Positions 1 to 64,000 of a stretch of DNA of 64,000 nt are shown here, one piece after another. The notes under the pieces are model-generated. The model had not been told where the DNA came from, ran no database searches, and was given only the letters and a program-made list of their open reading frames with translations. The stretch comes from Candidatus Accumulibacter cognatus (GTDB lineage Bacteria > Pseudomonadota > Gammaproteobacteria > Burkholderiales > Rhodocyclaceae), in the NCBI GenBank assembly GCA_013414765.1, contig CP058708.1:1669553-1733552 (forward strand), in the 5' to 3' direction. Both the position numbers and the translations under genes were made by a program. Numbering within the stretch: the stretch's first letter is position 1; every line of letters starts with the position of its first letter.

Positions 1-1061
1 CGCGCCCGCAGATCGGTGACGACGCCGCCACAAGTGTAGTGCGCGGCGGGAACGACCGGAATCGCCTGGCGGGTGATGTCGATTCCCAGGTCGAGGCAGC
101 GCGCCAGAATGTTCGGGAAATGCTCGCCGAGAAAATCGGCTGATTTGTGCGAGATGTCGAGATAGACGCAATCCAGGCCGCGCTTCTTCATCTCGAAATC
201 GATCGCTCTGGCCACCACATCACGGGGGGCTAGTTCGCCGCGCGCATCGTGCCAGGGCATGAACCGGGTGCCGTCGGGCAACAGCAGGCGTCCGCCTTCG
301 CCGCGTACTGCCTCGGAGATCAGGAAGGACTTGGCCTGTGGATGATAGAGGCAGGTGGGATGAAACTGGATGAACTCCATGTTTGCGATACGGCAGCCGG
401 CACGCCAGGCCATGGCGATACCGTCGCCGGTCGAAGTGTCCGGATTGGTCGTGTAAAGATAAACTTTGCCAGCACCACCGGCAGCGATCAAGGTATGTCT
501 TGCGCCCACCGTCAGGACTTCGCCGCTGGCATTGTCGAGTACATAGGCACCGTGGCAGCGCTGGTCTCCGAGTCGCAGCTTGTCACCGGTAATCAGGTCG
601 ATGGCGATGTGCTGTTCGAGGACCGTAATGTTCGGCTGCTGGCGAATCAGGCTGGTCAGCGTGTTCTGAACCGCGAGGCCGGTCGCGTCAGCGACATGAA
701 TCACCCGCCGTGCGCTGTGACCTCCCTCGCGGGTCAGGTGGTAGCCGTCGTCATCACGTGTAAAGGGAACGCCCTGTGCAATCAGCCAGTCGACGGCGCG
801 ACGACCGTTTTCGATCACGAAGCGAGTCGCTCGGGGGTCATTGAGCAATCCACCGGCAGTGATCGTGTCGCGAATGTGCGCTTCGATCGAATCGCGGTTA
901 TCGAGCACGGCCGCAATGCCGCCCTGCGCCCAGCTCGACGCACTGTCTTCAAGGCTGCGCTTGCTAACTAGTGCGACCCTGTGGGTCGGTGCCAACCGGA
1001 GTGCTGCAGCTTGTCCAGCCAGACCACTGCCAATGATGAGAACGTCGAAGCAGAGCGCCAA
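1..1061 (-). CDS. nadB: L-aspartate oxidase, 3' part missing
   Basis: Flavoenzyme that oxidises L-aspartate to iminoaspartate, the first step of de novo NAD synthesis with quinolinate synthase (NadA). About 353 codons are present; the C-terminus runs off the window (family about 520-540 aa). The N-terminal dinucleotide-binding stretch reads DVLIIGSGLAGQAAALRL, followed by SSWAQGGIAAV and the family landmarks RRVIHVADATG and EFIQFHPTCLY. The start is a TTG at 1061: it lies 7 nt after AGGAAG and sits just before the FAD-binding strand, with no ATG nearby. galU lies 72 nt upstream on the same strand, with no obvious functional link. Confidence 0.93.
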   Translation of the reverse strand, partial: MALCFDVLIIGSGLAGQAAALRLAPTHRVALVSKRSLEDSASSWAQGGIAAVLDNRDSIEAHIRDTITAGGLLNDPRATRFVIENGRRAVDWLIAQGVPFTRDDDGYHLTREGGHSARRVIHVADATGLAVQNTLTSLIRQQPNITVLEQHIAIDLITGDKLRLGDQRCHGAYVLDNASGEVLTVGARHTLIAAGGAGKVYLYTTNPDTSTGDGIAMAWRAGCRIANMEFIQFHPTCLYHPQAKSFLISEAVRGEGGRLLLPDGTRFMPWHDARGELAPRDVVARAIDFEMKKRGLDCVYLDISHKSADFLGEHFPNILARCLDLGIDITRQAIPVVPAAHYTCGGVVTDLRA

Positions 1062-1133
1062 GAGAGTTCTTCCTGCCAAAAAGGGCTGCAACTATAGCAC
1101 GGGAAAACACGACGACAAGCCAGGTGCCTCGGT

Positions 1134-2042
1134 TCAGAACGCCGGCAATGATGCCGATTCCTGCCGATTCTTCAGCCAGGCCGAGAACTCACGCCCGAGT
1201 TCCGGGTGGGTTTCCCCGAGAACGACGCTGGCCTGCATCAGGCCGAGTTTGCTGCCACAGTCGTAGCGCTGGCCGTGGTAGCGGTAGGCCAGTACCTGCT
1301 CGCTGGCCAGCAGGGCGGCAATGCCATCGGTGAGCTGAATTTCGCCACCTGCACCACGTGGCTGCGTGCGGATCAGGTCAAATACCGCCGGGGTCAGGAT
1401 GTAGCGGCCAGCAACCGCGAGGTTGGAAGGGGCTGCGCTCGGGTGCGGTTTCTCGATCAGGCCCTTGATATTCACCAGATCGGGCGACATCGGTTCGCCC
1501 TTGACGATCCCGTAGCGGTTGGTCTGATCCTCCGGCACCTCCTGTACGGCGAGGATGCTGCACTGGCGTGCGGCGAACAATTCGGTCATTTGTCGCATGA
1601 TCGGTGGCGTGCCGATCATCAGGTCATCGGCCAGCAGAACGGCGAAGGCCTCTCCCTGCACCAAGCGCTCGGCGCAGAGTATCGCGTGCCCAAGACCCAA
1701 CGCCCTCGGTTGGCGCACATAAACACAATCCATGTCGTCCGGCTTGATCGAGTGCACCAGCGCCATCAGCTCATCCTTACCCGTGGCGGCAAGTTCTGCC
1801 TCAAGCTCGTAGGCGGTATCAAAGTGGTCCTCGATCGAGCGCTTGTTGCGACCGGTGACGAAGATCATTTCCCGAATCCCGGCTGCGTAGGCTTCTTCAA
1901 CCGCGTACTGTATCAGTGGCTTGTCCACCACAGCGAGCATTTCCTTTGGGCTGGCCTTGGTGGCCGGCAGGAAACGCGTGCCGAGACCCGCGACCGGGAA
2001 TACCGCTTTCTTTACCACCAAATCGACTTCCAGCCTGGTCAT
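1134..2042 (-). CDS. galU: UTP--glucose-1-phosphate uridylyltransferase
   Basis: Makes UDP-glucose from UTP and glucose-1-phosphate for cell-envelope and exopolysaccharide sugars; cytoplasmic. The 302-aa protein has the nucleotidyltransferase loop [18 protein letters not shown] near its N-terminus, then [15 protein letters not shown], the VLLADDLM metal site and GLIEKPHP, as in bacterial GalU. The open frame extends upstream to 2351, but homology begins only at VVKKAVF. Two adjacent ATGs (2045 and 2042) follow a GGAG; 2042 gives the better spacing of 6 nt. A dispersed repeat lies directly upstream. Confidence 0.93.
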
Positions 2043-2066
2043 CATGAACTCCGGTTGGGTATGGTT

Positions 2067-2102
2067 AATGTGCAAGTCGCGTCGGCGACTCACGAATCTC
2101 CT
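2067..2102 (-). repeat. REP-like intergenic repeat, copy 1
   Basis: Minus-strand copy of a 35-bp unit also found at 25594-25628 and 63634-63668. It differs from the 63634 copy at only 2 of 35 positions. The core is the near-palindrome GTCGCCGACGCGAC. It lies between galU and the small membrane protein gene; no function can be assigned. Confidence 0.6.
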
Positions 2103-2275
2103 CCCTCTCCACTCGCGGGAAAGCCTACATAGGGTTGGGGGAGGGAAGCGGTCATCACCGTTAGCGCGCCATTCTATCGTTTTCGTACCCCCGGATGCCG
2201 CTCTTTTCCCCGAATACGGCACCGGATTTCTTTCCACTGCGGGTTGGTCGCTGCGGGCAAGGCGGCCAGCCTGGG

Positions 2276-2593
2276 TCAGGGAAAGCGCGCGGCGGTCCAC
2301 GACATGCCGCCGGATACCGCCAGCAGCGACGCGATCAGCAGGGTGACGCAAAACGCCAGGTACAGTCTGGGGCTACCGGTCCGGTCGGCCATCGCGAGGA
2401 TGTGCAGGGCACCCCATGCGACGGCCAGGCCGACGATCAGTGGAATCACAAGTACCTGCAACTCGACTCTGTTGAGCGACAGCATTCGGTTTTCCCGCCA
2501 GGGGACGGAGAGGAAGATGCCGAAGGTCCAGAACAGAGCGGTACTTCCAGCGGCGCAGATCACGGCAACAGTGCGGATGATCCATTTTTCCAT
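2276..2593 (-). CDS. small integral membrane protein, unknown function
   Basis: A 105-aa protein I do not recognise. It starts [20 protein letters not shown], so its N-terminus is itself a membrane segment; two more hydrophobic stretches follow (around [16 protein letters not shown] and [17 protein letters not shown]). Three inner-membrane helices are likely. The ATG at 2593 is preceded by AAGGA at 7 nt, so the longer frame reaching 2698 is probably untranslated. It follows the methyltransferase gene by 76 nt on the same strand and may share its transcript. Confidence 0.6.
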
Positions 2594-2669
2594 AGACAGT
2601 CCTTGAGTGGTGGCCGGGTTGTGATGGCAGTGGCCGACCGGCAGCCGCTTGCCTGCCGGTTTGTGTTTC

Positions 2670-3584
2670 TCAGTAGATGAAACGCGCGCGCAACTCATCG
2701 AGGTTCAGTTGCTGCAGGATCTGTTCGAGTCGCGTCGTGGCGTTGCCGCGCGCGACACCGGTGTGCCTGGCGATGATCAGTTCGTTCTTCATTGAGTGTT
2801 CCCAGCCGACGAGCTCGGTCACCGTCAGTTGATAGCCCTGCGCTTCGAGCTGCAGGCAACGTAGGGCATTGGTCAGCTGGCTGCCGAATTCGCGGGTGTG
2901 GATGGGATGCCGCCAGAGTTCCGACAGCGGCATCTGCGCCAGGGATTCGCCTTTCCTGCTGCGCAGCACTCCGGCGACTTCGGCCTGACAGCAGGGGACG
3001 AGAACAATGAACTTCGCCTGCTTGTGGAGGGCGAAGCGGATCGCATCGTCAGTGGCAGTGTCACAGGCGTGCAGGGCGGTGACAATGTCCACCCGCGCGG
3101 GTAGCTCAGGCGACTCGATGGCGTTCTCGACGCGCAGGTTCAAAAAGGACATGCGCGTGAAAGCGAGTCGGCTGGCGAGACAGCGCGCGTGCTCGACGAG
3201 TTCTGCGCGGGACTCGACACCGTAAATGTGCCCCTGGTCGCGGTGACTGAAGAACAGATCGTAGAGGAGGAAGCCGAGGTAGGATTTGCCTGCGCCGTGA
3301 TCGACAAGCGTCAGGCTGCCACCACTGTCGGCAATCTCGGCGAGCAGCGGTTCGATGAAATGGTACAGATGATGGACCTGCTTGAGCTTGCGCCGGCTGT
3401 CCTGATTGAGTTTGCCGTCGCGGGTCAGGATGTGCAACGCCTTGAGCAGTTCGATCGACTGCCCGGGCCTGATTTCGGGGATCGCCGACAAGCGGATACC
3501 TGACACGGGATGGAAGGAGCTGCATTTTAACGCTTTACTCGGCTGCAAGCGCCGAGCTGGCCAAACAGGTGGGATAATGGCCAT
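2670..3584 (-). CDS. class I SAM-dependent methyltransferase
   Basis: Probable cytoplasmic methyltransferase of unknown substrate. The Rossmann glycine motif is LVDHGAGKSYLGFLLYDLF, followed by the acidic strand end GVESRAELVEHA and the later strand DIVTALHACDTATDD with LVPCCQAEV. This HACDTATD/PCCQ pattern is typical of the Methyltransf_32 type. The 304-aa start at 3584 overlaps the divergent GTPase start by 8 bp, so the true start may be internal, for example GTG 3506 or TTG near 3490; none has a strong ribosome binding site. The first 35 or so residues should be treated as doubtful. Confidence 0.72.
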   Translation of the reverse strand: MAIIPPVWPARRLQPSKALKCSSFHPVSGIRLSAIPEIRPGQSIELLKALHILTRDGKLNQDSRRKLKQVHHLYHFIEPLLAEIADSGGSLTLVDHGAGKSYLGFLLYDLFFSHRDQGHIYGVESRAELVEHARCLASRLAFTRMSFLNLRVENAIESPELPARVDIVTALHACDTATDDAIRFALHKQAKFIVLVPCCQAEVAGVLRSRKGESLAQMPLSELWRHPIHTREFGSQLTNALRCLQLEAQGYQLTVTELVGWEHSMKNELIIARHTGVARGNATTRLEQILQQLNLDELRARFIY

Positions 3585-4536
3585 CTTTCAGATCATCCGT
3601 ACCTTCATGGCCATCCAGTGGTATCCCGGTCACATGACCTCTGCGCGCAAGAAAGCGGCCGAGACGATGGCTTCTATCGACGTGGTCATCGAGGTGGTCG
3701 ATGCACGCCTGCCCGAGGCAAGCACTAATCCCCTGGTCCGCGAGCTTCGCCTGCTGCGCCAGCGTCCGTGCCTGAAGGTCCTGAACAAGGCCGACCTTGC
3801 AGACCCGCAGGTGACGCAGGCATGGATCGCCTATTACAACCGGCAGGAGAGCGTGCGCGCGGTGGCGCTGTCGTGCAAGAGGCCCAGCGAGGTGGCCCGC
3901 CTTCCCGGCCTGTGCGAGGCTCTGGCACCCCATCGCAGCGAAAATACCAAGCCGCTGCGGATGATGATCATGGGCATCCCGAATGTCGGCAAATCGACGC
4001 TGATGAATGTCCTTCTCAAGCGCAAACTGGCCAAGGTCGGCGACGAACCGGCAGTGACCCGCGCGCAGCAGACCTCGCTGCTCGATCTAAGGCACTCGAT
4101 TACCGATACACCCGGACTGCTTTGGCCGAAAATCGAACATCCAAGCGATGGCCTGATGCTCGCCGCAAGCCATGCCGTCGGCCAAAATGCGATGATCGAC
4201 GAGGAAGTGGCCAACTTTCTTGCCGGACTGCTGCTGGCACGTTACCCTGCCTTGCTGGCAAAGCGCTACGGCTTCCCTGTCAATATGAGCGAGCACTTCG
4301 ATGCCGTGACGGTGATTGCCGAGATCGCCAGACGCCGCGGCCTGCGCGTCCGTGGCGGGGCAGCCGATCTCGAAAGGGCAGCGAAGACGCTGCTGCAGGA
4401 TTACCGGGACGGTCTGCTCGGCCGCATCAGCCTAGAGACCCCGGCAACGCGCACTGTCATGCTGGCGGCTGCCCGGGCGCAGACGGCGATCCTCCTGCCG
4501 GCAGCGGACAACCGGTTACCGACCGCCTTCACTTGA
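3577..4536 (+). CDS. ylqF: ribosome biogenesis GTPase, YlqF/RbgA family
   Basis: Circularly permuted GTPase that in Bacillus acts in late 50S subunit assembly. It begins with the family signature MAIQWYPGHMTSARKKA. The permuted order is visible: G4 LNKADLAD comes before G1 MGIPNVGKSTLMN, then G3 DTPG. 319 aa from ATG 3577, which has AGGTGG 5 nt upstream; a second in-frame ATG at 3607 repeats MAI and is the more usual YlqF N-terminus. It is followed 3 nt later by the acyltransferase gene, so the two are probably cotranscribed. Confidence 0.88.
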   Translation: MAIFQIIRTFMAIQWYPGHMTSARKKAAETMASIDVVIEVVDARLPEASTNPLVRELRLLRQRPCLKVLNKADLADPQVTQAWIAYYNRQESVRAVALSCKRPSEVARLPGLCEALAPHRSENTKPLRMMIMGIPNVGKSTLMNVLLKRKLAKVGDEPAVTRAQQTSLLDLRHSITDTPGLLWPKIEHPSDGLMLAASHAVGQNAMIDEEVANFLAGLLLARYPALLAKRYGFPVNMSEHFDAVTVIAEIARRRGLRVRGGAADLERAAKTLLQDYRDGLLGRISLETPATRTVMLAAARAQTAILLPAADNRLPTAFT

Positions 4537-4539
4537 GCG

Positions 4540-5436
4540 ATGCTGAATTTCCTCCCGGCGCCGTTGATCGGCCTGATGGCCTTTTCGCTGCTGGCGATCA
4601 ACTCGTTCTTCTGGGTGCCGGTCCTGTTGTTCCTGGCCGTCTTCAAGCTGCTCCTGCCGTTCCGATCGGTTCGCCTGCGCCTCGACCCGATGCTGGTGCG
4701 CATTGCCGAAGCCTGGATCGCATGCAACAGTGGCTGGATGGCGCTGACCCAGAAAGCGCACTGGGATGTCCAGGGGATCGAGGGGCTCGACCCGCGCGGT
4801 TGGTATCTGGTCAACTGCAACCATCAATCGTGGGCCGACATCCTTGTCCTGCAACATCTGTTGACGCGGCGCATTCCCTTGCTCAAATTTTTCCTCAAGC
4901 AGCAACTGCTTTGGGTGCCGGTGATGGGTCTGGCTTGGTGGGCGCTCGATTTTCCGTTCATGCGCCGCCATGGTGAAGAAGTGCTCAAAGCGCACCCGGA
5001 ATTGCGCGCCATGGACCAGGAGACGACCCGCCTGGCCTGCGAGAAGTTTTCGCTGATCCCGACCAGCGTGATGAATTTCTGCGAGGGAACGCGCTTCACG
5101 CTGGCCAAACATCAGCGGCAGCAGTCGCCGTATCGTCACCTGCTGAAGCCGAAAGCCGGAGGAATTGCGCTGGCTTTGAATGTGATGGGCGACAAGTTCC
5201 ACGCGATTCTCGATGTGACCATCGTTTATCCTGATAGGGCTCCTAATTTCTGGGAATTCCTCTGCGGCAGGATGCGGCGCGTGCGGGTTCGCGTGCAGAG
5301 GATTGCGGTGCCCAAGCATCTGGCGACCGGAGACTACGCTAATGACCCGGCGATTCGCGAGGCCTTCCAGCAGTGGATGCAGCAGATCTGGCAAAACAAG
5401 GACTCGCAGATCGAAGGACTGCTCGCAAGCGACTGA
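4540..5436 (+). CDS. PlsC-like 1-acyl-glycerol-3-phosphate acyltransferase family protein
   Basis: Inner-membrane acyltransferase probably acting on a lysophospholipid, closest to the YihG type. The catalytic block NHQSWADILVLQHL contains the HX4D motif, and FCEGTRF is the acceptor-binding motif. The N-terminus (first 45 residues) is a strong hydrophobic anchor. 298 aa, usual for YihG. The start codon is 3 nt after the GTPase stop. Substrate cannot be told from sequence. Confidence 0.82.
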   Translation: MLNFLPAPLIGLMAFSLLAINSFFWVPVLLFLAVFKLLLPFRSVRLRLDPMLVRIAEAWIACNSGWMALTQKAHWDVQGIEGLDPRGWYLVNCNHQSWADILVLQHLLTRRIPLLKFFLKQQLLWVPVMGLAWWALDFPFMRRHGEEVLKAHPELRAMDQETTRLACEKFSLIPTSVMNFCEGTRFTLAKHQRQQSPYRHLLKPKAGGIALALNVMGDKFHAILDVTIVYPDRAPNFWEFLCGRMRRVRVRVQRIAVPKHLATGDYANDPAIREAFQQWMQQIWQNKDSQIEGLLASD

Positions 5437-5568
5437 CCGCGGCCCGCCCCTGGCTTCCCGCCCTGGTCAGGCAACGGCCACCGCCCGCATGGGATCCAAA
5501 ATGAATACGCAATTCCCGCAGTTCCGAGCGCCTGACGTATCATCGTATTCTTTCGCTTCAGATCAGAG

Positions 5569-8256
5569 ATGCCATCGCTCCAGATCGTCCGCAGCAAGCT
5601 GCAGCGTCCCCGTGAGAGCGGCGACTTCATCGCGCGCAGCGAGTTGCTGGCATTGCTCGAGGCTGGCAGCAACCGGCCACTGACCCTGCTGGTGGCACCC
5701 GCAGGTTATGGCAAGACGGCGCTCGTCGCGCATTGGCTCGCTGGCCGTAATGGCCTGGCTGCCTGGCTCTCGCTCGACCGCGATGACAGCGATCCGATCG
5801 TTTTCATCCACTACCTCGCCGCCGCGTTGCGCACGGCGGTTCCCGATGCCTGCGCCGAGACGCTGGCGCATCTCGATGCCGTGCAGCAAGTGCCGTGGGC
5901 GCTTCTTGCCGGTAGTCTGAGCAATGATCTGGCAGCGCTGCCGGTCCCGCTGGTACTGGTGCTCGACAATTATCACCACATCGATTCGCCACCGATACAC
6001 GCACTGCTCGATCGCCTGCTGGCGCATCCGGCGAGTGCTCTGCATTTGCTGCTGATCGCCCGGCACGATCCCCCCTTGTCCCTGGGCGCGCTACGCGTCC
6101 GCGAGGAGGTGAACGAGATCCGGATGCGTGACCTGCAATTGAGCCAGCGTGAAACGGCGATCCTGCTCGAACGCTGTACCGGACATCCCATCTCGGCAGC
6201 GGCGCTGGACAGACTACAGACCTGCTGCGAGGGCTGGCCGGTTGGCGTTCGCCTCGCAGCTCGGGCGCTACGAAGACAGCGCGATGTAGTCGACGTACTG
6301 GAGCCCCCCTTCAGCGGCAGTACGCGCGAGGTCGAGCAATATTTCTTCGAGGAAGTGCTTGCCGGACAAAGCGTAACCACACGTGACTACCTGCTCAGGA
6401 CCTCGATTCTCGACCGTTTCTGTGAGCCCTTGTGCAACGCCATCCTCGGGGAAGTTCGCGATGGGCATTCCTTCATGCAGTGGGTGTCGAGCGGCTCGCT
6501 GCTCTGCATCGCCATCGACGATCACCTGAATTGGTATCGCCATCTGCGTCTGTTCCGGGAGTTTCTGCAGCGGCAGCTCGACCTGCATTATCCGGCGAGC
6601 GAAATCGCCGAACTGCATCGCCGTGCGGCAGCCTGGTTCGAAACGCAAGACCTGCTCGAAGAAGCGATTCCGCAAGTGCTGGCTGCAGCCGGTGCGACCG
6701 CGGCAGGCCATCTGCTGGCGCATCACGGCCAGCGACTTCTCAACCAGGAGCAGCGGCCACGACTCGAACATTGTCTGCGTCTGTTGCCACCTGATACCGT
6801 CGAGGAGAACCCCGAACTGCTGCTGCTCAAGGCCTGGCTGATGTATCACCAAGGGCGGCATGTCGAGACCCCGTCGCTTCTCGACCGGATCGAGGTGTTA
6901 CTCGAAAGTGCCGCTGATGATCTGCCCGCGGCCGCTGTGCGTGACAACGTGCTGGCGCTGCGCAGCCTGCAGCACTACCTCGATGGGCAGGCGGACATGG
7001 CCGCCCGTGCTGCCGAGCAGGCGCTGCAGAGCCTGCCGAAGGAGTATGCGCAGGCCCGCGTCCTGGCCCAGGCAGTCATCGCAGGAGCCCGGCAAATGTG
7101 CGGCGACCTGGTCGGTGCTCGTCAGAGTCTGTATGCGGAGCTGGCACGGGCGTCGGGACCGGTCGACGTTTGCCAGGCGCCGCTGCTTGCTGCCTTGTGC
7201 TTCATTGACTGGATGGCTGCCGATCTGTCGGCACTTAAGTGGACCGCCAACCAGCACTACCCGCTCTGTGGAGATCGTTTGCCCGGCGTAGGCAGTCCGG
7301 TCCTCGGACGCTACTTCCATGGCCTGGTACAGTATCAGCGCAACGAGCTGGCGCTGGCCGAGGCCACGCTGCTGCCTGCACTCGCCCCGCAGTCGGCGCC
7401 GCGTCCCGGCTACCGAACCGAAGTTTCCTTCGTGCTGGCGGCGGTCTATCAGGCGCTCGGCCAGACAGATCTGGCACGCGAACTCGTCGATACGGTTTGC
7501 GAGCACCTGCGGCGCAGCGGCAATTCGCCAGCTCTGTTTCGTGCGCACGCTTGTCAGGCCGACCTGGCGCTGCGCCAGGGGCGGACTGATGCGGCCCGGG
7601 AATGGGCACGCAACTTCGATCCCGGTCCGATCCAGTTTGTCTACCGCTTCAGCAACGCGCCTCACCTGACTCTGGCCAGGGTGTGGATCGCCGAGGGAAG
7701 TGCCGAAAGCCACGAGCAGGCGACTCGCCTCCTGCAATTGCTGGAAACCGAGCTGATGGCCAGGCACAACGTCCGTTTCCTGATCGAGGTCCTGGCGCTT
7801 AAGGCGCTGCTGCGGCATCTCCACGGCGAGGAGACAGCCGCTTGCGAGCTGCTGGGCCGTGCCGTCGTGCTTGCGCAACCCGGAGGTTTCATCCGGTTGT
7901 TCGTCGATCTTGGGCAGGAACTCGTGCCGCCGCTGAAACGGCTGCAAACCGCCCAAGGGATTGTCGGCCACGCCGCCCATGTCCGTTACGTCGGTCAGAT
8001 CCTAGCCGCATTCAACGACGACTGGCTGGTCAATGCAGGACGTCAGCAGATGGCTGCAGACCTGACCCGCCGTGAACTGAAGATCCTCAAACTGCTCGCT
8101 GTCAGGTTGAGCAACATCGAGATTTCGGAGGAATTGTGCATTTCACGGGCGACGGTCAAGCGGCATACCCAGAACATCTATCGCAAGCTGCGCGCTTCAA
8201 GCCGACGTGAAGCCGTCTTCAAGGCCAGGTCGCTCAACCTTCTTGTCGACGCTTGA
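5569..8256 (+). CDS. MalT-like LuxR-family transcriptional regulator
   Basis: An 895-aa signal-sensing regulator of the STAND class. N-terminal NTPase domain with Walker A LLVAPAGYGKTALVAHW (around residue 45) and Walker B LVLVLDNYHHID; a long helical repeat (TPR-like) middle section rich in Ala/Leu; C-terminal LuxR helix-turn-helix DLTRRELKILKLLAVRLSN plus ATVKRHTQNIYRKL. Members such as E. coli MalT bind ATP and an inducer, then oligomerise on promoters. No metabolic operon is adjacent, so its regulon is unknown. There is no clear Shine-Dalgarno before ATG 5569, but an upstream start would leave the family alignment. Confidence 0.85.
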   Translation: MPSLQIVRSKLQRPRESGDFIARSELLALLEAGSNRPLTLLVAPAGYGKTALVAHWLAGRNGLAAWLSLDRDDSDPIVFIHYLAAALRTAVPDACAETLAHLDAVQQVPWALLAGSLSNDLAALPVPLVLVLDNYHHIDSPPIHALLDRLLAHPASALHLLLIARHDPPLSLGALRVREEVNEIRMRDLQLSQRETAILLERCTGHPISAAALDRLQTCCEGWPVGVRLAARALRRQRDVVDVLEPPFSGSTREVEQYFFEEVLAGQSVTTRDYLLRTSILDRFCEPLCNAILGEVRDGHSFMQWVSSGSLLCIAIDDHLNWYRHLRLFREFLQRQLDLHYPASEIAELHRRAAAWFETQDLLEEAIPQVLAAAGATAAGHLLAHHGQRLLNQEQRPRLEHCLRLLPPDTVEENPELLLLKAWLMYHQGRHVETPSLLDRIEVLLESAADDLPAAAVRDNVLALRSLQHYLDGQADMAARAAEQALQSLPKEYAQARVLAQAVIAGARQMCGDLVGARQSLYAELARASGPVDVCQAPLLAALCFIDWMAADLSALKWTANQHYPLCGDRLPGVGSPVLGRYFHGLVQYQRNELALAEATLLPALAPQSAPRPGYRTEVSFVLAAVYQALGQTDLARELVDTVCEHLRRSGNSPALFRAHACQADLALRQGRTDAAREWARNFDPGPIQFVYRFSNAPHLTLARVWIAEGSAESHEQATRLLQLLETELMARHNVRFLIEVLALKALLRHLHGEETAACELLGRAVVLAQPGGFIRLFVDLGQELVPPLKRLQTAQGIVGHAAHVRYVGQILAAFNDDWLVNAGRQQMAADLTRRELKILKLLAVRLSNIEISEELCISRATVKRHTQNIYRKLRASSRREAVFKARSLNLLVDA

Positions 8257-8336
8257 GCGCTTTCCCGCCCAGGCTGCCACCATCGGGTTTTGCAGGGGCA
8301 GGTTTCCTGCCATGGCTGGCTGTGAGCGTATCTTCC

Positions 8337-8350
8337 TTGACCTTAATCAA
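8337..8350. promoter_or_regulatory. FNR/ANR-like palindrome upstream of parA
   Basis: TTGACCTTAATCAA matches the FNR consensus TTGAT-N4-ATCAA at 9 of 10 fixed positions and lies in a longer palindrome CCTTGA...TCAAGG. It lies about 75-90 bp upstream of the predicted parA promoter, which is distal for activation, so its role is uncertain. Confidence 0.45.
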
Positions 8351-8373
8351 GGATACGGACCGTTTATCAAAAA

Positions 8374-8408
8374 ATGGCCCATTTCATGGCCCATTGCGGG
8401 CCCATTTC
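8374..8408. repeat. three 11-12 bp iterons upstream of parA
   Basis: Three tandem copies of WKGGCCCATTKC: ATGGCCCATTTC, ATGGCCCATTGC and CGGGCCCATTTC, with GGCCCATT at 8376, 8388 and 8399. They end 3 bp before the predicted -35. Short direct repeats at this position are the usual centromere/operator of ParA systems whose partner is a ribbon-helix-helix protein, so this is a candidate binding site for the 9154-9810 product. Confidence 0.55.
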
Positions 8409-8411
8409 GGC

Positions 8412-8439
8412 TTGTCCGTTTTTCTCGCGATGGCATAAT
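8412..8439 (+). promoter_or_regulatory. predicted sigma-70 promoter of the parA operon
   Basis: -35 TTGTCC, 16-bp spacer, -10 CATAAT, about 50 bp before the parA start codon. It directly abuts the iterons, so a protein bound there would overlap RNA polymerase. Confidence 0.45.
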
Positions 8440-8488
8440 CATGAGTTACGCGGATGCCCATAACAAAGTTTTCTCAGAGGTACGATGA

Positions 8489-9154
8489 ATGTCTTCATCA
8501 TTAGGTCGGGTAATCGCAGTGGTTTCGCAAAAGGGGGGCGCTGGCAAGACGACGGTTGCCATACAGCTTGGGGGAGGGTTTCATGCCATCGGCGCTTCGG
8601 TGCTGCTGGTCGACCTGGATCCCCAAGAAAGCGCGATGCGCTGGGCGGAGTCGGCGCCCTTGCTCGACTCGGAGCTGCAACTCGATGTTCGCAAGATGTC
8701 TGGCCTGGAACTGATCAAGAAGGTCGCGGAACTGCAGACCGAGGCCGATTATGTGGTTCTCGACACCCCGCCGTCGATCTACCATCCGTCTACGCTGGCC
8801 GCGCTGGCGGTGGCGCATCTGGCCATCGTACCGGCCGTACCGAGCCCGACCGACCTGTGGTCGACGCTGGCGGTCGAGCGCCTGATCCTCAATCGCATGG
8901 AGCAAAGCCATCGCCTGCACGGCTGCATTCTCCCCAACCGTGTGCAAAATACCGCCCTTGCTACGGATGTGCTTGAACTATTGCATGAATTTACCTTGCC
9001 CATCCTCGATGCTATGCTCTGCCAGCGCAATGCTTATGCGCAAAGTGCAGTGATCGGCGCATCGGTTTTTCAACTGGCCTCTGGTGCCGACGCCGCTCAG
9101 GATGAAGTTCGCAAGATGATCGCTGCCGTTCTTAAACAATTGGGAGAAAACTGA
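8489..9154 (+). CDS. ParA-family P-loop ATPase (orphan, type Ib-like)
   Basis: A 221-aa ParA/MinD-superfamily ATPase that would dimerise with ATP on the nucleoid and move or space a cargo. Deviant Walker A QKGGAGKTTVAIQLGG near residue 15, switch I-region LVDLDPQESAMRW, and Walker B-like YVVLDTPPS. It lacks the N-terminal helix-turn-helix of plasmid type Ia ParA and is not the chromosomal soj, which normally lies near gidB. ATG 8489 has AGAGG 8 nt upstream. It overlaps the next gene by one base (TGATG). Cargo is not shown; candidates are a replicon, or storage granules given the phosphate genes next door. Confidence 0.85.
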   Translation: MSSSLGRVIAVVSQKGGAGKTTVAIQLGGGFHAIGASVLLVDLDPQESAMRWAESAPLLDSELQLDVRKMSGLELIKKVAELQTEADYVVLDTPPSIYHPSTLAALAVAHLAIVPAVPSPTDLWSTLAVERLILNRMEQSHRLHGCILPNRVQNTALATDVLELLHEFTLPILDAMLCQRNAYAQSAVIGASVFQLASGADAAQDEVRKMIAAVLKQLGEN

Positions 9155-9810
9155 TGACTACACCCACACGTACTACCAACAGCAACAAGACCGCTTTGCG
9201 CGCCAGTCTCAAGAAGGAAGATGAATCGCTCGCCGAGCGTCTGGTGGCCACCGACGTTGCACTGGTCGTCCAGCCGGAACCCGAAGCTCCCGCCGCTGAC
9301 GCGCCAGAAACCCAGGCAGCACCGGCGTCGGTGCGCAAGGCCGCAGCCAAGCCAGCGGACGAGGTGACGCCGGCAGCCGTTGTGGAAGCCACCGGCAAGG
9401 CTGCAAGAAAGGCGGCGCCGGCAAAAACCAAATCGGAAAAAGGCGCCGTTAAGGCTGCAAAGACCAAGCCGGGCAGCAAGAAATCGACTAGGCCGCAGCC
9501 GCAGGCCAAGGTAGAAGCCGCTGCTGAGACCGGCAAGAAGACCGCCGGGCTCGAGGAAGCGCTGGAAAAGATCGAAAAGGCAGCCAAGGAAAAGGGCGAC
9601 AAACTCGTCCGCTACACGGTGGAATTGCTCAAGAGCGAAGAGGCGGCCATCGAAGCCGTGCGCACCGAGTTGTCAAAGGCCGCGGGTTGGGCAGCGAGCA
9701 AGTCCGACATCCTGCGAGCCGCAGTGCGCCTGTTTGCCGAGCAGAAGGTCGAGCAGATGAAAGCTTTGCTCGCCGCGGTAAGCATTCCCAATAAAGGCAA
9801 GAAGAACTAG
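9154..9810 (+). CDS. K/A-rich ParA partner with C-terminal ribbon-helix-helix-like domain
   Basis: A 218-aa protein, translationally coupled to parA. Residues 1-35 are a basic/acidic segment (TALRASLKKEDESLAERLVA) that could be the ATPase-contacting tail; residues 36-125 are a disordered Ala/Lys/Pro linker like those of histone H1-like and PhaM/PhaF proteins; residues 126-150 are helical. The C-terminus fits ribbon-helix-helix geometry: strand KLVRYTVELLK, helix EAAIEAVRTELSKA, then SKSDILRAAVRLFAEQ. That pattern suggests DNA binding, as for ParG-type centromere proteins. I infer a partner role from coupling and fold pattern only; a phasin-like granule role is an alternative. Confidence 0.6.
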   Translation: MTTPTRTTNSNKTALRASLKKEDESLAERLVATDVALVVQPEPEAPAADAPETQAAPASVRKAAAKPADEVTPAAVVEATGKAARKAAPAKTKSEKGAVKAAKTKPGSKKSTRPQPQAKVEAAAETGKKTAGLEEALEKIEKAAKEKGDKLVRYTVELLKSEEAAIEAVRTELSKAAGWAASKSDILRAAVRLFAEQKVEQMKALLAAVSIPNKGKKN

Positions 9811-9986
9811 AACTGATCAAGCGTGGCAGCAATGGCTTGCCTGAAGTCTTTCCCCCGCGGTGGCGGACCTGCACGATGGTAGGCCATTGCCCGAGTGAAT
9901 TTGTGGATATTTGAAGTGGTGCCGACCATCGTCGGCATGTTTTGACTGTGCGCTGCTCGAACGAGCAGATAACCAAGGGAGGTCGT

Positions 9987-10625
9987 ATGTTTAGTAGTCT
10001 GATGCCGCAACGCCGGGAATTCTTTGAACTTCTCGCGGCGCATTCTGAAAAGGTCGCTGCCGGGGCCAATGCAACCCTGCGTCTGATCAATGGCCTGGGC
10101 GATGGCAGTGGCAACGCTGCAGCGCTGGTCTCGGAGGTCAATCTCAACGAAAAAAGTGCCGATGAGATCAAGGCCAAAGTGATCGCTCGTCTGCACCAGT
10201 CCTTCACCACGCCGATCAATCGAGACCAGATCCATTCGCTGATCAGTGACCTCGACATGACGCTCAATGTCCTGCAATCGGTGGCCAACGCCATTGACAT
10301 GTACGGCATCAAGCAGTCGACGATCGAAGCCCGCGAAATGGCTTCCTTGAGTGCTGATGCCTGCATGCGCCTCAACCGAGCAGTCGCGGCTTTGGGCGAC
10401 AAGGCACGTGGCGAGGAAACACTGAACCTGTGCAAGGAAATCGAGGAAATCGAAACCAAGGCCGACAAGGTGCAGCAGAAGGCGATCACCGAGCTTTTCA
10501 AGGAGGGGGCCAACGTCTGGCAGACGATGAAGATGCGGGAGTTCTACTCGCTGCAGGAATCCGTCCTCGACTGCTGCCAGGACGCGGCCAAAATGATCGA
10601 AGAGATCCTGATCGAGAACTCCTGA
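9987..10625 (+). CDS. DUF47 (PhoU-like) phosphate-transport accessory protein 1
   Basis: A 212-aa all-helical DUF47 protein, the usual partner encoded beside PiT transporters and thought to regulate low-affinity phosphate uptake. Start MFSSLMPQRREFFELLAAHS at ATG 9987, preceded by GGGAGG at 4 nt. PhoU-like metal-binding motif EIEEIETKADKVQQKA is near residue 155. The next gene (PiT) starts 13 nt downstream. It is clearly paralogous to the DUF47 gene at 12587. Confidence 0.85.
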   Translation: MFSSLMPQRREFFELLAAHSEKVAAGANATLRLINGLGDGSGNAAALVSEVNLNEKSADEIKAKVIARLHQSFTTPINRDQIHSLISDLDMTLNVLQSVANAIDMYGIKQSTIEAREMASLSADACMRLNRAVAALGDKARGEETLNLCKEIEEIETKADKVQQKAITELFKEGANVWQTMKMREFYSLQESVLDCCQDAAKMIEEILIENS

Positions 10626-11150
10626 GAGGTAGCGCAAAATGGAAGGCCTAAATATGAGCATCTGGACGCTGGCGCTGCTGATTACAGTGGCGCTGGCGTT
10701 CGACTTCATGAACGGGTTTCATGACGGTGCCAACTCGATCTCGACGATTGTTGCAACCGGTGCCCTGACACCGAAACAGGCGGTACTGTTCGCCGCATTC
10801 TTCAACTTCGCTGCGCTGTGGATATTCCAGCTCAAGGTGGCGGCGACGATCGGCAAGGGCACCGTCGACCCGAGTTTCGTCGATTATTATGTGATTTTCG
10901 GGGCACTGGTCGGGGCGCTCGCCTGGAACATCATCACCTGGTATTACGGCATTCCGTCTTCGTCGTCGCACGCCCTGGTCGGTGGTCTGGTCGGAGCGAC
11001 GGTGGCCAAGGCCGGCTCGGGCGCGCCGATCGTCTGGGAGGGTTTCGGCAAGATCCTCGCCTTCATCATCATTTCGCCGCTGGTCGGGGTGATCATCGGC
11101 GGCTTGCTGATGGTGCTGGTATCGTGGATCTTCCGTAATACTTCACCATA

Positions 11151-11966
11151 TCAGGCCGGTAAGTTCTTCAAGAGCGGGCAATTGATCGCTGCTGCAGCGT
11201 ACAGCCTGGGCCACGGCGGTAACGACGCGCAAAAGACGTTGTGCGTCAAAATCCGCCATGCTGTTGCCGCCACGAGAGGAACTTGTCCATTGCCAATGGC
11301 GCTAATTCTGTCCACGTAAGCGGCCACCCCATTACGTATTCCCCGAATGAGGGGGTCAGGTAAATCGGATCTTCCTTGCAGGTCCTCAAGCCTTCGGACA
11401 TCTTGGCACCACGGTATTCCTCGCTCCCGCGAAAACGATTCTTCCCCGCCCCCTTGAATTCGTTCTTTCCGATGGTCGGAAGCCACGATCCAGCAGCGCT
11501 CCCGAAGATGCCATCCGCCGAGGTGTCCTGCTCCAACAACACCCCATCGCGCATCGAACCCCATTTCGGCAAGGTCAGCGAGCACGCGGACAAGTCCTCG
11601 TCCCACAAGGAGCGGTGAGTTCTCCACGAACACGAATTGCGGTCGTACCTCACCGACAATTCGCGCCATCTCTCGCCAGAGCCCGGAGCGTTCGCCGTCG
11701 AGTCCTGCGCCCTTGCCGGCTGCGCTAATGTCCTGGCACGGGAAGCCTCCAGAAACCACGTCAACAACCCCGCGCCAAGGCCGTCCGTCAAAGGTGCAAA
11801 CGTCATCCCAAATCGGGAAGGCCGGGAGAAGGCCGTCATTCTGTCGCTGGGCAAGAACGCTTGCGGCGTAGGGTTCCCACTCGACGGCGCAAACTGTTCG
11901 CCATCCGAGCAAGTGCCCTCCAAGTATTCCGCCACCAGCGCCTGCGAAAAGAGCCAACTCATTCAC
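11151..11966 (-). CDS. DNA (cytosine-5)-methyltransferase carried by the cassette
   Basis: Methylates cytosine C5 in DNA. 271 aa from GTG 11966, with AAGGA 5 nt upstream. Motifs in order: I ALFAGAGGG, IV GGFPCQD with the catalytic Cys, VI FVENS, VIII LRERCWIVA, X GNGQVPLVAATAW, so the enzyme is essentially complete although short for the family. The last 30 or so residues are encoded by antisense PiT sequence beyond the cassette boundary at 11239, where the stop is borrowed. The frame also runs open upstream to 12629, but that part is antisense PiT. No restriction enzyme gene is adjacent, so it is an orphan methylase. Confidence 0.82.
   Translation of the reverse strand: MNELALFAGAGGGILGGHLLGWRTVCAVEWEPYAASVLAQRQNDGLLPAFPIWDDVCTFDGRPWRGVVDVVSGGFPCQDISAAGKGAGLDGERSGLWREMARIVGEVRPQFVFVENSPLLVGRGLVRVLADLAEMGFDARWGVVGAGHLGGWHLRERCWIVASDHRKERIQGGGEESFSRERGIPWCQDVRRLEDLQGRSDLPDPLIRGIRNGVAAYVDRISAIGNGQVPLVAATAWRILTHNVFCASLPPWPRLYAAAAINCPLLKNLPA
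11246..11962 (-). CDS. 238-aa ORF wholly overlapping the cytosine methyltransferase in another frame
   Basis: Same strand as the methyltransferase, shifted frame, ATG 11962 lying 4 nt inside the methyltransferase start, and ending inside the cassette. It begins MSWLFSQALVAEYLEG and ends with PLTWTELAPLAMDKFLSWRQ. From memory, ORFs with this start and ending recur beside or inside cytosine methyltransferase genes of phages and mobile elements; I cannot verify that here. In GC-rich DNA long shadow frames are common, so translation is unproven. The full length and the shared Shine-Dalgarno (9 nt before this ATG) are its support. Confidence 0.4.
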   Translation of the reverse strand: MSWLFSQALVAEYLEGTCSDGEQFAPSSGNPTPQAFLPSDRMTAFSRPSRFGMTFAPLTDGLGAGLLTWFLEASRARTLAQPARAQDSTANAPGSGERWRELSVRYDRNSCSWRTHRSLWDEDLSACSLTLPKWGSMRDGVLLEQDTSADGIFGSAAGSWLPTIGKNEFKGAGKNRFRGSEEYRGAKMSEGLRTCKEDPIYLTPSFGEYVMGWPLTWTELAPLAMDKFLSWRQQHGGF

Positions 11967-12023
11967 TCTGTTCCTTCCTGTGCCGTACCACCGCGGCTGA
12001 CTTTCTCCGCCTCGCCGTTCGCC

Positions 12024-12086
12024 GCACAACCCGTCGTGCGAGCGGACCTGTCGCCAGAAGCGGCGCCAGGCCGCTCCACTCTGTCG
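12024..12086 (+). other. attC recombination site
   Basis: R'' box GCACAAC (12024-12030) pairs with GTTGTGC recreated at the left junction. Between them is a folded arm: GAGCGG (12040-12045), an unpaired A at 12046, CCTG, CGCC, loop AGAAGC, GGCG, CAGG, CCGCTC (12071-12076). The unpaired base in L'' is the strand-selection hallmark of attC. About 69 nt in the circular form, within the normal attC range. Confidence 0.8.
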
Positions 12087-12525
12087 ATCGGCATCATCTG
12101 GCTGTTGCTGATCACTGCCGGCGTGGCGACCAAGGACGTGGCGACTCTGCCGACCTGGGTGATCTACTCGTGTTACTTCGCGATTGCCTGGGGAACCTAT
12201 CTGGGTGGCTGGCGAATCGTCAAGACGATGGGCACCAAGATCACCAAGCTCAATGCGGTCAGCGGTTCGTGCGCCTCGATGGGCGGGGCGATCACACTGG
12301 GGTTGGCGACACTGGGAGGCATTCCGGTGTCGACGACACATACCATCACGGGTGCGATCATTGGTGTCGGTGCAGCGACCGACGTCAAGGCGGTACGCTG
12401 GGCGATCACCATGAACCTGCTCGTTGCCTGGATACTGACGATTCCGGCCTCTGGGTTGATTGCGGCGATCTTCTGGTATATCGGAACCAAGTTCCTGTAG
12501 CCCAGGCATGCTTGCACACATGCAT

Positions 12526-12555
12526 GCAACGGACGCCCCTTCCATGGGGCGTTGC
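12526..12555 (+). terminator. hairpin between PiT and second DUF47 gene
   Basis: GCAAC-gga-CGCCCC, loop ttccat, GGGGCG-TTGC. There is no T-run, so it may be a processing or weak termination hairpin rather than a full terminator. Confidence 0.4.
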
Positions 12556-12586
12556 GAACAACAGATGATTATCAAGGGAGTGATAT

Positions 12587-13222
12587 ATGTTACCCAAGCG
12601 AACCCAGTTTTTTGAGCTTCTCGAGGCACACAGCGAACGGGTTCTGGCAGGTGCGAGTTCGATGCTGCGCCTGATCAACGACCTCGGAGTCAACCCGGAG
12701 GAAGTGAACGCGCTGATCCAAGAAGTTAACATGAACGAGGCGAGCGCCGACCAGATCAAGGCAGACCTGATGCTGATGCTGCACAAGTCCTTCGTGACCC
12801 CGCTCAACCGTGACCAGGTCTACAACCTGACACTGGATATCGACCGGATCATGAATTCGGTGCAGGATGTCGCGCAAGCGGTGAACATCTACCACATCGG
12901 CACATCCAATGCCGAGTCACGCGAACTCGCGTCGATGGCCGTAGATGCCTGCTCGCGCCTGACGCGAGCGATTGCTGCCCTGAAGGAACAGGATCGCAGC
13001 GAGGTCAGCGTGAATCTGTGCGTCGAAATCGAACGCATTGAAGAGAAGTCCGATTCGGTCATGCAACGGGCAATCAAAACCCTGTTCCAGAACGAGGGGG
13101 ATGAGCAGGCAGCCCTGAGGGCGTTTGCCTTGCGGGAGTTCTATTCACTCCAGGAGAAGGTGCTTCGCAATTGCAAGGCCTCGGCCCAGATGCTCGAAGA
13201 AATCCTGATCCAGAATGCCTGA
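12587..13222 (+). CDS. DUF47 (PhoU-like) phosphate-transport accessory protein 2
   Basis: 211-aa paralogue of the 9987 product: MLPKRTQFFELLEAHSERVL at the N-terminus, ESRELASMAVDACSRL in the middle and EIERIEEKSDSVMQRA as the PhoU-like motif near residue 155. ATG 12587 follows AAGGGAG at 7 nt. The original order would have been DUF47-PiT-DUF47, so this protein probably also served the now interrupted transporter. Cytoplasmic, helical. Confidence 0.85.
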   Translation: MLPKRTQFFELLEAHSERVLAGASSMLRLINDLGVNPEEVNALIQEVNMNEASADQIKADLMLMLHKSFVTPLNRDQVYNLTLDIDRIMNSVQDVAQAVNIYHIGTSNAESRELASMAVDACSRLTRAIAALKEQDRSEVSVNLCVEIERIEEKSDSVMQRAIKTLFQNEGDEQAALRAFALREFYSLQEKVLRNCKASAQMLEEILIQNA

Positions 13223-13242
13223 GACCTGACCTGTGCACACGA

Positions 13243-13263
13243 CGCCCCGGCAACGGGGCGTTT
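13243..13263 (+). terminator. rho-independent-like terminator
   Basis: Stem CGCCCC, loop GGCAAC, stem GGGGCG followed by TTT, 20 nt after the DUF47 stop. It closes the first phosphate block. Confidence 0.6.
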
Positions 13264-13480
13264 CCTTTGAATATATCCGAAAACTACGAGGCTTCCCGTC
13301 GTCCCCCATCCTTGACTCGTTGCAATCTCCCGTGAACCGAACTTCGGACTACAATTCGCTCGCGCATTAGCGGCGGAAGAGGGCACCAGGGAGAACCCTG
13401 TTGCGGATATCCCTCCACCCAGGCCCGCTCAGCGTGACCTTCCTTCCGGATTTGTTCACCTGCCTTCGCGGAGAACGCCC

Positions 13481-14161
13481 ATGTTGCCCAGCAACCCGAT
13501 GGCTACCTTGTTCGGCAAGTCGCCGTTCAAACCGCTGCCGCAGCACATGCGCATCGTCATCGAATGCGTCGAAGAAGTGCCGCGGCTGTTCCAGGCCCTG
13601 ATTGACAACGATCAGGAACAGCTTGAAGAACGCAAGAACCACATCTTCGTCAAGGAACGTGAGGCTGACGCGATCAGAAACGAGATCTGTGAGCATTTGC
13701 CGAGAAGCGCTCGTCTGGCGACGGGCCGGCAGGATCTGCTGGAACTCCTGGCCGCACAAGATGCCATCGCCAATACTGCGCAGGACATCGCCGGCTTGCT
13801 GGTGGAACGTAGAATGGAGATGCTCCCAGGCATGGACGAACCGCTGATGCGGCTCGTGGTCCGCTGCATCGATACTTGCCGGCTGGCGCATGCGATCATC
13901 GAGAAGCTGGAAGAGCTGCATGAAACCGCTTTCCGTAGCCGCGAGACCCGCCAGTTGGATGAGATGCTTGTCGAACTGGGAAATATGGAATCCGATACGG
14001 ATCTGATGGGAATGGCGCTGGCCCGTGTCTTGTTCGCGGAAGAGGACAAGCTCAAGCCGGTGTCAGTAATATTCTGGTACCAGTTGATCCAGTGGGTTGG
14101 CAATCTAGCCGATTATGCGGAGAAGGTCGGCGACCGGCTGCGTCTGCTGATCTCTCGCTGA
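13481..14161 (+). CDS. TIGR00153-type DUF47/PhoU-like protein
   Basis: 226-aa helical protein of the YkaA/TIGR00153 branch of DUF47. Recognisable segments are NPMATLFGKSPFKPLPQHM at the N-terminus, KEREADAIRNEICEHLPRS, and the C-terminal LADYAEKVGDRLRLLI. It precedes the second PiT gene by 135 nt, the usual arrangement in proteobacteria, and probably adjusts that transporter. ATG 13481 and in-frame ATG 13499 are both possible. Confidence 0.82.
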   Translation: MLPSNPMATLFGKSPFKPLPQHMRIVIECVEEVPRLFQALIDNDQEQLEERKNHIFVKEREADAIRNEICEHLPRSARLATGRQDLLELLAAQDAIANTAQDIAGLLVERRMEMLPGMDEPLMRLVVRCIDTCRLAHAIIEKLEELHETAFRSRETRQLDEMLVELGNMESDTDLMGMALARVLFAEEDKLKPVSVIFWYQLIQWVGNLADYAEKVGDRLRLLISR

Positions 14162-14296
14162 CTATCACGAGTCCAGGAAGAAAGCCAGCCCATTTAGGCC
14201 AGCCCATTTCCGACTTCATCCCTCCGAATTCTGGCCACTTCGTTCGTATGTCCTGCAAGGGGGTCCGCCAGCAAAGGCGGTAGTAGATAGTATTTT

Positions 14297-15559
14297 ATGG
14301 AAATCATCGATCAGCATCAAACCTTGTTATATGTCCTGGCTCTCGCCGGTGGCCTTTACATGACATGGGGAATTGGCGCCAACGGAATCGCCAGTGCCAT
14401 GGGCACTTCGGTTGGCTCGGGAGTGATCACCATCAGACAGGCGGTAGTTCTGGCCGCGATCATGGAATTCTGCGGTGCTTATCTGGCCGGCGGAGAAGTC
14501 GCCGACACGATTTCGACCGGCATTATCGACGGCAGGCTCTTCGAACCTGTGCCACATCTTCTGGTGCTCGGCATGATCGGGGCGCTACTGGCGGCGGGAA
14601 TCTGGCTGATGGTCGCCAGCATGCGCGGCTGGCCGGTGGCAGCAACGCACGCGATCGTCGGTGCCGTATGCGGGGTGGGTGTTGCAGCCCTCGGCGTGCA
14701 TGCGGTGCATTGGGAAATGATGGGCGAAATCGTCGCCACTTGGCTACTCTCGCCGGTTCTTGGCGGTACAGTGGCCCTGCTGCTGACCATGAGCATCCGC
14801 AAGCTGATTTTCAACACTGTCAACCCGATCGCCCGGGCCCGCAAGTGGGCGCCGATGTATGTCTTCCTGGTCGGCTGGATGGTTTCTCAGGTCACCATCA
14901 GCCAGGGCCTCAAGCACCTGAACATCCATTTCCACGTGTTCTCGGCTCAGCTCCTTGCAGTCGTGATTGGTGTCGTCCTGGCCCTTGCCGCCCGGCTGAT
15001 GATGAGCCGCATCCAACTCGATGAGCGTGTCGACCGGACCTTCCAACTCGCCAGTGTCGAGAGACTGTTTATCCCGCAGATGGTGTTCACCGGCGCGGCG
15101 ATGGCCTACGCGCATGGCTCGAACGAAGTGGCCAATGGGATTGGCCCGATGGCTGCGGCAATTCAGATCCTCGTGAGCCGGGAAATATCTGCCGATTCGC
15201 CAATCACGCCCTTCCTTTTGTTGCTCGGCAGCGTCGGCATGGTCGCTGGTCTGGCGACCTACGGTTACAAGGTGATGGCCACCCTGGGCCACAAGATTAC
15301 CGAGTTGACACCAACTCGAGCCTATTGCGCGACCGTTGCCACCGCTTTCGTGACCGTGGCCGCTTCCGGCCTGGGCTTGCCGGTGTCCTCCACGCATATC
15401 GCGGTAGGTGCGGTGATGGGTGTCGGCATTGCCCGCGGAATCGGCGCCCTGGACCTGCGTGTGATCGGTGGCATTATCGTCTCCTGGTTGATCACGGTGC
15501 CGGTTGGGGCACTTCTGGGGGCCATCATCTTCCATCTCCTGAATACCGTCCTTGCATAA
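14297..15559 (+). CDS. PiT-family inorganic phosphate transporter (long type), signature altered
   Basis: 420-aa permease with about ten membrane helices and the two inverted PiT repeats. Repeat 2 has AHGSNEVANGIGPMAAA and LPVSSTHIAVGAVMGVG. In repeat 1 the usual GANDVANA signature reads WGIGANGIASAMGTSVGSG, so the conserved Asp is Gly and the following Asn is Ser; repeat 2 has Glu in place of Asp. In eukaryotic PiT2 the repeat-1 Asp is needed for transport, so substrate coupling may differ here. The rest of the fold looks intact. Coupled functionally to the TIGR00153-type gene upstream. Confidence 0.85.
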   Translation: MEIIDQHQTLLYVLALAGGLYMTWGIGANGIASAMGTSVGSGVITIRQAVVLAAIMEFCGAYLAGGEVADTISTGIIDGRLFEPVPHLLVLGMIGALLAAGIWLMVASMRGWPVAATHAIVGAVCGVGVAALGVHAVHWEMMGEIVATWLLSPVLGGTVALLLTMSIRKLIFNTVNPIARARKWAPMYVFLVGWMVSQVTISQGLKHLNIHFHVFSAQLLAVVIGVVLALAARLMMSRIQLDERVDRTFQLASVERLFIPQMVFTGAAMAYAHGSNEVANGIGPMAAAIQILVSREISADSPITPFLLLLGSVGMVAGLATYGYKVMATLGHKITELTPTRAYCATVATAFVTVAASGLGLPVSSTHIAVGAVMGVGIARGIGALDLRVIGGIIVSWLITVPVGALLGAIIFHLLNTVLA

Positions 15560-15630
15560 CCATGAGGGCGACACTTTCCTCCGGATACGGGCTGCCGTGC
15601 GCCGTTCACTGATCGATTGAAACTGCAGCC

Positions 15631-16245
15631 ATGCTGGAACTGCCTACCCTGCCCATCAAATCGCTGCAGCATTTCAAGGGGATCGATTTCCCGGAGGACA
15701 TTCGCTTTCGACAGATTCTCGTGACTGGCCCACCTGGTGCCGGTAAAAGCACCTTGATCGTGCGTCTTGGCGGCTGGTCCGAAGAGGGTTATCTCGATCT
15801 GGGTCGCAAGCATTGGTGGCGCTCCGAGATCCTGTCGGTGCGGCCGCGAGAGATTCATCTTGGACTTCCATTTCAGGGTCTGGCCAACGCGGTCTCGGTT
15901 TTTGATGCCGAGTTCCTCGATCGCGATCCGCTGCCACCCGTCGATTTGCACCGTATCGTCTTGCCACCTTGCAAGCGCTATTTCTTCTCGGTCGACTGGT
16001 ATCGGCGCTATGTGTTTGAATTCATGCTGCCGCCTCCCGAACTGGTGTTCGAGCGCCGGGTCGAGCGGGCTCGCCACAGCACCCATCCAGTCGATGCTCA
16101 ACTCAGTCTCGAGATCTGTACTGCCCAGCTTGCAGTTTTCCGCAGGGTTGCCGAGTTTTTGCACCGCAAGGGTTTCCAGGTGTATCTCCGTGAGGGGGCG
16201 GATGGCCACCCGAGTCGTTTCCTCGATCCGCAGTCACAGCCATGA
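15631..16245 (+). CDS. P-loop ATPase, unknown function, paired with a phosphatase
   Basis: 204-aa soluble protein with Walker A ILVTGPPGAGKSTLIVRLGG near residue 35 and a Trp-rich segment GRKHWWRSE after it. No helicase or kinase signature I can name is present. Its stop overlaps the next start by four bases (ATGA), so it is translationally coupled to the PPP-type phosphatase. An ATP-using partner for a phosphatase suggests a regulatory or quality-control pair, but substrate is unknown. Confidence 0.65.
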   Translation: MLELPTLPIKSLQHFKGIDFPEDIRFRQILVTGPPGAGKSTLIVRLGGWSEEGYLDLGRKHWWRSEILSVRPREIHLGLPFQGLANAVSVFDAEFLDRDPLPPVDLHRIVLPPCKRYFFSVDWYRRYVFEFMLPPPELVFERRVERARHSTHPVDAQLSLEICTAQLAVFRRVAEFLHRKGFQVYLREGADGHPSRFLDPQSQP

Positions 16246-17702
16246 GGACGATGGCCACCCGGCGCTCGTTCAAGCTGTCGAACCTGTTGGCGTGGCTAAA
16301 AGGGGTTGCTGCCAGACTAGGCTTCGGCTGGGGGCGTGACCTCCGGCTGGGCGACTCGTACCGATTGGGCACCAGCAAGGTGCGGGTTCCTCTTGGCGGT
16401 CTGCCGATCGAGATCTCGCTCGGTCTCAACGACAAACGCCTGCATCTCTACCCTGAGACGCGTCTCAACGGGCGGGGCGAACCGGTCAGACTGGGCAGCT
16501 TCATCCTCGTCGATCCCAGCGCCCATCGTCGCCGGATCAGCGGATTTCTGCGCCTGACGCCGAGGAGTTGGTTGTCGCTGGGTTCGGCAGACATGCTCCA
16601 GAAGGAGCTATTCGATTACCCGGAAGCCGTGGATGACGAGCACCTGGTCCTGATCCACGGCCGCGATGCGCTGGTTTTTCGTAATCTGAGTGACGCCGGC
16701 ACGCGGATCGGACCCGCCCCTGCAGAAGATGGCTGGCTTCGCGAGAGACTCTGGAGGCGGCTACGCGAGATCTTCGGTGGTCCAATCGCGCTGTTACCCA
16801 AGGATGAGGCGATGCAACTCATCGAAGAGGTCAATCGGCTATTGCGGAAAGATATTTATCGCCCGCTCGATGAGCGGGGTCTGCCTGGCGGCTTACTGCT
16901 CCTACCGTCGAAGCTCACACCGATTATCGTCGCCGACATGCATGCCCAGATCGACAACCTGTTGACGATCCTGAGCCAGAATGCTTTTCTCGATGCGATC
17001 GAGCAAGGCACGGCCGTGCTGGTGATTATCGGCGATGCGGTACATTCCGAAATCGACGGGCAGTTGCGGGAGATGGAGAGTTCGATGCTGATGATGGATC
17101 TCATTTTCCGGCTCAAGCTGCACTTTCCGGAACAGGTGTTCTATCTTCGCGGCAACCATGATTCCTTTTCCGAAGACATGTCCAAGGACGGCATTCCACA
17201 GGGCTTGCTGTGGGCCAGGGAACTCGGCGAGCGACGCGGTACGGCCTACCTGAAAGCCATGGACGAGTTCTACCGGTTGTTGCCTTACGTGGTTGCTTCC
17301 AAGGATTTCGCGGCTTGCCATGCGGCGCCGCCGACCAGCAAGGTCGATGTCGAGATGCTGGTGCAAATCCACCGCCATCCGAGGCTGGTCATCGAGTTGA
17401 TCAACAACCGTCTGCAGCGGCCGAACCGGCCCCAGGGCTATCGCCGGCGCGATGTCAAACGCTTTCGCCAATGCCTGCAAGTGAGCCCGGAAACTCCCTT
17501 GATCGTTGGCCATACACCGATCAACCGTGAGGATACCTTGTGGCTCAACGTCGATGGGATTGCCAACCACCATGTGCTGTTCAGTGCCAATCCCGATCAG
17601 GTCGGCGTCTTCACCCGTATCGGCAACACCATGGTTCCCTTGCGCTACCCGGTTGACGCATTGACGTCGATCATCAACTCATTCGACCCGGCGCCTGGCT
17701 GA
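16242..17702 (+). CDS. PPP-type metallophosphatase with N-terminal extension
   Basis: 486-aa protein. Residues 1-220 are an extension containing a possible FHA/PilZ-like beta region that I cannot name; the C-terminal part carries calcineurin-type metal motifs in order: IIVADMHAQIDN (GDxH equivalent, here ADMH), IIGDAVHSE (GDxxDR equivalent), YLRGNHDSF, CHAAPP and LIVGHTPINRE. All metal ligands appear present, although the first Gly and the Arg of the second motif are replaced. Likely a protein phosphatase or nucleotide/polyphosphate hydrolase; coupled to the ATPase gene upstream. Confidence 0.72.
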   Translation: MRTMATRRSFKLSNLLAWLKGVAARLGFGWGRDLRLGDSYRLGTSKVRVPLGGLPIEISLGLNDKRLHLYPETRLNGRGEPVRLGSFILVDPSAHRRRISGFLRLTPRSWLSLGSADMLQKELFDYPEAVDDEHLVLIHGRDALVFRNLSDAGTRIGPAPAEDGWLRERLWRRLREIFGGPIALLPKDEAMQLIEEVNRLLRKDIYRPLDERGLPGGLLLLPSKLTPIIVADMHAQIDNLLTILSQNAFLDAIEQGTAVLVIIGDAVHSEIDGQLREMESSMLMMDLIFRLKLHFPEQVFYLRGNHDSFSEDMSKDGIPQGLLWARELGERRGTAYLKAMDEFYRLLPYVVASKDFAACHAAPPTSKVDVEMLVQIHRHPRLVIELINNRLQRPNRPQGYRRRDVKRFRQCLQVSPETPLIVGHTPINREDTLWLNVDGIANHHVLFSANPDQVGVFTRIGNTMVPLRYPVDALTSIINSFDPAPG

Positions 17703-17766
17703 GCAACGAAGGCTGGCCGTCATCCAGGCTTTGCATGCAGCGCCCGATGATCTGCTCTGGTTATTC

Positions 17767-17841
17767 TGGTGGGCGATAGTGGGTTCGAACCACTGACTTC
17801 CACCGTGTGAAGGTGGCACTCTACCACTGAGTTAATCGCCC
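17767..17841 (-). tRNA. tRNA-Val (anticodon CAC)
   Basis: Complete cloverleaf on the minus strand: acceptor GGGCGAT/ATCGCCC, D arm ACTC-GAGT, anticodon stem CCACC/GGTGG around loop TTCACAC (anticodon CAC), T arm AGTGG-TTCGAAC-CCACT, discriminator A and encoded CCA. No integrated element adjoins it. Confidence 0.95.
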
Positions 17842-18065
17842 GGAGCGATGACGGCATCGCAAGATCTTGACTACTCCTCCGGCCGTAGCAGGAGTCAACT
17901 GTCGCCGCAGGACTCAAGACGACAGAACTCTGGTGCCGACTACCGGATCGACAAGAAGCCGGATTACATCACAAGTCGGTAGCTCGGTCAATCCGATCGA
18001 AAGCGATTCCATACCCATCGTACCGCTCTGCAGAGCGCCCGGAATCGTGATGGGCATAATAATAA

Positions 18066-18107
18066 TTGATCTAGGTCACCCCGAACGGCACCTTGAGCTG
18101 CTAAGGT
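18066..18107 (+). promoter_or_regulatory. FNR/ANR-type promoter of iorAB
   Basis: TTGATCTAGGTCAC (18066-18079) matches the ANR box TTGAT-N5-TCAA at 8 of 9 positions. Its centre is about 41 bp before a start expected near 18114, with -10-like TAAGGT at 18102, the class II geometry. The remaining gene-free DNA between 17842 and 18152 shows nothing else I can name. Confidence 0.5.
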
Positions 18108-18152
18108 TTAGGCTGTTCCCGGGAATGTTTTCTGTGCAAGGAGAAAGAAGCA

Positions 18153-20063
18153 ATGAGCATCGCAGCAGCAATAACCCCCCCACCCCAGGCGGCCAAGCGG
18201 CGGCTGATGTCGGGCAACGAAGCGGTGGCGCGGGCCGTGTGGGAGGCCGGGGTACGGGTGGCTGCAGCCTATCCGGGGACCCCCGCAACCGAGATGCTCG
18301 AATATGTGGCGACGTATCCGGATATCTACACCGAGTGGTCGGTCAACGAGAAAGTGTCTCTCGAAGTGGCCTTCGGCGCCACCATGGCGGGTTCACGCAG
18401 CTTCTGCGCGATGAAGCATGTCGGCATGAATGTCGCTTCCGACGCCCTGATGACGATGACGCTGACCGGCGTCAAGGCGGGTCTGGTGATAGCGATCGCC
18501 GACGATGTTGGACTCTCGTCGTCGCAGAACGAGCAGGATTCGCGCTACTGGGGCCGTTTTGCACATGTCCCCCTGCTCGAACCGGCCGACTCGCAGGAAG
18601 CGCATGACTTCACGCTGGCCGCCTTCGAAATCTCGGAACGCTTTGAGGTCCCCGTGATTATTCGTCTGACGACCCGCATCTGTCACGTCAAAGGACTGGT
18701 CAGCATCGGTGAGCGCAACGAACGTGCGGCCACCGGGTTTACCAAGGACGTCAACCGCTGGGTAATGGTGCCGAGCGGTGCCAGCCGGCGTCTGCCGCTG
18801 ATGTTCGAACGTGAACGCCGGCTGCGCGCCGAGGCCGAAAACTCCGCGCTCAACGTCATTGAACCGGGCAGCGATCGTCGCGTCGGCTTCATCACTTCCG
18901 GCCCAGCCTACATGCACGTGCGCGAGAGCTTCCCCGACGCGCCGGTTTGCAAACTCGGCTTCACCTTCCCGCTGCCTTTTGACCTTCTGCGCCGCTTCGC
19001 CGGAAAGTGCGAACAACTGCTGGTCGTCGAAGAGGTCGAGCCCCTGATCGAGACCGAACTCAAGGCGCAGGGAATAATCGTCAGCGGAAAGGATATTCTG
19101 CCGCTCATCGGCGAACTGTCGCCGCAGGTGCTCAAGCCGGCAGTCGCCCGCCTGCTTGGCGAGCCGGTATCTGCACAGGCGAAGGCGGTGCCGATGCAAC
19201 TCTTTCCCCGGCCGCCGACGATGTGCGTCGCATGTCCGCATCTAGGCGTCTACTACACGCTTTCGCAGTTGCGCAATGTCACTATTTCGGGCGACATCGG
19301 CTGCTACACGCTCGGCTTTGGCCAACCATGGAACGCACTCGACGTGTGCATCTCGATGGGCGCCTCGATGGGCATGGCGCTGGGCCTCGACAAAGGGCGC
19401 AGCGACGTCGAGAAGGACCAAAAGATCGTGGCCGTGATCGGCGATTCGACCTTTCTGCACATGGGCATGCAGGGCCTGCTGGACATCGTCTACAACCGTG
19501 GCAACGTCACCGTCCTGTTACTCGACAACCGCGCCATCGGCATGACCGGCGGGCAGGACAATCCCGGCAGCGGCCGTGACATCCATGGCAAGGAAGCTCC
19601 GCGCGTCGATTTCGCCACGCTGGTCAAGGCCCTTGGAGTGCGGGCGGAACGTGTGCATGTGGTTGACGCCTACCAATTGCCGGTGCTGCTGAGGACCCTG
19701 CGTGCAGAAACGAAAATTCCCGAGCCCTCGGTGATCATCACCAACCAGCCCTGTGTACTGATCAAGGACTACCACGCACTCAGGCCATACCGAGTGATCG
19801 AGGACAGGTGTACCGGTTGCGGCAACTGTGTCGATGTCGGTTGCCCGGCGATCCATGTCACACGCCGCGACCGGGTCAGGAAGGCCAGCGGACGCGAAGT
19901 CGATCTCGCTTTCGTGCGCATCGAAAGTGCTGCCTGTACCGGCTGTGGCCTGTGCCTCCAGCCCTGTGCACCCGATGCGATCGTGCATGTCGATGCCCTG
20001 GCGACACCGATCAAGGTCATCAGGAAGGATGCCGAGCTGGCGAGGACCCCCCAAGATGTCTGA
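18153..20063 (+). CDS. iorA: indolepyruvate ferredoxin oxidoreductase, alpha subunit
   Basis: Thiamine-diphosphate enzyme that oxidatively decarboxylates aryl-pyruvates to aryl-acetyl-CoA, reducing ferredoxin; works with IorB. 636 aa: N-terminal pyrimidine-binding domain with AAYPGTPATEMLEYVA, TPP-binding region GDIGCYTLG and IGDSTFLHMGMQG, and two C-terminal 4Fe-4S clusters CTGCGNCVDVGC and CTGCGLCLQPC. AAGGAG lies 9 nt before ATG 18153. The FNR-type box upstream fits use under low oxygen. Overlaps iorB by 8 nt. Confidence 0.93.
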   Translation: MSIAAAITPPPQAAKRRLMSGNEAVARAVWEAGVRVAAAYPGTPATEMLEYVATYPDIYTEWSVNEKVSLEVAFGATMAGSRSFCAMKHVGMNVASDALMTMTLTGVKAGLVIAIADDVGLSSSQNEQDSRYWGRFAHVPLLEPADSQEAHDFTLAAFEISERFEVPVIIRLTTRICHVKGLVSIGERNERAATGFTKDVNRWVMVPSGASRRLPLMFERERRLRAEAENSALNVIEPGSDRRVGFITSGPAYMHVRESFPDAPVCKLGFTFPLPFDLLRRFAGKCEQLLVVEEVEPLIETELKAQGIIVSGKDILPLIGELSPQVLKPAVARLLGEPVSAQAKAVPMQLFPRPPTMCVACPHLGVYYTLSQLRNVTISGDIGCYTLGFGQPWNALDVCISMGASMGMALGLDKGRSDVEKDQKIVAVIGDSTFLHMGMQGLLDIVYNRGNVTVLLLDNRAIGMTGGQDNPGSGRDIHGKEAPRVDFATLVKALGVRAERVHVVDAYQLPVLLRTLRAETKIPEPSVIITNQPCVLIKDYHALRPYRVIEDRCTGCGNCVDVGCPAIHVTRRDRVRKASGREVDLAFVRIESAACTGCGLCLQPCAPDAIVHVDALATPIKVIRKDAELARTPQDV

Positions 20064-20706
20064 AACGGGCCGCTTCAACACCACCAACATTCTCGTCGTC
20101 GGCACCGGCGGCCAAGGGGTGATGACCGCCACCGAGATCCTTGCCGAAGCGGCGATCGCGCTCGGCCATGATGTCAAGAAAACCGAAGTCGCCGGCATGG
20201 CGCAGCGTGGCGGCGTGGTCTCGTCGCACTTGCGCTTTGGTGCGAAGGTGTTGTCACCGCAGATCACGCCCGGCACCGCCGATGTCCTGCTCGGTTTCGA
20301 AGCCGCCGAAACGATGCGCTGGCGCCACATGCTGCGTCCCGAGGGTCTGGTGCTGATGAACACCGGCCGTCTAGTGCCACCGATCGTCGAGCTTGGTCTC
20401 TACGACTATCCGGATGACCCGGTGACTGCAATGCGCGCCGCCGGAACACAGGTCTTCTCCTTCGACGCCTCACGAATTGCCCAGGAACTCGGCGACATCC
20501 GGCTGGGCAACACGGTCATGCTCGGCGCCATCTCGGACCATCTGCCCTTTCCGGCCGAGGTCCTCGAGGGCTGCATCCTCAAGCGTTTTGCGCACAAGAA
20601 AGCAGCACTCGTCGAACTCAATCAGCGCGCTTTCGCCGCCGGTCGCGCAGCCGCCGAAGCGGCGGCGAAAGCCGAAGCCGATGCAGGTTGCCACCAGCTC
20701 CCATGA
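20056..20706 (+). CDS. iorB: indolepyruvate ferredoxin oxidoreductase, beta subunit
   Basis: 216-aa gamma/beta-type subunit of the 2-oxoacid:ferredoxin oxidoreductase. N-terminal NILVVGTGGQGVMTATEIL and KKTEVAGMAQRGGVVSSHLR are the CoA-binding-domain signatures. Start ATG 20056 overlaps the iorA stop (ATGTCTGA). The C-terminal AAAEAAAKAEA tail is low complexity. Forms the IorAB complex in the cytoplasm. Confidence 0.92.
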   Translation: MSETGRFNTTNILVVGTGGQGVMTATEILAEAAIALGHDVKKTEVAGMAQRGGVVSSHLRFGAKVLSPQITPGTADVLLGFEAAETMRWRHMLRPEGLVLMNTGRLVPPIVELGLYDYPDDPVTAMRAAGTQVFSFDASRIAQELGDIRLGNTVMLGAISDHLPFPAEVLEGCILKRFAHKKAALVELNQRAFAAGRAAAEAAAKAEADAGCHQLP

Positions 20707-20960
20707 GTGGGTATCGCAGGCAAGGAAGTTCAGTGAGAGGGGAAGATGGCTGCCAATGACAGCCTTTCCTGCCAACGAATACAACCACCCAACCACCGCA
20801 GCAGCTTGTTTTGCAGGCCCTGTGCCCGGCCTGACGCCATCACTCTTGGTCCGGTGTTTTTGCGGAAATCACCTTTGGGCCGCTTGTTGAGCGGGTGCCC
20901 ACCCGATGCCCGCTGATCAGCCTGCAGACATTACAAGCCAGTGAACAATGACCGGCAATA

Positions 20961-21263
20961 TCACCCAGCAACACCAAGGCGAGCGCGCAGCTCGTCCAAT
21001 TCCTCGAGCAGGTCGGCCATCAGCGCAGCCAGTTCAGGAACAGCATCGAAATCGCGTTCGAGTTGCCGCATGCGCCTCGCGCGCAGCAGGCTGTGGCTGG
21101 AAAAACACCATACGCCGGCGACGCTCTCCGCGTGCGGAAACAACCCGTCCTCGATGTGGCGCAGCAGCCAGCCGGGTTCGACGGTACATGCCGCTGCAAG
21201 TTGTTCGAGTGTCAGCCAGCTACTGTCGATCAGGCTACCGCTCAGGATTTCCTCGTCTCGCAT
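20961..21263 (-). CDS. cbpM: chaperone-modulator protein CbpM
   Basis: 100-aa MerR-like helix-turn-helix fold protein that binds the J domain of CbpA and inhibits it in E. coli. Recognisable LTLEQLAAACTVEPGWLLRH then a C-terminal helical RLERDF/LLEELDELR section. Starts 3 nt after the cbpA stop, as in the enteric cbpAM operon. The 254 bp between iorB and this gene contain nothing I recognise. Confidence 0.85.
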   Translation of the reverse strand: MRDEEILSGSLIDSSWLTLEQLAAACTVEPGWLLRHIEDGLFPHAESVAGVWCFSSHSLLRARRMRQLERDFDAVPELAALMADLLEELDELRARLGVAG

Positions 21264-21266
21264 GGC

Positions 21267-22220
21267 TCAGTCCCTTCCTTCCTGGCGCGGGTCGAAGGCG
21301 AGTTCCCGTGCCATGGTTTCGTAGAGTGCGCGCGCCCTAGCCGTATCGGCGGGGGGCAGCACCACCTGGATATCGAGCAGCAGGTCACCCGCCTGTGCGC
21401 CCGGAATGCCCTTGCCTCGCACCCGCAACTGCCGACCGCTTTGCGCGCCTTCGGGGATGCGTACCTTGACGCTGCCCTGTGGCAGGTCTACCGTCACCAC
21501 TGTGCCCAGGGCAGCCTCCCAGGGTGCCACCGGCAGCGTCAGATGCAGGTCGCGACCCTGTACGCGAAAACGCGGGTGCGGCCTGAAGCGCACTTCCAGC
21601 ATCAGATCCCCGGCTGGCGCGCTACCGATCCCAGGTGCGCCCTGCCCAGCCAGACGAATCACCTGACCGGCGTGCACGCCTTGCGGGATTTTGACGTTCA
21701 GCGTGCGCCTTTCCAGCACGACGCGGCCTTGTGCGTCGATTCGCGGCGCACGCAGCGAAATCTGCCGGGTCGCTCCGGAAAAGGCATCTTCGAGGTCGAG
21801 CAGTACCTTGGCGTGATGATCCTCGCCGCGTGCCTGGAAGTGCCCATGCTGGCCGGCATTGAAACCGTGCGCAGCGCGCGTACGACCGAACAGTTCGGCA
21901 AAGAAATCGGAAAAATCACCCGCTTCGCCCGGCGAAAACCCCTGTCCCGAAAACTCGAAGCCGGCATCCCAATCGGGTGGTGGCTGAAACTCCTGGCCCG
22001 GCTGGTAGCCACGTCCCAACTGATCGTAGGCGGCACGTTTTTCCGGGTCCGAGAGCACTGCGTTTGCCTCGTTGAGTTCCTGCATGCGTGCTTCGGCATT
22101 CACCTCCTTGGAAACGTCCGGGTGATACTTGCGCGCCAGTTTTCGGAAGGCCTTCTTGATCTCCACTGCGGTAGCGTCGCGCGGAACCCCGAGAATCTGG
22201 TAGTAGTCCTTGAATTCCAT
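21267..22220 (-). CDS. cbpA: curved-DNA-binding DnaJ-class co-chaperone CbpA
   Basis: 317-aa class II J-protein, co-chaperone for DnaK and nucleoid-associated in stationary phase. J domain DYYQILGVPRDATAVEIKKA with RKYHPDVSKE (the HPD loop), a G/F-rich linker around residues 75-115, and the C-terminal substrate domains (NVKIPQGVHAGQVIRLAGQG, LPVAPWEAALGT). No zinc-finger region, which separates it from DnaJ. Diverges from the hsp20 pair. Confidence 0.92.
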   Translation of the reverse strand: MEFKDYYQILGVPRDATAVEIKKAFRKLARKYHPDVSKEVNAEARMQELNEANAVLSDPEKRAAYDQLGRGYQPGQEFQPPPDWDAGFEFSGQGFSPGEAGDFSDFFAELFGRTRAAHGFNAGQHGHFQARGEDHHAKVLLDLEDAFSGATRQISLRAPRIDAQGRVVLERRTLNVKIPQGVHAGQVIRLAGQGAPGIGSAPAGDLMLEVRFRPHPRFRVQGRDLHLTLPVAPWEAALGTVVTVDLPQGSVKVRIPEGAQSGRQLRVRGKGIPGAQAGDLLLDIQVVLPPADTARARALYETMARELAFDPRQEGRD

Positions 22221-22305
22221 AGGTGATCCTCAATCGACATAGGGTGATCGTACAACGACGACCCATCCTGCTGAAGCGCGGCGAATCAGGAAACGGTACA
22301 TCGAT

Positions 22306-22332
22306 ATTGAAGTCTGTCGAACCGCCCCCAGT
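22306..22332 (+). promoter_or_regulatory. candidate sigma-32 heat-shock promoter of the hsp20 pair
   Basis: ATTGAA, 13-bp spacer, CCCCCAGT; the sigma-32 consensus is CTTGAA-N13/14-CCCCATNT. It is correctly placed about 60 bp before the first hsp20 start. Confidence 0.5.
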
Positions 22333-22391
22333 TTGTGCAATACAGTGCCAGTCTTGGCGCTCTCGCCCATTCATTATATGGAGGATTCAAC

Positions 22392-22826
22392 ATGATCTAT
22401 CGCTCTCTGTTTCCCCGCGACGTATTTGCGGAACTGGATCGGCTGCAGCGTGAGATGCAGCAGGGTTTTCGTCTTTCTCCGAGCATTCGCGGCATCGCCC
22501 GCGGCGGATTTCCGGCGATGAACGTCGGGGGCACACCACAATCCGTTGAAATCTATGCCTTCGCACCCGGCATCGACGCGTCCGGTCTCGACGTGCAGAT
22601 CGAGAAAGGCATGCTCATCATTGCCGGCGAGCGCCAGCGGCAAGCTCCCGGCGCAGACGCCACGGTGCATATCGACGAGCGTTTCGAGGGCCGCTTCCGG
22701 CGCGTGGTGACGCTACCCGACGACATCGACCCCAACCTCGTCGACGCAAAGTACACCGACGGCGTGCTGCGCATCAGCATCGCCCGCAAGCAGTCTGCAC
22801 TACCACGCCGGATTACCATTCAATAA
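22392..22826 (+). CDS. Hsp20/alpha-crystallin small heat-shock protein 1
   Basis: 144-aa holdase chaperone that keeps unfolding proteins soluble. Alpha-crystallin domain from about residue 45: VEIYAFAPGIDASGLDVQIE, then RRVVTLPDDIDPNLVDAKY, GVLRISI and C-terminal RRITIQ, the I-x-I anchor for oligomerisation. ATG 22392 follows GGAGG at 7 nt. It precedes the second hsp20 gene by 12 nt. Confidence 0.9.
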   Translation: MIYRSLFPRDVFAELDRLQREMQQGFRLSPSIRGIARGGFPAMNVGGTPQSVEIYAFAPGIDASGLDVQIEKGMLIIAGERQRQAPGADATVHIDERFEGRFRRVVTLPDDIDPNLVDAKYTDGVLRISIARKQSALPRRITIQ

Positions 22827-22838
22827 GGAGAATCGAAG

Positions 22839-23213
22839 ATGTCCGACAACAGCCAAGTCACGAAACCGAGCCCCAGTGATGAAGCGACCCTGCTCCCCCC
22901 GGTCGACGTCATCGAGGACGCTTCGGGAATCACCCTGTATGCCGATATGCCTGGAGTGCCCAAGGACAAACTCCATCTGCAGGTGGAAGCCGACACCCTG
23001 ACGATCGAAGGTGGGATCGATCTGGAAATGCCCGGCGGCATCGAAGCGAGTCACGCCGAAGTCAGCCTCTCTCGCTACCGGCGGGTATTCACCCTCTCCA
23101 AGGAACTCGACCCCAACAAGGTCAGCGCCGAGTTCAGGAACGGCGTGCTGAAGCTCTCGATCCCCAAAGCAGAGCACGCGCAGCCGCGCAAAGTCGAAGT
23201 CAGGGTGTCATAA
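22839..23213 (+). CDS. Hsp20/alpha-crystallin small heat-shock protein 2
   Basis: 124-aa paralogue with a shorter N-terminal arm: PPVDVIEDASGITLYADMPG, then RYRRVFTLSKELDPNKVSAE, GVLKLSIPK and C-terminal RKVEVRVS. Two linked hsp20 genes, as here, commonly co-assemble (the IbpAB-like arrangement). Preceded by AAGGAG. Confidence 0.9.
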   Translation: MSDNSQVTKPSPSDEATLLPPVDVIEDASGITLYADMPGVPKDKLHLQVEADTLTIEGGIDLEMPGGIEASHAEVSLSRYRRVFTLSKELDPNKVSAEFRNGVLKLSIPKAEHAQPRKVEVRVS

Positions 23214-23302
23214 GGGTGACGTCTTCCCGGATCATCCATCACTCATCGACATGAGTGAGCAAGACCGACGAAATCTACGTCTTCCAGACTGCCCCAGGCT
23301 AC

Positions 23303-23338
23303 CAGGTCGGGTTAGCGCATGCAACCCGACCTGTTTAT
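23303..23338 (+). terminator. rho-independent terminator after the hsp20 operon
   Basis: Perfect 10-bp stem AGGTCGGGTT / AACCCGACCT with a 9-nt loop followed by GTTTATT, 90 nt after the second hsp20 stop. Confidence 0.75.
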
Positions 23339-23399
23339 TGTCGACCCGACAGGCGCAACGCCGAACGTGCTGGTACCCTGAAGGAGTAGAATTCGCTCC

Positions 23400-23723
23400 G
23401 TGACCGCCCTGCTTGTCCTGACCAATCTGCCCGACCGACCTGCTGCCGAAGCCTTGGCGAACGCACTCGTCGAGGCGCGGCTGGCGGCCTGTGTGAATAT
23501 TCTGGCACCGTGCCGATCAGTCTATCGCTGGCAGGGAGCCATCGAGGCGGCCGAAGAAGTGCCGCTACTGATCAAAACCAGCAGCGAACGTTACGCCGCA
23601 CTTGAAACGGCGATTCGCAGCCACCACCCCTACACGCTGCCGGAAGTGATCGCATTGCCAGTGGTGCAGGGCCTGCCGGCATACCTCGCCTGGGTAGACA
23701 GCGAAACGCGCGGTCCCGACTGA
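23400..23723 (+). CDS. cutA: divalent-cation tolerance protein CutA
   Basis: 107-aa trimeric CutA1-family protein. Family signatures are LTNLPDRPAAEALANALVE, LAACVNIL and the C-terminal HPYTLPEVIALPV. Often linked to dsbD, as here (19 nt upstream of it), and long associated with copper tolerance although the biochemical role is unclear. GTG start at 23400 with AAGGAG rather far upstream (13 nt). Confidence 0.92.
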   Translation: MTALLVLTNLPDRPAAEALANALVEARLAACVNILAPCRSVYRWQGAIEAAEEVPLLIKTSSERYAALETAIRSHHPYTLPEVIALPVVQGLPAYLAWVDSETRGPD

Positions 23724-23742
23724 TTCCTTCAATACTCCCGCC

Positions 23743-25521
23743 ATGACCCACAGGCTGCTCTGCTCACCGTTCTTTCTCGTGCTCGCCTTTCTGTTGAGCA
23801 CGCTGGCAGCCGCCGACGAGTTTCTCGACCCGGCTGTCGCATTCCAGCCTAGCGCACGCGCGATCGACGGACAAAACATCGAAGTGCGCTTCGAAATCGC
23901 CAAGGACTACTATCTCTACCGAGACAAATTCCGTTTCATTGCCGAGCCGTCGGCGGTACAACTCGGTACGGCGATTCTGCCGCCGGGCAAGGAAAAACAC
24001 GACGAGATCTTCGGCAAGGTCGAGGTGTATTACGATCAGGCGGTCATTCGCCTGCCGGTCGAGCGCAATCGTTCGGGGCCGCTGCCGCTGATCCTCAAGG
24101 TAACTTCGCAGGGCTGTGCCGATGCCGGCATCTGCTATCCGCCGCAACAGCAGCAGCTCAGCCTGCAACTGCCCGATCAGGCAACTGCGCCGGCACCTCC
24201 CCCGGGCCAGGGCCCGGCCACCGACGAGTCGGGACGCATCGCGCAGTTGTTCAAGCACGCCGGCTTCTGGGTGCTGTTCGGCAGCTTTTTCGGCTTTGGG
24301 CTGCTACTGTCGCTGACCCCCTGTGTCTTCCCGATGATTCCGATTCTTTCAGGGATCATCGTCGGCTCCGGCCGCGACAGGCATGGCGTGTCACACGTGC
24401 GTGCTTTTCTGCTGTCGCTGGCCTATGTTATCGGCATGGCGGTCAGCTACGCGGCGGCCGGGGTCGCTGCCGGGTTAACCGGCACACTGCTGGCGGCAGG
24501 GCTGCAGAATCCCTGGGTGCTGGGCAGCTTTGCCGCGATCTTCGTGCTGCTGTCGCTGTCGATGTTCGGTTTCTACGATCTGCAACTGCCCACCGTTCTA
24601 CAAAGCAAGGTCTCGGAAGAAGCCAGACACCTGCGTGGCGGCTCGCTGCCCGGCGTTGCGGCGATGGGCGCCTTGTCGGCAATCATCGTCGGCCCCTGCG
24701 TCGCCGCACCGCTGGCTGGCGCCCTGCTGTATATCGGCCAGACCGGTGATGCTGTGCTCGGTGGAGCGGCGCTGTTCGCGATGGGTCTCGGCATGGGCGT
24801 GCCGCTGCTCGTCGTCGGCATGTCGGCAGGTACGCTACTGCCGAAGTCCGGCGCGTGGATGGAAGCAATCAAGAAAACCTTTGGCGTGATTCTGCTGGCC
24901 ACCGCAGTCTGGCTCGTTTCACCGGTCCTTCCGGTAGTCGTGCAGATGCTGGCCTGGGCCCTGCTACTGATCGTTCCGGCGGTCTACCTGCACGCGCTCG
25001 ATCCACTGCCACCGCACGCCAAAGGCTGGCAGCGTTTCTGGAAAGGCATGGGCATCGTCATGCTGCTGTTCGGTGCGGCGATGCTAATCGGCATCCTGGC
25101 CGGCTCGCGCGACCCGCTACAACCGTTGTCTGTATTGCGCAGCAACGCGGCAAGTGGCGAAACCAGGCCATTGGCGTTCACGCGCGTGCGCTCACTGGCC
25201 GAACTCGAAACCCGTATTGCGGCGGCGGGCAAACCGGTGCTGCTCGACTTCTATGCCGACTGGTGCATATCTTGCAAGGAGATGGAACGTTTCACCCTTG
25301 CCGATGCGCGCGTTCAGGCCAGGCTCGTGGGCTGGACCTTGCTGCAGGTCGATGTGACGGCCAACTCCGAGGCCGACCAGGCCCTACTGCAACGCTTCAA
25401 GCTCTACGGTCCACCTGGACTGATCTTTTTCGACCGGAATGGCCGGGAGATCGAAGGCGTACGCGTTGTCGGTTTCCAGAACGCAGAGGAATTTCTCAGG
25501 CTGCTGTCACGTTTGGGCTAG
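23743..25521 (+). CDS. dsbD: thiol:disulfide interchange protein DsbD
   Basis: 592-aa inner-membrane reductase carrying electrons from cytoplasmic thioredoxin to the periplasm for DsbC/DsbG and cytochrome c maturation. Signal peptide at residues 1-23; periplasmic alpha domain with Cys pair in CADAGICYP; eight-helix beta domain from about residue 180 with SLTPCVFPMIPIL and GPCVAAPLAGALLY; C-terminal thioredoxin-like gamma domain with DFYADWCISCKEMERF. All three cysteine pairs are present. Confidence 0.95.
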   Translation: MTHRLLCSPFFLVLAFLLSTLAAADEFLDPAVAFQPSARAIDGQNIEVRFEIAKDYYLYRDKFRFIAEPSAVQLGTAILPPGKEKHDEIFGKVEVYYDQAVIRLPVERNRSGPLPLILKVTSQGCADAGICYPPQQQQLSLQLPDQATAPAPPPGQGPATDESGRIAQLFKHAGFWVLFGSFFGFGLLLSLTPCVFPMIPILSGIIVGSGRDRHGVSHVRAFLLSLAYVIGMAVSYAAAGVAAGLTGTLLAAGLQNPWVLGSFAAIFVLLSLSMFGFYDLQLPTVLQSKVSEEARHLRGGSLPGVAAMGALSAIIVGPCVAAPLAGALLYIGQTGDAVLGGAALFAMGLGMGVPLLVVGMSAGTLLPKSGAWMEAIKKTFGVILLATAVWLVSPVLPVVVQMLAWALLLIVPAVYLHALDPLPPHAKGWQRFWKGMGIVMLLFGAAMLIGILAGSRDPLQPLSVLRSNAASGETRPLAFTRVRSLAELETRIAAAGKPVLLDFYADWCISCKEMERFTLADARVQARLVGWTLLQVDVTANSEADQALLQRFKLYGPPGLIFFDRNGREIEGVRVVGFQNAEEFLRLLSRLG

Positions 25522-25593
25522 CGGCCATGACTTTTCCAGACACCACTCAATCATGAAAGTCATGACTGTTTCTCTCCCCTACAAGAGGGGAGG

Positions 25594-25628
25594 GGCGGTT
25601 CTTGAATCGCTGACTCGACTTCCACAGT
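25594..25628 (+). repeat. REP-like intergenic repeat, copy 2
   Basis: 35-bp unit with 6 differences from the copy at 63634, core ATCGCTGACTCGACTTCC. Preceded by a hairpin CTCCCCT-acaa-GAGGGGAG at 25572-25592 that could also terminate dsbD. Confidence 0.55.
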
Positions 25629-25775
25629 AAAGGCCTGACCGCATCCAACCAAACGCCGTCATGGGCATATTTGATGCGGATTCAGAACATGCAGCCCGAC
25701 AGCGGAACAAAAAGCCACGCAGTTACGCGTGGTTGCGGGGTGTTTTGTGGAAGGCTTCGGATTACGCCGAAAGCC

Positions 25776-25787
25776 TCCAATACAGAA
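25776..25787 (+). other. left att copy of the island
   Basis: TCCAATACAGAA, identical to 53298-53309. The preceding 25655-25775 also resembles the DNA left of the right copy (both contain ATGGGCA, then ATGCGGATTC, then ACATGCA and CAAAAAG), which suggests a remnant of an older, related insertion. Confidence 0.65.
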
Positions 25788-26180
25788 GCTAGCGAGCAGA
25801 CGCAAGGCCCCGCTGTTGCTTGGTATTTTTGGTTCGCGTCCAGAACATGGGCACAATTCTGGGCACACTTTTTGAAGTCGTGCCCCTATTCAGCCCGATT
25901 ACGATTACCCCCGCACAGCCCGTCATCCGGCTGGCTATTGGCGGTCAGTGCCGGGCAAGCCGCCAACTGGGCTGCGCAGTGCCATCCTGAACCACGCCGA
26001 TGGGGAAGCCTTCGGCGCTATCGCCCCCGGCTACCGCCGTCCCTTCTAACCCGCCCCGCTTCGCCACTGCGCAGGCCAGCCGACAACCCGGCTGGTCAGC
26101 TTGCGGCTTGCAGGGGCTATCGTCGGGGGTGCTTGAACCGCCGCGGCTCTTGCACCCGGCGTTCGTAGTCAGTTGAACGA
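25788..26180. other. gene-free island end with arm-type repeats
   Basis: Holds ATGGGCACAA (25847), TGGGCACAC (25860) and an inverted copy near 25879, which match repeats beside the integrase at the other end. The remainder (25900-26180) is GC-rich with only short frames; I see no gene. It ends at the GAACGA target duplicate of the insertion sequence. Confidence 0.5.
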
Positions 26181-26323
26181 TGTCCGCGCCGACGTGAAAC
26201 TGGTTCAAATTCGCCGACTTGAAAGTGGAGCGCTGACGGGGACATGAAGGGGGTGGCTGGCGCAAGGCGAAAGCCGCCGGCGACGGGGAGTCGGCGGCGG
26301 CGGAAGATGAGGTGGAGAGGAGA

Positions 26324-27070
26324 TCAGGCGTCGGTCTGATCGCGCATGCGGTAGCTGCGTCCGTCGATGACGACCGATTCGGCGTGGTGGAGCAAGCGGT
26401 CGAGCAAGGCCGAGGTCAAGGTGCTGTCGTTGTTGAAGATCTCGGGCCACTGCTTGAAGGCACGATTCGTCGTAATGACCGTCGAGCCTCGTTCGTAGCG
26501 CTGGCTGATCACTTGGAACAAGCCGTCGGCGCCGAACTTGTCGATCGGCAAATACCCCAACTCGTCGACCACCAGGAGCGAAGGTTTCATCAAGCGCGCC
26601 ATTTCACGCTTGATCCCGCCGGTGGCCTGCGCCGCCGCCAGGGCATTGACGATATCGACGGCGCTGGTGAAGAGCGCCATCCGGCCTTGCAGGCAAGCCG
26701 CATACGCCAGGGCGACCGCAAGGTGGGTCTTGCCGACGCCGACGCCGCCCAGAAGAATCACGTTGCCGTGCTGAGGCAAGAACTCCAGTCGGAACAAATG
26801 CTGCACCTGTGCCCGGTTGATCTTCTTCGGCCAACTCCAATCGAAGCCATCGAGCGTCTTGATCCCCGGCAGGCGCGCCGCCTTTACCCGGCGAGCGACC
26901 AGCGCCTCATCGCGGCGCGCCACCTCGCCGACGACCAATTGCTCCAGGAAGCGGCCATGCGGCCACGACTCGCGGGCCGCCTCGGCCATCAGGGTTTGGT
27001 GATGTTGCGCGAAATACGGCAACTGCAGACGCCCCAGATGTTTCGCCAGCAAGGCATCAGTCATGGCCAT
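26324..27070 (-). CDS. istB: IS21-family helper ATPase IstB
   Basis: 248-aa AAA+ ATPase related to DnaC that selects target DNA for the IstA transposase. Walker A LLGGVGVGKTHLAVALA, Walker B LLVVDELGYLPIDK, sensor STVITTNRAFKQW. ATG 27070 has GGAGG at 6 nt and lies 14 nt inside istA, the usual IS21 overlap. Complete length. Confidence 0.93.
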   Translation of the reverse strand: MAMTDALLAKHLGRLQLPYFAQHHQTLMAEAARESWPHGRFLEQLVVGEVARRDEALVARRVKAARLPGIKTLDGFDWSWPKKINRAQVQHLFRLEFLPQHGNVILLGGVGVGKTHLAVALAYAACLQGRMALFTSAVDIVNALAAAQATGGIKREMARLMKPSLLVVDELGYLPIDKFGADGLFQVISQRYERGSTVITTNRAFKQWPEIFNNDSTLTSALLDRLLHHAESVVIDGRSYRMRDQTDA

Positions 27071-28547
27071 CGGAACCTCCGTCGTCGTGACCGCGAGCGA
27101 AATCCGAATAGGCCGACAAGTCGGCCGGCGGCAACTCCAACTCGAGCACATCCTGACGGCGCATCAGCACAAGCGGACTGGCCTCCGGCAACTGTCGGGA
27201 GCGCGCCTCGATCAGATGCGCCACGTACTCGCTGCTGAACGCCTCGAACGCGAGGGCATCGGTCAGCGCCCGCACCACCGCGTCGTCGCCGTAGATCTCG
27301 GCCAGCGCCACGATCTTGCGCACATGCACGAGCGCATGGCCGCGTCGCTCCAGCAGGCCCGCGTGATAGCGCACCGCCAGCGGCGTCAGGGCAAAGAAAT
27401 GCCGCAGCACCTGCGCATCGCGGGCATGGCGGCGCTGCGCCACCAGGACTTTCGGATGATCGGGATCCTCGATGTCGCGGTGTCGCTCGAAGGAGCGGGC
27501 ATGGCGCGCGATCAAGTCCTCGCCGTGGTAAATGCACACGCGATCCGGATAGGCCTTGACGGTGACCTGGGCGCCGGCAAAGCGCGCCGGCACCGAATAG
27601 CGGTTGGCCTCGAAGTTCACCCGGAACTGGCGGGTGGCGTGCAGCGTCAGCACCCGGCCGACACCGAACGGACGGGGATTGACCGCGTGCAGATGCGCTC
27701 GCTCATCGGCCCACAGATCGGTCGGCCGGCGATGCGTTTCCCGATGCACCCGGACATTGGCGACCGATTCCAGCCAGACCTGCGCCGCCTGACCCAGTGC
27801 GGCAAAGTCCGGCAACTCCAGACCGGACAGGAAGTTGCCCTTGACATAGCCGACACCGCGTTCGACGCGCCCCTTCTCGTTGCCCTTCGCCACCGCGCAA
27901 GCCACCGGCTCGAAGCCGTAGTGGCGGGCGAAATCGAGATAGCGCGGATTGAACTGCGCCGCTTCGCCGCGCCTGTGCTGGAGCACCGCGCAGCGCAGAT
28001 TGTCGACCATCACCTTCCTTGGCACGCCGAGCGCATGGAAGCCATTGACATGCGCCGCGAGGAATTGCTCCATCGTCTGCGACAGCGTGAATTCGACGTA
28101 CATCTTCCGGCTGTACGCCAGCACCATGACGAAGAAGGACAGGCGCCGCCGGGTATCGCCGACGGCGATCGTCCCGAATTCGCCCCAGTCGACCTGGGCG
28201 GCCTCGCCCGGAGCAAAGGCGAGCGTCAGAAAGGCTTCCCGCGGACGCGGGCGGATGGCCCGCACATAATCCTTGACGATGCTGATGCCGCCGCCGTAAC
28301 CGTTGTCGCACAGCCGCTGAAAGACTTGCTGCGCCGACAGCGGATGGGCGTCGAGCCAGCCGACGATGCGGCCCTTGAAGGGATCGAGCCTGCTCGATCG
28401 GCGGACCGCTTGCCGCGGCGCGTAGGGGCGTCCGATCCAGTGGCGTACGGTCTTGACGTCGAGGCCCAGCGAAACCGCGAGTTGGGCGGCAGTCAGGTGT
28501 TTCGCAACGCCATCGCCAATGGCGGCCCAGGTCGCGTAGTCGATCAT
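27057..28547 (-). CDS. istA: IS21-family transposase IstA
   Basis: 496-aa DDE transposase. N-terminal helix-turn-helix (LTAAQLAVSLGLDVKTVRHW), integrase core with VDWGEFGTI (first Asp), KVMVDNLRCAVL (second Asp) and GNEKGRVERGVGYVKGNFL (Glu), followed by the Mu-type beta-barrel LHATRQFRVNFEANRYSVPA. Intact, so the element may be mobile. Confidence 0.93.
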   Translation of the reverse strand: MIDYATWAAIGDGVAKHLTAAQLAVSLGLDVKTVRHWIGRPYAPRQAVRRSSRLDPFKGRIVGWLDAHPLSAQQVFQRLCDNGYGGGISIVKDYVRAIRPRPREAFLTLAFAPGEAAQVDWGEFGTIAVGDTRRRLSFFVMVLAYSRKMYVEFTLSQTMEQFLAAHVNGFHALGVPRKVMVDNLRCAVLQHRRGEAAQFNPRYLDFARHYGFEPVACAVAKGNEKGRVERGVGYVKGNFLSGLELPDFAALGQAAQVWLESVANVRVHRETHRRPTDLWADERAHLHAVNPRPFGVGRVLTLHATRQFRVNFEANRYSVPARFAGAQVTVKAYPDRVCIYHGEDLIARHARSFERHRDIEDPDHPKVLVAQRRHARDAQVLRHFFALTPLAVRYHAGLLERRGHALVHVRKIVALAEIYGDDAVVRALTDALAFEAFSSEYVAHLIEARSRQLPEASPLVLMRRQDVLELELPPADLSAYSDFARGHDDGGSDGHD

Positions 28548-28909
28548 GGACGCCCTCCAAGAATGGCGTGCAGACGCTCGATGCGGGCGGCAACGGGCAC
28601 CGACTCGGGCAGGCTGAGCACTTGGGTGAGCGGCGGGTCGTAGGCGATCAGGTCGAGGGCGATGAGCTCCCGGCGGGCCTGGGCCAGCCGTCGCAGGTCC
28701 AGCTTCAGGCGCCGGGACAGGCTCGCGTCGCTGTAATAGCTCAAGCCATGGGCATCGGCGGCGGTGACGAGAAACAGATACAGCGCCCAGGCACAGACGT
28801 CAGCCTTCTCGATAGTGTGCTCCCGCACCAGGCGGTGATCGAGCCAGCTGAAATGCTCGGGCACTTGGCGCAGGCGTTCCGGGTTCAAGACCCGCTTGGT
28901 CGTACTCAT
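28544..28909 (-). CDS. IS21 accessory protein, winged-helix-like
   Basis: 121-aa protein whose stop overlaps the istA start by four bases. Segments FSWLDHRLVREHTIEKADVC and AHGLSYYSDASLSRRL look like a replication-initiator-type winged helix. I know similar genes just upstream of istA in some IS21 relatives, where the role is unproven. ATG 28909 has GGAGG at 6 nt. Confidence 0.65.
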   Translation of the reverse strand: MSTTKRVLNPERLRQVPEHFSWLDHRLVREHTIEKADVCAWALYLFLVTAADAHGLSYYSDASLSRRLKLDLRRLAQARRELIALDLIAYDPPLTQVLSLPESVPVAARIERLHAILGGRP

Positions 28910-29417
28910 GGTTTCCTCCTCGGATGTCGAGCCCGAGTTGTAGCAAGCGCGACAGGGCCGAGGCGATGTCCTCTTGTAACGCGCTGCCCCAGATGTGGGC
29001 AATTAGCCCCACGAGAACAATGGGTTGCGAATTCAAGAGATCTTGTAACGGTGCCGCCGGAGCGTTACAAGATGTCTGCGCCGGCAGTGCGGGCGGCGTC
29101 GGTTCTGACGCTGGCGGTGGGGTGATTGCGGCAGCGGCCGCCGTGATCCAGTCGTCTTGTACCGGCTCCGGCGGCAACCGCGTTCGTCGGCTGTACCCGG
29201 GATGGGCTGCCCGCCACGCCTTGACCCGGGCCACCGATTCCGATCCCCGGTGGTAGTCCCGGTTCTCCGGCTTGGCCAGCCAGTTCGCTTGGCTGGCCCG
29301 CTTGCTGGCTGCCTTGCACGCCACCGCCGTGCAGTAACGCTGGTGTCGCGCGTTGCGCGCGTCAGCCGTGAATGGCTCGCCGCAGTTCAGGCACGTCCGC
29401 TTCTCCGTCTTCCCCAT
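28800..29417 (-). CDS. IS21 accessory protein with N-terminal zinc ribbon
   Basis: 205-aa protein: CLNCGEPF...RHQRYCTAVAC forms a four-cysteine zinc site in the first 35 residues, then WLAKPENRDYHRGSESVARV, a Pro/Ala linker and a helical end LQEDIASALSRLLQLG. The same domain order recurs in ORFs linked to mobile elements in beta- and gammaproteobacteria. Its last 110 nt overlap the next gene; the last 40 or so residues may be a frame run-on. DNA binding is inferred. Confidence 0.6.
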   Translation of the reverse strand: MGKTEKRTCLNCGEPFTADARNARHQRYCTAVACKAASKRASQANWLAKPENRDYHRGSESVARVKAWRAAHPGYSRRTRLPPEPVQDDWITAAAAAITPPPASEPTPPALPAQTSCNAPAAPLQDLLNSQPIVLVGLIAHIWGSALQEDIASALSRLLQLGLDIRGGNHEYDQAGLEPGTPAPSARAFQLARSPPGAGAHYREG

Positions 29418-29620
29418 CTCGTGTCTCTCGCCAAGTCGCAACCCCGGCTAATACACGATCCCGGAAGAACACCGAAGAACACCCAAATAGCGAAGAAGAC
29501 CCCAGATGCGAAACCGAACAACCCGGAAGAAAATCCAGTTTCATGTCGTCAGGTTTGAACCGGTTTCAGATTGGCCGCGACAGAACGATCCGCGGCTACG
29601 AGGTAAATCGCCCGCGGCTG

Positions 29621-30185
29621 TCAACAGCGGCCAAGAAACCGCGGAAGTTTGGCGCCGCCAAGAGTGAGCAGGCCGTCGAGCGCGTTGCGAATCAGTGCAC
29701 GAGCCGTGTCGCGGTTTGGGCGATGCAGCTGGAAATTGGCGTTGACCACCGGGTGCGCAGCAAGGTGGCGCTGACGTTGCAGGTGCAGTAGGTTCTCCCG
29801 TTCGGCGAGGTCCAGCAACTGCGTCTGCTCTGCCACCGATTCCACCATCTTCGATTCCCATTCCGGAGATCGCTCGTTGGCCTGCTGCAGCTTGCCGATC
29901 TCGGCCAGGATGGTCTTGGCCTTGTCATCACCGTAGAGATCGACGAGATGCTGGAGCTTGAACAGCAGATCACAGACGACGACCGACCACAGCATCACGA
30001 CAGCCGACCGGTAGTTGCCCGCCGCAAAGCAGCTCAATACCTCTGAGCAATTCAACCCCGCGCACGGGCCAGGTGTTCGCCGAGAAAACAATGAGCTGCA
30101 GAACGTTTCCTTGAGACAAGTATTCGTTGCTGCGGGCGTCGAAGATCTGCGTTGTGCGTCGCTCGATGGAGTATTCGTCCAGCAT
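29621..30185 (-). pseudogene. last gene of the PglZ operon, frame-broken
   Basis: Starts MLDEYSIERRTTQIFDARSN at 30185 (TGATG overlap with the helicase stop) and then leaves frame; the continuation, EVLSCFAAGNYRSAVVMLW to KLPRFLGRC, is open in another frame to 29621. About 76 nt between the two halves (roughly 30036-30113) look extra, which shifts the frame. I recall intact relatives that run directly from the NEY to the EVL segment, as helical accessory proteins of DUF1156-type loci. Function unknown; probably inactive here. The IS21 element inserted about 30 bp beyond its end. Confidence 0.6.
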
Positions 30186-32965
30186 CACTCCTGCCGACCG
30201 ATGATTTCGACGTACCCAATCAACTCCGCTGAATAGCTGCCATCGCCATTCGCCGCTCCCTTGTGTTTCAGTTCCCGCTGCAGGGTCGGCTCAACGGCGT
30301 GGGTGAATAGGTCGCTTCGCTGCTCGGCCCGGAACACTGGTGTGGCGGGCGGTGCTTGCAGGAACTTCTCGCACAGGCGTTCGACCGCCGGAACGCGCGT
30401 GCCATCCTGCTTGACGGCGATGGGCTGCACGACCACGCGGCGTTCGCCCTTGCCAGCCGATGCTTCAACCATCCACAGCGACAGCAGCACCGGCTCGTCC
30501 ACGTCGCCCGACACGGCAATGCCGACTTCCTCTGGTGGCACGCTGCGCCAGCGGCCCAACTCGTCCTGCACCAAGGGGTGATCCAAGCCCATCAGTTGCA
30601 GATCGTCCTGATTGGTTGCGGCTTCGCGGCTCAGGGAGAAGCGGGCGCGGCGCGTGCCTTCGACGGTGACGAGGTCGTAGGTCACATCGTCCACCTTGAC
30701 CAGCTGCTGTTGGCGATCCACGACTGCCGCCGATAGAAAGCGCACCAGCCGTTCCAGGCTGGACGAAACGTCCGAGAAGGGCTTGTAGTCGTCGAGGCTG
30801 AAGCCGTCAAGGTCTTGGAACAGGTCGAACACCACCTGGCGCGCCTCGCGGGAGTTCGATAGTGCCGCCTCCAGTTCAACCTGCGTGCGTTTCAGCTCCG
30901 GGTCGGACAGCGCCTCCTGATACAGCCGGTCGTAGTTCAAACGCTCTGACAACTGGCCAAGAACCTGGGCGCGCAGGTCTTCCGCCACGTTGCCTTGGTC
31001 ATCCACCTTGCCAACCGTGCGCGCGATCTCGGTGAGCTTCTCGTCAAGCAGCAGGAAAATGCGGCCTTCGATGGTGTCCGACAGCACGAGATTGTAGACC
31101 TGCGCGGTGTGACTCTGGCCATAGCGATGGATGCGCCCGATACGCTGCTCCATGTCCATCGGATTCCACGTCAGGTCGAAGTTGAACAAGACGCGCGCAA
31201 ACTGCAGGTTGATGCCTTCCCGCCCGGCCGCCGTGCAGACCAGCACGCGCGGGCCGTCCTTCAAGCGAAAGCGCCGCTCCGCCGCCACCTTGGCTCCGTG
31301 GTCGCCGCCGCGCAGCACCACTACGCCCTGGCCGGGGAAGGTCTGTTCGATCTCACGGGCGATCATGTCCACCGTGCCGAGGTAGGTGGCAAAGACCACG
31401 ATCTTCTCGTTGGGGTTCTGTCGCCACAGCGTGCCCAAGCCATCGAGCAGCTTCTGCATCTTGGTTTCGCGCTCCGCCGGGAACACTCGCAGCAGGTCGC
31501 CGATGCGCAGACGCTCCTCGGGCAGATGCAGGTTCACCACCGCCGACGCGGCTTCTTCCGCGTGCGTGGCCGAATACTCGCTGCCGTAGGGGTCAGAGGC
31601 CATCTCCAGCGCCTCTTCGTCCAGCTTCTTGACCAGCCGGTACTTCAGGTCGGCCAGCACACGGTCTACCTCGCTGCGCCCGATGCTGTCGCGTGGGAGT
31701 CCGAACTCCTCGTGGATCAGCTCGCGTGCCTTTTCGGTCAGGCGCTCGCGACCTTCGATGTCCAGTTCTTTGTCGCGCAAGAACGCCTCGTGCAGCGTCA
31801 ACATCAACAGGCGGCGCTTTAACGTGCGGCGCACGGCGGCAAAGCTCGATGCCGCGATCTTCTGGAAAATCGCCATCACGAAGCCCAGCGCACGCCCCTG
31901 GTTGCCGTGGCGGCGCGCGAGATCGAAGCCGTCCTCCAGGTACTCGCGCAGCTTCGCGTAGAACAGGCGTTCGGAATGGCTCATCACGAAGGATTCGGTG
32001 TGAACCCAGCGCCGCGCGAACAACGGCGAGCCATCGGGCTGGCAGGCGTCCGCCTTGGTGCGACGGAACATCACCGTATTGAGCCGGTGCCGCTCCTCAA
32101 CCATCTCCTCAGGGTTGCGGAACAGTGTCGGGTTCAGCAGTTGCGCCAGCATCCAGAACTGGAAGTGATTGCCCTGATGCGGCGTGGCCGACAGCAGTAC
32201 GAGGTCGCGCGAGTGATCCTTCAGCGCCTCGGCCAGCTTGTAGTTCTCGGTCTTGCGCACCTTGCCGCCGGTGCGGTACGCGGTCAGATGGTGTGCCTCG
32301 TCGAACACCACCAGGTCCCAGCGCGGCGCGTCGAGCAGGCGCTTGATGCGTGCCGGGCGCTTCAGGGTGTCGATGCTGGCGATCAGCCGGTCGTGCTTTG
32401 CGAAGGCATTGGTCTTGCGATCGGTGATGTCGCCTTCGGAGCCGAAGACCTCGAAGTCGAGGTTGAACACCTCGTTCAGCTCGCGGTGCCAGTTGTTCAC
32501 GAGGCCCGCAGGCACCACCATCAAGGCGCGAATCAATTCGCCCCGACTGGCCAGTTCGCGCAGGATCAGCGCGGTTTCGATGGTCTTGCCCAAGCCCACC
32601 TCGTCGGCGATCAGGTAGCGCCGGGGTGAGGCGGTGGCGATGCGGTGTGTCAGCACCACCTGATGCGGCAGCAGGTCGATCTTGGCCGAGGTCAGCGCCG
32701 ATGCGCTTTCCATCACCGGCAGCGCGTACGCCTGGTAGGACAGCCATGCCTTGCGCGACCGCTCTGCGCCTGCATCCACGGCGCGCAGGATGCGCTCAGT
32801 GCGCGTGAGTTCGCGCCGCAGTGACGCCACCGGCACCCGCCGTTCGCCGACGCCGAAGAACGCACGCAGATAGCCGTCACGCGCCGGGTCGAGGACTACA
32901 CCCTGGCCGTACTCGTGATGGGTAATGCGCTCGCCGGGTCGGAACAGGGCTTCCACGTCGGTCAC
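30185..32965 (-). CDS. SNF2-family DEAD/DEAH helicase of the PglZ operon
   Basis: 926-aa ATP-dependent DNA translocase. Motif I ADEVGLGKTIETALIL, motif II VVFDEAHH, motif III LLSATPHQG, motif V VLVCTAAGREGINLQFA and VI MEQRIGRIHRYGQSHTAQVY. N-terminal small beta region (ITHHEYGQGVVLD) and a 250-aa C-terminal extension with no named domain. It is closest in layout to the RapA/DrmD-like helicases of DISARM and BREX. GTG start overlaps the DUF4276 stop (GTGA). Expected to act on DNA with the methyltransferase. Confidence 0.88.
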   Translation of the reverse strand: MTDVEALFRPGERITHHEYGQGVVLDPARDGYLRAFFGVGERRVPVASLRRELTRTERILRAVDAGAERSRKAWLSYQAYALPVMESASALTSAKIDLLPHQVVLTHRIATASPRRYLIADEVGLGKTIETALILRELASRGELIRALMVVPAGLVNNWHRELNEVFNLDFEVFGSEGDITDRKTNAFAKHDRLIASIDTLKRPARIKRLLDAPRWDLVVFDEAHHLTAYRTGGKVRKTENYKLAEALKDHSRDLVLLSATPHQGNHFQFWMLAQLLNPTLFRNPEEMVEERHRLNTVMFRRTKADACQPDGSPLFARRWVHTESFVMSHSERLFYAKLREYLEDGFDLARRHGNQGRALGFVMAIFQKIAASSFAAVRRTLKRRLLMLTLHEAFLRDKELDIEGRERLTEKARELIHEEFGLPRDSIGRSEVDRVLADLKYRLVKKLDEEALEMASDPYGSEYSATHAEEAASAVVNLHLPEERLRIGDLLRVFPAERETKMQKLLDGLGTLWRQNPNEKIVVFATYLGTVDMIAREIEQTFPGQGVVVLRGGDHGAKVAAERRFRLKDGPRVLVCTAAGREGINLQFARVLFNFDLTWNPMDMEQRIGRIHRYGQSHTAQVYNLVLSDTIEGRIFLLLDEKLTEIARTVGKVDDQGNVAEDLRAQVLGQLSERLNYDRLYQEALSDPELKRTQVELEAALSNSREARQVVFDLFQDLDGFSLDDYKPFSDVSSSLERLVRFLSAAVVDRQQQLVKVDDVTYDLVTVEGTRRARFSLSREAATNQDDLQLMGLDHPLVQDELGRWRSVPPEEVGIAVSGDVDEPVLLSLWMVEASAGKGERRVVVQPIAVKQDGTRVPAVERLCEKFLQAPPATPVFRAEQRSDLFTHAVEPTLQRELKHKGAANGDGSYSAELIGYVEIIGRQE

Positions 32966-33636
32966 TCATTCCCTCCGCACAACGCTTCCAAGCGATTCAA
33001 CCAGCCATCGAAATGCGGACATGCTGCGCGAACCGCTGCGATGCCGATCTTCTCCAGCAGCGTCGGGCCATCCGAAGTTTCCTTGTAGCCGCCTACCAAG
33101 GTTTTCAGCCGCGCCTTCGGGTGTGTATCCACGCCGTGATTGATCAGTTCCGGAGCACCCGCTTGCTGCACGACGGTCTGCAACCGGTGGGCAAGATGAG
33201 CTTTGCCGAAATGCGCTTCGACAGCATCCGGCGCGCTGAATAGCCACGCCTCGAACTCGTGCAGCGCCAAGAAAGGAATGAACCGCCGATGGTTCAACTC
33301 CACCGCGAAGCGTTCTTGCAGCGCCACGACCTTCTCACGCGGATCGCCCGCGCCCAAGGCTTCCGGCAGCCCCGGAAAGTCCTCCGGCAGTCCATAGAAG
33401 TCCAGCAGCGTACTGACCCACGCATCGCCGTCGCGCGTCAGCGGCAGCAGGCTCCGGCGAATCTGGCTCCAGTTCGACACGCCGCCACGAAAGCCACCAC
33501 CGCTGGGCAGGCGCATCGTCCACAGCACGATGGGCGACTCCACGAACACGCCATGCTGCGCCAAGTGAGGGGTCAACGTTCGCTTGACGAAAACTTCCTC
33601 GCTCTGGCCCTCCACCAGCATCAGAAGCCGCGTCAT
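32962..33636 (-). CDS. DUF4276 protein, TOPRIM-like
   Basis: 224-aa protein beginning MTRLLMLVEGQSEEVFVKR, the EGxSE acidic loop typical of DUF4276/TOPRIM nuclease folds; HEFEAWLFS is the second acidic block. Start ATG 33636 overlaps the AAA ATPase stop (ATGA), with GGAGG at 6 nt. Together the two resemble a split OLD-type or PARIS-type pair (ATPase sensor plus TOPRIM nuclease), and it is likely the killing or cutting arm. Confidence 0.78.
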   Translation of the reverse strand: MTRLLMLVEGQSEEVFVKRTLTPHLAQHGVFVESPIVLWTMRLPSGGGFRGGVSNWSQIRRSLLPLTRDGDAWVSTLLDFYGLPEDFPGLPEALGAGDPREKVVALQERFAVELNHRRFIPFLALHEFEAWLFSAPDAVEAHFGKAHLAHRLQTVVQQAGAPELINHGVDTHPKARLKTLVGGYKETSDGPTLLEKIGIAAVRAACPHFDGWLNRLEALCGGNE

Positions 33637-34703
33637 GGGCGACCTCCAAGCACATTCTTCTCCCACAGCTCGCCCAGGCTGAAGTCATCCAGCCACCCCT
33701 TTAGCTTCTCCAGGTCGAGCCGGTTGAACGTGGTTTTCAGGCCATCATTTTCCGCGACGATTACGTCCTGCACTGCAAAGTTGTTGAGCAGCGTCACCGA
33801 CTGTGTTGCCAGCAGCACCTGCCCGCGCTTGGATGCAGCCTCCAGCATCTCGGCCAGAATCCGGATGGCGAAGGGATGTAGGCCCAACTCCGGCTCGTCG
33901 AGCAAGATCAACGCGGGCGGGCTCGGTTGCAGCAGCAGCGTGGCAAGGCAGATGAAACGCAAGGTGCCGTCGGACAGCGCATAGGCGTCGAAATACGCAT
34001 CCGAGCCTTTTTGTCGCCATTCCAGCTTGATCTTCTTCTCGTTGAGCTTGCTCGGTGCCAGCACGAAGCTCTCGAAGAATGGTGCAACCAACCGGATGTG
34101 CTCTTCAATGTGGCCGAAGTGCACCGGGTGCCTTTCCTGCAACCAGTAGAGGTAGGCAGGGAGATTGGCCGCGTCGGAACGGAAGAAGCGGTTGTCGTCC
34201 ACGTCTACCGTTTGCTTGGCGGGCGAAGTGTCCGAGGTGTCGTGAAAGTGATAGACCACGACGTTGCGCACCTTGGGGAATACGTACTTCGGAATCTTGT
34301 TGTGGTACGACTGTGCGGCCGCTTCCAGCTTGCTTTCCTTGTGGCCCATGGCGATGGGTTCGCCATAGTTCCAGAAGCCGCTGTATTGCACGCGTTCGTC
34401 CTCGAAGATCAGCGTGTCTTGTGCCGCTTTGAGCTTGAAGCCGTAGGAGTTCTGGGCGAAGGCGAAATTCAGTGACAGTGCGGGCGTGGTTTTTCGCCCG
34501 TGGAACAGGAAGCGATCCGGCTCGCTGGCAACGTAAAGCTGGAGGTGGTGCGTCAGCACCCGTTCCAGCAAACGAAACACGCCGATGAGGTTCGATTTGC
34601 CCGACCCGTTCGCGCCGATGATCACGTTGAGATCGCCCAGTTCCAGCACGGCGCTCTCGATGGACTTGAAGCCTTCGATTTTCACCTTCCGCAAGGTTTT
34701 CAC
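33633..34703 (-). CDS. AAA (ABC-type) ATPase, OLD/RloA-like
   Basis: 356-aa ATPase: Walker A LNVIIGANGSGKSNLIGV, a long insertion, then ABC-type signature region ALSDGTLRFICLATLL and Walker B ALILLDEPELGLHP, with the His switch in LLATQSVTLLNN. GTG start after AGGAGG. This class senses phage or DNA damage cues in several abortive systems. No TOPRIM domain is fused; the DUF4276 gene downstream supplies one. Confidence 0.85.
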   Translation of the reverse strand: MKTLRKVKIEGFKSIESAVLELGDLNVIIGANGSGKSNLIGVFRLLERVLTHHLQLYVASEPDRFLFHGRKTTPALSLNFAFAQNSYGFKLKAAQDTLIFEDERVQYSGFWNYGEPIAMGHKESKLEAAAQSYHNKIPKYVFPKVRNVVVYHFHDTSDTSPAKQTVDVDDNRFFRSDAANLPAYLYWLQERHPVHFGHIEEHIRLVAPFFESFVLAPSKLNEKKIKLEWRQKGSDAYFDAYALSDGTLRFICLATLLLQPSPPALILLDEPELGLHPFAIRILAEMLEAASKRGQVLLATQSVTLLNNFAVQDVIVAENDGLKTTFNRLDLEKLKGWLDDFSLGELWEKNVLGGRP

Positions 34704-34712
34704 CGTGGCCTC

Positions 34713-35210
34713 CTAGGTGATTCGCGAATGAAAAAGGCCAACGTGCCTGCCGCCGTTGCGCAGCAGGATTTCCTGCGGGTACTCGTTGGCTTGGCCCCAC
34801 AGGATGCGACCGAGGTCGATCTGATGTCCGTGAGGTGCGTGGCACAGCCAACCCACCTCATCGGTGGCTGGGTGCGCTCTGACGCGGTTTTGGCCGCCGG
34901 GCAGCCAGAACACCAGCGCCCCATCGCTTCCCCATTCATCCTGAAAGGACAGGATGGCGGGCTTGATCGCATCGCCTAGCCACGCTTCGGCATCGCCCGG
35001 CGTCAGCAGGTCGAGGCTGCCATCCAGCCCGGCTACAACCAGCGTCCTGCCGCCATTGCTGGGCAGGTCGTCCGGCCAGTTTCCTTTCGCACGGAGGAAC
35101 TGGCGCAGGCTCCAGACCTCGCTGGCTGCGCAGATCTGGTTGCGGGCCTCTTCGTCCCACACCCAACTGGTGCCTCGCACCTGCCAGACCGGGTCGCGCA
35201 GTTGTCTCAT
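34713..35210 (-). CDS. 165-aa protein of unknown function in the PglZ operon
   Basis: No domain I recognise. Mixed alpha/beta, Trp-rich: WQVRGTSWVWDEEARNQICA, GLDGSLDLLTPGDAEAWLG, GALVFWLPGG and a C-terminal HVGLFHSRIT. No membrane segment or signal. Overlaps the methyltransferase stop by four bases (ATGA) and ends 10 nt before the ATPase start, so it is expressed with them. It may be a system-specific adaptor. Confidence 0.6.
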   Translation of the reverse strand: MRQLRDPVWQVRGTSWVWDEEARNQICAASEVWSLRQFLRAKGNWPDDLPSNGGRTLVVAGLDGSLDLLTPGDAEAWLGDAIKPAILSFQDEWGSDGALVFWLPGGQNRVRAHPATDEVGWLCHAPHGHQIDLGRILWGQANEYPQEILLRNGGRHVGLFHSRIT

Positions 35211-38200
35211 TGTTCGTACTCCCCATCGTCATCGAACAAGGAACCCTGCGCGGGTTGGGGTGCCTGGCTGGCGTGCCATGCGTTGTAGATGGACACCGCG
35301 CGCGAGGCTGCGTTGCGGGTGGTCTGATCCGGGCCGTTACGGTGCAGCCATTCCAACAAAGGCTTGAGCGCGACGTGCGGCTTGAAGTTGTCGTTCTTCA
35401 GCGTGTCCGAGGCATTGATGCCGCTCCCGTCAAAGCACGCGCCGATCAGCACCAGCGCCTGATCCAGATCCGACTTGAGATTGCGGCGATGCTTGCCTGA
35501 CCACTCGCGGGCGAAGTCCAGCGGATTGATGCGGGTGAACACCTTGTTCTTCTCCGCGCACCAGCCGCGCTGCACGAACTCGTCCGGCGTGGTGATCGAG
35601 CCCTTCAGGAATTTCTGCAACTGGTCGCGCTTCAGCTCAGGCGCGTTGCCGAAGGTGCGCAGGAATTGGCGCGTGATCGGCTCGGCGTTCACCGGTGGCG
35701 GTTCCTTACCCTTGTCGGCATCCTCGTCGATGAGCTGGTTGATGCCGACCAGCGCGTCGCGCACGGTGATGGTGCGGCCTTCGTCCACATAGACCTTGCC
35801 GTAGTGGCGCGAGAAATATTCCAGCGCCTTGCCACGCCGAATCACCTGGATGTCGGCGGCGGGCAGTCCTTCTTTCGCGTGGTTTTCCAGCATGGCCTGC
35901 AACTGACGCACGTCGGCCATCACCTCGCGGCGCATCCGGCCCCAGCTCACCGGCTTGGGTTCTTCGGTGCGCTTGCGGCAGACGTGGATGATGTCGTACT
36001 CGATGGTCTTGGAGCCGAATTCGCCTTCGCCCTTGGTCTCGTCGGAGCGGATCGGATACGTCGCTTCGAGGTAGTAGCCCGCATCAAACAGCGACTCCAG
36101 CACCGCCACCCACGGCTCGTCCTCGCTGTGGTGGAAGGTAAATGCCAGAATGCCGCTGGGCTTGAGCACGCGGTGCGCTTCGCGCCAGCACTGCGTGAGC
36201 AGGCGCTGGTAGAAGCCATCCGGGTCTTCCGGCTCACGCGCGCGGTTGGCGACCGCCTCCAGCGATTTGGGTGTGTATTCCGTGCCGAAAATTGCTGGGT
36301 ATTTGTCCTTGAGTACTAGGCGCAACCAGACGTAGAAAAAGTCCGCAATCTCAGAGTACTGCACCAAGTCGCCAAAAGGTGGATCGGTGATGACCAGATC
36401 GAGGCCGGCCGTGGGGACGTGCGTGAGATCGGTGGACGAGCCCTGGTACACGCTGACTTCGCCCACGGGATCGCCTGGGTAGACCTTTTCGCTTTTGCCC
36501 GAAAGCTGCTCTGCCACAACTGGAGCGTGTCGCTTCAGATATTCTGCGCTGACAGCCTCCCATGGGGTTTTCGCCCACTCACCCCCTTTGAAAAGCACTT
36601 CCACCGTCGAAGTCCAGGGGCCGTAACCCATCGGAGGAAATACGCCGACTTCCACCACATTGTTCTTCGGATGGAAATTGCTGCCTGACAGTGCTGGAGC
36701 CAACTTATCCAGCTTCATATGCCAGAACGCGAACATGCTCTGGTTGCGAAGGTAGTTCTGAAAGCCGCCAAGAACGTACTCACGCGTCTTCCAGTCGTAA
36801 CTACCTAGCTCAACGATGGCCTTCAGCAGTTGCGCGTGAACGAGCAGCTGGCGCGGGTTGAACATCGTCCACCAGTGTGAGTGGTGATGCCCCTCCACAT
36901 CGTGCGGCCCAATTTCTGCGCCGATTGGAATCGCGCTACGAGGCCAGTATTCCTTAAGATCGGCATCCTTGCGCGCATCCCATTCCGCAAGGGCGGCGTC
37001 GTACTGCTGGCCATATGCCGTGTCGAATGCAGCGAAAAAACGCCCACCGTAGGGCTTGCCCGCCGCATCGCGCTTGGGTGCATAGCCTTGAACTCCGTAA
37101 GCGGCCATCGGCCCGGTCTTGCCCGTGGTCTTAATGGTGGTCATCACATCCTGCACCGTGCCGCAGGCCGAGCAGGTGTAGTGTGATCTCTTCGGCACCG
37201 TGCCTTTCTCGGGCGCAAAGGTGACACCCGTCTCCGGGTCGGTCACTTCATCAGGCAGCGCGCCGCGCACTTCCAGCAGGCGAATCTTCGCGGCGCGTGC
37301 TGCGTCCCACCGCGCGGTCGCTGCCGCATCGTCCTGCGCCGAACCGCCGTAGGGCTGGCCGTTGGCATCCTGCTTCGCCTCGCCCGCCAGCCATTGCGGA
37401 TGCACCAACAGGCTCAGTTCCACCTTTTTGTTCTTGCCCTTGCCCAGATTCACCATCGCGGTGTGGCCGCAATGCGGACAGATCACGCCCTTCTTGCGGT
37501 CGAGCACGGAGTACGGCGCTTCGGTGGGCGCGACGTAGAACGGCGCATCAGGTGCCATGCGCGCGGCTTCTTCCTCCACGTCAAAGGCTTCGCCGCACTT
37601 GCCGCAGGCATGTGCCCAATGCTTGACGGTGAGGGTCTTCACCGCCATTACCGGGCTGGTCATGATCGGCGTGCGGTGGCCGCAGCCCGTCACTTGGCAG
37701 GGCCCGTGCTTGGCCCAGAAGGTGTAGATGATCTCCGGGCCTTCGTAGCGGTAGTCCTTGCGCTCGTCACGCGGGATGGCGAGCGGGTCGAAGTCGGCAG
37801 GCATCGCCTTGTTGCTGGGCAGATGCGTCCACTTGCCTTTCTCACCCTGCGGGCCATCGCAGTAGTAGTACGGCATGATCTGCGGCTTCACTTCGGCCTC
37901 GATGTCGGCGAGCAGCTTCTTCACTTGCTCCAGATCGACATTGGCCAGTTCCTGCTTCACCACGAACCACGCGACCGGGTTGAGGTCGTTGCCGACTATC
38001 TGCATCCCGAGGCGCGAGCCTTCCACCAGCGTGGTGCCGCCGCCCATGAAGATGTCCGCCACCTTCAGGTGTTTGAACGCGCCTTTCTTCTGGTGGTTGG
38101 CGTAGTAGTTGTCCCACACCAGTTTGGCTGCGTGCGACGGGTCGTCCGGCGCTTTGGTGGCCGCCGCGATCAACATCGAGCGGAACACGCTGGAACGCCG

Positions 38201-38413
38201 CCGCGCCCACCACTTCGACATCTGGTAGATCGGCTTGCCCGCGTTGCCCTCGATGATCGCCACCTGATTGACGGGCAGGATGGGGAAGTCCACCTCAAGA
38301 CAGGTCTTGGGGCGGTTGGGATCGTTGAAATCGACCGTTTCCAGCGCGGCCGCCTTGCCAGCGCCGACCGCCTTTGCGACCTCTTGAGCCAGTCGTTGTT
38401 TCTTGGTGGCCAT
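35207..38413 (-). CDS. DUF1156 DNA methyltransferase
   Basis: 1068-aa protein. N-terminal DUF1156 block (CLEVDFPILPVNQVAIIEGN, then KWWARRRSSVFRSMLIAA); SAM site ADIFMGGGTTLVEGSRLG; catalytic motif LDLVITDPPFGDLVQYSEIA, the DPPY/F form of adenine-N6 or cytosine-N4 enzymes; a later HRVLKPSGILAFTFHHS strand. The middle has several CxxC pairs (CGKCG, CPHCG, CSACG), so zinc ribbons are likely. DUF1156 enzymes sit in defence islands with DUF499 ATPases. It probably marks self DNA, as PglX does in BREX; target site unknown. Confidence 0.88.
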   Translation of the reverse strand: MATKKQRLAQEVAKAVGAGKAAALETVDFNDPNRPKTCLEVDFPILPVNQVAIIEGNAGKPIYQMSKWWARRRSSVFRSMLIAAATKAPDDPSHAAKLVWDNYYANHQKKGAFKHLKVADIFMGGGTTLVEGSRLGMQIVGNDLNPVAWFVVKQELANVDLEQVKKLLADIEAEVKPQIMPYYYCDGPQGEKGKWTHLPSNKAMPADFDPLAIPRDERKDYRYEGPEIIYTFWAKHGPCQVTGCGHRTPIMTSPVMAVKTLTVKHWAHACGKCGEAFDVEEEAARMAPDAPFYVAPTEAPYSVLDRKKGVICPHCGHTAMVNLGKGKNKKVELSLLVHPQWLAGEAKQDANGQPYGGSAQDDAAATARWDAARAAKIRLLEVRGALPDEVTDPETGVTFAPEKGTVPKRSHYTCSACGTVQDVMTTIKTTGKTGPMAAYGVQGYAPKRDAAGKPYGGRFFAAFDTAYGQQYDAALAEWDARKDADLKEYWPRSAIPIGAEIGPHDVEGHHHSHWWTMFNPRQLLVHAQLLKAIVELGSYDWKTREYVLGGFQNYLRNQSMFAFWHMKLDKLAPALSGSNFHPKNNVVEVGVFPPMGYGPWTSTVEVLFKGGEWAKTPWEAVSAEYLKRHAPVVAEQLSGKSEKVYPGDPVGEVSVYQGSSTDLTHVPTAGLDLVITDPPFGDLVQYSEIADFFYVWLRLVLKDKYPAIFGTEYTPKSLEAVANRAREPEDPDGFYQRLLTQCWREAHRVLKPSGILAFTFHHSEDEPWVAVLESLFDAGYYLEATYPIRSDETKGEGEFGSKTIEYDIIHVCRKRTEEPKPVSWGRMRREVMADVRQLQAMLENHAKEGLPAADIQVIRRGKALEYFSRHYGKVYVDEGRTITVRDALVGINQLIDEDADKGKEPPPVNAEPITRQFLRTFGNAPELKRDQLQKFLKGSITTPDEFVQRGWCAEKNKVFTRINPLDFAREWSGKHRRNLKSDLDQALVLIGACFDGSGINASDTLKNDNFKPHVALKPLLEWLHRNGPDQTTRNAASRAVSIYNAWHASQAPQPAQGSLFDDDGEYEQ

Positions 38414-38425
38414 TTGGTGCAGCCC

Positions 38426-38827
38426 TTACCGTATTGACTGCATGTGAAGCTCCGAAACGCGGAACATCGGCTTGGTTGATTGTTCTGCCGTAACAAATTC
38501 ATCGACACCCGCATCCAACGCCATTGCGGCATGGATGGCATCCATAGCCGCAATTCCATGCTTTTCCGCCAGATCGTGGGCACGATATAGCGTGCCTGTG
38601 CTCCAATTCAGACATTCGGCCTGATCTAATACGGTGTCGTAAAAGTCGATTTCCTGTTGCCGCTTTTCATACCGTGGCTTTGGCAGCACCTCCAACCGAA
38701 CGGCATCACTGGCTACTAAGGCACGATCAGGATCATCGAGGATTTCGATGGCACGCTGACCTAGTGCGCCTTCTCCTCGAAACGCAGCAATGAGTAGATT
38801 GGCATCGATGTAGGTTCTTTTAGGCAT
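38426..38827 (-). CDS. PIN-domain ribonuclease toxin
   Basis: 133-aa VapC-like protein: first acidic residue in TYIDANLLIAAFRGE, second in VRLEVLPKPRYEK, third in HGIAAMDAIHAAMAL and fourth in EFVTAEQS. Overlaps the upstream small gene by 8 nt, the typical antitoxin-toxin arrangement. Lies between TIGR04255 and the DUF1156 gene. Confidence 0.82.
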   Translation of the reverse strand: MPKRTYIDANLLIAAFRGEGALGQRAIEILDDPDRALVASDAVRLEVLPKPRYEKRQQEIDFYDTVLDQAECLNWSTGTLYRAHDLAEKHGIAAMDAIHAAMALDAGVDEFVTAEQSTKPMFRVSELHMQSIR

Positions 38828-39179
38828 CGACTACCCCCCCACGTCGCAACTGCATTTCTGCGTCCAGACCATCACCATTGAGAAGCTGCCCGCCTGTAGT
38901 TACATATGCTCTGCGCAGAGCAATCAACTTACGCCCCAGTTCAGTACGCGGGCGATAATTGTCCACTACGGCATCTCCCGTTATAGAGGGCTGGATACGG
39001 ATAGTCATTCCGGTATTGCCCCGCAGGTAAGCAGGCCGGATTTCGTTTGTGCTTCTTCGTGTTGTTGGAGACGTAGTTTGGCCTGCATCAGGTAATGACA
39101 TAGGCAAAAGCACCACAAGTCCAGCCATAACTGCCGCAAGGGGGGTTGAACCAGGTATCTGGTAAGTCGCGTTAGTCAT
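38820..39179 (-). CDS. probable antitoxin of the PIN pair, with unusual N-terminal extension
   Basis: 119 aa from ATG 39179, three bases after the TIGR04255 stop. The C-terminal 62 residues (MTIRIQPSITGDAVVDNYRP to LRRGGVVDA) are the likely antitoxin. The first 58 residues hold a hydrophobic stretch, TPLAAVMAGLVVLLPMSLP, strange for an antitoxin; they may instead be leader DNA, with translation from ATG 39008. No clear Shine-Dalgarno supports either. Confidence 0.5.
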   Translation of the reverse strand: MTNATYQIPGSTPLAAVMAGLVVLLPMSLPDAGQTTSPTTRRSTNEIRPAYLRGNTGMTIRIQPSITGDAVVDNYRPRTELGRKLIALRRAYVTTGGQLLNGDGLDAEMQLRRGGVVDA

Positions 39180-39181
39180 GC

Positions 39182-39931
39182 TCAATACTCCGGCTCCATT
39201 AGTTCAATGGCTTTGTCCGTCAAGATATTTTCGAAAAAGAGAGCTTTTGAGCGCTCATGCAAGTGGTCAATCTGGGTTGCAATTTCACTCCACCCCTTGA
39301 GGCTTTCAGCAGGGAAAGTTTCCAAGTCAACAATCGCCCCATCTTTCATGCCTTCGGGGAATTGAACTTGTGCGGGAGTCGCTATCTGCACGACATGAGT
39401 ACAATTGCCCTCCAGCAGTTCGACACGCGTTTGCATTGGCCTGCTTTGAATGTCGAATGCCCCCATCTTCATCGACATCTGCAAGAACGAAAGACTCGGT
39501 GCTGGCTCCAGCGTAAGCAAATCGATATATCTTAGAGAATGACGCATCGGCGCAGGCACGAGACCGCTGTTTTCGACGACCTTGACGAGCGCGAGAATTT
39601 TTTCCTTGAACTCAGTCCATCCCGCATACGGCCGACGACAGTTCAGAGTGATGATCCGGTCGCCCACCTGAAATATGAACGGAGAATTTTTATCCTCCAT
39701 CCGGTACTTTGCCATGTGGCGCAGATTAGGGTCGAATTGAGCCATCTGAGCGGGTATGTCCGCTGACGGCAGGCGTTCGAGCTGAAGACCTCCATGCTGA
39801 CTACGTAATGCAGTAAAGAGGACTCCTGGTAGAAGGTCACCAATTGGCACACCGGCTGCCGATTCGAATTGAACCTGCCAAATTGCTTCTATGAGCGGTT
39901 CTTTCTTGAGACGTTTCGGAATTCGATTCAT
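39182..39931 (-). CDS. TIGR04255 family protein
   Basis: 249-aa protein with the family opening LKKEPLIEAIWQVQFE and R-Y-I-D pattern LRYIDLLTLE. Family members are sporadic, often in defence islands, with unknown activity. ATG 39931 follows the PglZ stop by one base (TGATATG), with GGAG at 6 nt. Confidence 0.75.
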   Translation of the reverse strand: MNRIPKRLKKEPLIEAIWQVQFESAAGVPIGDLLPGVLFTALRSQHGGLQLERLPSADIPAQMAQFDPNLRHMAKYRMEDKNSPFIFQVGDRIITLNCRRPYAGWTEFKEKILALVKVVENSGLVPAPMRHSLRYIDLLTLEPAPSLSFLQMSMKMGAFDIQSRPMQTRVELLEGNCTHVVQIATPAQVQFPEGMKDGAIVDLETFPAESLKGWSEIATQIDHLHERSKALFFENILTDKAIELMEPEY

Positions 39932-39932
39932 A

Positions 39933-40943
39933 TCAGTCTCCATTTTTTGAAATTTCGATGAACGGCGACAGCACTTCCAGCAGCGACAGGCCGCCATGCG
40001 TGAGCGTCGGGTAGCCGCCCTGGCCGCGCCATTTCCTGCGGCCCAGGGCCAACAGGTGCGCGCCGTGCGGGCTGGTGATCTGCAAGGCAACGGGCGGCAC
40101 GAAGGGACCACAGTCGTTTTGTGTCAGGCCCGCGCCGGGTTTGTTGCGCCCGTTTGAGAACGTCTGCCTGAGGAACTGGCCGACTTCGCCATCGGCATCG
40201 GGGAAGTAGCCGGTGGCCGCGTAGCCGTGGTCGGAGGTGATGACCAGCCGCCGGCCGCTGGCAAGGCGCTCGACGAAGGCCCAGAAGGCGTCACTGGTCA
40301 GTTGCTCGGCGACGTCCTTGGTCAGCGGCTCCAGCCCCTGGCCTGCGCCGGAGCCGTCGTGCAGCTTGGCGTCGGGCCAGTGGTGCCAGAAGATCTGGTT
40401 CGGCGTGCTGCCGATCAGGGCTTCGCAGTCCTTCCACGGCCAGTCCGCGGTTTCGGTGCTGGCGGCTTGCAGCTTGTGCGCGAGGCCGCCGCCGTTGTTC
40501 TGGAGCTTGCTGCGGCTGGCGAAGCCGAGCGCGCGGGCGAACTCGTCGGTCTCGCCGGGCAACTCGGAGGCACAGGCAGCGACCTCGTGCGTGGTGAAGC
40601 CGCGTTCCTTCGCACCCTGCAGCAACCACGGCAGTTCGCGCAGGGAAAGGCCGTCGAGGATCAGCACCGCCTTGGCGCTGAAGGGCTCAGCCCACCAACG
40701 CGTCAGGCGATCCGAGGTGCGCTCCACGCTGTCGCCGAAGGCTGGCCACAAGTCCCAGCCGCTGGAGGAGAGGAACAGATCCAGCGCGCCGATTTCGCGG
40801 TCGCGCCGGACGACCTCGCTGGGCGCATTGCCTGCGGCCAGCGGCTTTCTGGCGATCTCGACAGCCTGATCGACGATGACGCGCCAAGCATCGGCGTCGG
40901 AGCCTTGGGTCAGGGCCTGCAAGGCCCCGGCGGTCAGTGCCAT
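39933..40943 (-). CDS. PglZ-like alkaline-phosphatase-superfamily protein
   Basis: 336 aa. Metal-site segments AKAVLILDGLSLRELPWLLQ (first Asp), VITSDHGYAATGYF (Asp-His) and LTHGGLSLLEVLSPFIEI, which is the PglZ C-terminal signature THGGxS. PglZ proteins are the constant part of BREX and Pgl systems, with a phosphatase-like active site whose substrate is not settled. Shorter than typical PglZ (600-900 aa): only the core is present. Overlaps the DUF499 stop by one base. Confidence 0.85.
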   Translation of the reverse strand: MALTAGALQALTQGSDADAWRVIVDQAVEIARKPLAAGNAPSEVVRRDREIGALDLFLSSSGWDLWPAFGDSVERTSDRLTRWWAEPFSAKAVLILDGLSLRELPWLLQGAKERGFTTHEVAACASELPGETDEFARALGFASRSKLQNNGGGLAHKLQAASTETADWPWKDCEALIGSTPNQIFWHHWPDAKLHDGSGAGQGLEPLTKDVAEQLTSDAFWAFVERLASGRRLVITSDHGYAATGYFPDADGEVGQFLRQTFSNGRNKPGAGLTQNDCGPFVPPVALQITSPHGAHLLALGRRKWRGQGGYPTLTHGGLSLLEVLSPFIEISKNGD

Positions 40944-43672
40944 CAATCGTCCTCCTTCTCAAGGTTCAGCTCGAAGCTCATGCCTTCAGGCAGCTTCTTG
41001 AGCAGTTCCTTGAGCTGCGCGCCAGTGGCGGCGGACACCTTGATGGACACCTCCGCGACCTTGGTGGCCGGGCCAATCCCCCAGCCTTCGATCTTGCCGA
41101 TCAGGTTGAGCGGCGACGTGGCGGGGTTCGACAGAGGCGTGCGCGGCTTGGTGGTGCCGCCGTCGCCGCCGAAGATGCCGCCCGGCGTCGGCCCTGGCGT
41201 CGGAGTGGGCGAGCCACCTGGTGTGGGGGCGGGCACGCTTGGCGTGGGGGTCGCTCCACCACCGGATGGCGTACCACCCGGCGACGGCGCGGGCGGCTTT
41301 GAGCCACCCGTTGCGGGCACAGCCGAGGGCAGCATCACGAACACGTCGTCGAGATGGCGGCCCGTAAGCGAGAGCTTGGGGCGCAGACGCCGCCACGCGG
41401 TGTCGTCGTCCTCGCCCGGGTTCGTTTGCAGGTACTCCATGCCGCGCACGTTGATGGCGACCTTGCCCTTGGCGCACAAACGCAGCAGGCGTTCTTTCAT
41501 CGCCGTCTCGCCCAGCCACGGGATGCAGTCCTGCCCGGCAGGGCGCGGCTCCTGCAGCTCGCGCAGGAGCTTGCCGACCGATTCGTTGTTGCTGGCGTAT
41601 TCGAGCACCAGTTCCTCGAAGTCCTCGGGCACGAACAGGTCGCCGGTCAGCGCCTCCTCGATGGCTTCGGGAATCTGCGAACCCTGCTTGTCGAGGCGTT
41701 CGACGCTGAACTTGCACTGCGCGGGGTCGGCGAAGTTCCAGCGTTGCAGCACGGCGAAGCGGTCGAAGCGTTTTTTCAGGTTGTCGCGCAAGGTGCTCTC
41801 GAACTCCTTGTGCAGCTTCCTGTATTCAGGGTTCTGGCTGCTCCATTCCTGCGCCTTCATTTCGGCACGGGCGAGGATGAGCAGGTCGCGATCCATGAAG
41901 GAGTTGGTACTGCCCGCGCGCGGCAGCAGGAAGCGCACGGTGTTGCGGCGCTTCTGCAACTGGTCTTTGAGCCAGCGGCCCAGCGTGGCGTCGAGCTTGT
42001 CGGCCTCCTCGGGCAGCACGAGGATGGGCAGACGAGCATCCCACTTGTCGGGCTGCTCGGCTTCATCGAGCGCCGTCCACGGATCATTGACCCACGATTT
42101 CGGCAGGGCGATCACGCGGAAGGTCTTGGCGACCTCGTCGCTTCCGCCGATGACGTAGCGCACCTGCTTGGCGAGCTGCGCCTGATCCGCCCCGTCGGCG
42201 AACAGCCTGTCGTTGCGCGCGTAGGCCATGAGCTTGGCGCGCGGGTTCTCTTCCTCGCGGAACAGCAGCTTGGTGCCGACCAGATGGATATTGAAGCTGT
42301 TCTCGACGATGGTCGCCAGCTCGACCTGGAAGGCGTTGTCGTCCACCGGCTTGCCACGGGTGATGTCCAGTTGCAGCGTGGCGGGTTCGGCTCCGGCGAG
42401 GTTGCCGACGGCAATCGAGCGCAGCCACAGCGCGCCGATGATTTCCTGCAGGTGCGGCGCGATGCTGGCGTAGTCGTGCCGCGCTTCCTGCACCGAGATG
42501 ATGTTCTGCTGCGCCTTCTCGCGCAGGGTGCGGTGGTGCTGGTTGGCGACGGCTTCGAGCAGCGCGCCAATACCCGAGGTGTCATCATCCAAGCGAAAGT
42601 CGGCAGCGGTGAGGACGGGCACGGCCTCGCCACGGCGCTTGTAAAGGTTGGCGAGGATGCGGATCAGGTCGCGCGTTTCCTGCGCATCGGTGGCGATGAG
42701 CACCTGTTCTTCGAGCAGGCGCAGCAGGTGCGGCGCGTAGGGCCACGATTCGGTGAACTCCCGGCGCTTGCGCCCCTGCTCGGCGGACGGCACGTCGAGC
42801 AGGCGGAAGGATTCGGCGACGTGCTGCGCAACCAGCGATTCGATGGTGCCGCTGGCGACCTGCAAGCGGTTGTCGAACAGGCGGTGCAGCAGCATGCGGC
42901 GGCGATCCTGCTGGATGCGCTCGGCGCTGCCGCCCGCCTTGAAGTCGATGGGGACCGGGTTGACGCGATGCACCTGCTGGTAGGCGTCGCTGCCACCGTT
43001 GCGCACCGAGATCACCAGTACCAGCAGGTCGGGGCGCTCCTTGGCGATCTCCGAAAGAATCTGGATGAAGTTGAACGCCCAGTTCTTCCACGGGTACTGC
43101 TTGGTGTTGGTGAGGCCGTCGTACCACGTCTGGAACTCGTCCAGCAGCAGCATCGTCGGCTTGTTCTCCAGCAGCTCGATGATGAGCCTGTCGGACGGGA
43201 TTTCGGTCTTGGACGCAGCTTGGCCTTCCCACTTGCCCTTGATGAAGGTGCCGTGCGGATGGTTCTCGAACAGCACATCCCATAGAAATTTGTAACGCTG
43301 GCGATGCAGGCTTTCGCCAATGACGTGCATCCCGTCGCGCAGGGCGATCTTGCCGATGGTGGCGTCGGCCAGCGTGGTTGCCCATGCAGTGAGCCACGAG
43401 CGGGTCGAGCTGGGGTCGGTCACCGCGTGGTAAAGCGCGGCCATCAAGTGCGACTTGCCGAGGCCGCGTTCGCCGATCACGACCACGGGGCGGCCCTGGT
43501 TGGGACCGACCGCCTCGATGCTTTTCAGCAGATCATGCGTAGGATAGGTGATCTCCAGGAACTCCTTGGCGGCGATCTGCGTTGCGCCGGTTTTTGAGTC
43601 GTTGGAGAGCTCAATGGCCGTGCCCTTGAGGCGTTTGCCCCGGAATTCTTCGCGTAGCGTCAGTCCAAGCAT
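40943..43672 (-). CDS. DUF499 ATPase
   Basis: 909-aa AAA-type ATPase. Walker A VVVIGERGLGKSHLMAALYH near residue 75 and Walker B TMLLLDEFQTWYDG, then a long helical body. Residues about 785-850 form a Pro/Gly/Thr linker (GGTPSGGGATPTPSVPAP) leading to a small C-terminal domain. DUF499 proteins act beside DUF1156 methylases in defence loci and resemble BrxC/PglY in size and order. ATG 43672 shares a base with the HTH stop (TAATG). Confidence 0.88.
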   Translation of the reverse strand: MLGLTLREEFRGKRLKGTAIELSNDSKTGATQIAAKEFLEITYPTHDLLKSIEAVGPNQGRPVVVIGERGLGKSHLMAALYHAVTDPSSTRSWLTAWATTLADATIGKIALRDGMHVIGESLHRQRYKFLWDVLFENHPHGTFIKGKWEGQAASKTEIPSDRLIIELLENKPTMLLLDEFQTWYDGLTNTKQYPWKNWAFNFIQILSEIAKERPDLLVLVISVRNGGSDAYQQVHRVNPVPIDFKAGGSAERIQQDRRRMLLHRLFDNRLQVASGTIESLVAQHVAESFRLLDVPSAEQGRKRREFTESWPYAPHLLRLLEEQVLIATDAQETRDLIRILANLYKRRGEAVPVLTAADFRLDDDTSGIGALLEAVANQHHRTLREKAQQNIISVQEARHDYASIAPHLQEIIGALWLRSIAVGNLAGAEPATLQLDITRGKPVDDNAFQVELATIVENSFNIHLVGTKLLFREEENPRAKLMAYARNDRLFADGADQAQLAKQVRYVIGGSDEVAKTFRVIALPKSWVNDPWTALDEAEQPDKWDARLPILVLPEEADKLDATLGRWLKDQLQKRRNTVRFLLPRAGSTNSFMDRDLLILARAEMKAQEWSSQNPEYRKLHKEFESTLRDNLKKRFDRFAVLQRWNFADPAQCKFSVERLDKQGSQIPEAIEEALTGDLFVPEDFEELVLEYASNNESVGKLLRELQEPRPAGQDCIPWLGETAMKERLLRLCAKGKVAINVRGMEYLQTNPGEDDDTAWRRLRPKLSLTGRHLDDVFVMLPSAVPATGGSKPPAPSPGGTPSGGGATPTPSVPAPTPGGSPTPTPGPTPGGIFGGDGGTTKPRTPLSNPATSPLNLIGKIEGWGIGPATKVAEVSIKVSAATGAQLKELLKKLPEGMSFELNLEKEDD

Positions 43673-43902
43673 TACTTCCGATCCCCCTTGTTCGATGCCT
43701 TGCTCGCGGCGCGTTCGGGCTTGCCTGCCGATTGCTGCTTGATCCAACTCTCGATGTCGCTGCGCGAGAACCGCCACGTTCCGCCGAGCTTGAACGCCGG
43801 GATCTCCCCGCTGGCTGCGAGCCGATAGATCGTGCGCTTGCCCGCTTTCAGGTAGGCCGCAACCTCGTCCAAGGTCAGGATGTCGCTATCAGGCTCTGCC
43901 AT
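43672..43902 (-). CDS. excisionase/MerR-type helix-turn-helix protein, first gene of the PglZ operon
   Basis: 76 aa: DILTLDEVAAYLKAGKRTIY then GEIPAFKLGGTWRFSRSDIE, the DNA-binding excisionase fold (helix_turn_helix_17), and a Lys-rich tail. ATG 43902 follows AGGA at 6 nt. Being the first gene, coupled to DUF499, it is likely the operon's own regulator rather than an excisionase. Confidence 0.78.
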   Translation of the reverse strand: MAEPDSDILTLDEVAAYLKAGKRTIYRLAASGEIPAFKLGGTWRFSRSDIESWIKQQSAGKPERAASKASNKGDRK

Positions 43903-43914
43903 TGCCGTTCCTAT

Positions 43915-44290
43915 GCAGACGTTGAATTCTGATTGCCAAGTCTTGCAGATTCTCCCACAGAATGGCAACGCCGACCAGTTAGAGCCGCGCTCGAAATTCA
44001 GTTGTCTTGGGGGAGGACGCTCGGGAGCAACCGCCGACAGGCTCTTGTATCGTTGTCCGTTGAGTTCGTTCAGTCCGTCCGATGTGACGGTCACGCGGTA
44101 TTCGCAAGCGTCCCATTCGCGGATCAGCGTCGTGCCGGGGCATCAGGTGCAGCTCGAGACTGCGGCCGATCTTGATCTTGGAATGCTGCTCGCCGCAGGT
44201 GGCAAGACGAGCCTTGATCTCGTTCGGCAGGCCGCCATGACCGACCTCCTGTAGGCGATAGGCAAGGCGGGCTTCGAGCTACCGCCAGGT
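43915..44290 (-). pseudogene. degraded DUF2924 gene
   Basis: Two frames carry pieces of one protein: ELEARLAYRLQEVGHGGLPN at the 5' side, and PGTTLIREWDACEYRVTVTS with GQRYKSLSAVA at the 3' side, which is the typical DUF2924 end. At least one frameshift, and no good start. DUF2924 genes accompany recombinases in islands, so this is a decayed island gene. The 409 bp between the HTH gene and 44312 hold only this. Confidence 0.55.
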
Positions 44291-44311
44291 GACGCGTCGG
44301 TGGCGGTCCTT

Positions 44312-44521
44312 CTACCCGATCCGCTTCAACGCTTCGGCCTGCTCCCGCAACGCATGGGCTAGTTCCCGCAATACTGCCCGCGTCCCCCCCTTATAACCTC
44401 GCATTGCGGATCGCGCCTTGCCCTCGGGGGAGGTCGGCCCGGTCGACTTTTCCCAAGGTTTCCAGCGCCGGATCAACTCGGCGCGCAATGCCCGATGTTC
44501 GGGCGTCCGGAAGTAGCTCAT
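44312..44521 (-). CDS. 69-aa conserved island protein
   Basis: Begins MSYFRTPEHRALRAELIRRW and contains KPWEKSTGPTSPEGKARSA, a Lys/Arg-rich pattern I know from many prophage- and island-borne small proteins. AGGGGG lies 5 nt before the ATG. Overlaps the end of the next gene by 131 nt in another frame. Function unknown; basic, perhaps nucleic-acid binding. Confidence 0.6.
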   Translation of the reverse strand: MSYFRTPEHRALRAELIRRWKPWEKSTGPTSPEGKARSAMRGYKGGTRAVLRELAHALREQAEALKRIG

Positions 44522-45071
44522 GGTTGCCCCCTGATAGTTGGGTCTGCTCGACTTCGATTTCCCGCGGGCGCGAAGGTGTGGCGACGCCATTGTTGACTTG
44601 CTGCGGCCCGGTCGTCACGTTGGCCTGTCTGGCATAGACCACCGGCGGGTTCTTGATCGCCGCCAGCGTTTCCAGCGTTGCCCGGCATTGCGACTGCGCG
44701 CGCAGCGACAGCCGCATGAAGCCTTCAAGGTTCGGCATGCGCTCTTGGCTCAAGCCTCTCTCGGCGAGCCGCACGAACAGGCTCTGCAGCGCGGTTGCCT
44801 GATTGATCAGCATCGCCTCGGCATAGGACATGTCGCCACCTTGCACCGCCGTCGCTTGATCGCGCAAGGTCGCCAGAAAGGTCGGGACATCAATATCTTC
44901 CGCCAGGCCCTTCGGGTTGCTCGCCAGAATGACGCGGTAGCCGCACACATCGGGAGCGGTCAGCAGCTTCGCGTACGCGCGCCCTTGCTCCTCGGCGGAA
45001 GGTCCGGACTCGCAGGGGATTGTCTTTCTCGGAAATTTTTCGGCTTCCGCTGCCTTTGGCTTGCGAACCAT
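44391..45071 (-). CDS. conserved island protein, unknown function
   Basis: 226 aa. GYRVILASNPKGLAEDIDVP near residue 45 and MSYAEAMLINQATALQSLFV in the middle, mostly helical; the C-terminus is low complexity. Preceded by a very strong AAGGAGG; ATG 45074 and 45071 are both possible, with 45071 at the better spacing. A phage/island-linked family without known role. Confidence 0.6.
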   Translation of the reverse strand: MVRKPKAAEAEKFPRKTIPCESGPSAEEQGRAYAKLLTAPDVCGYRVILASNPKGLAEDIDVPTFLATLRDQATAVQGGDMSYAEAMLINQATALQSLFVRLAERGLSQERMPNLEGFMRLSLRAQSQCRATLETLAAIKNPPVVYARQANVTTGPQQVNNGVATPSRPREIEVEQTQLSGGNHELLPDARTSGIARRVDPALETLGKVDRADLPRGQGAIRNARL

Positions 45072-45181
45072 CATTCACCTCCTTTCTGGATCAGTCCCGG
45101 CCAGCGCTCGCGGCCCGATGCGCTCACCGGCAGCAAACAGCCAGCCGGAAGCCCCGCCAGACCATCACGCCGAGCCTGTGG

Positions 45182-45422
45182 CTATTCGCCGTTTGTCGCC
45201 ACTGCTCCCGGCCAGATGTACCGATACCGGCTCGCCGCACTTCCAGCGCCGCGCTTCACCAGTTCGAGCACGCCGTCTGCCACGAAGGCGGCAAGCATCT
45301 TCGATGCGTCGGTACAAGCTGCGCCGATAGCGTAGTCCTTCCGCCTTCGTCTGGCGTTTCCATTCCTGCCAGTCAGCATCGTCGTGTTCCGGCTTGATGG
45401 GTTGCCCCGGTTGCGATGCCAT
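45182..45422 (-). pseudogene. small island gene with a frameshift, start at the group II intron junction
   Basis: Opens MASQPGQPIKPEHDDADWQE at 45422, then the continuation KDYAIGAACTDASKMLAAFV to ASRYRYIWPG is in another frame ending at 45182. A one-base change near 45330 would join them. The winged-helix-like end is common in small island proteins. The intron ends right at its ATG. Confidence 0.45.
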
Positions 45423-45424
45423 GG

Positions 45425-45494
45425 TAGAGTAGAGGACAGGCTTTCGCCTGCCCTCCCTCATCAAACCGTGCATGCGATTTTCCCGCACACGGCT
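45425..45494 (-). ncRNA. group II intron domains V and VI
   Basis: Domain V AGCCGTGTGCGGGAAAAT...GCACGGTTT (45463-45494) with the AGC triad, followed by domain VI GGGCAGGCGAAAGCCTGTCC (45425-45460) leading to the 3' splice site CTCTAC. Confidence 0.75.
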
Positions 45495-45506
45495 TTCCGT
45501 TGTTCT

Positions 45507-46844
45507 TCACGCCAAGGCATGCGCCGAGTTCCAGCCCGCCTTCGTAGGAACTTTGTACAGCCCGTAGCGCCCGTAAAGATGAGCACTTGGAAACCGGCCA
45601 GAGCCAATTCCTCGATCCTTCACCCTATGACGCTTCATCAAATGGGTTCGCAACCGGTCTTCCGCATGGTTTCTGACTTTGTTCATCGACAGACTTGAGT
45701 TGCGGTAGTGGAAGTAGTTTGCCCAGCCTCTCAGGCTGCGGTTCACGCTTCCCACGATGTCTCTCAAGGGGATGGGGGTCAGATTCCGTCCCGTCAGTGC
45801 CGTCAGCTTCGCCTTGATCTTCTTCAGCGATTTGTCCGCCGGTCGGACATTCGGGTACGGCTTTCCAGTCTTGGCCCCTCGACTCATCTGAATCGTGAAA
45901 CCCAGGAAGTTGAAGCTTGCTTGGGTGGCGTCCACGATATGGGTCTTCGCCTCATTGAGACTGAGGTCCAGACGTTCCAGTACGTGACGCACCACTTTCA
46001 GCGGTTCCTCTACATCTTTTCGGCACATGACGACAAAGTCATCCGCGTAACGCACAAGATGTGCGGACAGCTTGCCCTTCAGGTGCTGCCTTTGCCATAT
46101 CCGGTCGAGAATATGCAGGTAGCAGTTGGCCAACAGCGGGGAAATCACACCACCTTGCGGCGTCCCTTGGCGATTGGCTTTTCCACCGCCCACAGTCTTC
46201 TTCACTCCGCGCTCGTCTTCGCCAATGATCGGGGCTTTGAGCCATTGCTTGATGAGGTGCAATATCCCCCCATCGACAATGCGCTCAGCCACCACGGCCA
46301 TGAGTTTGGCGTGCGGAATGCTGTCAAAGTACTTCGACAGATCAGCATCAATGACTTGGGTGTAGCCGGCCCACAGCGTATTGGCGATGTCGTCCACGGC
46401 ATCGTGGGCCGATTTCTTGGGCCGGAATCCGTACGAATGCGGACAGAAGTCAGCTTCAAAAATCGGCTCGATGACGAGCTTCACCGCCATTTGCGCGACC
46501 CGGTCGCGGAGCGTCGGTATCCCCAGCGGGCGCTGACTGCCATCCGCTTTCGGTATCATCACGCGCCGTACCGGTTGGGCTTGGTAGGTCTTCTCTTGCA
46601 GATCACGGGCCAGGTCCTGCAGAAACGTGCCTACCCCCATTCCGCCCTCTATGGCCTCAAAGCTTATCCCATCGACACCGGGACTCCCTTGGTTGGCACG
46701 GACCAGTCGCCAGGCGTGACTGAGGATGTCTTCCCGGCTGATCTTGTCGTAGAGCGCGTAAAAGCGGTAGGCCGGTTCTTGCTTGGCCTTGGCGTAAAGC
46801 TTCCTCTGTAGCGTCCTGATCGTCTCTGGGGTGGTTAGCGACAT
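45507..46844 (-). CDS. ltrA: group II intron reverse transcriptase/maturase
   Basis: 445 aa. RT domains: [57 protein letters not shown] and active site [11 protein letters not shown]; maturase region [13 protein letters not shown]. No endonuclease HNH domain. Complete, so splicing and retrohoming are plausible. Confidence 0.93.
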
Positions 46845-47400
46845 GGCAATCCCTCGATCCTCCGCTCTTCGGTTGCACGAACAAAGTAGGGTCCCTTCCC
46901 TCGTCCGGGGTTATGATGTCCCTCGAACTCAAGCGGTACTATGAACCCCTCCGACTCCCATCTGCGGCCGCTGCGCTTTCGTTTCCTTATACGCACCGGT
47001 CGGTGGTCTCCCCACCCCCACAGACGGGTCTCCAGCACTGGGCAATAAATCTTCGAGAACATGCCATCCCTGCTACCCCGGGAGTCAATGAGTGCCACTT
47101 CCGTTATTCCAGCACCCTTCCAACGACCTTCCCCTTCTGACCACAGGGTCGGCTCCTCCACTTTGTTTACGAGGCTACTCATAGGTTCACTTCCGTTACG
47201 GCCTGCTCTCTTGCTGTTGGGAAACTCACGACCCCGTGTCGCCACGGCGCCGCTTCCTCATGCTACCGGGGCGTACGGACAACTCCCCAGACGGGACTTT
47301 AACCCGCTAGACTTACTGCTGTTACTGCGAACGGTCAGTTCCTGTCTTTGTCAGTAGCGCCTTCAACCTTCGCTGAACCTTCCCATCGGAAACCATGCCT

Positions 47401-48051
47401 CTAACCATCGCCGCGGAAGCCTTCGCATCGCCGCGGGGTGTCGGGAACCGGCTCATAGTTCCGGTTCGCCGCAATCTTGCCGCGCTTCTCAGCTTGGCAT
47501 CGCCGCCCTAGCAGGTTCGCGCATTGGGTACAGGTTCGCCGGTCATTGGGGAAGGAGTCAGGCTTCGGCAGTTCGTTCGCTGCCCGTTCCAGGAAGTAGC
47601 TCCGAGCCTCGATGTCACGCCGGCAAGCGGTCAGCACTTCGGCAATGGTCGCCGCATCCTGCTCGCCGATATGGGCCAGCCAGCGTACAACAGCGTGTTC
47701 CTCATCGCCGGTCCAGGGCACCGATGGTTGCCGGCCCTTCGCGTCGACGGGTTCCGCCGCTACCGCGTCCTGGTACCAGGCAAGAAGCTCGGCATGCGTT
47801 GCCGTCGGCGAGAAGGTCACCGTCAGCGGCTCGCGGTCGCAGAAGTGGAGCATCCACCAGCGGGATGCGGTCGCCATGTCGCCAGCGCCGATTTTCAGCA
47901 CGTCAACGATTTCCGCCTTGTGCTCGCGCAGCACGGCCAGCCAGCGATTTACCGCCGCGCAGTCGCCGGTCGCCTTGATCGAGCCAGTAGGAGATAGGGC
48001 CAGTCTCACGCCGTCCGCTTGCGCCTCGCGGATGATGGTCGTCGCGGTCAT
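47401..48051 (-). CDS. island protein with TubC-like N-terminus and Cys-rich end
   Basis: 216 aa. N-terminal 50 residues (REAQADGVRLALSPTGSIKA, WLAVLREHKAEIVDVL) look like a TubC_N-type docking domain. The C-terminus has CTQCANLLGRRC and RRCEGF, a probable zinc site. Common next to DUF3987 genes in islands. Its stop lies just upstream of the intron; the start overlaps the DUF3987 stop (ATGA). Confidence 0.6.
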   Translation of the reverse strand: MTATTIIREAQADGVRLALSPTGSIKATGDCAAVNRWLAVLREHKAEIVDVLKIGAGDMATASRWWMLHFCDREPLTVTFSPTATHAELLAWYQDAVAAEPVDAKGRQPSVPWTGDEEHAVVRWLAHIGEQDAATIAEVLTACRRDIEARSYFLERAANELPKPDSFPNDRRTCTQCANLLGRRCQAEKRGKIAANRNYEPVPDTPRRCEGFRGDG

Positions 48052-49808
48052 ATCTCCACCTCGACCACACCCGATTCAATCCGGTCTGTCGGGAGAACCG
48101 CCGCGTCGCCGGCGACTCCTACCGTGGTCGTCGCTGTTCGCCTCGGAGACTCCGGCAAGAAACTGATCTCGGCGGTTGCTGTTGCTTTCTTTGCTGTTCT
48201 TGCTGCTTCCGTGCCTTGCCAGACAGCAGAAACAGCAGATACAGCAACAGCAGGCGGCTCAGTCGGTTTTTTCACCACCCTGAAACCGCCAGCCGATTCA
48301 ATCAGCCAGCGCCGCCGCTGTAGTTCTTCGATCGCGCTATTTCGGCGGCGTATGTCTTTGCGCAGTTGATTCGGGCAGTGCTGCCCAATCTTCACCCGTG
48401 TCACCTTTTCCCAACCCTTTCGGTGCAGCCACTCCAGCAGATCGCGTGCATCACGCTCAACAAGCCCTAGCACCATGCCATCGGCATGGCGGCGCCACTC
48501 TGCCAGCGAGAAACCCACCAACGCCACGGCACGCCGCATATCGTCGCCGGCAACCATCGCGTCCCTCAGTGCGACGCCGTTCTCACAGCAGTGCCAGGCG
48601 GCATAGACTGCAGCCACCCGCGCAGCCAACTCGCCGGCTCGGGAAGCAAAAGCTCCCAGATCCTCGAAGTCCTTCCCCTTCGCTTGTCTCCGCTCGGTGT
48701 CGTTGTAAAAGTCCAGCCACGCCGTGACGGCCTCGTCACTCATCGCGACCGTTGGCAAGCGCAAGCCACCGTGCTCATCGACTTCTATGGGGATGCAGCA
48801 CATGTCTTGCAGGGTTTTCCAGTACGCGACAAGCCGTGCGTCATCGGCAGCCACTCGAGACAACGTGCTCTCACTGTGCAAACGTGTTCCGGCCAGGCTA
48901 GCGGGTGCGGCGTACAGGAAGCGCGGCAGAAACCCCTGACCTCGCATCAGTGGGTCGCGTAGCGCGTCAGCCAGCACAATCGGTTGCGCACTCAAGAACA
49001 ACCCGAAGCGAACGCCATACCTGAACCCTGATTGGCCCTCGCCAACTCGATCCCGTTGCACGCCAGCACCGTCGAACAATCTGGTAAGCCCGCCCAAGCT
49101 CGCCGCCCTCGTCTCGGACTTCAGCGAATGCCCACTCAACAGCATCCCACCCTCGTCCGTGGACAGGCTCAGCGCCGGTGCTGAACCGTTCACAAACTCG
49201 TGCTCGACCTTTTGCGTCGTCGTATCCACAAAGACGGTACGTGGATCAGGTAGGGCTTCCTGCTTGATGCTGGCGCGGTCTTTTGGTTTAGCTTGGGCAG
49301 CCTCGGCTGCAAGCCGTTTCAGTTCAGCTTTGTGCGCTTCGCGCGCGGCGCGCTCCAGCTTCGCTATCGGCGCAGTGGCTACGCTGAAACACTCCGACTT
49401 GCGACCGCCCGACACCAGGCTTGTCAGGATGTACAGACTCGCGGGCAGCGCGCCCTTCTTCGGGTGTCGTGCGTCAACCAGTCGCATTGCGACGTGAGCG
49501 ACAGCGCCCAGCACGGCCATGCCTCCGAGAGCCTCCGGCGCCTGTACATGATCGGCAATGGCCTCTGCTGCCTCAGCCATGCCGGCCGGCATGCAGTCAC
49601 GAGGCCACGGGGTTGGCGGCGGCATGTCCTCGGAAAGCGGCTCCGGTCCAAGGTCAGAATCGCCCGCTGGCGCGTGTTCTTCGCCGGGACGAGCGCCATT
49701 ATTCATCGACCGCTTCATTGAGGGAGCCAGAGCGCGTCCCACTGTCGGCATGGTGTGTGATGCCAGGTCATCGAGAAACGATTGCCCACGTTCGACGGAC
49801 TTATCCAT
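48048..49808 (-). CDS. DUF3987 protein (island replication-type)
   Basis: 586 aa. Middle section YILTSLVSGGRKSECFSVAT (a P-loop-like position lacking a normal GKS), LSTDEGGMLLSGHSLKSETR and QGFLPRFLYAAPASLAGTR are DUF3987 landmarks. These proteins accompany primase-like genes of islands and prophages and are thought to be inactive or divergent RepA/DnaB-type helicases. Overlaps the primase-like gene by 8 nt. Confidence 0.78.
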   Translation of the reverse strand: MDKSVERGQSFLDDLASHTMPTVGRALAPSMKRSMNNGARPGEEHAPAGDSDLGPEPLSEDMPPPTPWPRDCMPAGMAEAAEAIADHVQAPEALGGMAVLGAVAHVAMRLVDARHPKKGALPASLYILTSLVSGGRKSECFSVATAPIAKLERAAREAHKAELKRLAAEAAQAKPKDRASIKQEALPDPRTVFVDTTTQKVEHEFVNGSAPALSLSTDEGGMLLSGHSLKSETRAASLGGLTRLFDGAGVQRDRVGEGQSGFRYGVRFGLFLSAQPIVLADALRDPLMRGQGFLPRFLYAAPASLAGTRLHSESTLSRVAADDARLVAYWKTLQDMCCIPIEVDEHGGLRLPTVAMSDEAVTAWLDFYNDTERRQAKGKDFEDLGAFASRAGELAARVAAVYAAWHCCENGVALRDAMVAGDDMRRAVALVGFSLAEWRRHADGMVLGLVERDARDLLEWLHRKGWEKVTRVKIGQHCPNQLRKDIRRRNSAIEELQRRRWLIESAGGFRVVKKPTEPPAVAVSAVSAVWQGTEAARTAKKATATAEISFLPESPRRTATTTVGVAGDAAVLPTDRIESGVVEVEI

Positions 49809-50226
49809 GAGACACCCCCGCAGCGGTGAGTGCCGCCTGAATTCTCGATACGGCCACGATCAGCCGCTCGCGGTCTGCGGGCGAAAAGGGATGTCCGGCC
49901 AGCAGCGACACGCCAGCTGCAGCCACGATCAGTGCTTCAAAGGCGATCGCGCGAAGCACGTCTGCCGCAGGAAACGGTCGCCGTGCAGCTGTCGCAGAAT
50001 GACCGCGCTGCTCGGGAAACAAGTCGCTCGCGCGAAGCCCAATGGCGTCGAGAATGTCGTGCACGGAATCTCCACCGAAGTCATGTACGAGGAGCACGCC
50101 CTCATCAGTCTCGCGCACGGTTCCCGACATGTGGCGGTCCTTTCGGGTCGGAACACGAAACAGCCAGCGGCCTGGTCCGGTCTGCCGGTGGTCGACGCGA
50201 GACAGGAATCGTTCAGCCGGTGTCAT
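49801..50226 (-). CDS. truncated primase-like protein
   Basis: 141 aa. The segment GVLLVHDFGGDSVHDILDAI is the N-terminal motif of phage P4-type primases just after the zinc finger. The rest is helical. Too short for a whole primase. ATG 50226 overlaps the previous stop (ATGA). Confidence 0.55.
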   Translation of the reverse strand: MTPAERFLSRVDHRQTGPGRWLFRVPTRKDRHMSGTVRETDEGVLLVHDFGGDSVHDILDAIGLRASDLFPEQRGHSATAARRPFPAADVLRAIAFEALIVAAAGVSLLAGHPFSPADRERLIVAVSRIQAALTAAGVSHG

Positions 50227-50387
50227 TCCAGCCCCCATTGCCATCCGCGCTTTTGCTGGCGATTGCGCGAAGGCTTGGCAAGATTCAACCCGACTATCAG
50301 TAGATCGCTTCCGGTACGATTGCGGCTATCGGTAGTCCTTGGGGTCGCGTTCCGCTTGGGGGCGCAGCGCTTGTTGTTTTTCGTCAT
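50223..50387 (-). CDS. 54-aa basic protein, unknown
   Basis: Starts MTKNNKRCAPKRNATPRTTD, ends QQKRGWQWGLE. Very Lys/Arg rich. GGGGG lies 6 nt before ATG 50387, and the stop overlaps the primase-like start (ATGA), which supports translation. No family recognised. Confidence 0.5.
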   Translation of the reverse strand: MTKNNKRCAPKRNATPRTTDSRNRTGSDLLIVGLNLAKPSRNRQQKRGWQWGLE

Positions 50388-50399
50388 GGCTCGCCCCCT

Positions 50400-50636
50400 T
50401 CAAGCCTTGCGGCTTTTCGCAACTTGGGCGGTCAGCCATGCGTCAATTTCTGCCTCGATCCAGCCGACGGCTTTCGCGCCGACAGAAATAGGCTTGGGGA
50501 ATGTTGGGTCATAATCGCCCGGCCTCTTGGGGTTTTGCCTCAGCCGAGCATAGATGCTGGAACGGGAAAGCCCGGTGCGGGCTTCAACGTGTTTTCTGCG
50601 CAGAATGGTTAGCGCGGATTGGCTTTGTGCGGCCAT
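50400..50636 (-). CDS. AlpA-family transcriptional regulator
   Basis: 78 aa. ILRRKHVEARTGLSRSSIYA and FPKPISVGAKAVGWIEAEID are the AlpA helix-turn-helix pattern. In P4-like islands AlpA activates the integrase/excision genes. It lies about 1 kb from the integrase. Start ATG 50636. The 208 bp on its upstream side hold no gene. Confidence 0.85.
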   Translation of the reverse strand: MAAQSQSALTILRRKHVEARTGLSRSSIYARLRQNPKRPGDYDPTFPKPISVGAKAVGWIEAEIDAWLTAQVAKSRKA

Positions 50637-50844
50637 GTTTCGCTTTCTCCTGTGAAAGGTAAAGCGTTCCGGAACAGCCCGGAACATGGCTTCGCATTAG
50701 ACAGTCACAACTCTCGCTTGAATAGCGAGGCAGGTTACGAAAACCTTCCCCATGAGAAGGGATGTGGGTGGGGTAGGTTACATGCCGCGCCAGACGGAAA
50801 AACCAGCATTGGCGCGGCTTTCAGGGTGGGGCAGGTTCCCTGTA

Positions 50845-51528
50845 CTATGACCTTGGAGAACCGCCACTAGTGGCCCAATTCGCTACCTTCGCCACTTCCT
50901 CTATTCCGTTTGCCGATAGGCAAAAGTGATCCTTATGACTCTCTAGCCACCTGGTCAACGCCGCCTTCGGGCTTATCTTGGCCGGATTGGTAACAGCCTG
51001 CCACGCTTGCACAGCTGCTGCCAGCTTGGGAGCGTAGCGCCGATTATTGGGGTCAAGGTAGTCTGGCACGCTCGCCGGTGCCTTCGATTCGCCAGCATCG
51101 GGAAAGAAGAAAACCGAGCTCCAATTCCTGCGCGAAAGCCATTCGCGTAGATCATCAATGGCAATGGTCGACGTGAGCCAATTGGGAATGGCGGTGATTA
51201 CAAAGCTTTCCCCGTCGGAATCATGAACTTCGGTTACATCCTCGCCTTTCCAATAGCCACGCTCCATCAAATTGTCGATTCCTGCCACGTAGCGCGGTTC
51301 CGCATCATAGCGAAGTGTTGCCCTCAGTTTTCTGGCGTTGATCGCGCTTACAAGCGCCGCCCGCGCAGGTCTCAAACCCGGGTAATATTTCTCGAAGTCT
51401 GTGTCTCTCTCGCAACGATCAACGTAGGCGGGGTCCATTCCGACAATCAATGCCGCAGCCTGGTCAATCGTAAAGTCTTCGCTCAGACCCCAAAATGGAT
51501 CAATATCGTATGCTGGATCCTTCGCCAT
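50845..51528 (-). CDS. hypothetical island protein
   Basis: 227 aa, no recognised domain. DPFWGLSEDFTIDQAAALIV at the N-terminus, SVFFFPDAGE in the middle and ALTRWLESHKDHFCLSANGI near the end. Acidic and soluble. ATG 51528 is 6 nt after AGGGG. Similar proteins lie between integrase and AlpA in other islands. Confidence 0.55.
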   Translation of the reverse strand: MAKDPAYDIDPFWGLSEDFTIDQAAALIVGMDPAYVDRCERDTDFEKYYPGLRPARAALVSAINARKLRATLRYDAEPRYVAGIDNLMERGYWKGEDVTEVHDSDGESFVITAIPNWLTSTIAIDDLREWLSRRNWSSVFFFPDAGESKAPASVPDYLDPNNRRYAPKLAAAVQAWQAVTNPAKISPKAALTRWLESHKDHFCLSANGIEEVAKVANWATSGGSPRS

Positions 51529-51628
51529 CAAGCGCCCCTTTCACGCTTCGCCCTTGATTCAGGATGCCGCGCCAGCCGGGCAAGGGAGTCCGGTCTTCGG
51601 TGATCAGCCTAGGCGCAGCAAGACTTGA

Positions 51629-52942
51629 TCAAGCCGCCCGGAATTCCTTCCCGAAGCGGCCAATGATGACTTTTCGCCCTTCCTCAATTTGGTTGTCCAC
51701 GAAGTCAGCCCACCATTGCAGCATCTCGCGCCGCTGGTCGGCGTACTGCGCCCGGTTGTAGACGCCCCGGATGCCCTTGGTTTCGTGGGCCAAGGCCTTC
51801 TCTATCCAGTCCGAATTGAAGCCGGCTTCATGCAGGTGCGTGGAAGCCGTCCGGCGGAAGTCATGAATCACGAAGTCCCGCACGTCGATTTCCAATGCCC
51901 GCACGGCAACGTTCAGCGTACTGTGGGCAATCGGTTGATGCAGATCGCCGCGACTCGGGAAAACCCACTCTGAACCGCTCGCCAGTCCCTTCAATTCCTC
52001 GAACATCGCCACGGCTTGGCGAGACAACGACACCAAGTGGGGTTTGTCCTTTTTCATCCGTTCGCCGGGGATTGACCATTCGGCCTTGGCAAAGTCGAGT
52101 TCTTCCCACTTCGCTTCGATCAGTTCGCCCTTCCTAACCATGCACAGAATGAGCAGGTGCAGCGCCAGCTTGTGCGCGCGCTTCATGCTTGACTGGTAGA
52201 TTGCGCGCAACAGCCGGCCAACTTCATCCGACGACAGTGCCACCTCTCGGCTTCTGGCACTGGCGATGAACTTCGCTTCCACCGCCGCCGCTGGGTTGAA
52301 GGTCACTTTCTGCCTTGCGATGGCATAGGCGAACAAGCGCTTCACCACGTTGCGGGTTTGCAGCGCCATTTGATCGGCGCCGCGCGCCTTGATAGCGTCG
52401 GTAATTTGAAGCACGTCATCAACAGTCACGTCCACGATCTGCTTCGCGCCGATCGCCGGCAGCACGTCCTTTTCCAAGACGCGTTTGATGTTGCGTGGGG
52501 TGCTGTTAGCAGGTTCGGCAACTTCGGCGAACCATCGCCATGCGAAGGCTTCCACCGTGTTGGCTTCCCTGGCTTCGATCTCTTGCGCCTTGATCTTCGC
52601 CACCGTTTGCGAACACCATTTCTTGAGGAAGGCGGTTGCCAGCGCCTTGACTTCCGGCAGCGTGTCGTCGGGGATCCTGTCGCCGCGCTTCAAGGCCATT
52701 GGCGATAGGCCACGCTGCGCCAGCGTCACGCAGGATTCACGCCACTGGCGAGCTTCGGCCAGCGAATAGGCAGGGTACTCGCCAAGGGTCAGCTTTTCCT
52801 GCTTCCCTGCAAGGCGGTAGCGGATACGCCAGACCTTGGCCCCGCCGGGCATGACTTCAACGAAAAGCCCGCCGCCGTCCGATTCCTGATACGCCTTGTC
52901 GGCCGGCTTGATGCTCTTCAGCTTGGTATCGGTCAGCGCCAT
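51629..52942 (-). CDS. tyrosine integrase, P4/DUF4102 type
   Basis: 437 aa. N-terminal arm-binding DUF4102 domain (MALTDTKLKSIKPADKAYQE, KVWRIRYRLAGKQEKLTLGE), core-binding region, and catalytic R-H-R-H-Y: Arg in LCMVRKGELIEAKW, HDFRRTASTHLHEAG, AHETKGIRGVYNR with Tyr. ATG 52942 has AGGGG at 6 nt. It sits at the mnmE end of the island, so it catalyses its integration there. Confidence 0.92.
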   Translation of the reverse strand: MALTDTKLKSIKPADKAYQESDGGGLFVEVMPGGAKVWRIRYRLAGKQEKLTLGEYPAYSLAEARQWRESCVTLAQRGLSPMALKRGDRIPDDTLPEVKALATAFLKKWCSQTVAKIKAQEIEAREANTVEAFAWRWFAEVAEPANSTPRNIKRVLEKDVLPAIGAKQIVDVTVDDVLQITDAIKARGADQMALQTRNVVKRLFAYAIARQKVTFNPAAAVEAKFIASARSREVALSSDEVGRLLRAIYQSSMKRAHKLALHLLILCMVRKGELIEAKWEELDFAKAEWSIPGERMKKDKPHLVSLSRQAVAMFEELKGLASGSEWVFPSRGDLHQPIAHSTLNVAVRALEIDVRDFVIHDFRRTASTHLHEAGFNSDWIEKALAHETKGIRGVYNRAQYADQRREMLQWWADFVDNQIEEGRKVIIGRFGKEFRAA

Positions 52943-52965
52943 GTTTCGCCCCTTGAGTGTGCCCA

Positions 52966-53180
52966 TGGTGGAGCCCCGCCATGGGCACGCAATGAAGTCA
53001 TGGGCACAACTGCCTGAATCCCTCTCTTTGCCTGGTTTGCAGCCACTTGTACGCCTCCTTGTTTCGCCCTTCTTTTTGATTTCCTGGAAGCGGAAAACGT
53101 CGTCTTGCTTTTGATTCCGCTTTTCGACTGTGCCCATGGTCACGTCCGAATTCACACCATGGGCACAACCATGGGCACAA
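52966..53180. repeat. arm-type repeats next to the integrase
   Basis: At least five copies of ATGGGCACAA or its complement, near 52968, 52981, 53001, 53130, 53159 and 53171. The same motif recurs at the island's left end, as expected for integrase arm sites. Confidence 0.55.
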
Positions 53181-53291
53181 TTTTATGCGGATTCGTGCGG
53201 TACATGCAAGCCCATAGAGGACAAAAAGTCTCGCTTTTTAGTTGGCTATCAGATCGTTAGCAGTAGGTTGCGGAACGCTTCGGAAGGCTCA

Positions 53292-54662
53292 CTATTTTCC
53301 AATACAGAATCGACCAAATATCTCCCCAAGCAGGTCATCGGTACTGAACTCGCCGGTAATCGTGCTCAGCGTCAACTGCGACAGCCTGAGTTCTTCGGCG
53401 AAAAGTTCCAGCTGTGGCAACTGCTGATATGCCTTTTCAATATGGTGGCGAGTTTCGGTGAGCGCTTGCAGATGGCGTTCGCGGGCGATGAAGACATCTT
53501 CGGCAGGATGCCAGCCGACGACGCGCAACAATTCCTGACGCAACAGCTCGACGCCCTCGCCAGTTTTTGCACTCAGTGCAATCGCCACGGCGTCGGCTTC
53601 TTGATGACATGCAGCCGCTCGCGACGTCAAATCGATCTTGTTGTACACGGTCAGCCGGGCAAGGTGGGTGGGGAGTTTCGCGACAATAGCTCGTTCGGCC
53701 TCACCGACGCCGGTGCGGGCGTCAACAAGCAAGACGACGACATCGGCGCGCTCGATCTCGCGCCAGCTGCGTTCAATGCCGATCTTCTCGATCTGGTCTT
53801 CAGTTTCCCGCAGGCCCGCTGTGTCGATCACGTGCAATGGAATGCCTTCAACCTGCAGCGTGCTGCGGACCAGGTCACGGGTGGTTCCGGGAAGAGGGGT
53901 GACGATCGCCAGCTCGTCGCCAGCGAGGCAATTGAGGAGGCTGGACTTGCCGACATTTGGCTGACCCGCAAGCACGACATGCAATCCCCCCTGCAACAGG
54001 CGGCCCTGTTGTGCGCGGTCGAAGACCTGGGTCAGGTGCTGCTGCAAGCGCTCAAGGCGCCCAAAGGCATCGGCTGCTTCGAGAAAGTCGACTTCCTCGT
54101 CAGGGAAATCAAGGGTAGCCTCGACCAGCGTACGAAGTTCGATCAACTGCCCAAGGAGGTGATTCACTTCCTTCGAGAACTCACCCTGTAAGGAACGTAC
54201 GGCGCTACGGGCAGCGCTGCATGTCGCGGCGTCGATCAGGTCGATGACCGCCTCGGCTTGTGCCAGATCGAGTTTGCCGTTGAGGTAAGCAAGGCGGGTG
54301 AATTCGCCGGGTTCAGCCAGGCGGGCGCCGAGTTCGAGGCAACGCATGAGCAGCATCTGCATGACTACCGGGCCACCATGAGCGTGCACTTCGAGGACGT
54401 CCTCGCCGGTAAACGAATGCGGCGCAGGAAAATACAGGAGCAGCCCGCTGTCGATAGTGCTGCCATCAGCAGCCCTGAAGTCGCTGAGGGTGGCAAACCG
54501 AGCGGCTGGTCGTTTGCCGCTCAATGCCGCGGCGAAATCAATGAGGCTTACGCCCGAGACGCGGATGATGCCGATGCCACCGCGACCGGCAGCGGTCGCG
54601 ATGGCGGCTATCGGTGCTTTGCCAGACTCAGATCTTGCTGTCGTTGGCGGCTTTTCCGCCAC
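53292..54662 (-). CDS. mnmE: tRNA uridine-5-carboxymethylaminomethyl modification GTPase
   Basis: 456 aa, works with MnmG to modify U34 of tRNAs. N-terminal folate-binding domain [21 protein letters not shown] domain with [27 protein letters not shown] and YNKIDLTS, C-terminal FCIGK with the catalytic Cys. The 3' end is an intact att site, so island insertion preserved the gene. Overlaps yidC by 35 nt. Confidence 0.95.
53298..53309 (+). other. right att copy inside mnmE
   Basis: TCCAATACAGAA on plus, i.e. TTCTGTATTGGA on the mnmE strand just before its stop. SGI1-type islands use the corresponding mnmE end (TTCTGTATTGGGAAGTAA). Confidence 0.7.
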
Positions 54663-56310
54663 TTTCGATCATCCTTGTGATCTGCCATTGCTGGGCAATC
54701 GACAGAAGATTGTTGACCACCCAATAGAGCACCAGTCCTGCCGGAAAGAAAAAGAACATCGCACCAAAGATGAACGGCATCATCATCATCACTTTGGCCT
54801 GGATAGGATCGGGCGGAGTGGGATTGAGCTTGGTCTGGACCAGCATCGTGACTACCATGATCACTGGCAGCACATAGTAGGGGTCGGCAGCCGACAAATC
54901 ACTGATCCAGAGAATCCAGGGCGCATCACGAATTTCGACGGCACCAAGCAAGGCCCAGTACAGCGCGATAAACACGGGAATCTGCACCGCTATCGGCAGG
55001 CATCCTCCCAGCGGGTTGATTTTTTCACGCTTGTAGAGTGCCATCATCTCCTGGTTGAGCTTCTGGCGATCGTCACCGTAACGCTCTTTGAGAGCCATCA
55101 GGCGGGGCGTAACGGTTCGCATTTTCGCCATTGACTTGTAACTGGCTGCCGAGAGCGGAAAAAACAGCAGCTTGATGGCAATGGTAAGCAGAACAATCGA
55201 CCAACCCCAATTGCCGACCAACTTGTTGATGGCTTCCAGACACCAGAAGATGGGTGCGGCAATGACCGTCAACCAACCGTAGTCGACCACCAGTGGCAAA
55301 CCCTGCGCACCAATGCCGCCTTCTGCCTTGGGCTTGGCCAGTTGCTCGAGAATGACCTGAATCTGGGGACCGGCATAAATCGGCACCGAGATCGCCACCT
55401 TAGCACCCGGCGCCGCTACTGGTGCCGGTACGATGACACCTGCCGACACCACCGGATGGGTACTGCTTTCGAGTTTGCGCATGTAGAACTCGCGCGGCAG
55501 CCCTGCTTCAGGAATCCAGGCGGCGACAAAATAGTGCTGAACCATCGCAATCCAGCCATTGTCGGCCTTGCTGGCGAACTTGGCCTTGCCTTTTGCAATG
55601 TCGGCAAAATCGACTTTCTGGAATTTTTCCTGATCTGTGTAGACCGCCGGGCCAGTGAAAGTGGACACCATTGAACTCTCGCCTTCGGGAGCGTTGATGT
55701 CACGCTGCAACTGGTAATACACGTGCGCGGCGACTTCCTTCTCGCCCTGATTTTCAATCTCATGGGTAACATCGATCAGATAACTGTCGCGTGTGAAAGT
55801 GTAGATCTTTGTCACCTTGACGCCGTTGCTGACCGGTGCTTCGAGTCGCAGTTCAACGGTCCTTGTATCACCTGCCAATTCCTGGTTTCCGGATGTGACC
55901 GAGAAGAGCGTTTTGTGGTTTGGCAGGCTCTCGCCAATCAAACCACTCTGTGCAAGGTATTGGTGCTTGGCCTCGAAAAGGGCGAAGTTCTTGGCTTTAT
56001 TATTGCTGTCCTTGTAGGCCTTGAATTCGAGGCGAACAAGATCGCCGCCTTGCTTGGCCACCTCGGCGACATACAGATCGGTTCTGACTGTGACTGTCTC
56101 GGACTTGTCAGCGCCTGCCACATCGGTCGTTACAGGTGCTGAGGGCAGGGGTGCGTGCAGGTTTACAGAAGGCTTCGGTGCGGGGGCCTCGGCCACAGCG
56201 CTGGCGGCAGGAGATGCTGCCTTGGGCTGGCTGTACTTCTGCCAAGCATCCCAGAGCATGACCAGAGAGAATGAGAAGACGATGAGCAGCAGCAGGCGGC
56301 GGTTATCCAT
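54628..56310 (-). CDS. yidC: membrane protein insertase YidC
   Basis: 560 aa. Inner-membrane insertase/Oxa1 family: N-terminal anchor [17 protein letters not shown], a large periplasmic domain (about residues 45-340), then the conserved five-helix core with [20 protein letters not shown]-type loop and [20 protein letters not shown]. Complete length for a proteobacterium. Confidence 0.95.
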
Positions 56311-56336
56311 GAAAGCCTATACGATTCGATTTATAT

Positions 56337-56546
56337 TCAGGGTACAGGGTCAAAACCACCCGGATTCCATGGATGGCAACGGAACAGTCGGTGCAGGGCG
56401 AAGCGCGCGCCCTTGATGGCGCCATATTTTTCCACAGCTTCAGTTGCGTACTCGGAACAACTCGGGAAAAAACGGCAACGGCGGCCCAGCATTGGGCTGA
56501 CCGCGAATCGGTAGAAGCCTATCAGCGTAAGCAGCATTTGTTTCAT
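56337..56546 (-). CDS. yidD: membrane protein insertion efficiency factor YidD
   Basis: 69 aa with the family pattern GFYRFAVSPMLGRRCRFFPS then CSEYATEAVEKYGAIKG. N-terminal amphipathic helix. Usual position between rnpA and yidC; 5 nt after the rnpA stop. Confidence 0.95.
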   Translation of the reverse strand: MKQMLLTLIGFYRFAVSPMLGRRCRFFPSCSEYATEAVEKYGAIKGARFALHRLFRCHPWNPGGFDPVP

Positions 56547-56550
56547 CGGA

Positions 56551-56949
56551 TCATTGTCGAGATGAAGTGGCTTTGCTCAACAAGCCTTGTATTTCCTGCG
56601 CCAGGGCTCGCCGGTCAAGCATTAAAGGTCTGACCGCCAGGCGAAGCACCAGATCGCTTGAGCCAAGCCGTGAACGCATCAGTCGAAACTGCTCTCTAGC
56701 CAATCGTCGCACAAGGTTTCGATCAACCGAGCGCCGCAGGAAGCGCTTGGCGACAACCAGGCCCAGTCGCGCTCCGGGCACTTCATCGATGCTACGCGGG
56801 CGGTAATGTAGCAGGAAATGCCGGCTCTTCAGTGCCCTTCTGAAACCAAAAACGGATGAATACTCATCCGTTTTGATCAAGCGATATTGCTTCGGAAAAG
56901 CGGTAGCAGATACTGCAGGGTCACCGGCGGTAGATGACCTGCCGCTCAA
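56551..56949 (-). CDS. rnpA: ribonuclease P protein component
   Basis: 132 aa. Protein subunit of the tRNA 5'-processing ribozyme. [20 protein letters not shown] and the RNR motif [20 protein letters not shown] are present. The TTG start overlaps the rpmH stop (TTGA), a common arrangement; the first 15 residues are weakly conserved. Confidence 0.93.
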
Positions 56950-57080
56950 ACTGCCAAGCGGTGGCGACCTTTGGAGCGACGTGCCTTGATGACAGCACGA
57001 CCACCACGGGTGGACATTCGAACGAGGAAGCCGTGTGTACGCTTACGGCGAACAACTGACGGTTGATAGGTACGTTTCAT
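56946..57080 (-). CDS. rpmH: 50S ribosomal protein L34
   Basis: 44 aa: [20 protein letters not shown] at the start and [18 protein letters not shown] at the end, the invariant L34 sequence. Divergent from dnaA. Confidence 0.98.
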
Positions 57081-57388
57081 GGTTAAACCTTTGAAGTCAA
57101 AGCAAGAAAAACGTATGATTAGACAGCTTCCGATAGAGTCTTGTCAAGGCCATATTTTTTCCTGAGCTGTGGATAACTTCCGTCCAACCAGTTAGAATTC
57201 AGCCTTCAGCGAGCTGGACAAGGTCTTCGATGGTCGAGCCGAGCGGCAGCAGGTTCCACTGGCCGGCGAACCTGGCTGCATCCTGTCGGCAGAGAATGCA
57301 CCCATATTATTGATTCTGAAAAAAACACCTATCATCGGAAGCTATTGTTGATGCCGCACCACTACAGGATTACGCGTCATGAGCCTCA
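57081..57388. other. rpmH-dnaA intergenic region with one DnaA box
   Basis: 308 bp with TGTGGATAA (perfect DnaA box) at 57168-57176 and an A-rich tract near 57315. It contains the divergent promoters; otherwise no recognisable feature. Could contribute to the origin. Confidence 0.5.
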
Positions 57389-58765
57389 ATGAGTAGCTTC
57401 TGGTCTTCCTGTCTGAGCCAGTTCGAACAGGAACTTCCTTCTCAGCAATTCAATACCTGGATTCGCCCTCTTCGTCTAGAAGGTGATGATGCACGTGGCC
57501 TGCGTCTACTAGCGCCGAACGGTTTCATTCTGAAGTGGGTCAAGGAGCGCTATCTGGCACGCATCGAAGCACTGGCAAGTGAATACTTTGCCACGCCTGT
57601 CAACATCACACTGAGTCTGGGAGAACGTACGGCAGCAAACTCCAGTGACAGTGCAATGCCAGCAGGCAAGGCCACGCCGGCAGTCTCCACGACAGCCAAG
57701 AAATCCTCCTTGCCGACCGATAGGGATAGATCAGGCTATGAAAAAACTCGCTTGATTGCTACCTTTACCTTTGGCAACCTGGTCGTCGGCAAGGCCAACG
57801 ACCTCGCACGGGCGGCTGCCCAGCAAGTTGCCATCAGCCCTGGGGAAGCCACTTATAACCCGCTGTTCATCTATGGCGGAGCAGGTCTGGGCAAGACACA
57901 TCTCATTCATGCGATTGGTAACCGGATTGTCGAGCTTGATCCGGAAAAGGTGGTGCGTTATGTCCATGCCGAAGATTACTATTCGGACGTTGTTCGTGCC
58001 TACCAGCAGAAGTCTTTCGACGTCTTCAAACGCTACTATCGTTCATTGGACGTTCTACTCCTCGACGATGTGCATTTCTTCAATGGCAAGAACCGAACCC
58101 AGGAAGAATTTTTTTATGTTTTTAATGCCTTGAGTGAATCCAGGAAGCAGATTGTGATCAGTTCGGATACCTATCCGAAGAATATATCGGGTCTTGAGGA
58201 TCGACTGATTACCCGCTTTGACTGGGGGCTAACGGTCCAGATAGAGCCTCCGGAAACGGAAATGCGGGTAGCAATCCTGAAGAAGAAGGCAGAAGTGGAA
58301 GGTGTGGAGCTGGACGACGAGGTGGCTTTCTATGTCGCCAAACACTTGCGCTCCAACGTTCGGGAACTGGAAGGTGCGCTCAAGAAGGTGCTCGCTTACT
58401 CCGCGTTCCACGGGCAGGGGATTACTCTGGATCTGGCCAAGGAGGCCCTAAAGGATGTGATTGGTTCGGTCAATCGACAGATCACCGTCGACAGCATCCA
58501 GAAGACCGTAGCAGAGTATTTCAAGATGAAAGTGGCCGACCTCTTCTCGAAGAAGAGAACGCGGGTAGTCGTTCGACCACGCCAGATCGCCATGTGGCTG
58601 GCCAAGAACCTGACGTCGCAGAGCTATCCGTCAATCGGTGATGCTTTCGGTGGTCGTGATCACACGACCGTTCTGCATGCCGTACGCACCATCGATGAGC
58701 TGCGCGCCAAGGACAACGAGCTCAACCATGATGTGCACGTTCTCCTGCAGGTGCTGAAAGGCTGA
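57389..58765 (+). CDS. dnaA: chromosomal replication initiator protein DnaA
   Basis: 458 aa. Domain I SFWSSCLSQFEQELPSQQFN, AAA+ core with NPLFIYGGAGLGKTHLIHAI and LLLDDVHFFNGK, and domain IV DNA-binding YPSIGDAFGGRDHTTVLHAV. Binds DnaA boxes to open the origin. The linker domain II (about residues 80-110) is short. Confidence 0.98.
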   Translation: MSSFWSSCLSQFEQELPSQQFNTWIRPLRLEGDDARGLRLLAPNGFILKWVKERYLARIEALASEYFATPVNITLSLGERTAANSSDSAMPAGKATPAVSTTAKKSSLPTDRDRSGYEKTRLIATFTFGNLVVGKANDLARAAAQQVAISPGEATYNPLFIYGGAGLGKTHLIHAIGNRIVELDPEKVVRYVHAEDYYSDVVRAYQQKSFDVFKRYYRSLDVLLLDDVHFFNGKNRTQEEFFYVFNALSESRKQIVISSDTYPKNISGLEDRLITRFDWGLTVQIEPPETEMRVAILKKKAEVEGVELDDEVAFYVAKHLRSNVRELEGALKKVLAYSAFHGQGITLDLAKEALKDVIGSVNRQITVDSIQKTVAEYFKMKVADLFSKKRTRVVVRPRQIAMWLAKNLTSQSYPSIGDAFGGRDHTTVLHAVRTIDELRAKDNELNHDVHVLLQVLKG

Positions 58766-58976
58766 TGGACCAGTAGGAAAAGTCCGTGGGCAAGTGGCTG
58801 ACAACTGGTGGACAAAGTGCCCAGAATGGGTCTGTGGATAAGTTATCCGCTTACATCCACAAGTTCATACCGTCTTTTTACAGCCGTTAATTAGTAGCCA
58901 ATATATTGAATTACATACAAAATAAGAATGCTTCAACAGACTTGTCCGGACCTTAGTCTTTATAGGATTTATATAT
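58766..58976. other. candidate oriC (dnaA-dnaN intergenic)
   Basis: A perfect box TGTGGATAA at 58833, weaker boxes near 58807 and 58844, followed by an AT-rich stretch 58880-58976 that could be the unwinding element. Gene order dnaA-dnaN-gyrB fits an origin. Not proven. Confidence 0.5.
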
Positions 58977-60107
58977 ATGCTCTTTACTAAAACACGGCGA
59001 GACATCCTGCTGGGACCCCTGCAGGCAGTTTCAGGAATTGTGGAAAGGCGTCATACCCTGCCGATTCTTTCAAACGTCCTGCTCGAAAAAAGGGGAGGGG
59101 TGCTGACACTTCTGGCGACGGACATCGAGATCCAGATCACCACGTTCACTTCCGATTCCAGCGGCGATGGCGATGGCGCGGTCACCGTTGCTGCGAGAAA
59201 GCTGCAGGAGATTCTGCGATCCTTGCCGGAAAGCGCGGAAGTCAGCCTTATTCTCGAGGACCGGCGAATGCAGGTCAGGGCAGGCAAGAGTCGCTTCAAC
59301 CTGCAGACGCTGCCTGCGGAAGACTTTCCCTGCATGGCGATTGCGGAAGGGGAGATCAAGAATGTTGTCGTGAGTCAGAAGCAGTTCCGTCATTTGCTGT
59401 CGCAGACCCAGTATTCGATGGCTACTCAGGACGTGCGCTATTATCTGAACGGACTTCTGCTGCTCGTTGAAGCCCGTGAATTACGGGCGGTGGCGACCGA
59501 TGGTCATCGACTTGCCTACGCGAGCATGCCTCTCGAAGATACGGGGGATACCCCCTCCGGTAAGGCTGATGCGCGGCATGAACTGATCCTGCCGCGCAAG
59601 ACGGTGATTGAACTCAGTCGTCTGCTGACCGACTCCGATGAGCCCGTCTCGATCGAAATACTGTCGAATCAGATACGTTTCCAGTTTGGTCCGGTCAATC
59701 TGGTCTCCAAGCTGATCGATGGCAAATTCCCGGATTATCAGCGGGTCATCCCGTCGACCCTGCGCAACGTGGTGACGGTGAATCGCACGACGCTGTTGCA
59801 GTCGATGATCAGGGCTGCCATTCTGACCAACGAAAAATTTCGCGGTGTTCGGCTCATCCTGTCGGAGGGTGGTTTGAAAATCATGGCAGCCAATGCCGAG
59901 CAGGAAGAGGCGCAGGAAGAGATTGAGGTCAGCTACAGTGGCGAGCCGCTCGATGTCGGTTTCAACGTTTCCTATCTTCTTGATGTCTTGAACAATACCT
60001 CTGACGAAACCATCGAATGGGGATTCAACGACGCCAACTCAAGTGCCTTGTTGACCATCCCCGGCAACGATCAATTTAAGTACGTTGTCATGCCTATGCG
60101 GATCTGA
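58977..60107 (+). CDS. dnaN: DNA polymerase III beta sliding clamp
   Basis: 376 aa. Three clamp repeats; LQAVSGIVERRHTLPILSNV opens the protein and NDQFKYVVMPMRI closes it. Usual length. Tethers the polymerase and binds many repair proteins. Confidence 0.97.
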   Translation: MLFTKTRRDILLGPLQAVSGIVERRHTLPILSNVLLEKRGGVLTLLATDIEIQITTFTSDSSGDGDGAVTVAARKLQEILRSLPESAEVSLILEDRRMQVRAGKSRFNLQTLPAEDFPCMAIAEGEIKNVVVSQKQFRHLLSQTQYSMATQDVRYYLNGLLLLVEARELRAVATDGHRLAYASMPLEDTGDTPSGKADARHELILPRKTVIELSRLLTDSDEPVSIEILSNQIRFQFGPVNLVSKLIDGKFPDYQRVIPSTLRNVVTVNRTTLLQSMIRAAILTNEKFRGVRLILSEGGLKIMAANAEQEEAQEEIEVSYSGEPLDVGFNVSYLLDVLNNTSDETIEWGFNDANSSALLTIPGNDQFKYVVMPMRI

Positions 60108-60162
60108 GTGTGATTTGAGCGCGCCTGCAGCCACTGTAGTTTGGCAGGAAGAGAAGTGTTAA

Positions 60163-62655
<2,493 letters not shown>

Positions 62656-62704
62656 ATTCATTGTGCATCATGGCCGGCGAGCCTGGAATTTTTATGACCG
62701 TTAG

Positions 62705-63517
62705 TCAGCGGTGGAAATTGATGGCGTTACGGGTCGCCTCGGCGACGCCACGGGCGGTATTGGCGTAGTCTTCACCCTTTCCGGCGTAGAGGATGGCACG
62801 CGAGGAATTGATGATCAGGCCGAGGCCGCTGGCGGTGCAGCCGGCACGTACCGTGGTTTCGATATCGCCACCTTGTGCGCCGATGCCAGGAACGAGCAAC
62901 GGCATGTCTCCGATCAGCGTTCGCACGCGCGCGATTTCGCTGGGAAAGGTCGCGCCGACCACGAGCGCGCATTGACCATTTACGTCCCATTCCTTGCTGA
63001 CCAGGCGGGCCACCCTTTCATAGAGTTTTTCACCGCCGACATCGAGGAACTGGAGATCACTACCCCCAGGATTCGACGTGCGACACAGCAGAATGATGCC
63101 CTTGTCGCGATACGCCAGGTAAGGTTCGATCGAATCCCGCCCCATGTATGGATTGATGGTGACGGCATCGGCCTGGAAGCGCTCGAAAGCTTCGATGGCA
63201 TATTGTTCGGCGGTGCTGCCGATGTCACCCCGTTTGGCGTCGAGGATCACGGGCGTCGCCGGATGCCGGATATGAATGTGCTCGATCAGTGCTTCGAGTT
63301 GATCTTCGGCGCGGCGAGCGGCGAAGTAAGCGATCTGCGGTTTGAAGCAGCAGACCAGGTCTGCAGTAGCGTCGACGATCGCGCGACAAAACTCGAAAAT
63401 GGCGTCCGGTCTGTGTTGCAAATGGGCGGGGAATCTTGCCGGATCGGGATCGAGACCGATGCACAGCAGGGTATTGTTTTCGCGCCATACCGAGTTGAGG
63501 GCTCTGATAAAGTTCAT
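62705..63517 (-). CDS. pyrF: orotidine 5'-phosphate decarboxylase (type 2)
   Basis: 270 aa. Final step of UMP synthesis. Catalytic [19 protein letters not shown], plus phosphate-binding [12 protein letters not shown]. Convergent with gyrB. Confidence 0.96.
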
Positions 63518-63633
63518 GGGCGGATGACCTGTTGCAAAAGCCTCATTCTAACGGCCATGACATTGCCAGGAACCCCGATCAACATGAAATTCATGGCCAT
63601 TTCCTCCAAGCTCTCTCCCGCATGCAGTTGCGG

Positions 63634-63668
63634 GGAGATTCGTGAGTCGCTGACGCGACTTCCACATT
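63634..63668 (+). repeat. REP-like intergenic repeat, copy 3
   Basis: 35-bp unit beginning GGAGATTCGTGAGTCGC, core GTCGCTGACGCGAC, preceded by hairpin CTCCCGCA/TGCGGGGAG at 63612-63636. Confidence 0.6.
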
Positions 63669-63753
63669 GAACGGTTTTGCGCCTGGGCATGGCGAAGACA
63701 GGATGATCGGCGACGCGCACGGAATTGCTGGCCAGGCAGATTTTAGTGAGGAG

Positions 63754-64000
63754 ATGACCTTGAAAACAATCGAGCAGCACGACTATCTTGCAATGCGTGC
63801 CGGGGCATTGGTCATCGAAGCGGATGGATTTGGCGAAAAGGTTCTGCGACTGGCCGACGGTACGATGCTCAAGCTCTTTCGGCGAAAGCGCTGGTTCTCT
63901 TCCGCAGCCTGGTATCCCTATGCCCAGCGTTTCGCTGACAACGCGGTCGCGCTGCGTAAACGTGACGTACCGGTCCCGGAGATCATCGATGTCTTGCGAA
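63754..64000 (+). CDS. kinase-like (toluene-tolerance type) protein, 3' end missing
   Basis: About 82 residues before the window edge: MTLKTIEQHDYLAMRAGALV, then FGEKVLRLADGTMLKLFRRK and a basic WFSSAAWYPYAQRFADNAVA. The K-L-F-R pattern resembles the ATP-binding lobe of small LPS/toluene-tolerance kinase-fold proteins. GAGGAG is directly against ATG 63754, so TTG 63760 is an alternative start. Confidence 0.45.
   Translation, partial: MTLKTIEQHDYLAMRAGALVIEADGFGEKVLRLADGTMLKLFRRKRWFSSAAWYPYAQRFADNAVALRKRDVPVPEIIDVLR

Follow-up and report, generated by a model that had tools for sequence, protein, structure and literature searches.

According to main-text passages of PMC12839542 (Rakesh and Krishnan, NAR, January 2026), Type-3 BREX-related (BR) systems combine DUF499, an N6-methylase, a BrxHII-like helicase and a standalone PglZ with an inactive STAND subunit, the last of these present in 82% of taxa (569 taxa in the paper). 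The same passages relate these families to BrxC, BrxXI and BrxHII of BREX, report DUF499 as a clade separate from BrxC, give as Type-3 BR features a C-terminal RRM domain of DUF499, a helical DUF1156 domain at the N-terminus of the methylase, a zinc-finger insert in its target-recognition part and a helicase that is not fused to a nuclease, and describe a smaller Type-3 BR subset whose methylase has two 4C zinc fingers. BREX types 1-6 share the PglZ fold, a BrxH-like helicase and an adenine methylase with the operon analyzed here, and Hma (PADLOC; passages of PMC8565338) shares the trio of helicase, methylase and ATPase.

The window, the whole stretch of 64,000 nucleotides that was analyzed, contains an operon of eleven minus-strand genes, all of which were open and intact in an ORF check (Table 1). 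The genes named in the preliminary description (HTH, DUF499, PglZ, TIGR04255, PIN pair, methylase, 165-aa protein, ATPase, DUF4276 and SNF2) were all present, and the TAATG, TGATG, ATGA and GTGA junctions it quoted were correct. The 1-8 nt overlaps that it described between the genes held for part of the run, as six of the ten junctions overlapped and four were gapped (PglZ to TIGR04255, 1 nt; TIGR04255 to antitoxin, 173 nt; PIN to methylase, 12 nt; 165-aa to ATPase, 9 nt). The overlap of the ATPase and DUF4276 genes was 34 nt with a GTG start and 4 nt with an ATG start; the likelier DUF4276 start is at 33636, where the start methionine was invariant in 8/8 sequences. The antitoxin-like and PIN genes overlapped by 8 nt, and NCBIfam gave no match for the longer ORF of the former. 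The HTH/DUF499 junction was a TAATG overlap, and an HTH relative lay at most 40 nt from DUF499 in 32 of 75 related loci.

Table 1. Genes of the operon and of its probable mobile setting, in window coordinates.
Feature	Position	Strand	Details
HTH_17/excisionase-type regulator	43672..43902	-	76 aa, first gene of operon; Pfam HTH_17 69.2 bits
DUF499 AAA+ ATPase, core 1	40943..43672	-	909 aa; PF04465 30.9 bits, cut-off 23
Standalone PglZ, alkaline-phosphatase-superfamily hydrolase, core 2	39933..40943	-	about 336-337 aa
TIGR04255 family protein, cargo slot A	39182..39931	-	249 aa; TIGR04255 115 bits, NCBIfam cut-off 30
Probable antitoxin of PIN protein, cargo slot A	38820..39008	-	62 aa; role inferred
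PIN-domain protein, probable toxin RNase, cargo slot A	38426..38827	-	PF01850 41.6 bits, cut-off 23.6
DUF1156-type N6-adenine methylase, core 3	35207..38413	-	1068 aa; PF01555 31.6 bits, cut-off 26.7
165-aa protein, core 4	34713..35210	-	Constant partner; Walker-less alpha/beta fold; candidate inactive STAND
OLD/ABC-type ATPase (HEC-01A), cargo slot C	33633..34703	-	PADLOC HEC-01A 468.2 bits; AAA_21 above Pfam cut-off
DUF4276 protein (HEC-01B), cargo slot C	32962..33666	-	PF14103 162.8 bits; PADLOC HEC-01B 242.2 bits
SNF2 helicase, core 5	30185..32965	-	926 aa; SNF2 above Pfam cut-off
Tyrosine integrase at 3' end of mnmE; probable carrier island of operon	51629..53155	-	Phage_integrase 91 bits, Arm-DNA-bind_3 78 bits
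mnmE	53292-54662

The core genes as a probable BREX-related system

Based on the match to the published definition, we assign the core with good confidence to the Type-3 BR defense systems. It contains a DUF499 ATPase, a zinc-finger N6-methylase, a nuclease-free BrxHII-type helicase and a standalone PglZ with intact candidate metal-site residues, and the eight cysteines of the methylase would form the two 4C fingers described in passages of PMC12839542. Seven of these (Cys 239/244/270/273/312/315/414) were present in all rows and Cys 417 in 91%; the DPPF motif was found in 78/78 full-length methylase relatives and the Walker A pattern in 71/71 full-length relatives of DUF499. A Pfam scan of the SNF2 protein listed only helicase/ATPase families and no nuclease domain. 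Its best PADLOC profile was BrxHI|BrxHII (332 bits, residues 94-875; the model is described as BrxHI), and it scored 261.8 bits against the BrxHII profile and 301.4 bits against HmaA. The other two Hma profiles, which like HmaA have no stated cut-offs, scored 124.2 bits (HmaB, best stretch residues 671-899) and 18.0 bits (HmaC), and the window operon differs from Hma in adding PglZ and the 165-aa protein.

The preliminary family names stood for DUF499, DUF4276, PIN, SNF2, AAA_21 and TIGR04255, which all passed their cut-offs, and less well for two others: the DUF1156 match, at methylase residues 43-90, reached 16.4 bits and was below the Pfam cut-off of 24, and PglZ was recognizable only by profile and fold comparison. 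Assignment of PglZ by Pfam alone was rejected, as Pfam did not call it in the window protein and PF08665 matched 3/28 relatives, none better than E 0.0051. Because a PDB sequence search was also weak (PorX at E 0.17, ranked under two designed proteins), the PglZ identity was taken from comparisons of profiles and of predicted folds. The protein has no extra domains, its motifs were intact in 76/76 full-length relatives and the candidate metal-site residues were invariant. It is probably a metal-dependent phosphodiesterase-type hydrolase and may act as a nuclease.

The inactive STAND subunit belongs to the systems in the passages of PMC12839542, and the 165-aa protein is here a candidate for it, based on its modeled fold. 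Homology to BrxB or BrxF was rejected at the profile level, as neither comparison showed similarity (probability about 0.1%; alignments of only 5 and 2 sequences); a control comparison of the 165-aa profile with PglZ gave no signal either. The 50 rows that VIA-align listed contained no BrxB chain, which does not count against BrxB. As the fold matches were also weak, the STAND feature is only putative.

These assignments bear on the earlier suggestion of a novel defense operon with different families at every position except PglZ. That PglZ, DUF499, SNF2 and a DUF1156-type methylase are the basis of a defense operon is indeed probable, but the set is not undescribed, given the passages of PMC12839542. 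The claim of different families was overstated, since those passages relate them to BrxC/BrxXI/BrxHII, the helicase matches the BREX helicase profile above and the methylase matches PADLOC PglXI at 72 bits.

Likely function and mobile setting

Judged from its sequence, the operon is likely to act in BREX-like restriction with embedded backup effectors. The methylase would mark adenines, with the site defined by its variable target-recognition region, while the DUF499 ATPase, 165-aa protein and SNF2 helicase would make up or supply a complex that scans DNA. On meeting unmarked or foreign sites this complex would license PglZ, which in turn would attack DNA or block its replication. The cargo genes, inserted at fixed gene junctions, probably share a transcript with the core and are likely to serve as backup or abortive effectors.

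The putative target-recognition region, which would determine the methylation site, is a hypervariable stretch at about residues 540-665 of the methylase. In 634 pairs of methylases selected for flanks of at least 90% identity, this stretch fell below 60% identity in 55.5% of pairs, versus 0.9% and 6.5% for control segments 200-325 and 330-455. Of six control segments only these two were used, as the other four overlapped the flanks that served to select the pairs, which makes them unfair controls.

Such variability is expected for restriction specificity, and it argues against the view that the core serves mobile elements by epigenetic or stabilizing methylation and is not a system of antiviral restriction. 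That alternative, which we regard as unlikely, draws on the location of the core: it is next to an integrase in the window, on 37 of 72,556 plasmids (32 of the 37 predicted conjugative) and on 7 viral-collection contigs. Against it also stand the helicase and PglZ motifs, intact in 69/69 and 76/76 full-length relatives, and the cargo partners, which PADLOC lists as defense systems.

The left end of the probable carrier island has a candidate position at about 25772-25776. Within the window, the 12-mer TCCAATACAGAA had just two occurrences, one at 53298 in the end of mnmE and one at 25776, and a 24-mer scan gave 17/24 at 25772, a score reached by 1/60 shuffled queries. A comparison of the region at the mnmE end with 20-50 kb gave no exact repeat of at least 15 bases, and one of 13 bases was out of register (53170, 25846).

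Core and cargo across related loci

To separate constant from variable genes, we compared the best 80 of 248 methylase-related loci, the methylase being the query gene. The core order was invariable: DUF499, PglZ, zinc-ribbon N6-methylase, 165-aa protein, SNF2 helicase. Apart from the methylase (80 by construction), DUF499 was present in 75 of these 80 loci, PglZ in 76, and the 165-aa protein and SNF2 in 79 each. As the same five genes recur in the same order in relatives, the order is not due to chance. The 165-aa protein was missing only from a 3,996-base contig (L056), which bears out its proposed status as constant partner; in L086, PglZ was not found despite 1.2 kb of sequence upstream of the methylase.

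Searches seeded with two other core genes gave a similar picture of linkage. The 165-aa profile matched 4 other genomes among 398, adjoining the methylase in 4/4, and the PglZ profile gave 4 strong non-own matches in 299 genomes, 4/4 adjoining DUF499. The methylase search was less favorable to the assignment: among 369 genomes of the host's class, 17 matched at E 1e-20 or better, own genome included; besides the own match only 2 were close and had core neighbors, and the other 14 were remote (about 26-31% identity), their short loci showing no other window core gene bar one weak DUF499 match. The E. coli genomes had no near methylase match.

TIGR04255, the antitoxin/PIN pair and the ATPase/DUF4276 pair are cargo, not core. 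In the same best 80 of 248 loci, TIGR04255 had the window's position in just two, L020 and L079, antitoxin/PIN relatives were found in L020 only, and the OLD-ABC ATPase and DUF4276 were found in 7, the identical seven for both genes. The constant co-occurrence proposed for TIGR04255 and the ATPase/DUF4276 pair therefore failed, with 2 and 7 of 80 loci, and PIN, with 1 of 80, was not constant either. A count of 33 loci that had made TIGR04255 appear to be core came from an over-long ORF reading PglZ out of frame, and the trimmed protein gave 2/80. Together, these data correct the reading of the operon: what is constant in it corresponds to a BREX-related system already in print, and several of the apparent new components are cargo.

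Cargo slots and exchange of defense modules

Inserts were found at three core gene junctions, in 24/76, 7/79 and 9/79 loci, and at the DUF499-PglZ junction in 0/75 (all from the best 80 of 248). They include whole known or candidate defense systems named by PADLOC (IetAS, SIR2-HerA and HEC-01), and in trees of the core genes every insert type appears repeatedly, on separate branches. The relatives of the operon thus show where whole defense systems are inserted. With the window counted in, slot A was empty in 52/77 loci, and 33/77 carried cargo in at least one slot.

The absence of any cargo from the other 44/77 loci, like the frequent emptiness of slot A, makes it very improbable that all eleven genes form a single obligate and hitherto undescribed system of which TIGR04255, PIN and HEC-01 are integral components. 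The full set minus HTH did recur once, in L020, and TIGR04255 in slot A was accompanied by OLD-ABC/DUF4276 in slot C in 3/3 loci (window, L020 and L079). However, the methylase tree places the window and L020 as sisters, and the full set may therefore stem from one event. TIGR04255 was moreover found in 17/143 genomes of the host's class, the window's own included, and 3 other genomes had DUF4276 paired with the ATPase in short loci that showed no core gene. A general link between an occupied slot A and slot C was not significant (6/10 versus 19/67, p = 0.07). It is likewise very improbable that the core is a canonical BREX or DISARM operon that has diverged, as Pfam at E 0.01 listed DUF499 and not the DUF6079 of BrxC for the ATPase, the core has five genes, PglZ lacks extra domains, and the SNF2 score against DrmD of DISARM (294.8 bits) was far under the cut-off of 610.

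The slot C pair matches the PADLOC candidate HEC-01, both genes adjacent, and differs in being embedded between two core genes. Its ATPase is also a distant relative of AriA of PARIS (AriA/AriB; PADLOC 115.7 bits, AriA structure E 2.3e-4), but HEC-01A scores four times higher and the partner is DUF4276. Our literature search returned no paper tying TIGR04255 to defense or DUF4276 to anti-phage activity; TIGR04255 had one weak match in the PDB (E 0.17) and no relatives on viral contigs. The kind of system is already published, and the cassette pattern (IetAS, SIR2-HerA and TIGR04255 at fixed junctions) is new relative to the main-text passages of PMC12839542: it was not found in the searched main text, where 'sir2', 'subtilase', 'ietas' and 'tigr04255' have 0 occurrences each.

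In a tentative extension of the slot pattern, the Type-3 BR core would serve as a chassis whose three internal docking slots accept whole, separately known defense systems, exchanged at the borders between genes. The modules embedded there would then act as guards, set off once the core has been disabled by a phage anti-restriction protein. The slot pattern is observed and the guard role is conjecture; the modules concerned would be SIR2-HerA, IetAS, HEC-01, Schlafen-AlbA and PIN. Such a role is known for PrrC, which is encoded within a type I restriction operon, and the proposed guards would be a modular, exchangeable counterpart. Natural pairs such as L026 and L033, which share 93% DNA identity on both sides of slot A and carry different cargo, make the dependence of embedded modules on the host system directly testable.

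Operon composition and the conserved core

Scans against Pfam, NCBIfam and PADLOC assigned families to the eleven open genes of the window operon. The preliminary description had presented these genes as joined by overlaps, and the junction motifs that it quoted were correct; however, overlap was not universal, as six of the ten junctions overlapped and the remaining four had gaps of 1, 173, 12 and 9 nt.

Features of the operon and its surroundings in the window
Feature	Position	Strand	Remark
dsbD	23743-25521		
IS21 istA-istB pair	26324-28547		same probable island as operon
Operon: HTH, DUF499, PglZ, TIGR04255, antitoxin-like, PIN, methylase, 165-aa, OLD/ABC-type ATPase, DUF4276, SNF2	30185-43902	minus	
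DUF499 residues 781-840	41153-41332	minus	hypervariable stretch
HTH protein	43672-43902	minus	
Group II intron reverse transcriptase/maturase	45507-46844		same probable island as operon
Tyrosine integrase	51629-53155		3' end of mnmE
mnmE	53292-54662		

Relatives were collected by scanning the genome contigs of 84,980 species with the window methylase, and the best 80 of the 248 loci found were taken, distant relatives lying outside this sample. Most of these loci were from Proteobacteria, with others from Acidobacteria, Synergistaceae, Planctomycetia and further taxa. With trimmed window proteins as queries, the core genes were found in a single order, and matches were obtained to DUF499 in 75 of the best 80 loci, PglZ in 76, the methylase (the query) in 80, and the 165-aa protein and SNF2 helicase in 79 each. 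DUF499 was missing from L029, L056, L078, L086 and L087, where 64-1,195 bases precede the methylase start. PglZ was also missing from all of these but L029; L086 alone among the four was long enough to hold it. The sole locus without the 165-aa protein and SNF2 was L056, on a contig of 3,996 bases.

The other window genes were rare in the best 80 of 248 loci: TIGR04255 was matched in two, the antitoxin and PIN genes in one each, and the OLD-ABC ATPase and DUF4276 in seven each. Thus, of the partners whose constant co-occurrence had been proposed to define the system, the 165-aa protein held, whereas TIGR04255 and the ATPase/DUF4276 pair did not. TIGR04255 proteins are common across the class, being encoded by 17 of 143 genomes, and the window genome has a further one away from the operon (G000:C1:770534-771313, locus L156). 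The same genome has a second PglZ-domain protein (G000:C1:2375065-2375268; 392-aa open frame, 25.9 bits), and no match to the window operon proteins was found around it in the 3.2-kb locus L001.

The HTH gene had a relative in 33 of the best 80 of 248 loci, and 32 of these relatives lay no more than 40 nt from DUF499. Different genes occupied the first place of the operon. This was HTH_17 in 32 of 75 loci, and for many others no heading gene was found; by eye, XRE/HigA-like (L031 group) and CopG-like (L035 group) genes took this place, and that of plasmid locus L149 was annotated as HigA family. The window HTH protein scored 77.3 bits against MAD1, the regulator of the methylation-associated defence system MADS, for which the cut-off is 80.

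Insertion slots and exchange of cargo

Inserts, defined as more than 300 nt between neighbouring core genes in the best 80 of 248 loci, were found in 24 of 76 loci between PglZ and methylase (slot A), in 7 of 79 between methylase and the 165-aa gene (slot B), and in 9 of 79 between the 165-aa gene and SNF2 (slot C). No such insert occurred at the DUF499-PglZ junction in 75 loci (Fisher p of 1.4e-8, 0.014 and 0.003 for slots A, B and C against this junction, relatedness ignored). In the window slots A and C are occupied, and, with the window counted, 33 of the 77 loci scorable for both carried cargo.

Clustering and scans of ten representatives typed the cargo. Slot A held IetAS (AAA ATPase and subtilase) in eight loci, SIR2-HerA in eight (one of them, L068, having just a shortened SIR2), TIGR04255 in three with the window, and other genes in six. 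Slot B held Schlafen-AlbA type cargo in three loci and small unknown genes in four, and slot C held HEC-01, the OLD/ABC-type ATPase and DUF4276 pair, in eight loci with the window and Schlafen-AlbA type cargo in two.

When seven locus pairs with differing cargo were compared at the DNA level, six had homology that ended and restarted no more than about 40 nt from gene edges; the exception was L039 against L036, with a restart 162 nt inside SNF2. The window and L019 were 91% identical in DNA up to 39955, 22 nt short of the PglZ end, with homology back at the methylase start (38413); at slot C homology was lost at 34728, 15 nt short of the end of the 165-aa gene, and returned at 32945, 20 nt inside SNF2. 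L026 and L033 were 93% identical either side of slot A, with IetAS in one and SIR2-HerA in the other. Between the window and L079, identity was 85% for the ATPase, 71% for the methylase and 67% for DUF4276. Two core copies in one Hydrogenophaga MAG (L022 and L060), about 85-86% identical in DNA, carried IetAS in one slot A and SIR2-HerA in the other; these could be two strains binned together.

Label changes were counted on an 81-row methylase tree and compared with 200 label shuffles. IetAS and SIR2-HerA, with eight changes each against shuffled means of 7.8 and 7.7, showed the scatter of random labels; occupancy was somewhat clustered (16 changes against 21.2 for slot A, 7 against 9.6 for slot C). 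HEC-01 was also somewhat clustered (6 changes against 7.8, with 2 of 200 shuffles as low). Inheritance of a filled slot is thus partial, and its content is exchanged. On the DUF499, PglZ, 165-aa and SNF2 trees, counted without shuffles, changes numbered 13, 14, 16 and 13 for slot A occupancy, 8, 6, 8 and 5 for IetAS, 8, 6, 7 and 6 for SIR2-HerA, and 7, 7, 6 and 6 for HEC-01; all of these trees, that of the methylase included, were quick, with many weak forks, and gain and loss are indistinguishable on them.

Independent searches and mobile settings

A profile of the 165-aa protein (A1), built from the window and 39 of 79 sequences, matched five genomes among 398 from the phylum; all four outside the window's genome had an adjoining methylase. 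A PglZ profile (A2), built from the window and 27 of 76 sequences, matched 6 of 299 genomes; DUF499 lay upstream in all four strong non-own matches, and downstream were IetAS (two), TIGR04255 then methylase (one) and methylase (one). The sixth match was weak (E 1.3e-5), and its short locus showed no further core gene. Some profile-search genomes probably share a species with loci among the 80, the identities of genome G532 and locus L079 being equal. Of 369 genomes in the class, 17 had a methylase match at E <=1e-20, the window's own among them; two others were close (L003 and L004), both with core neighbours, and the remaining 14 were remote (about 26-31% identity), with no other window core gene in their 2.4-4.2 kb loci except one weak DUF499 match.

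The 165-aa protein was encoded on 37 of 72,556 plasmids (28 from Klebsiella, 32 predicted conjugative). The five-gene core was present in the three plasmid regions inspected, by tblastn in L148 and L149 and by annotation in L180. In two of the three regions, slot A held SIR2 along with an ATP-binding gene of HerA type. The system adjoins a Tn7-like tnsE gene in L180:1-1588, from a Citrobacter IncN plasmid, and is flanked by IS26 copies in L148:1152-17548, from a Klebsiella IncR plasmid. Seven viral-collection contigs had the system, five its core and two its end.

The window operon probably lies inside an integrative island between dsbD and mnmE, by the dnaA-gyrB region. At the mnmE end (53298) lies the 12-mer TCCAATACAGAA, which has one further copy in the window, at 25776, an uncertain candidate for the left island boundary; a longer 24-mer match (17/24) was equalled by 1 of 60 shuffles.

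Proposed mechanism and methylase specificity

The suggestion that the full set was undescribed is superseded, as the core was published in January 2026 (PMC12839542). SIR2, subtilase, IetAS and TIGR04255 are absent from the main text of that paper, whose supplements may list these loci or cargo, and the titles and abstract openings of the papers listed in our literature search held no description of exchangeable whole systems inside BREX-Related (BR) operons. As the core is published and the slot pattern was not found in the literature searched, we consider this pattern a modest addition and not a new kind of system.

Based on the BR model of PMC12839542 and the parts seen here, the core methylase would methylate host adenines, the ATPase and helicase would scan DNA, and PglZ would attack unmarked DNA. 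The cargo may act as backup effectors, a theme also proposed in that paper for embedded nucleases and OLD-ABC pairs.

Among 634 methylase pairs, chosen for flanks (20-180 and 700-1030) with 90% identity or more, residues 540-665 had a mean identity of 61% and fell below 60% in 55.5% of pairs; two equal-length segments outside the flanks averaged 78% and 75%, below 60% in 0.9% and 6.5% of pairs. Such a pattern would be expected of a target-recognition region in a self-marking enzyme. A second hypervariable stretch was observed in DUF499, directly ahead of its C-terminal part, where residues 781-840 had 41-56% identity in close pairs against a whole-protein average of 84%.
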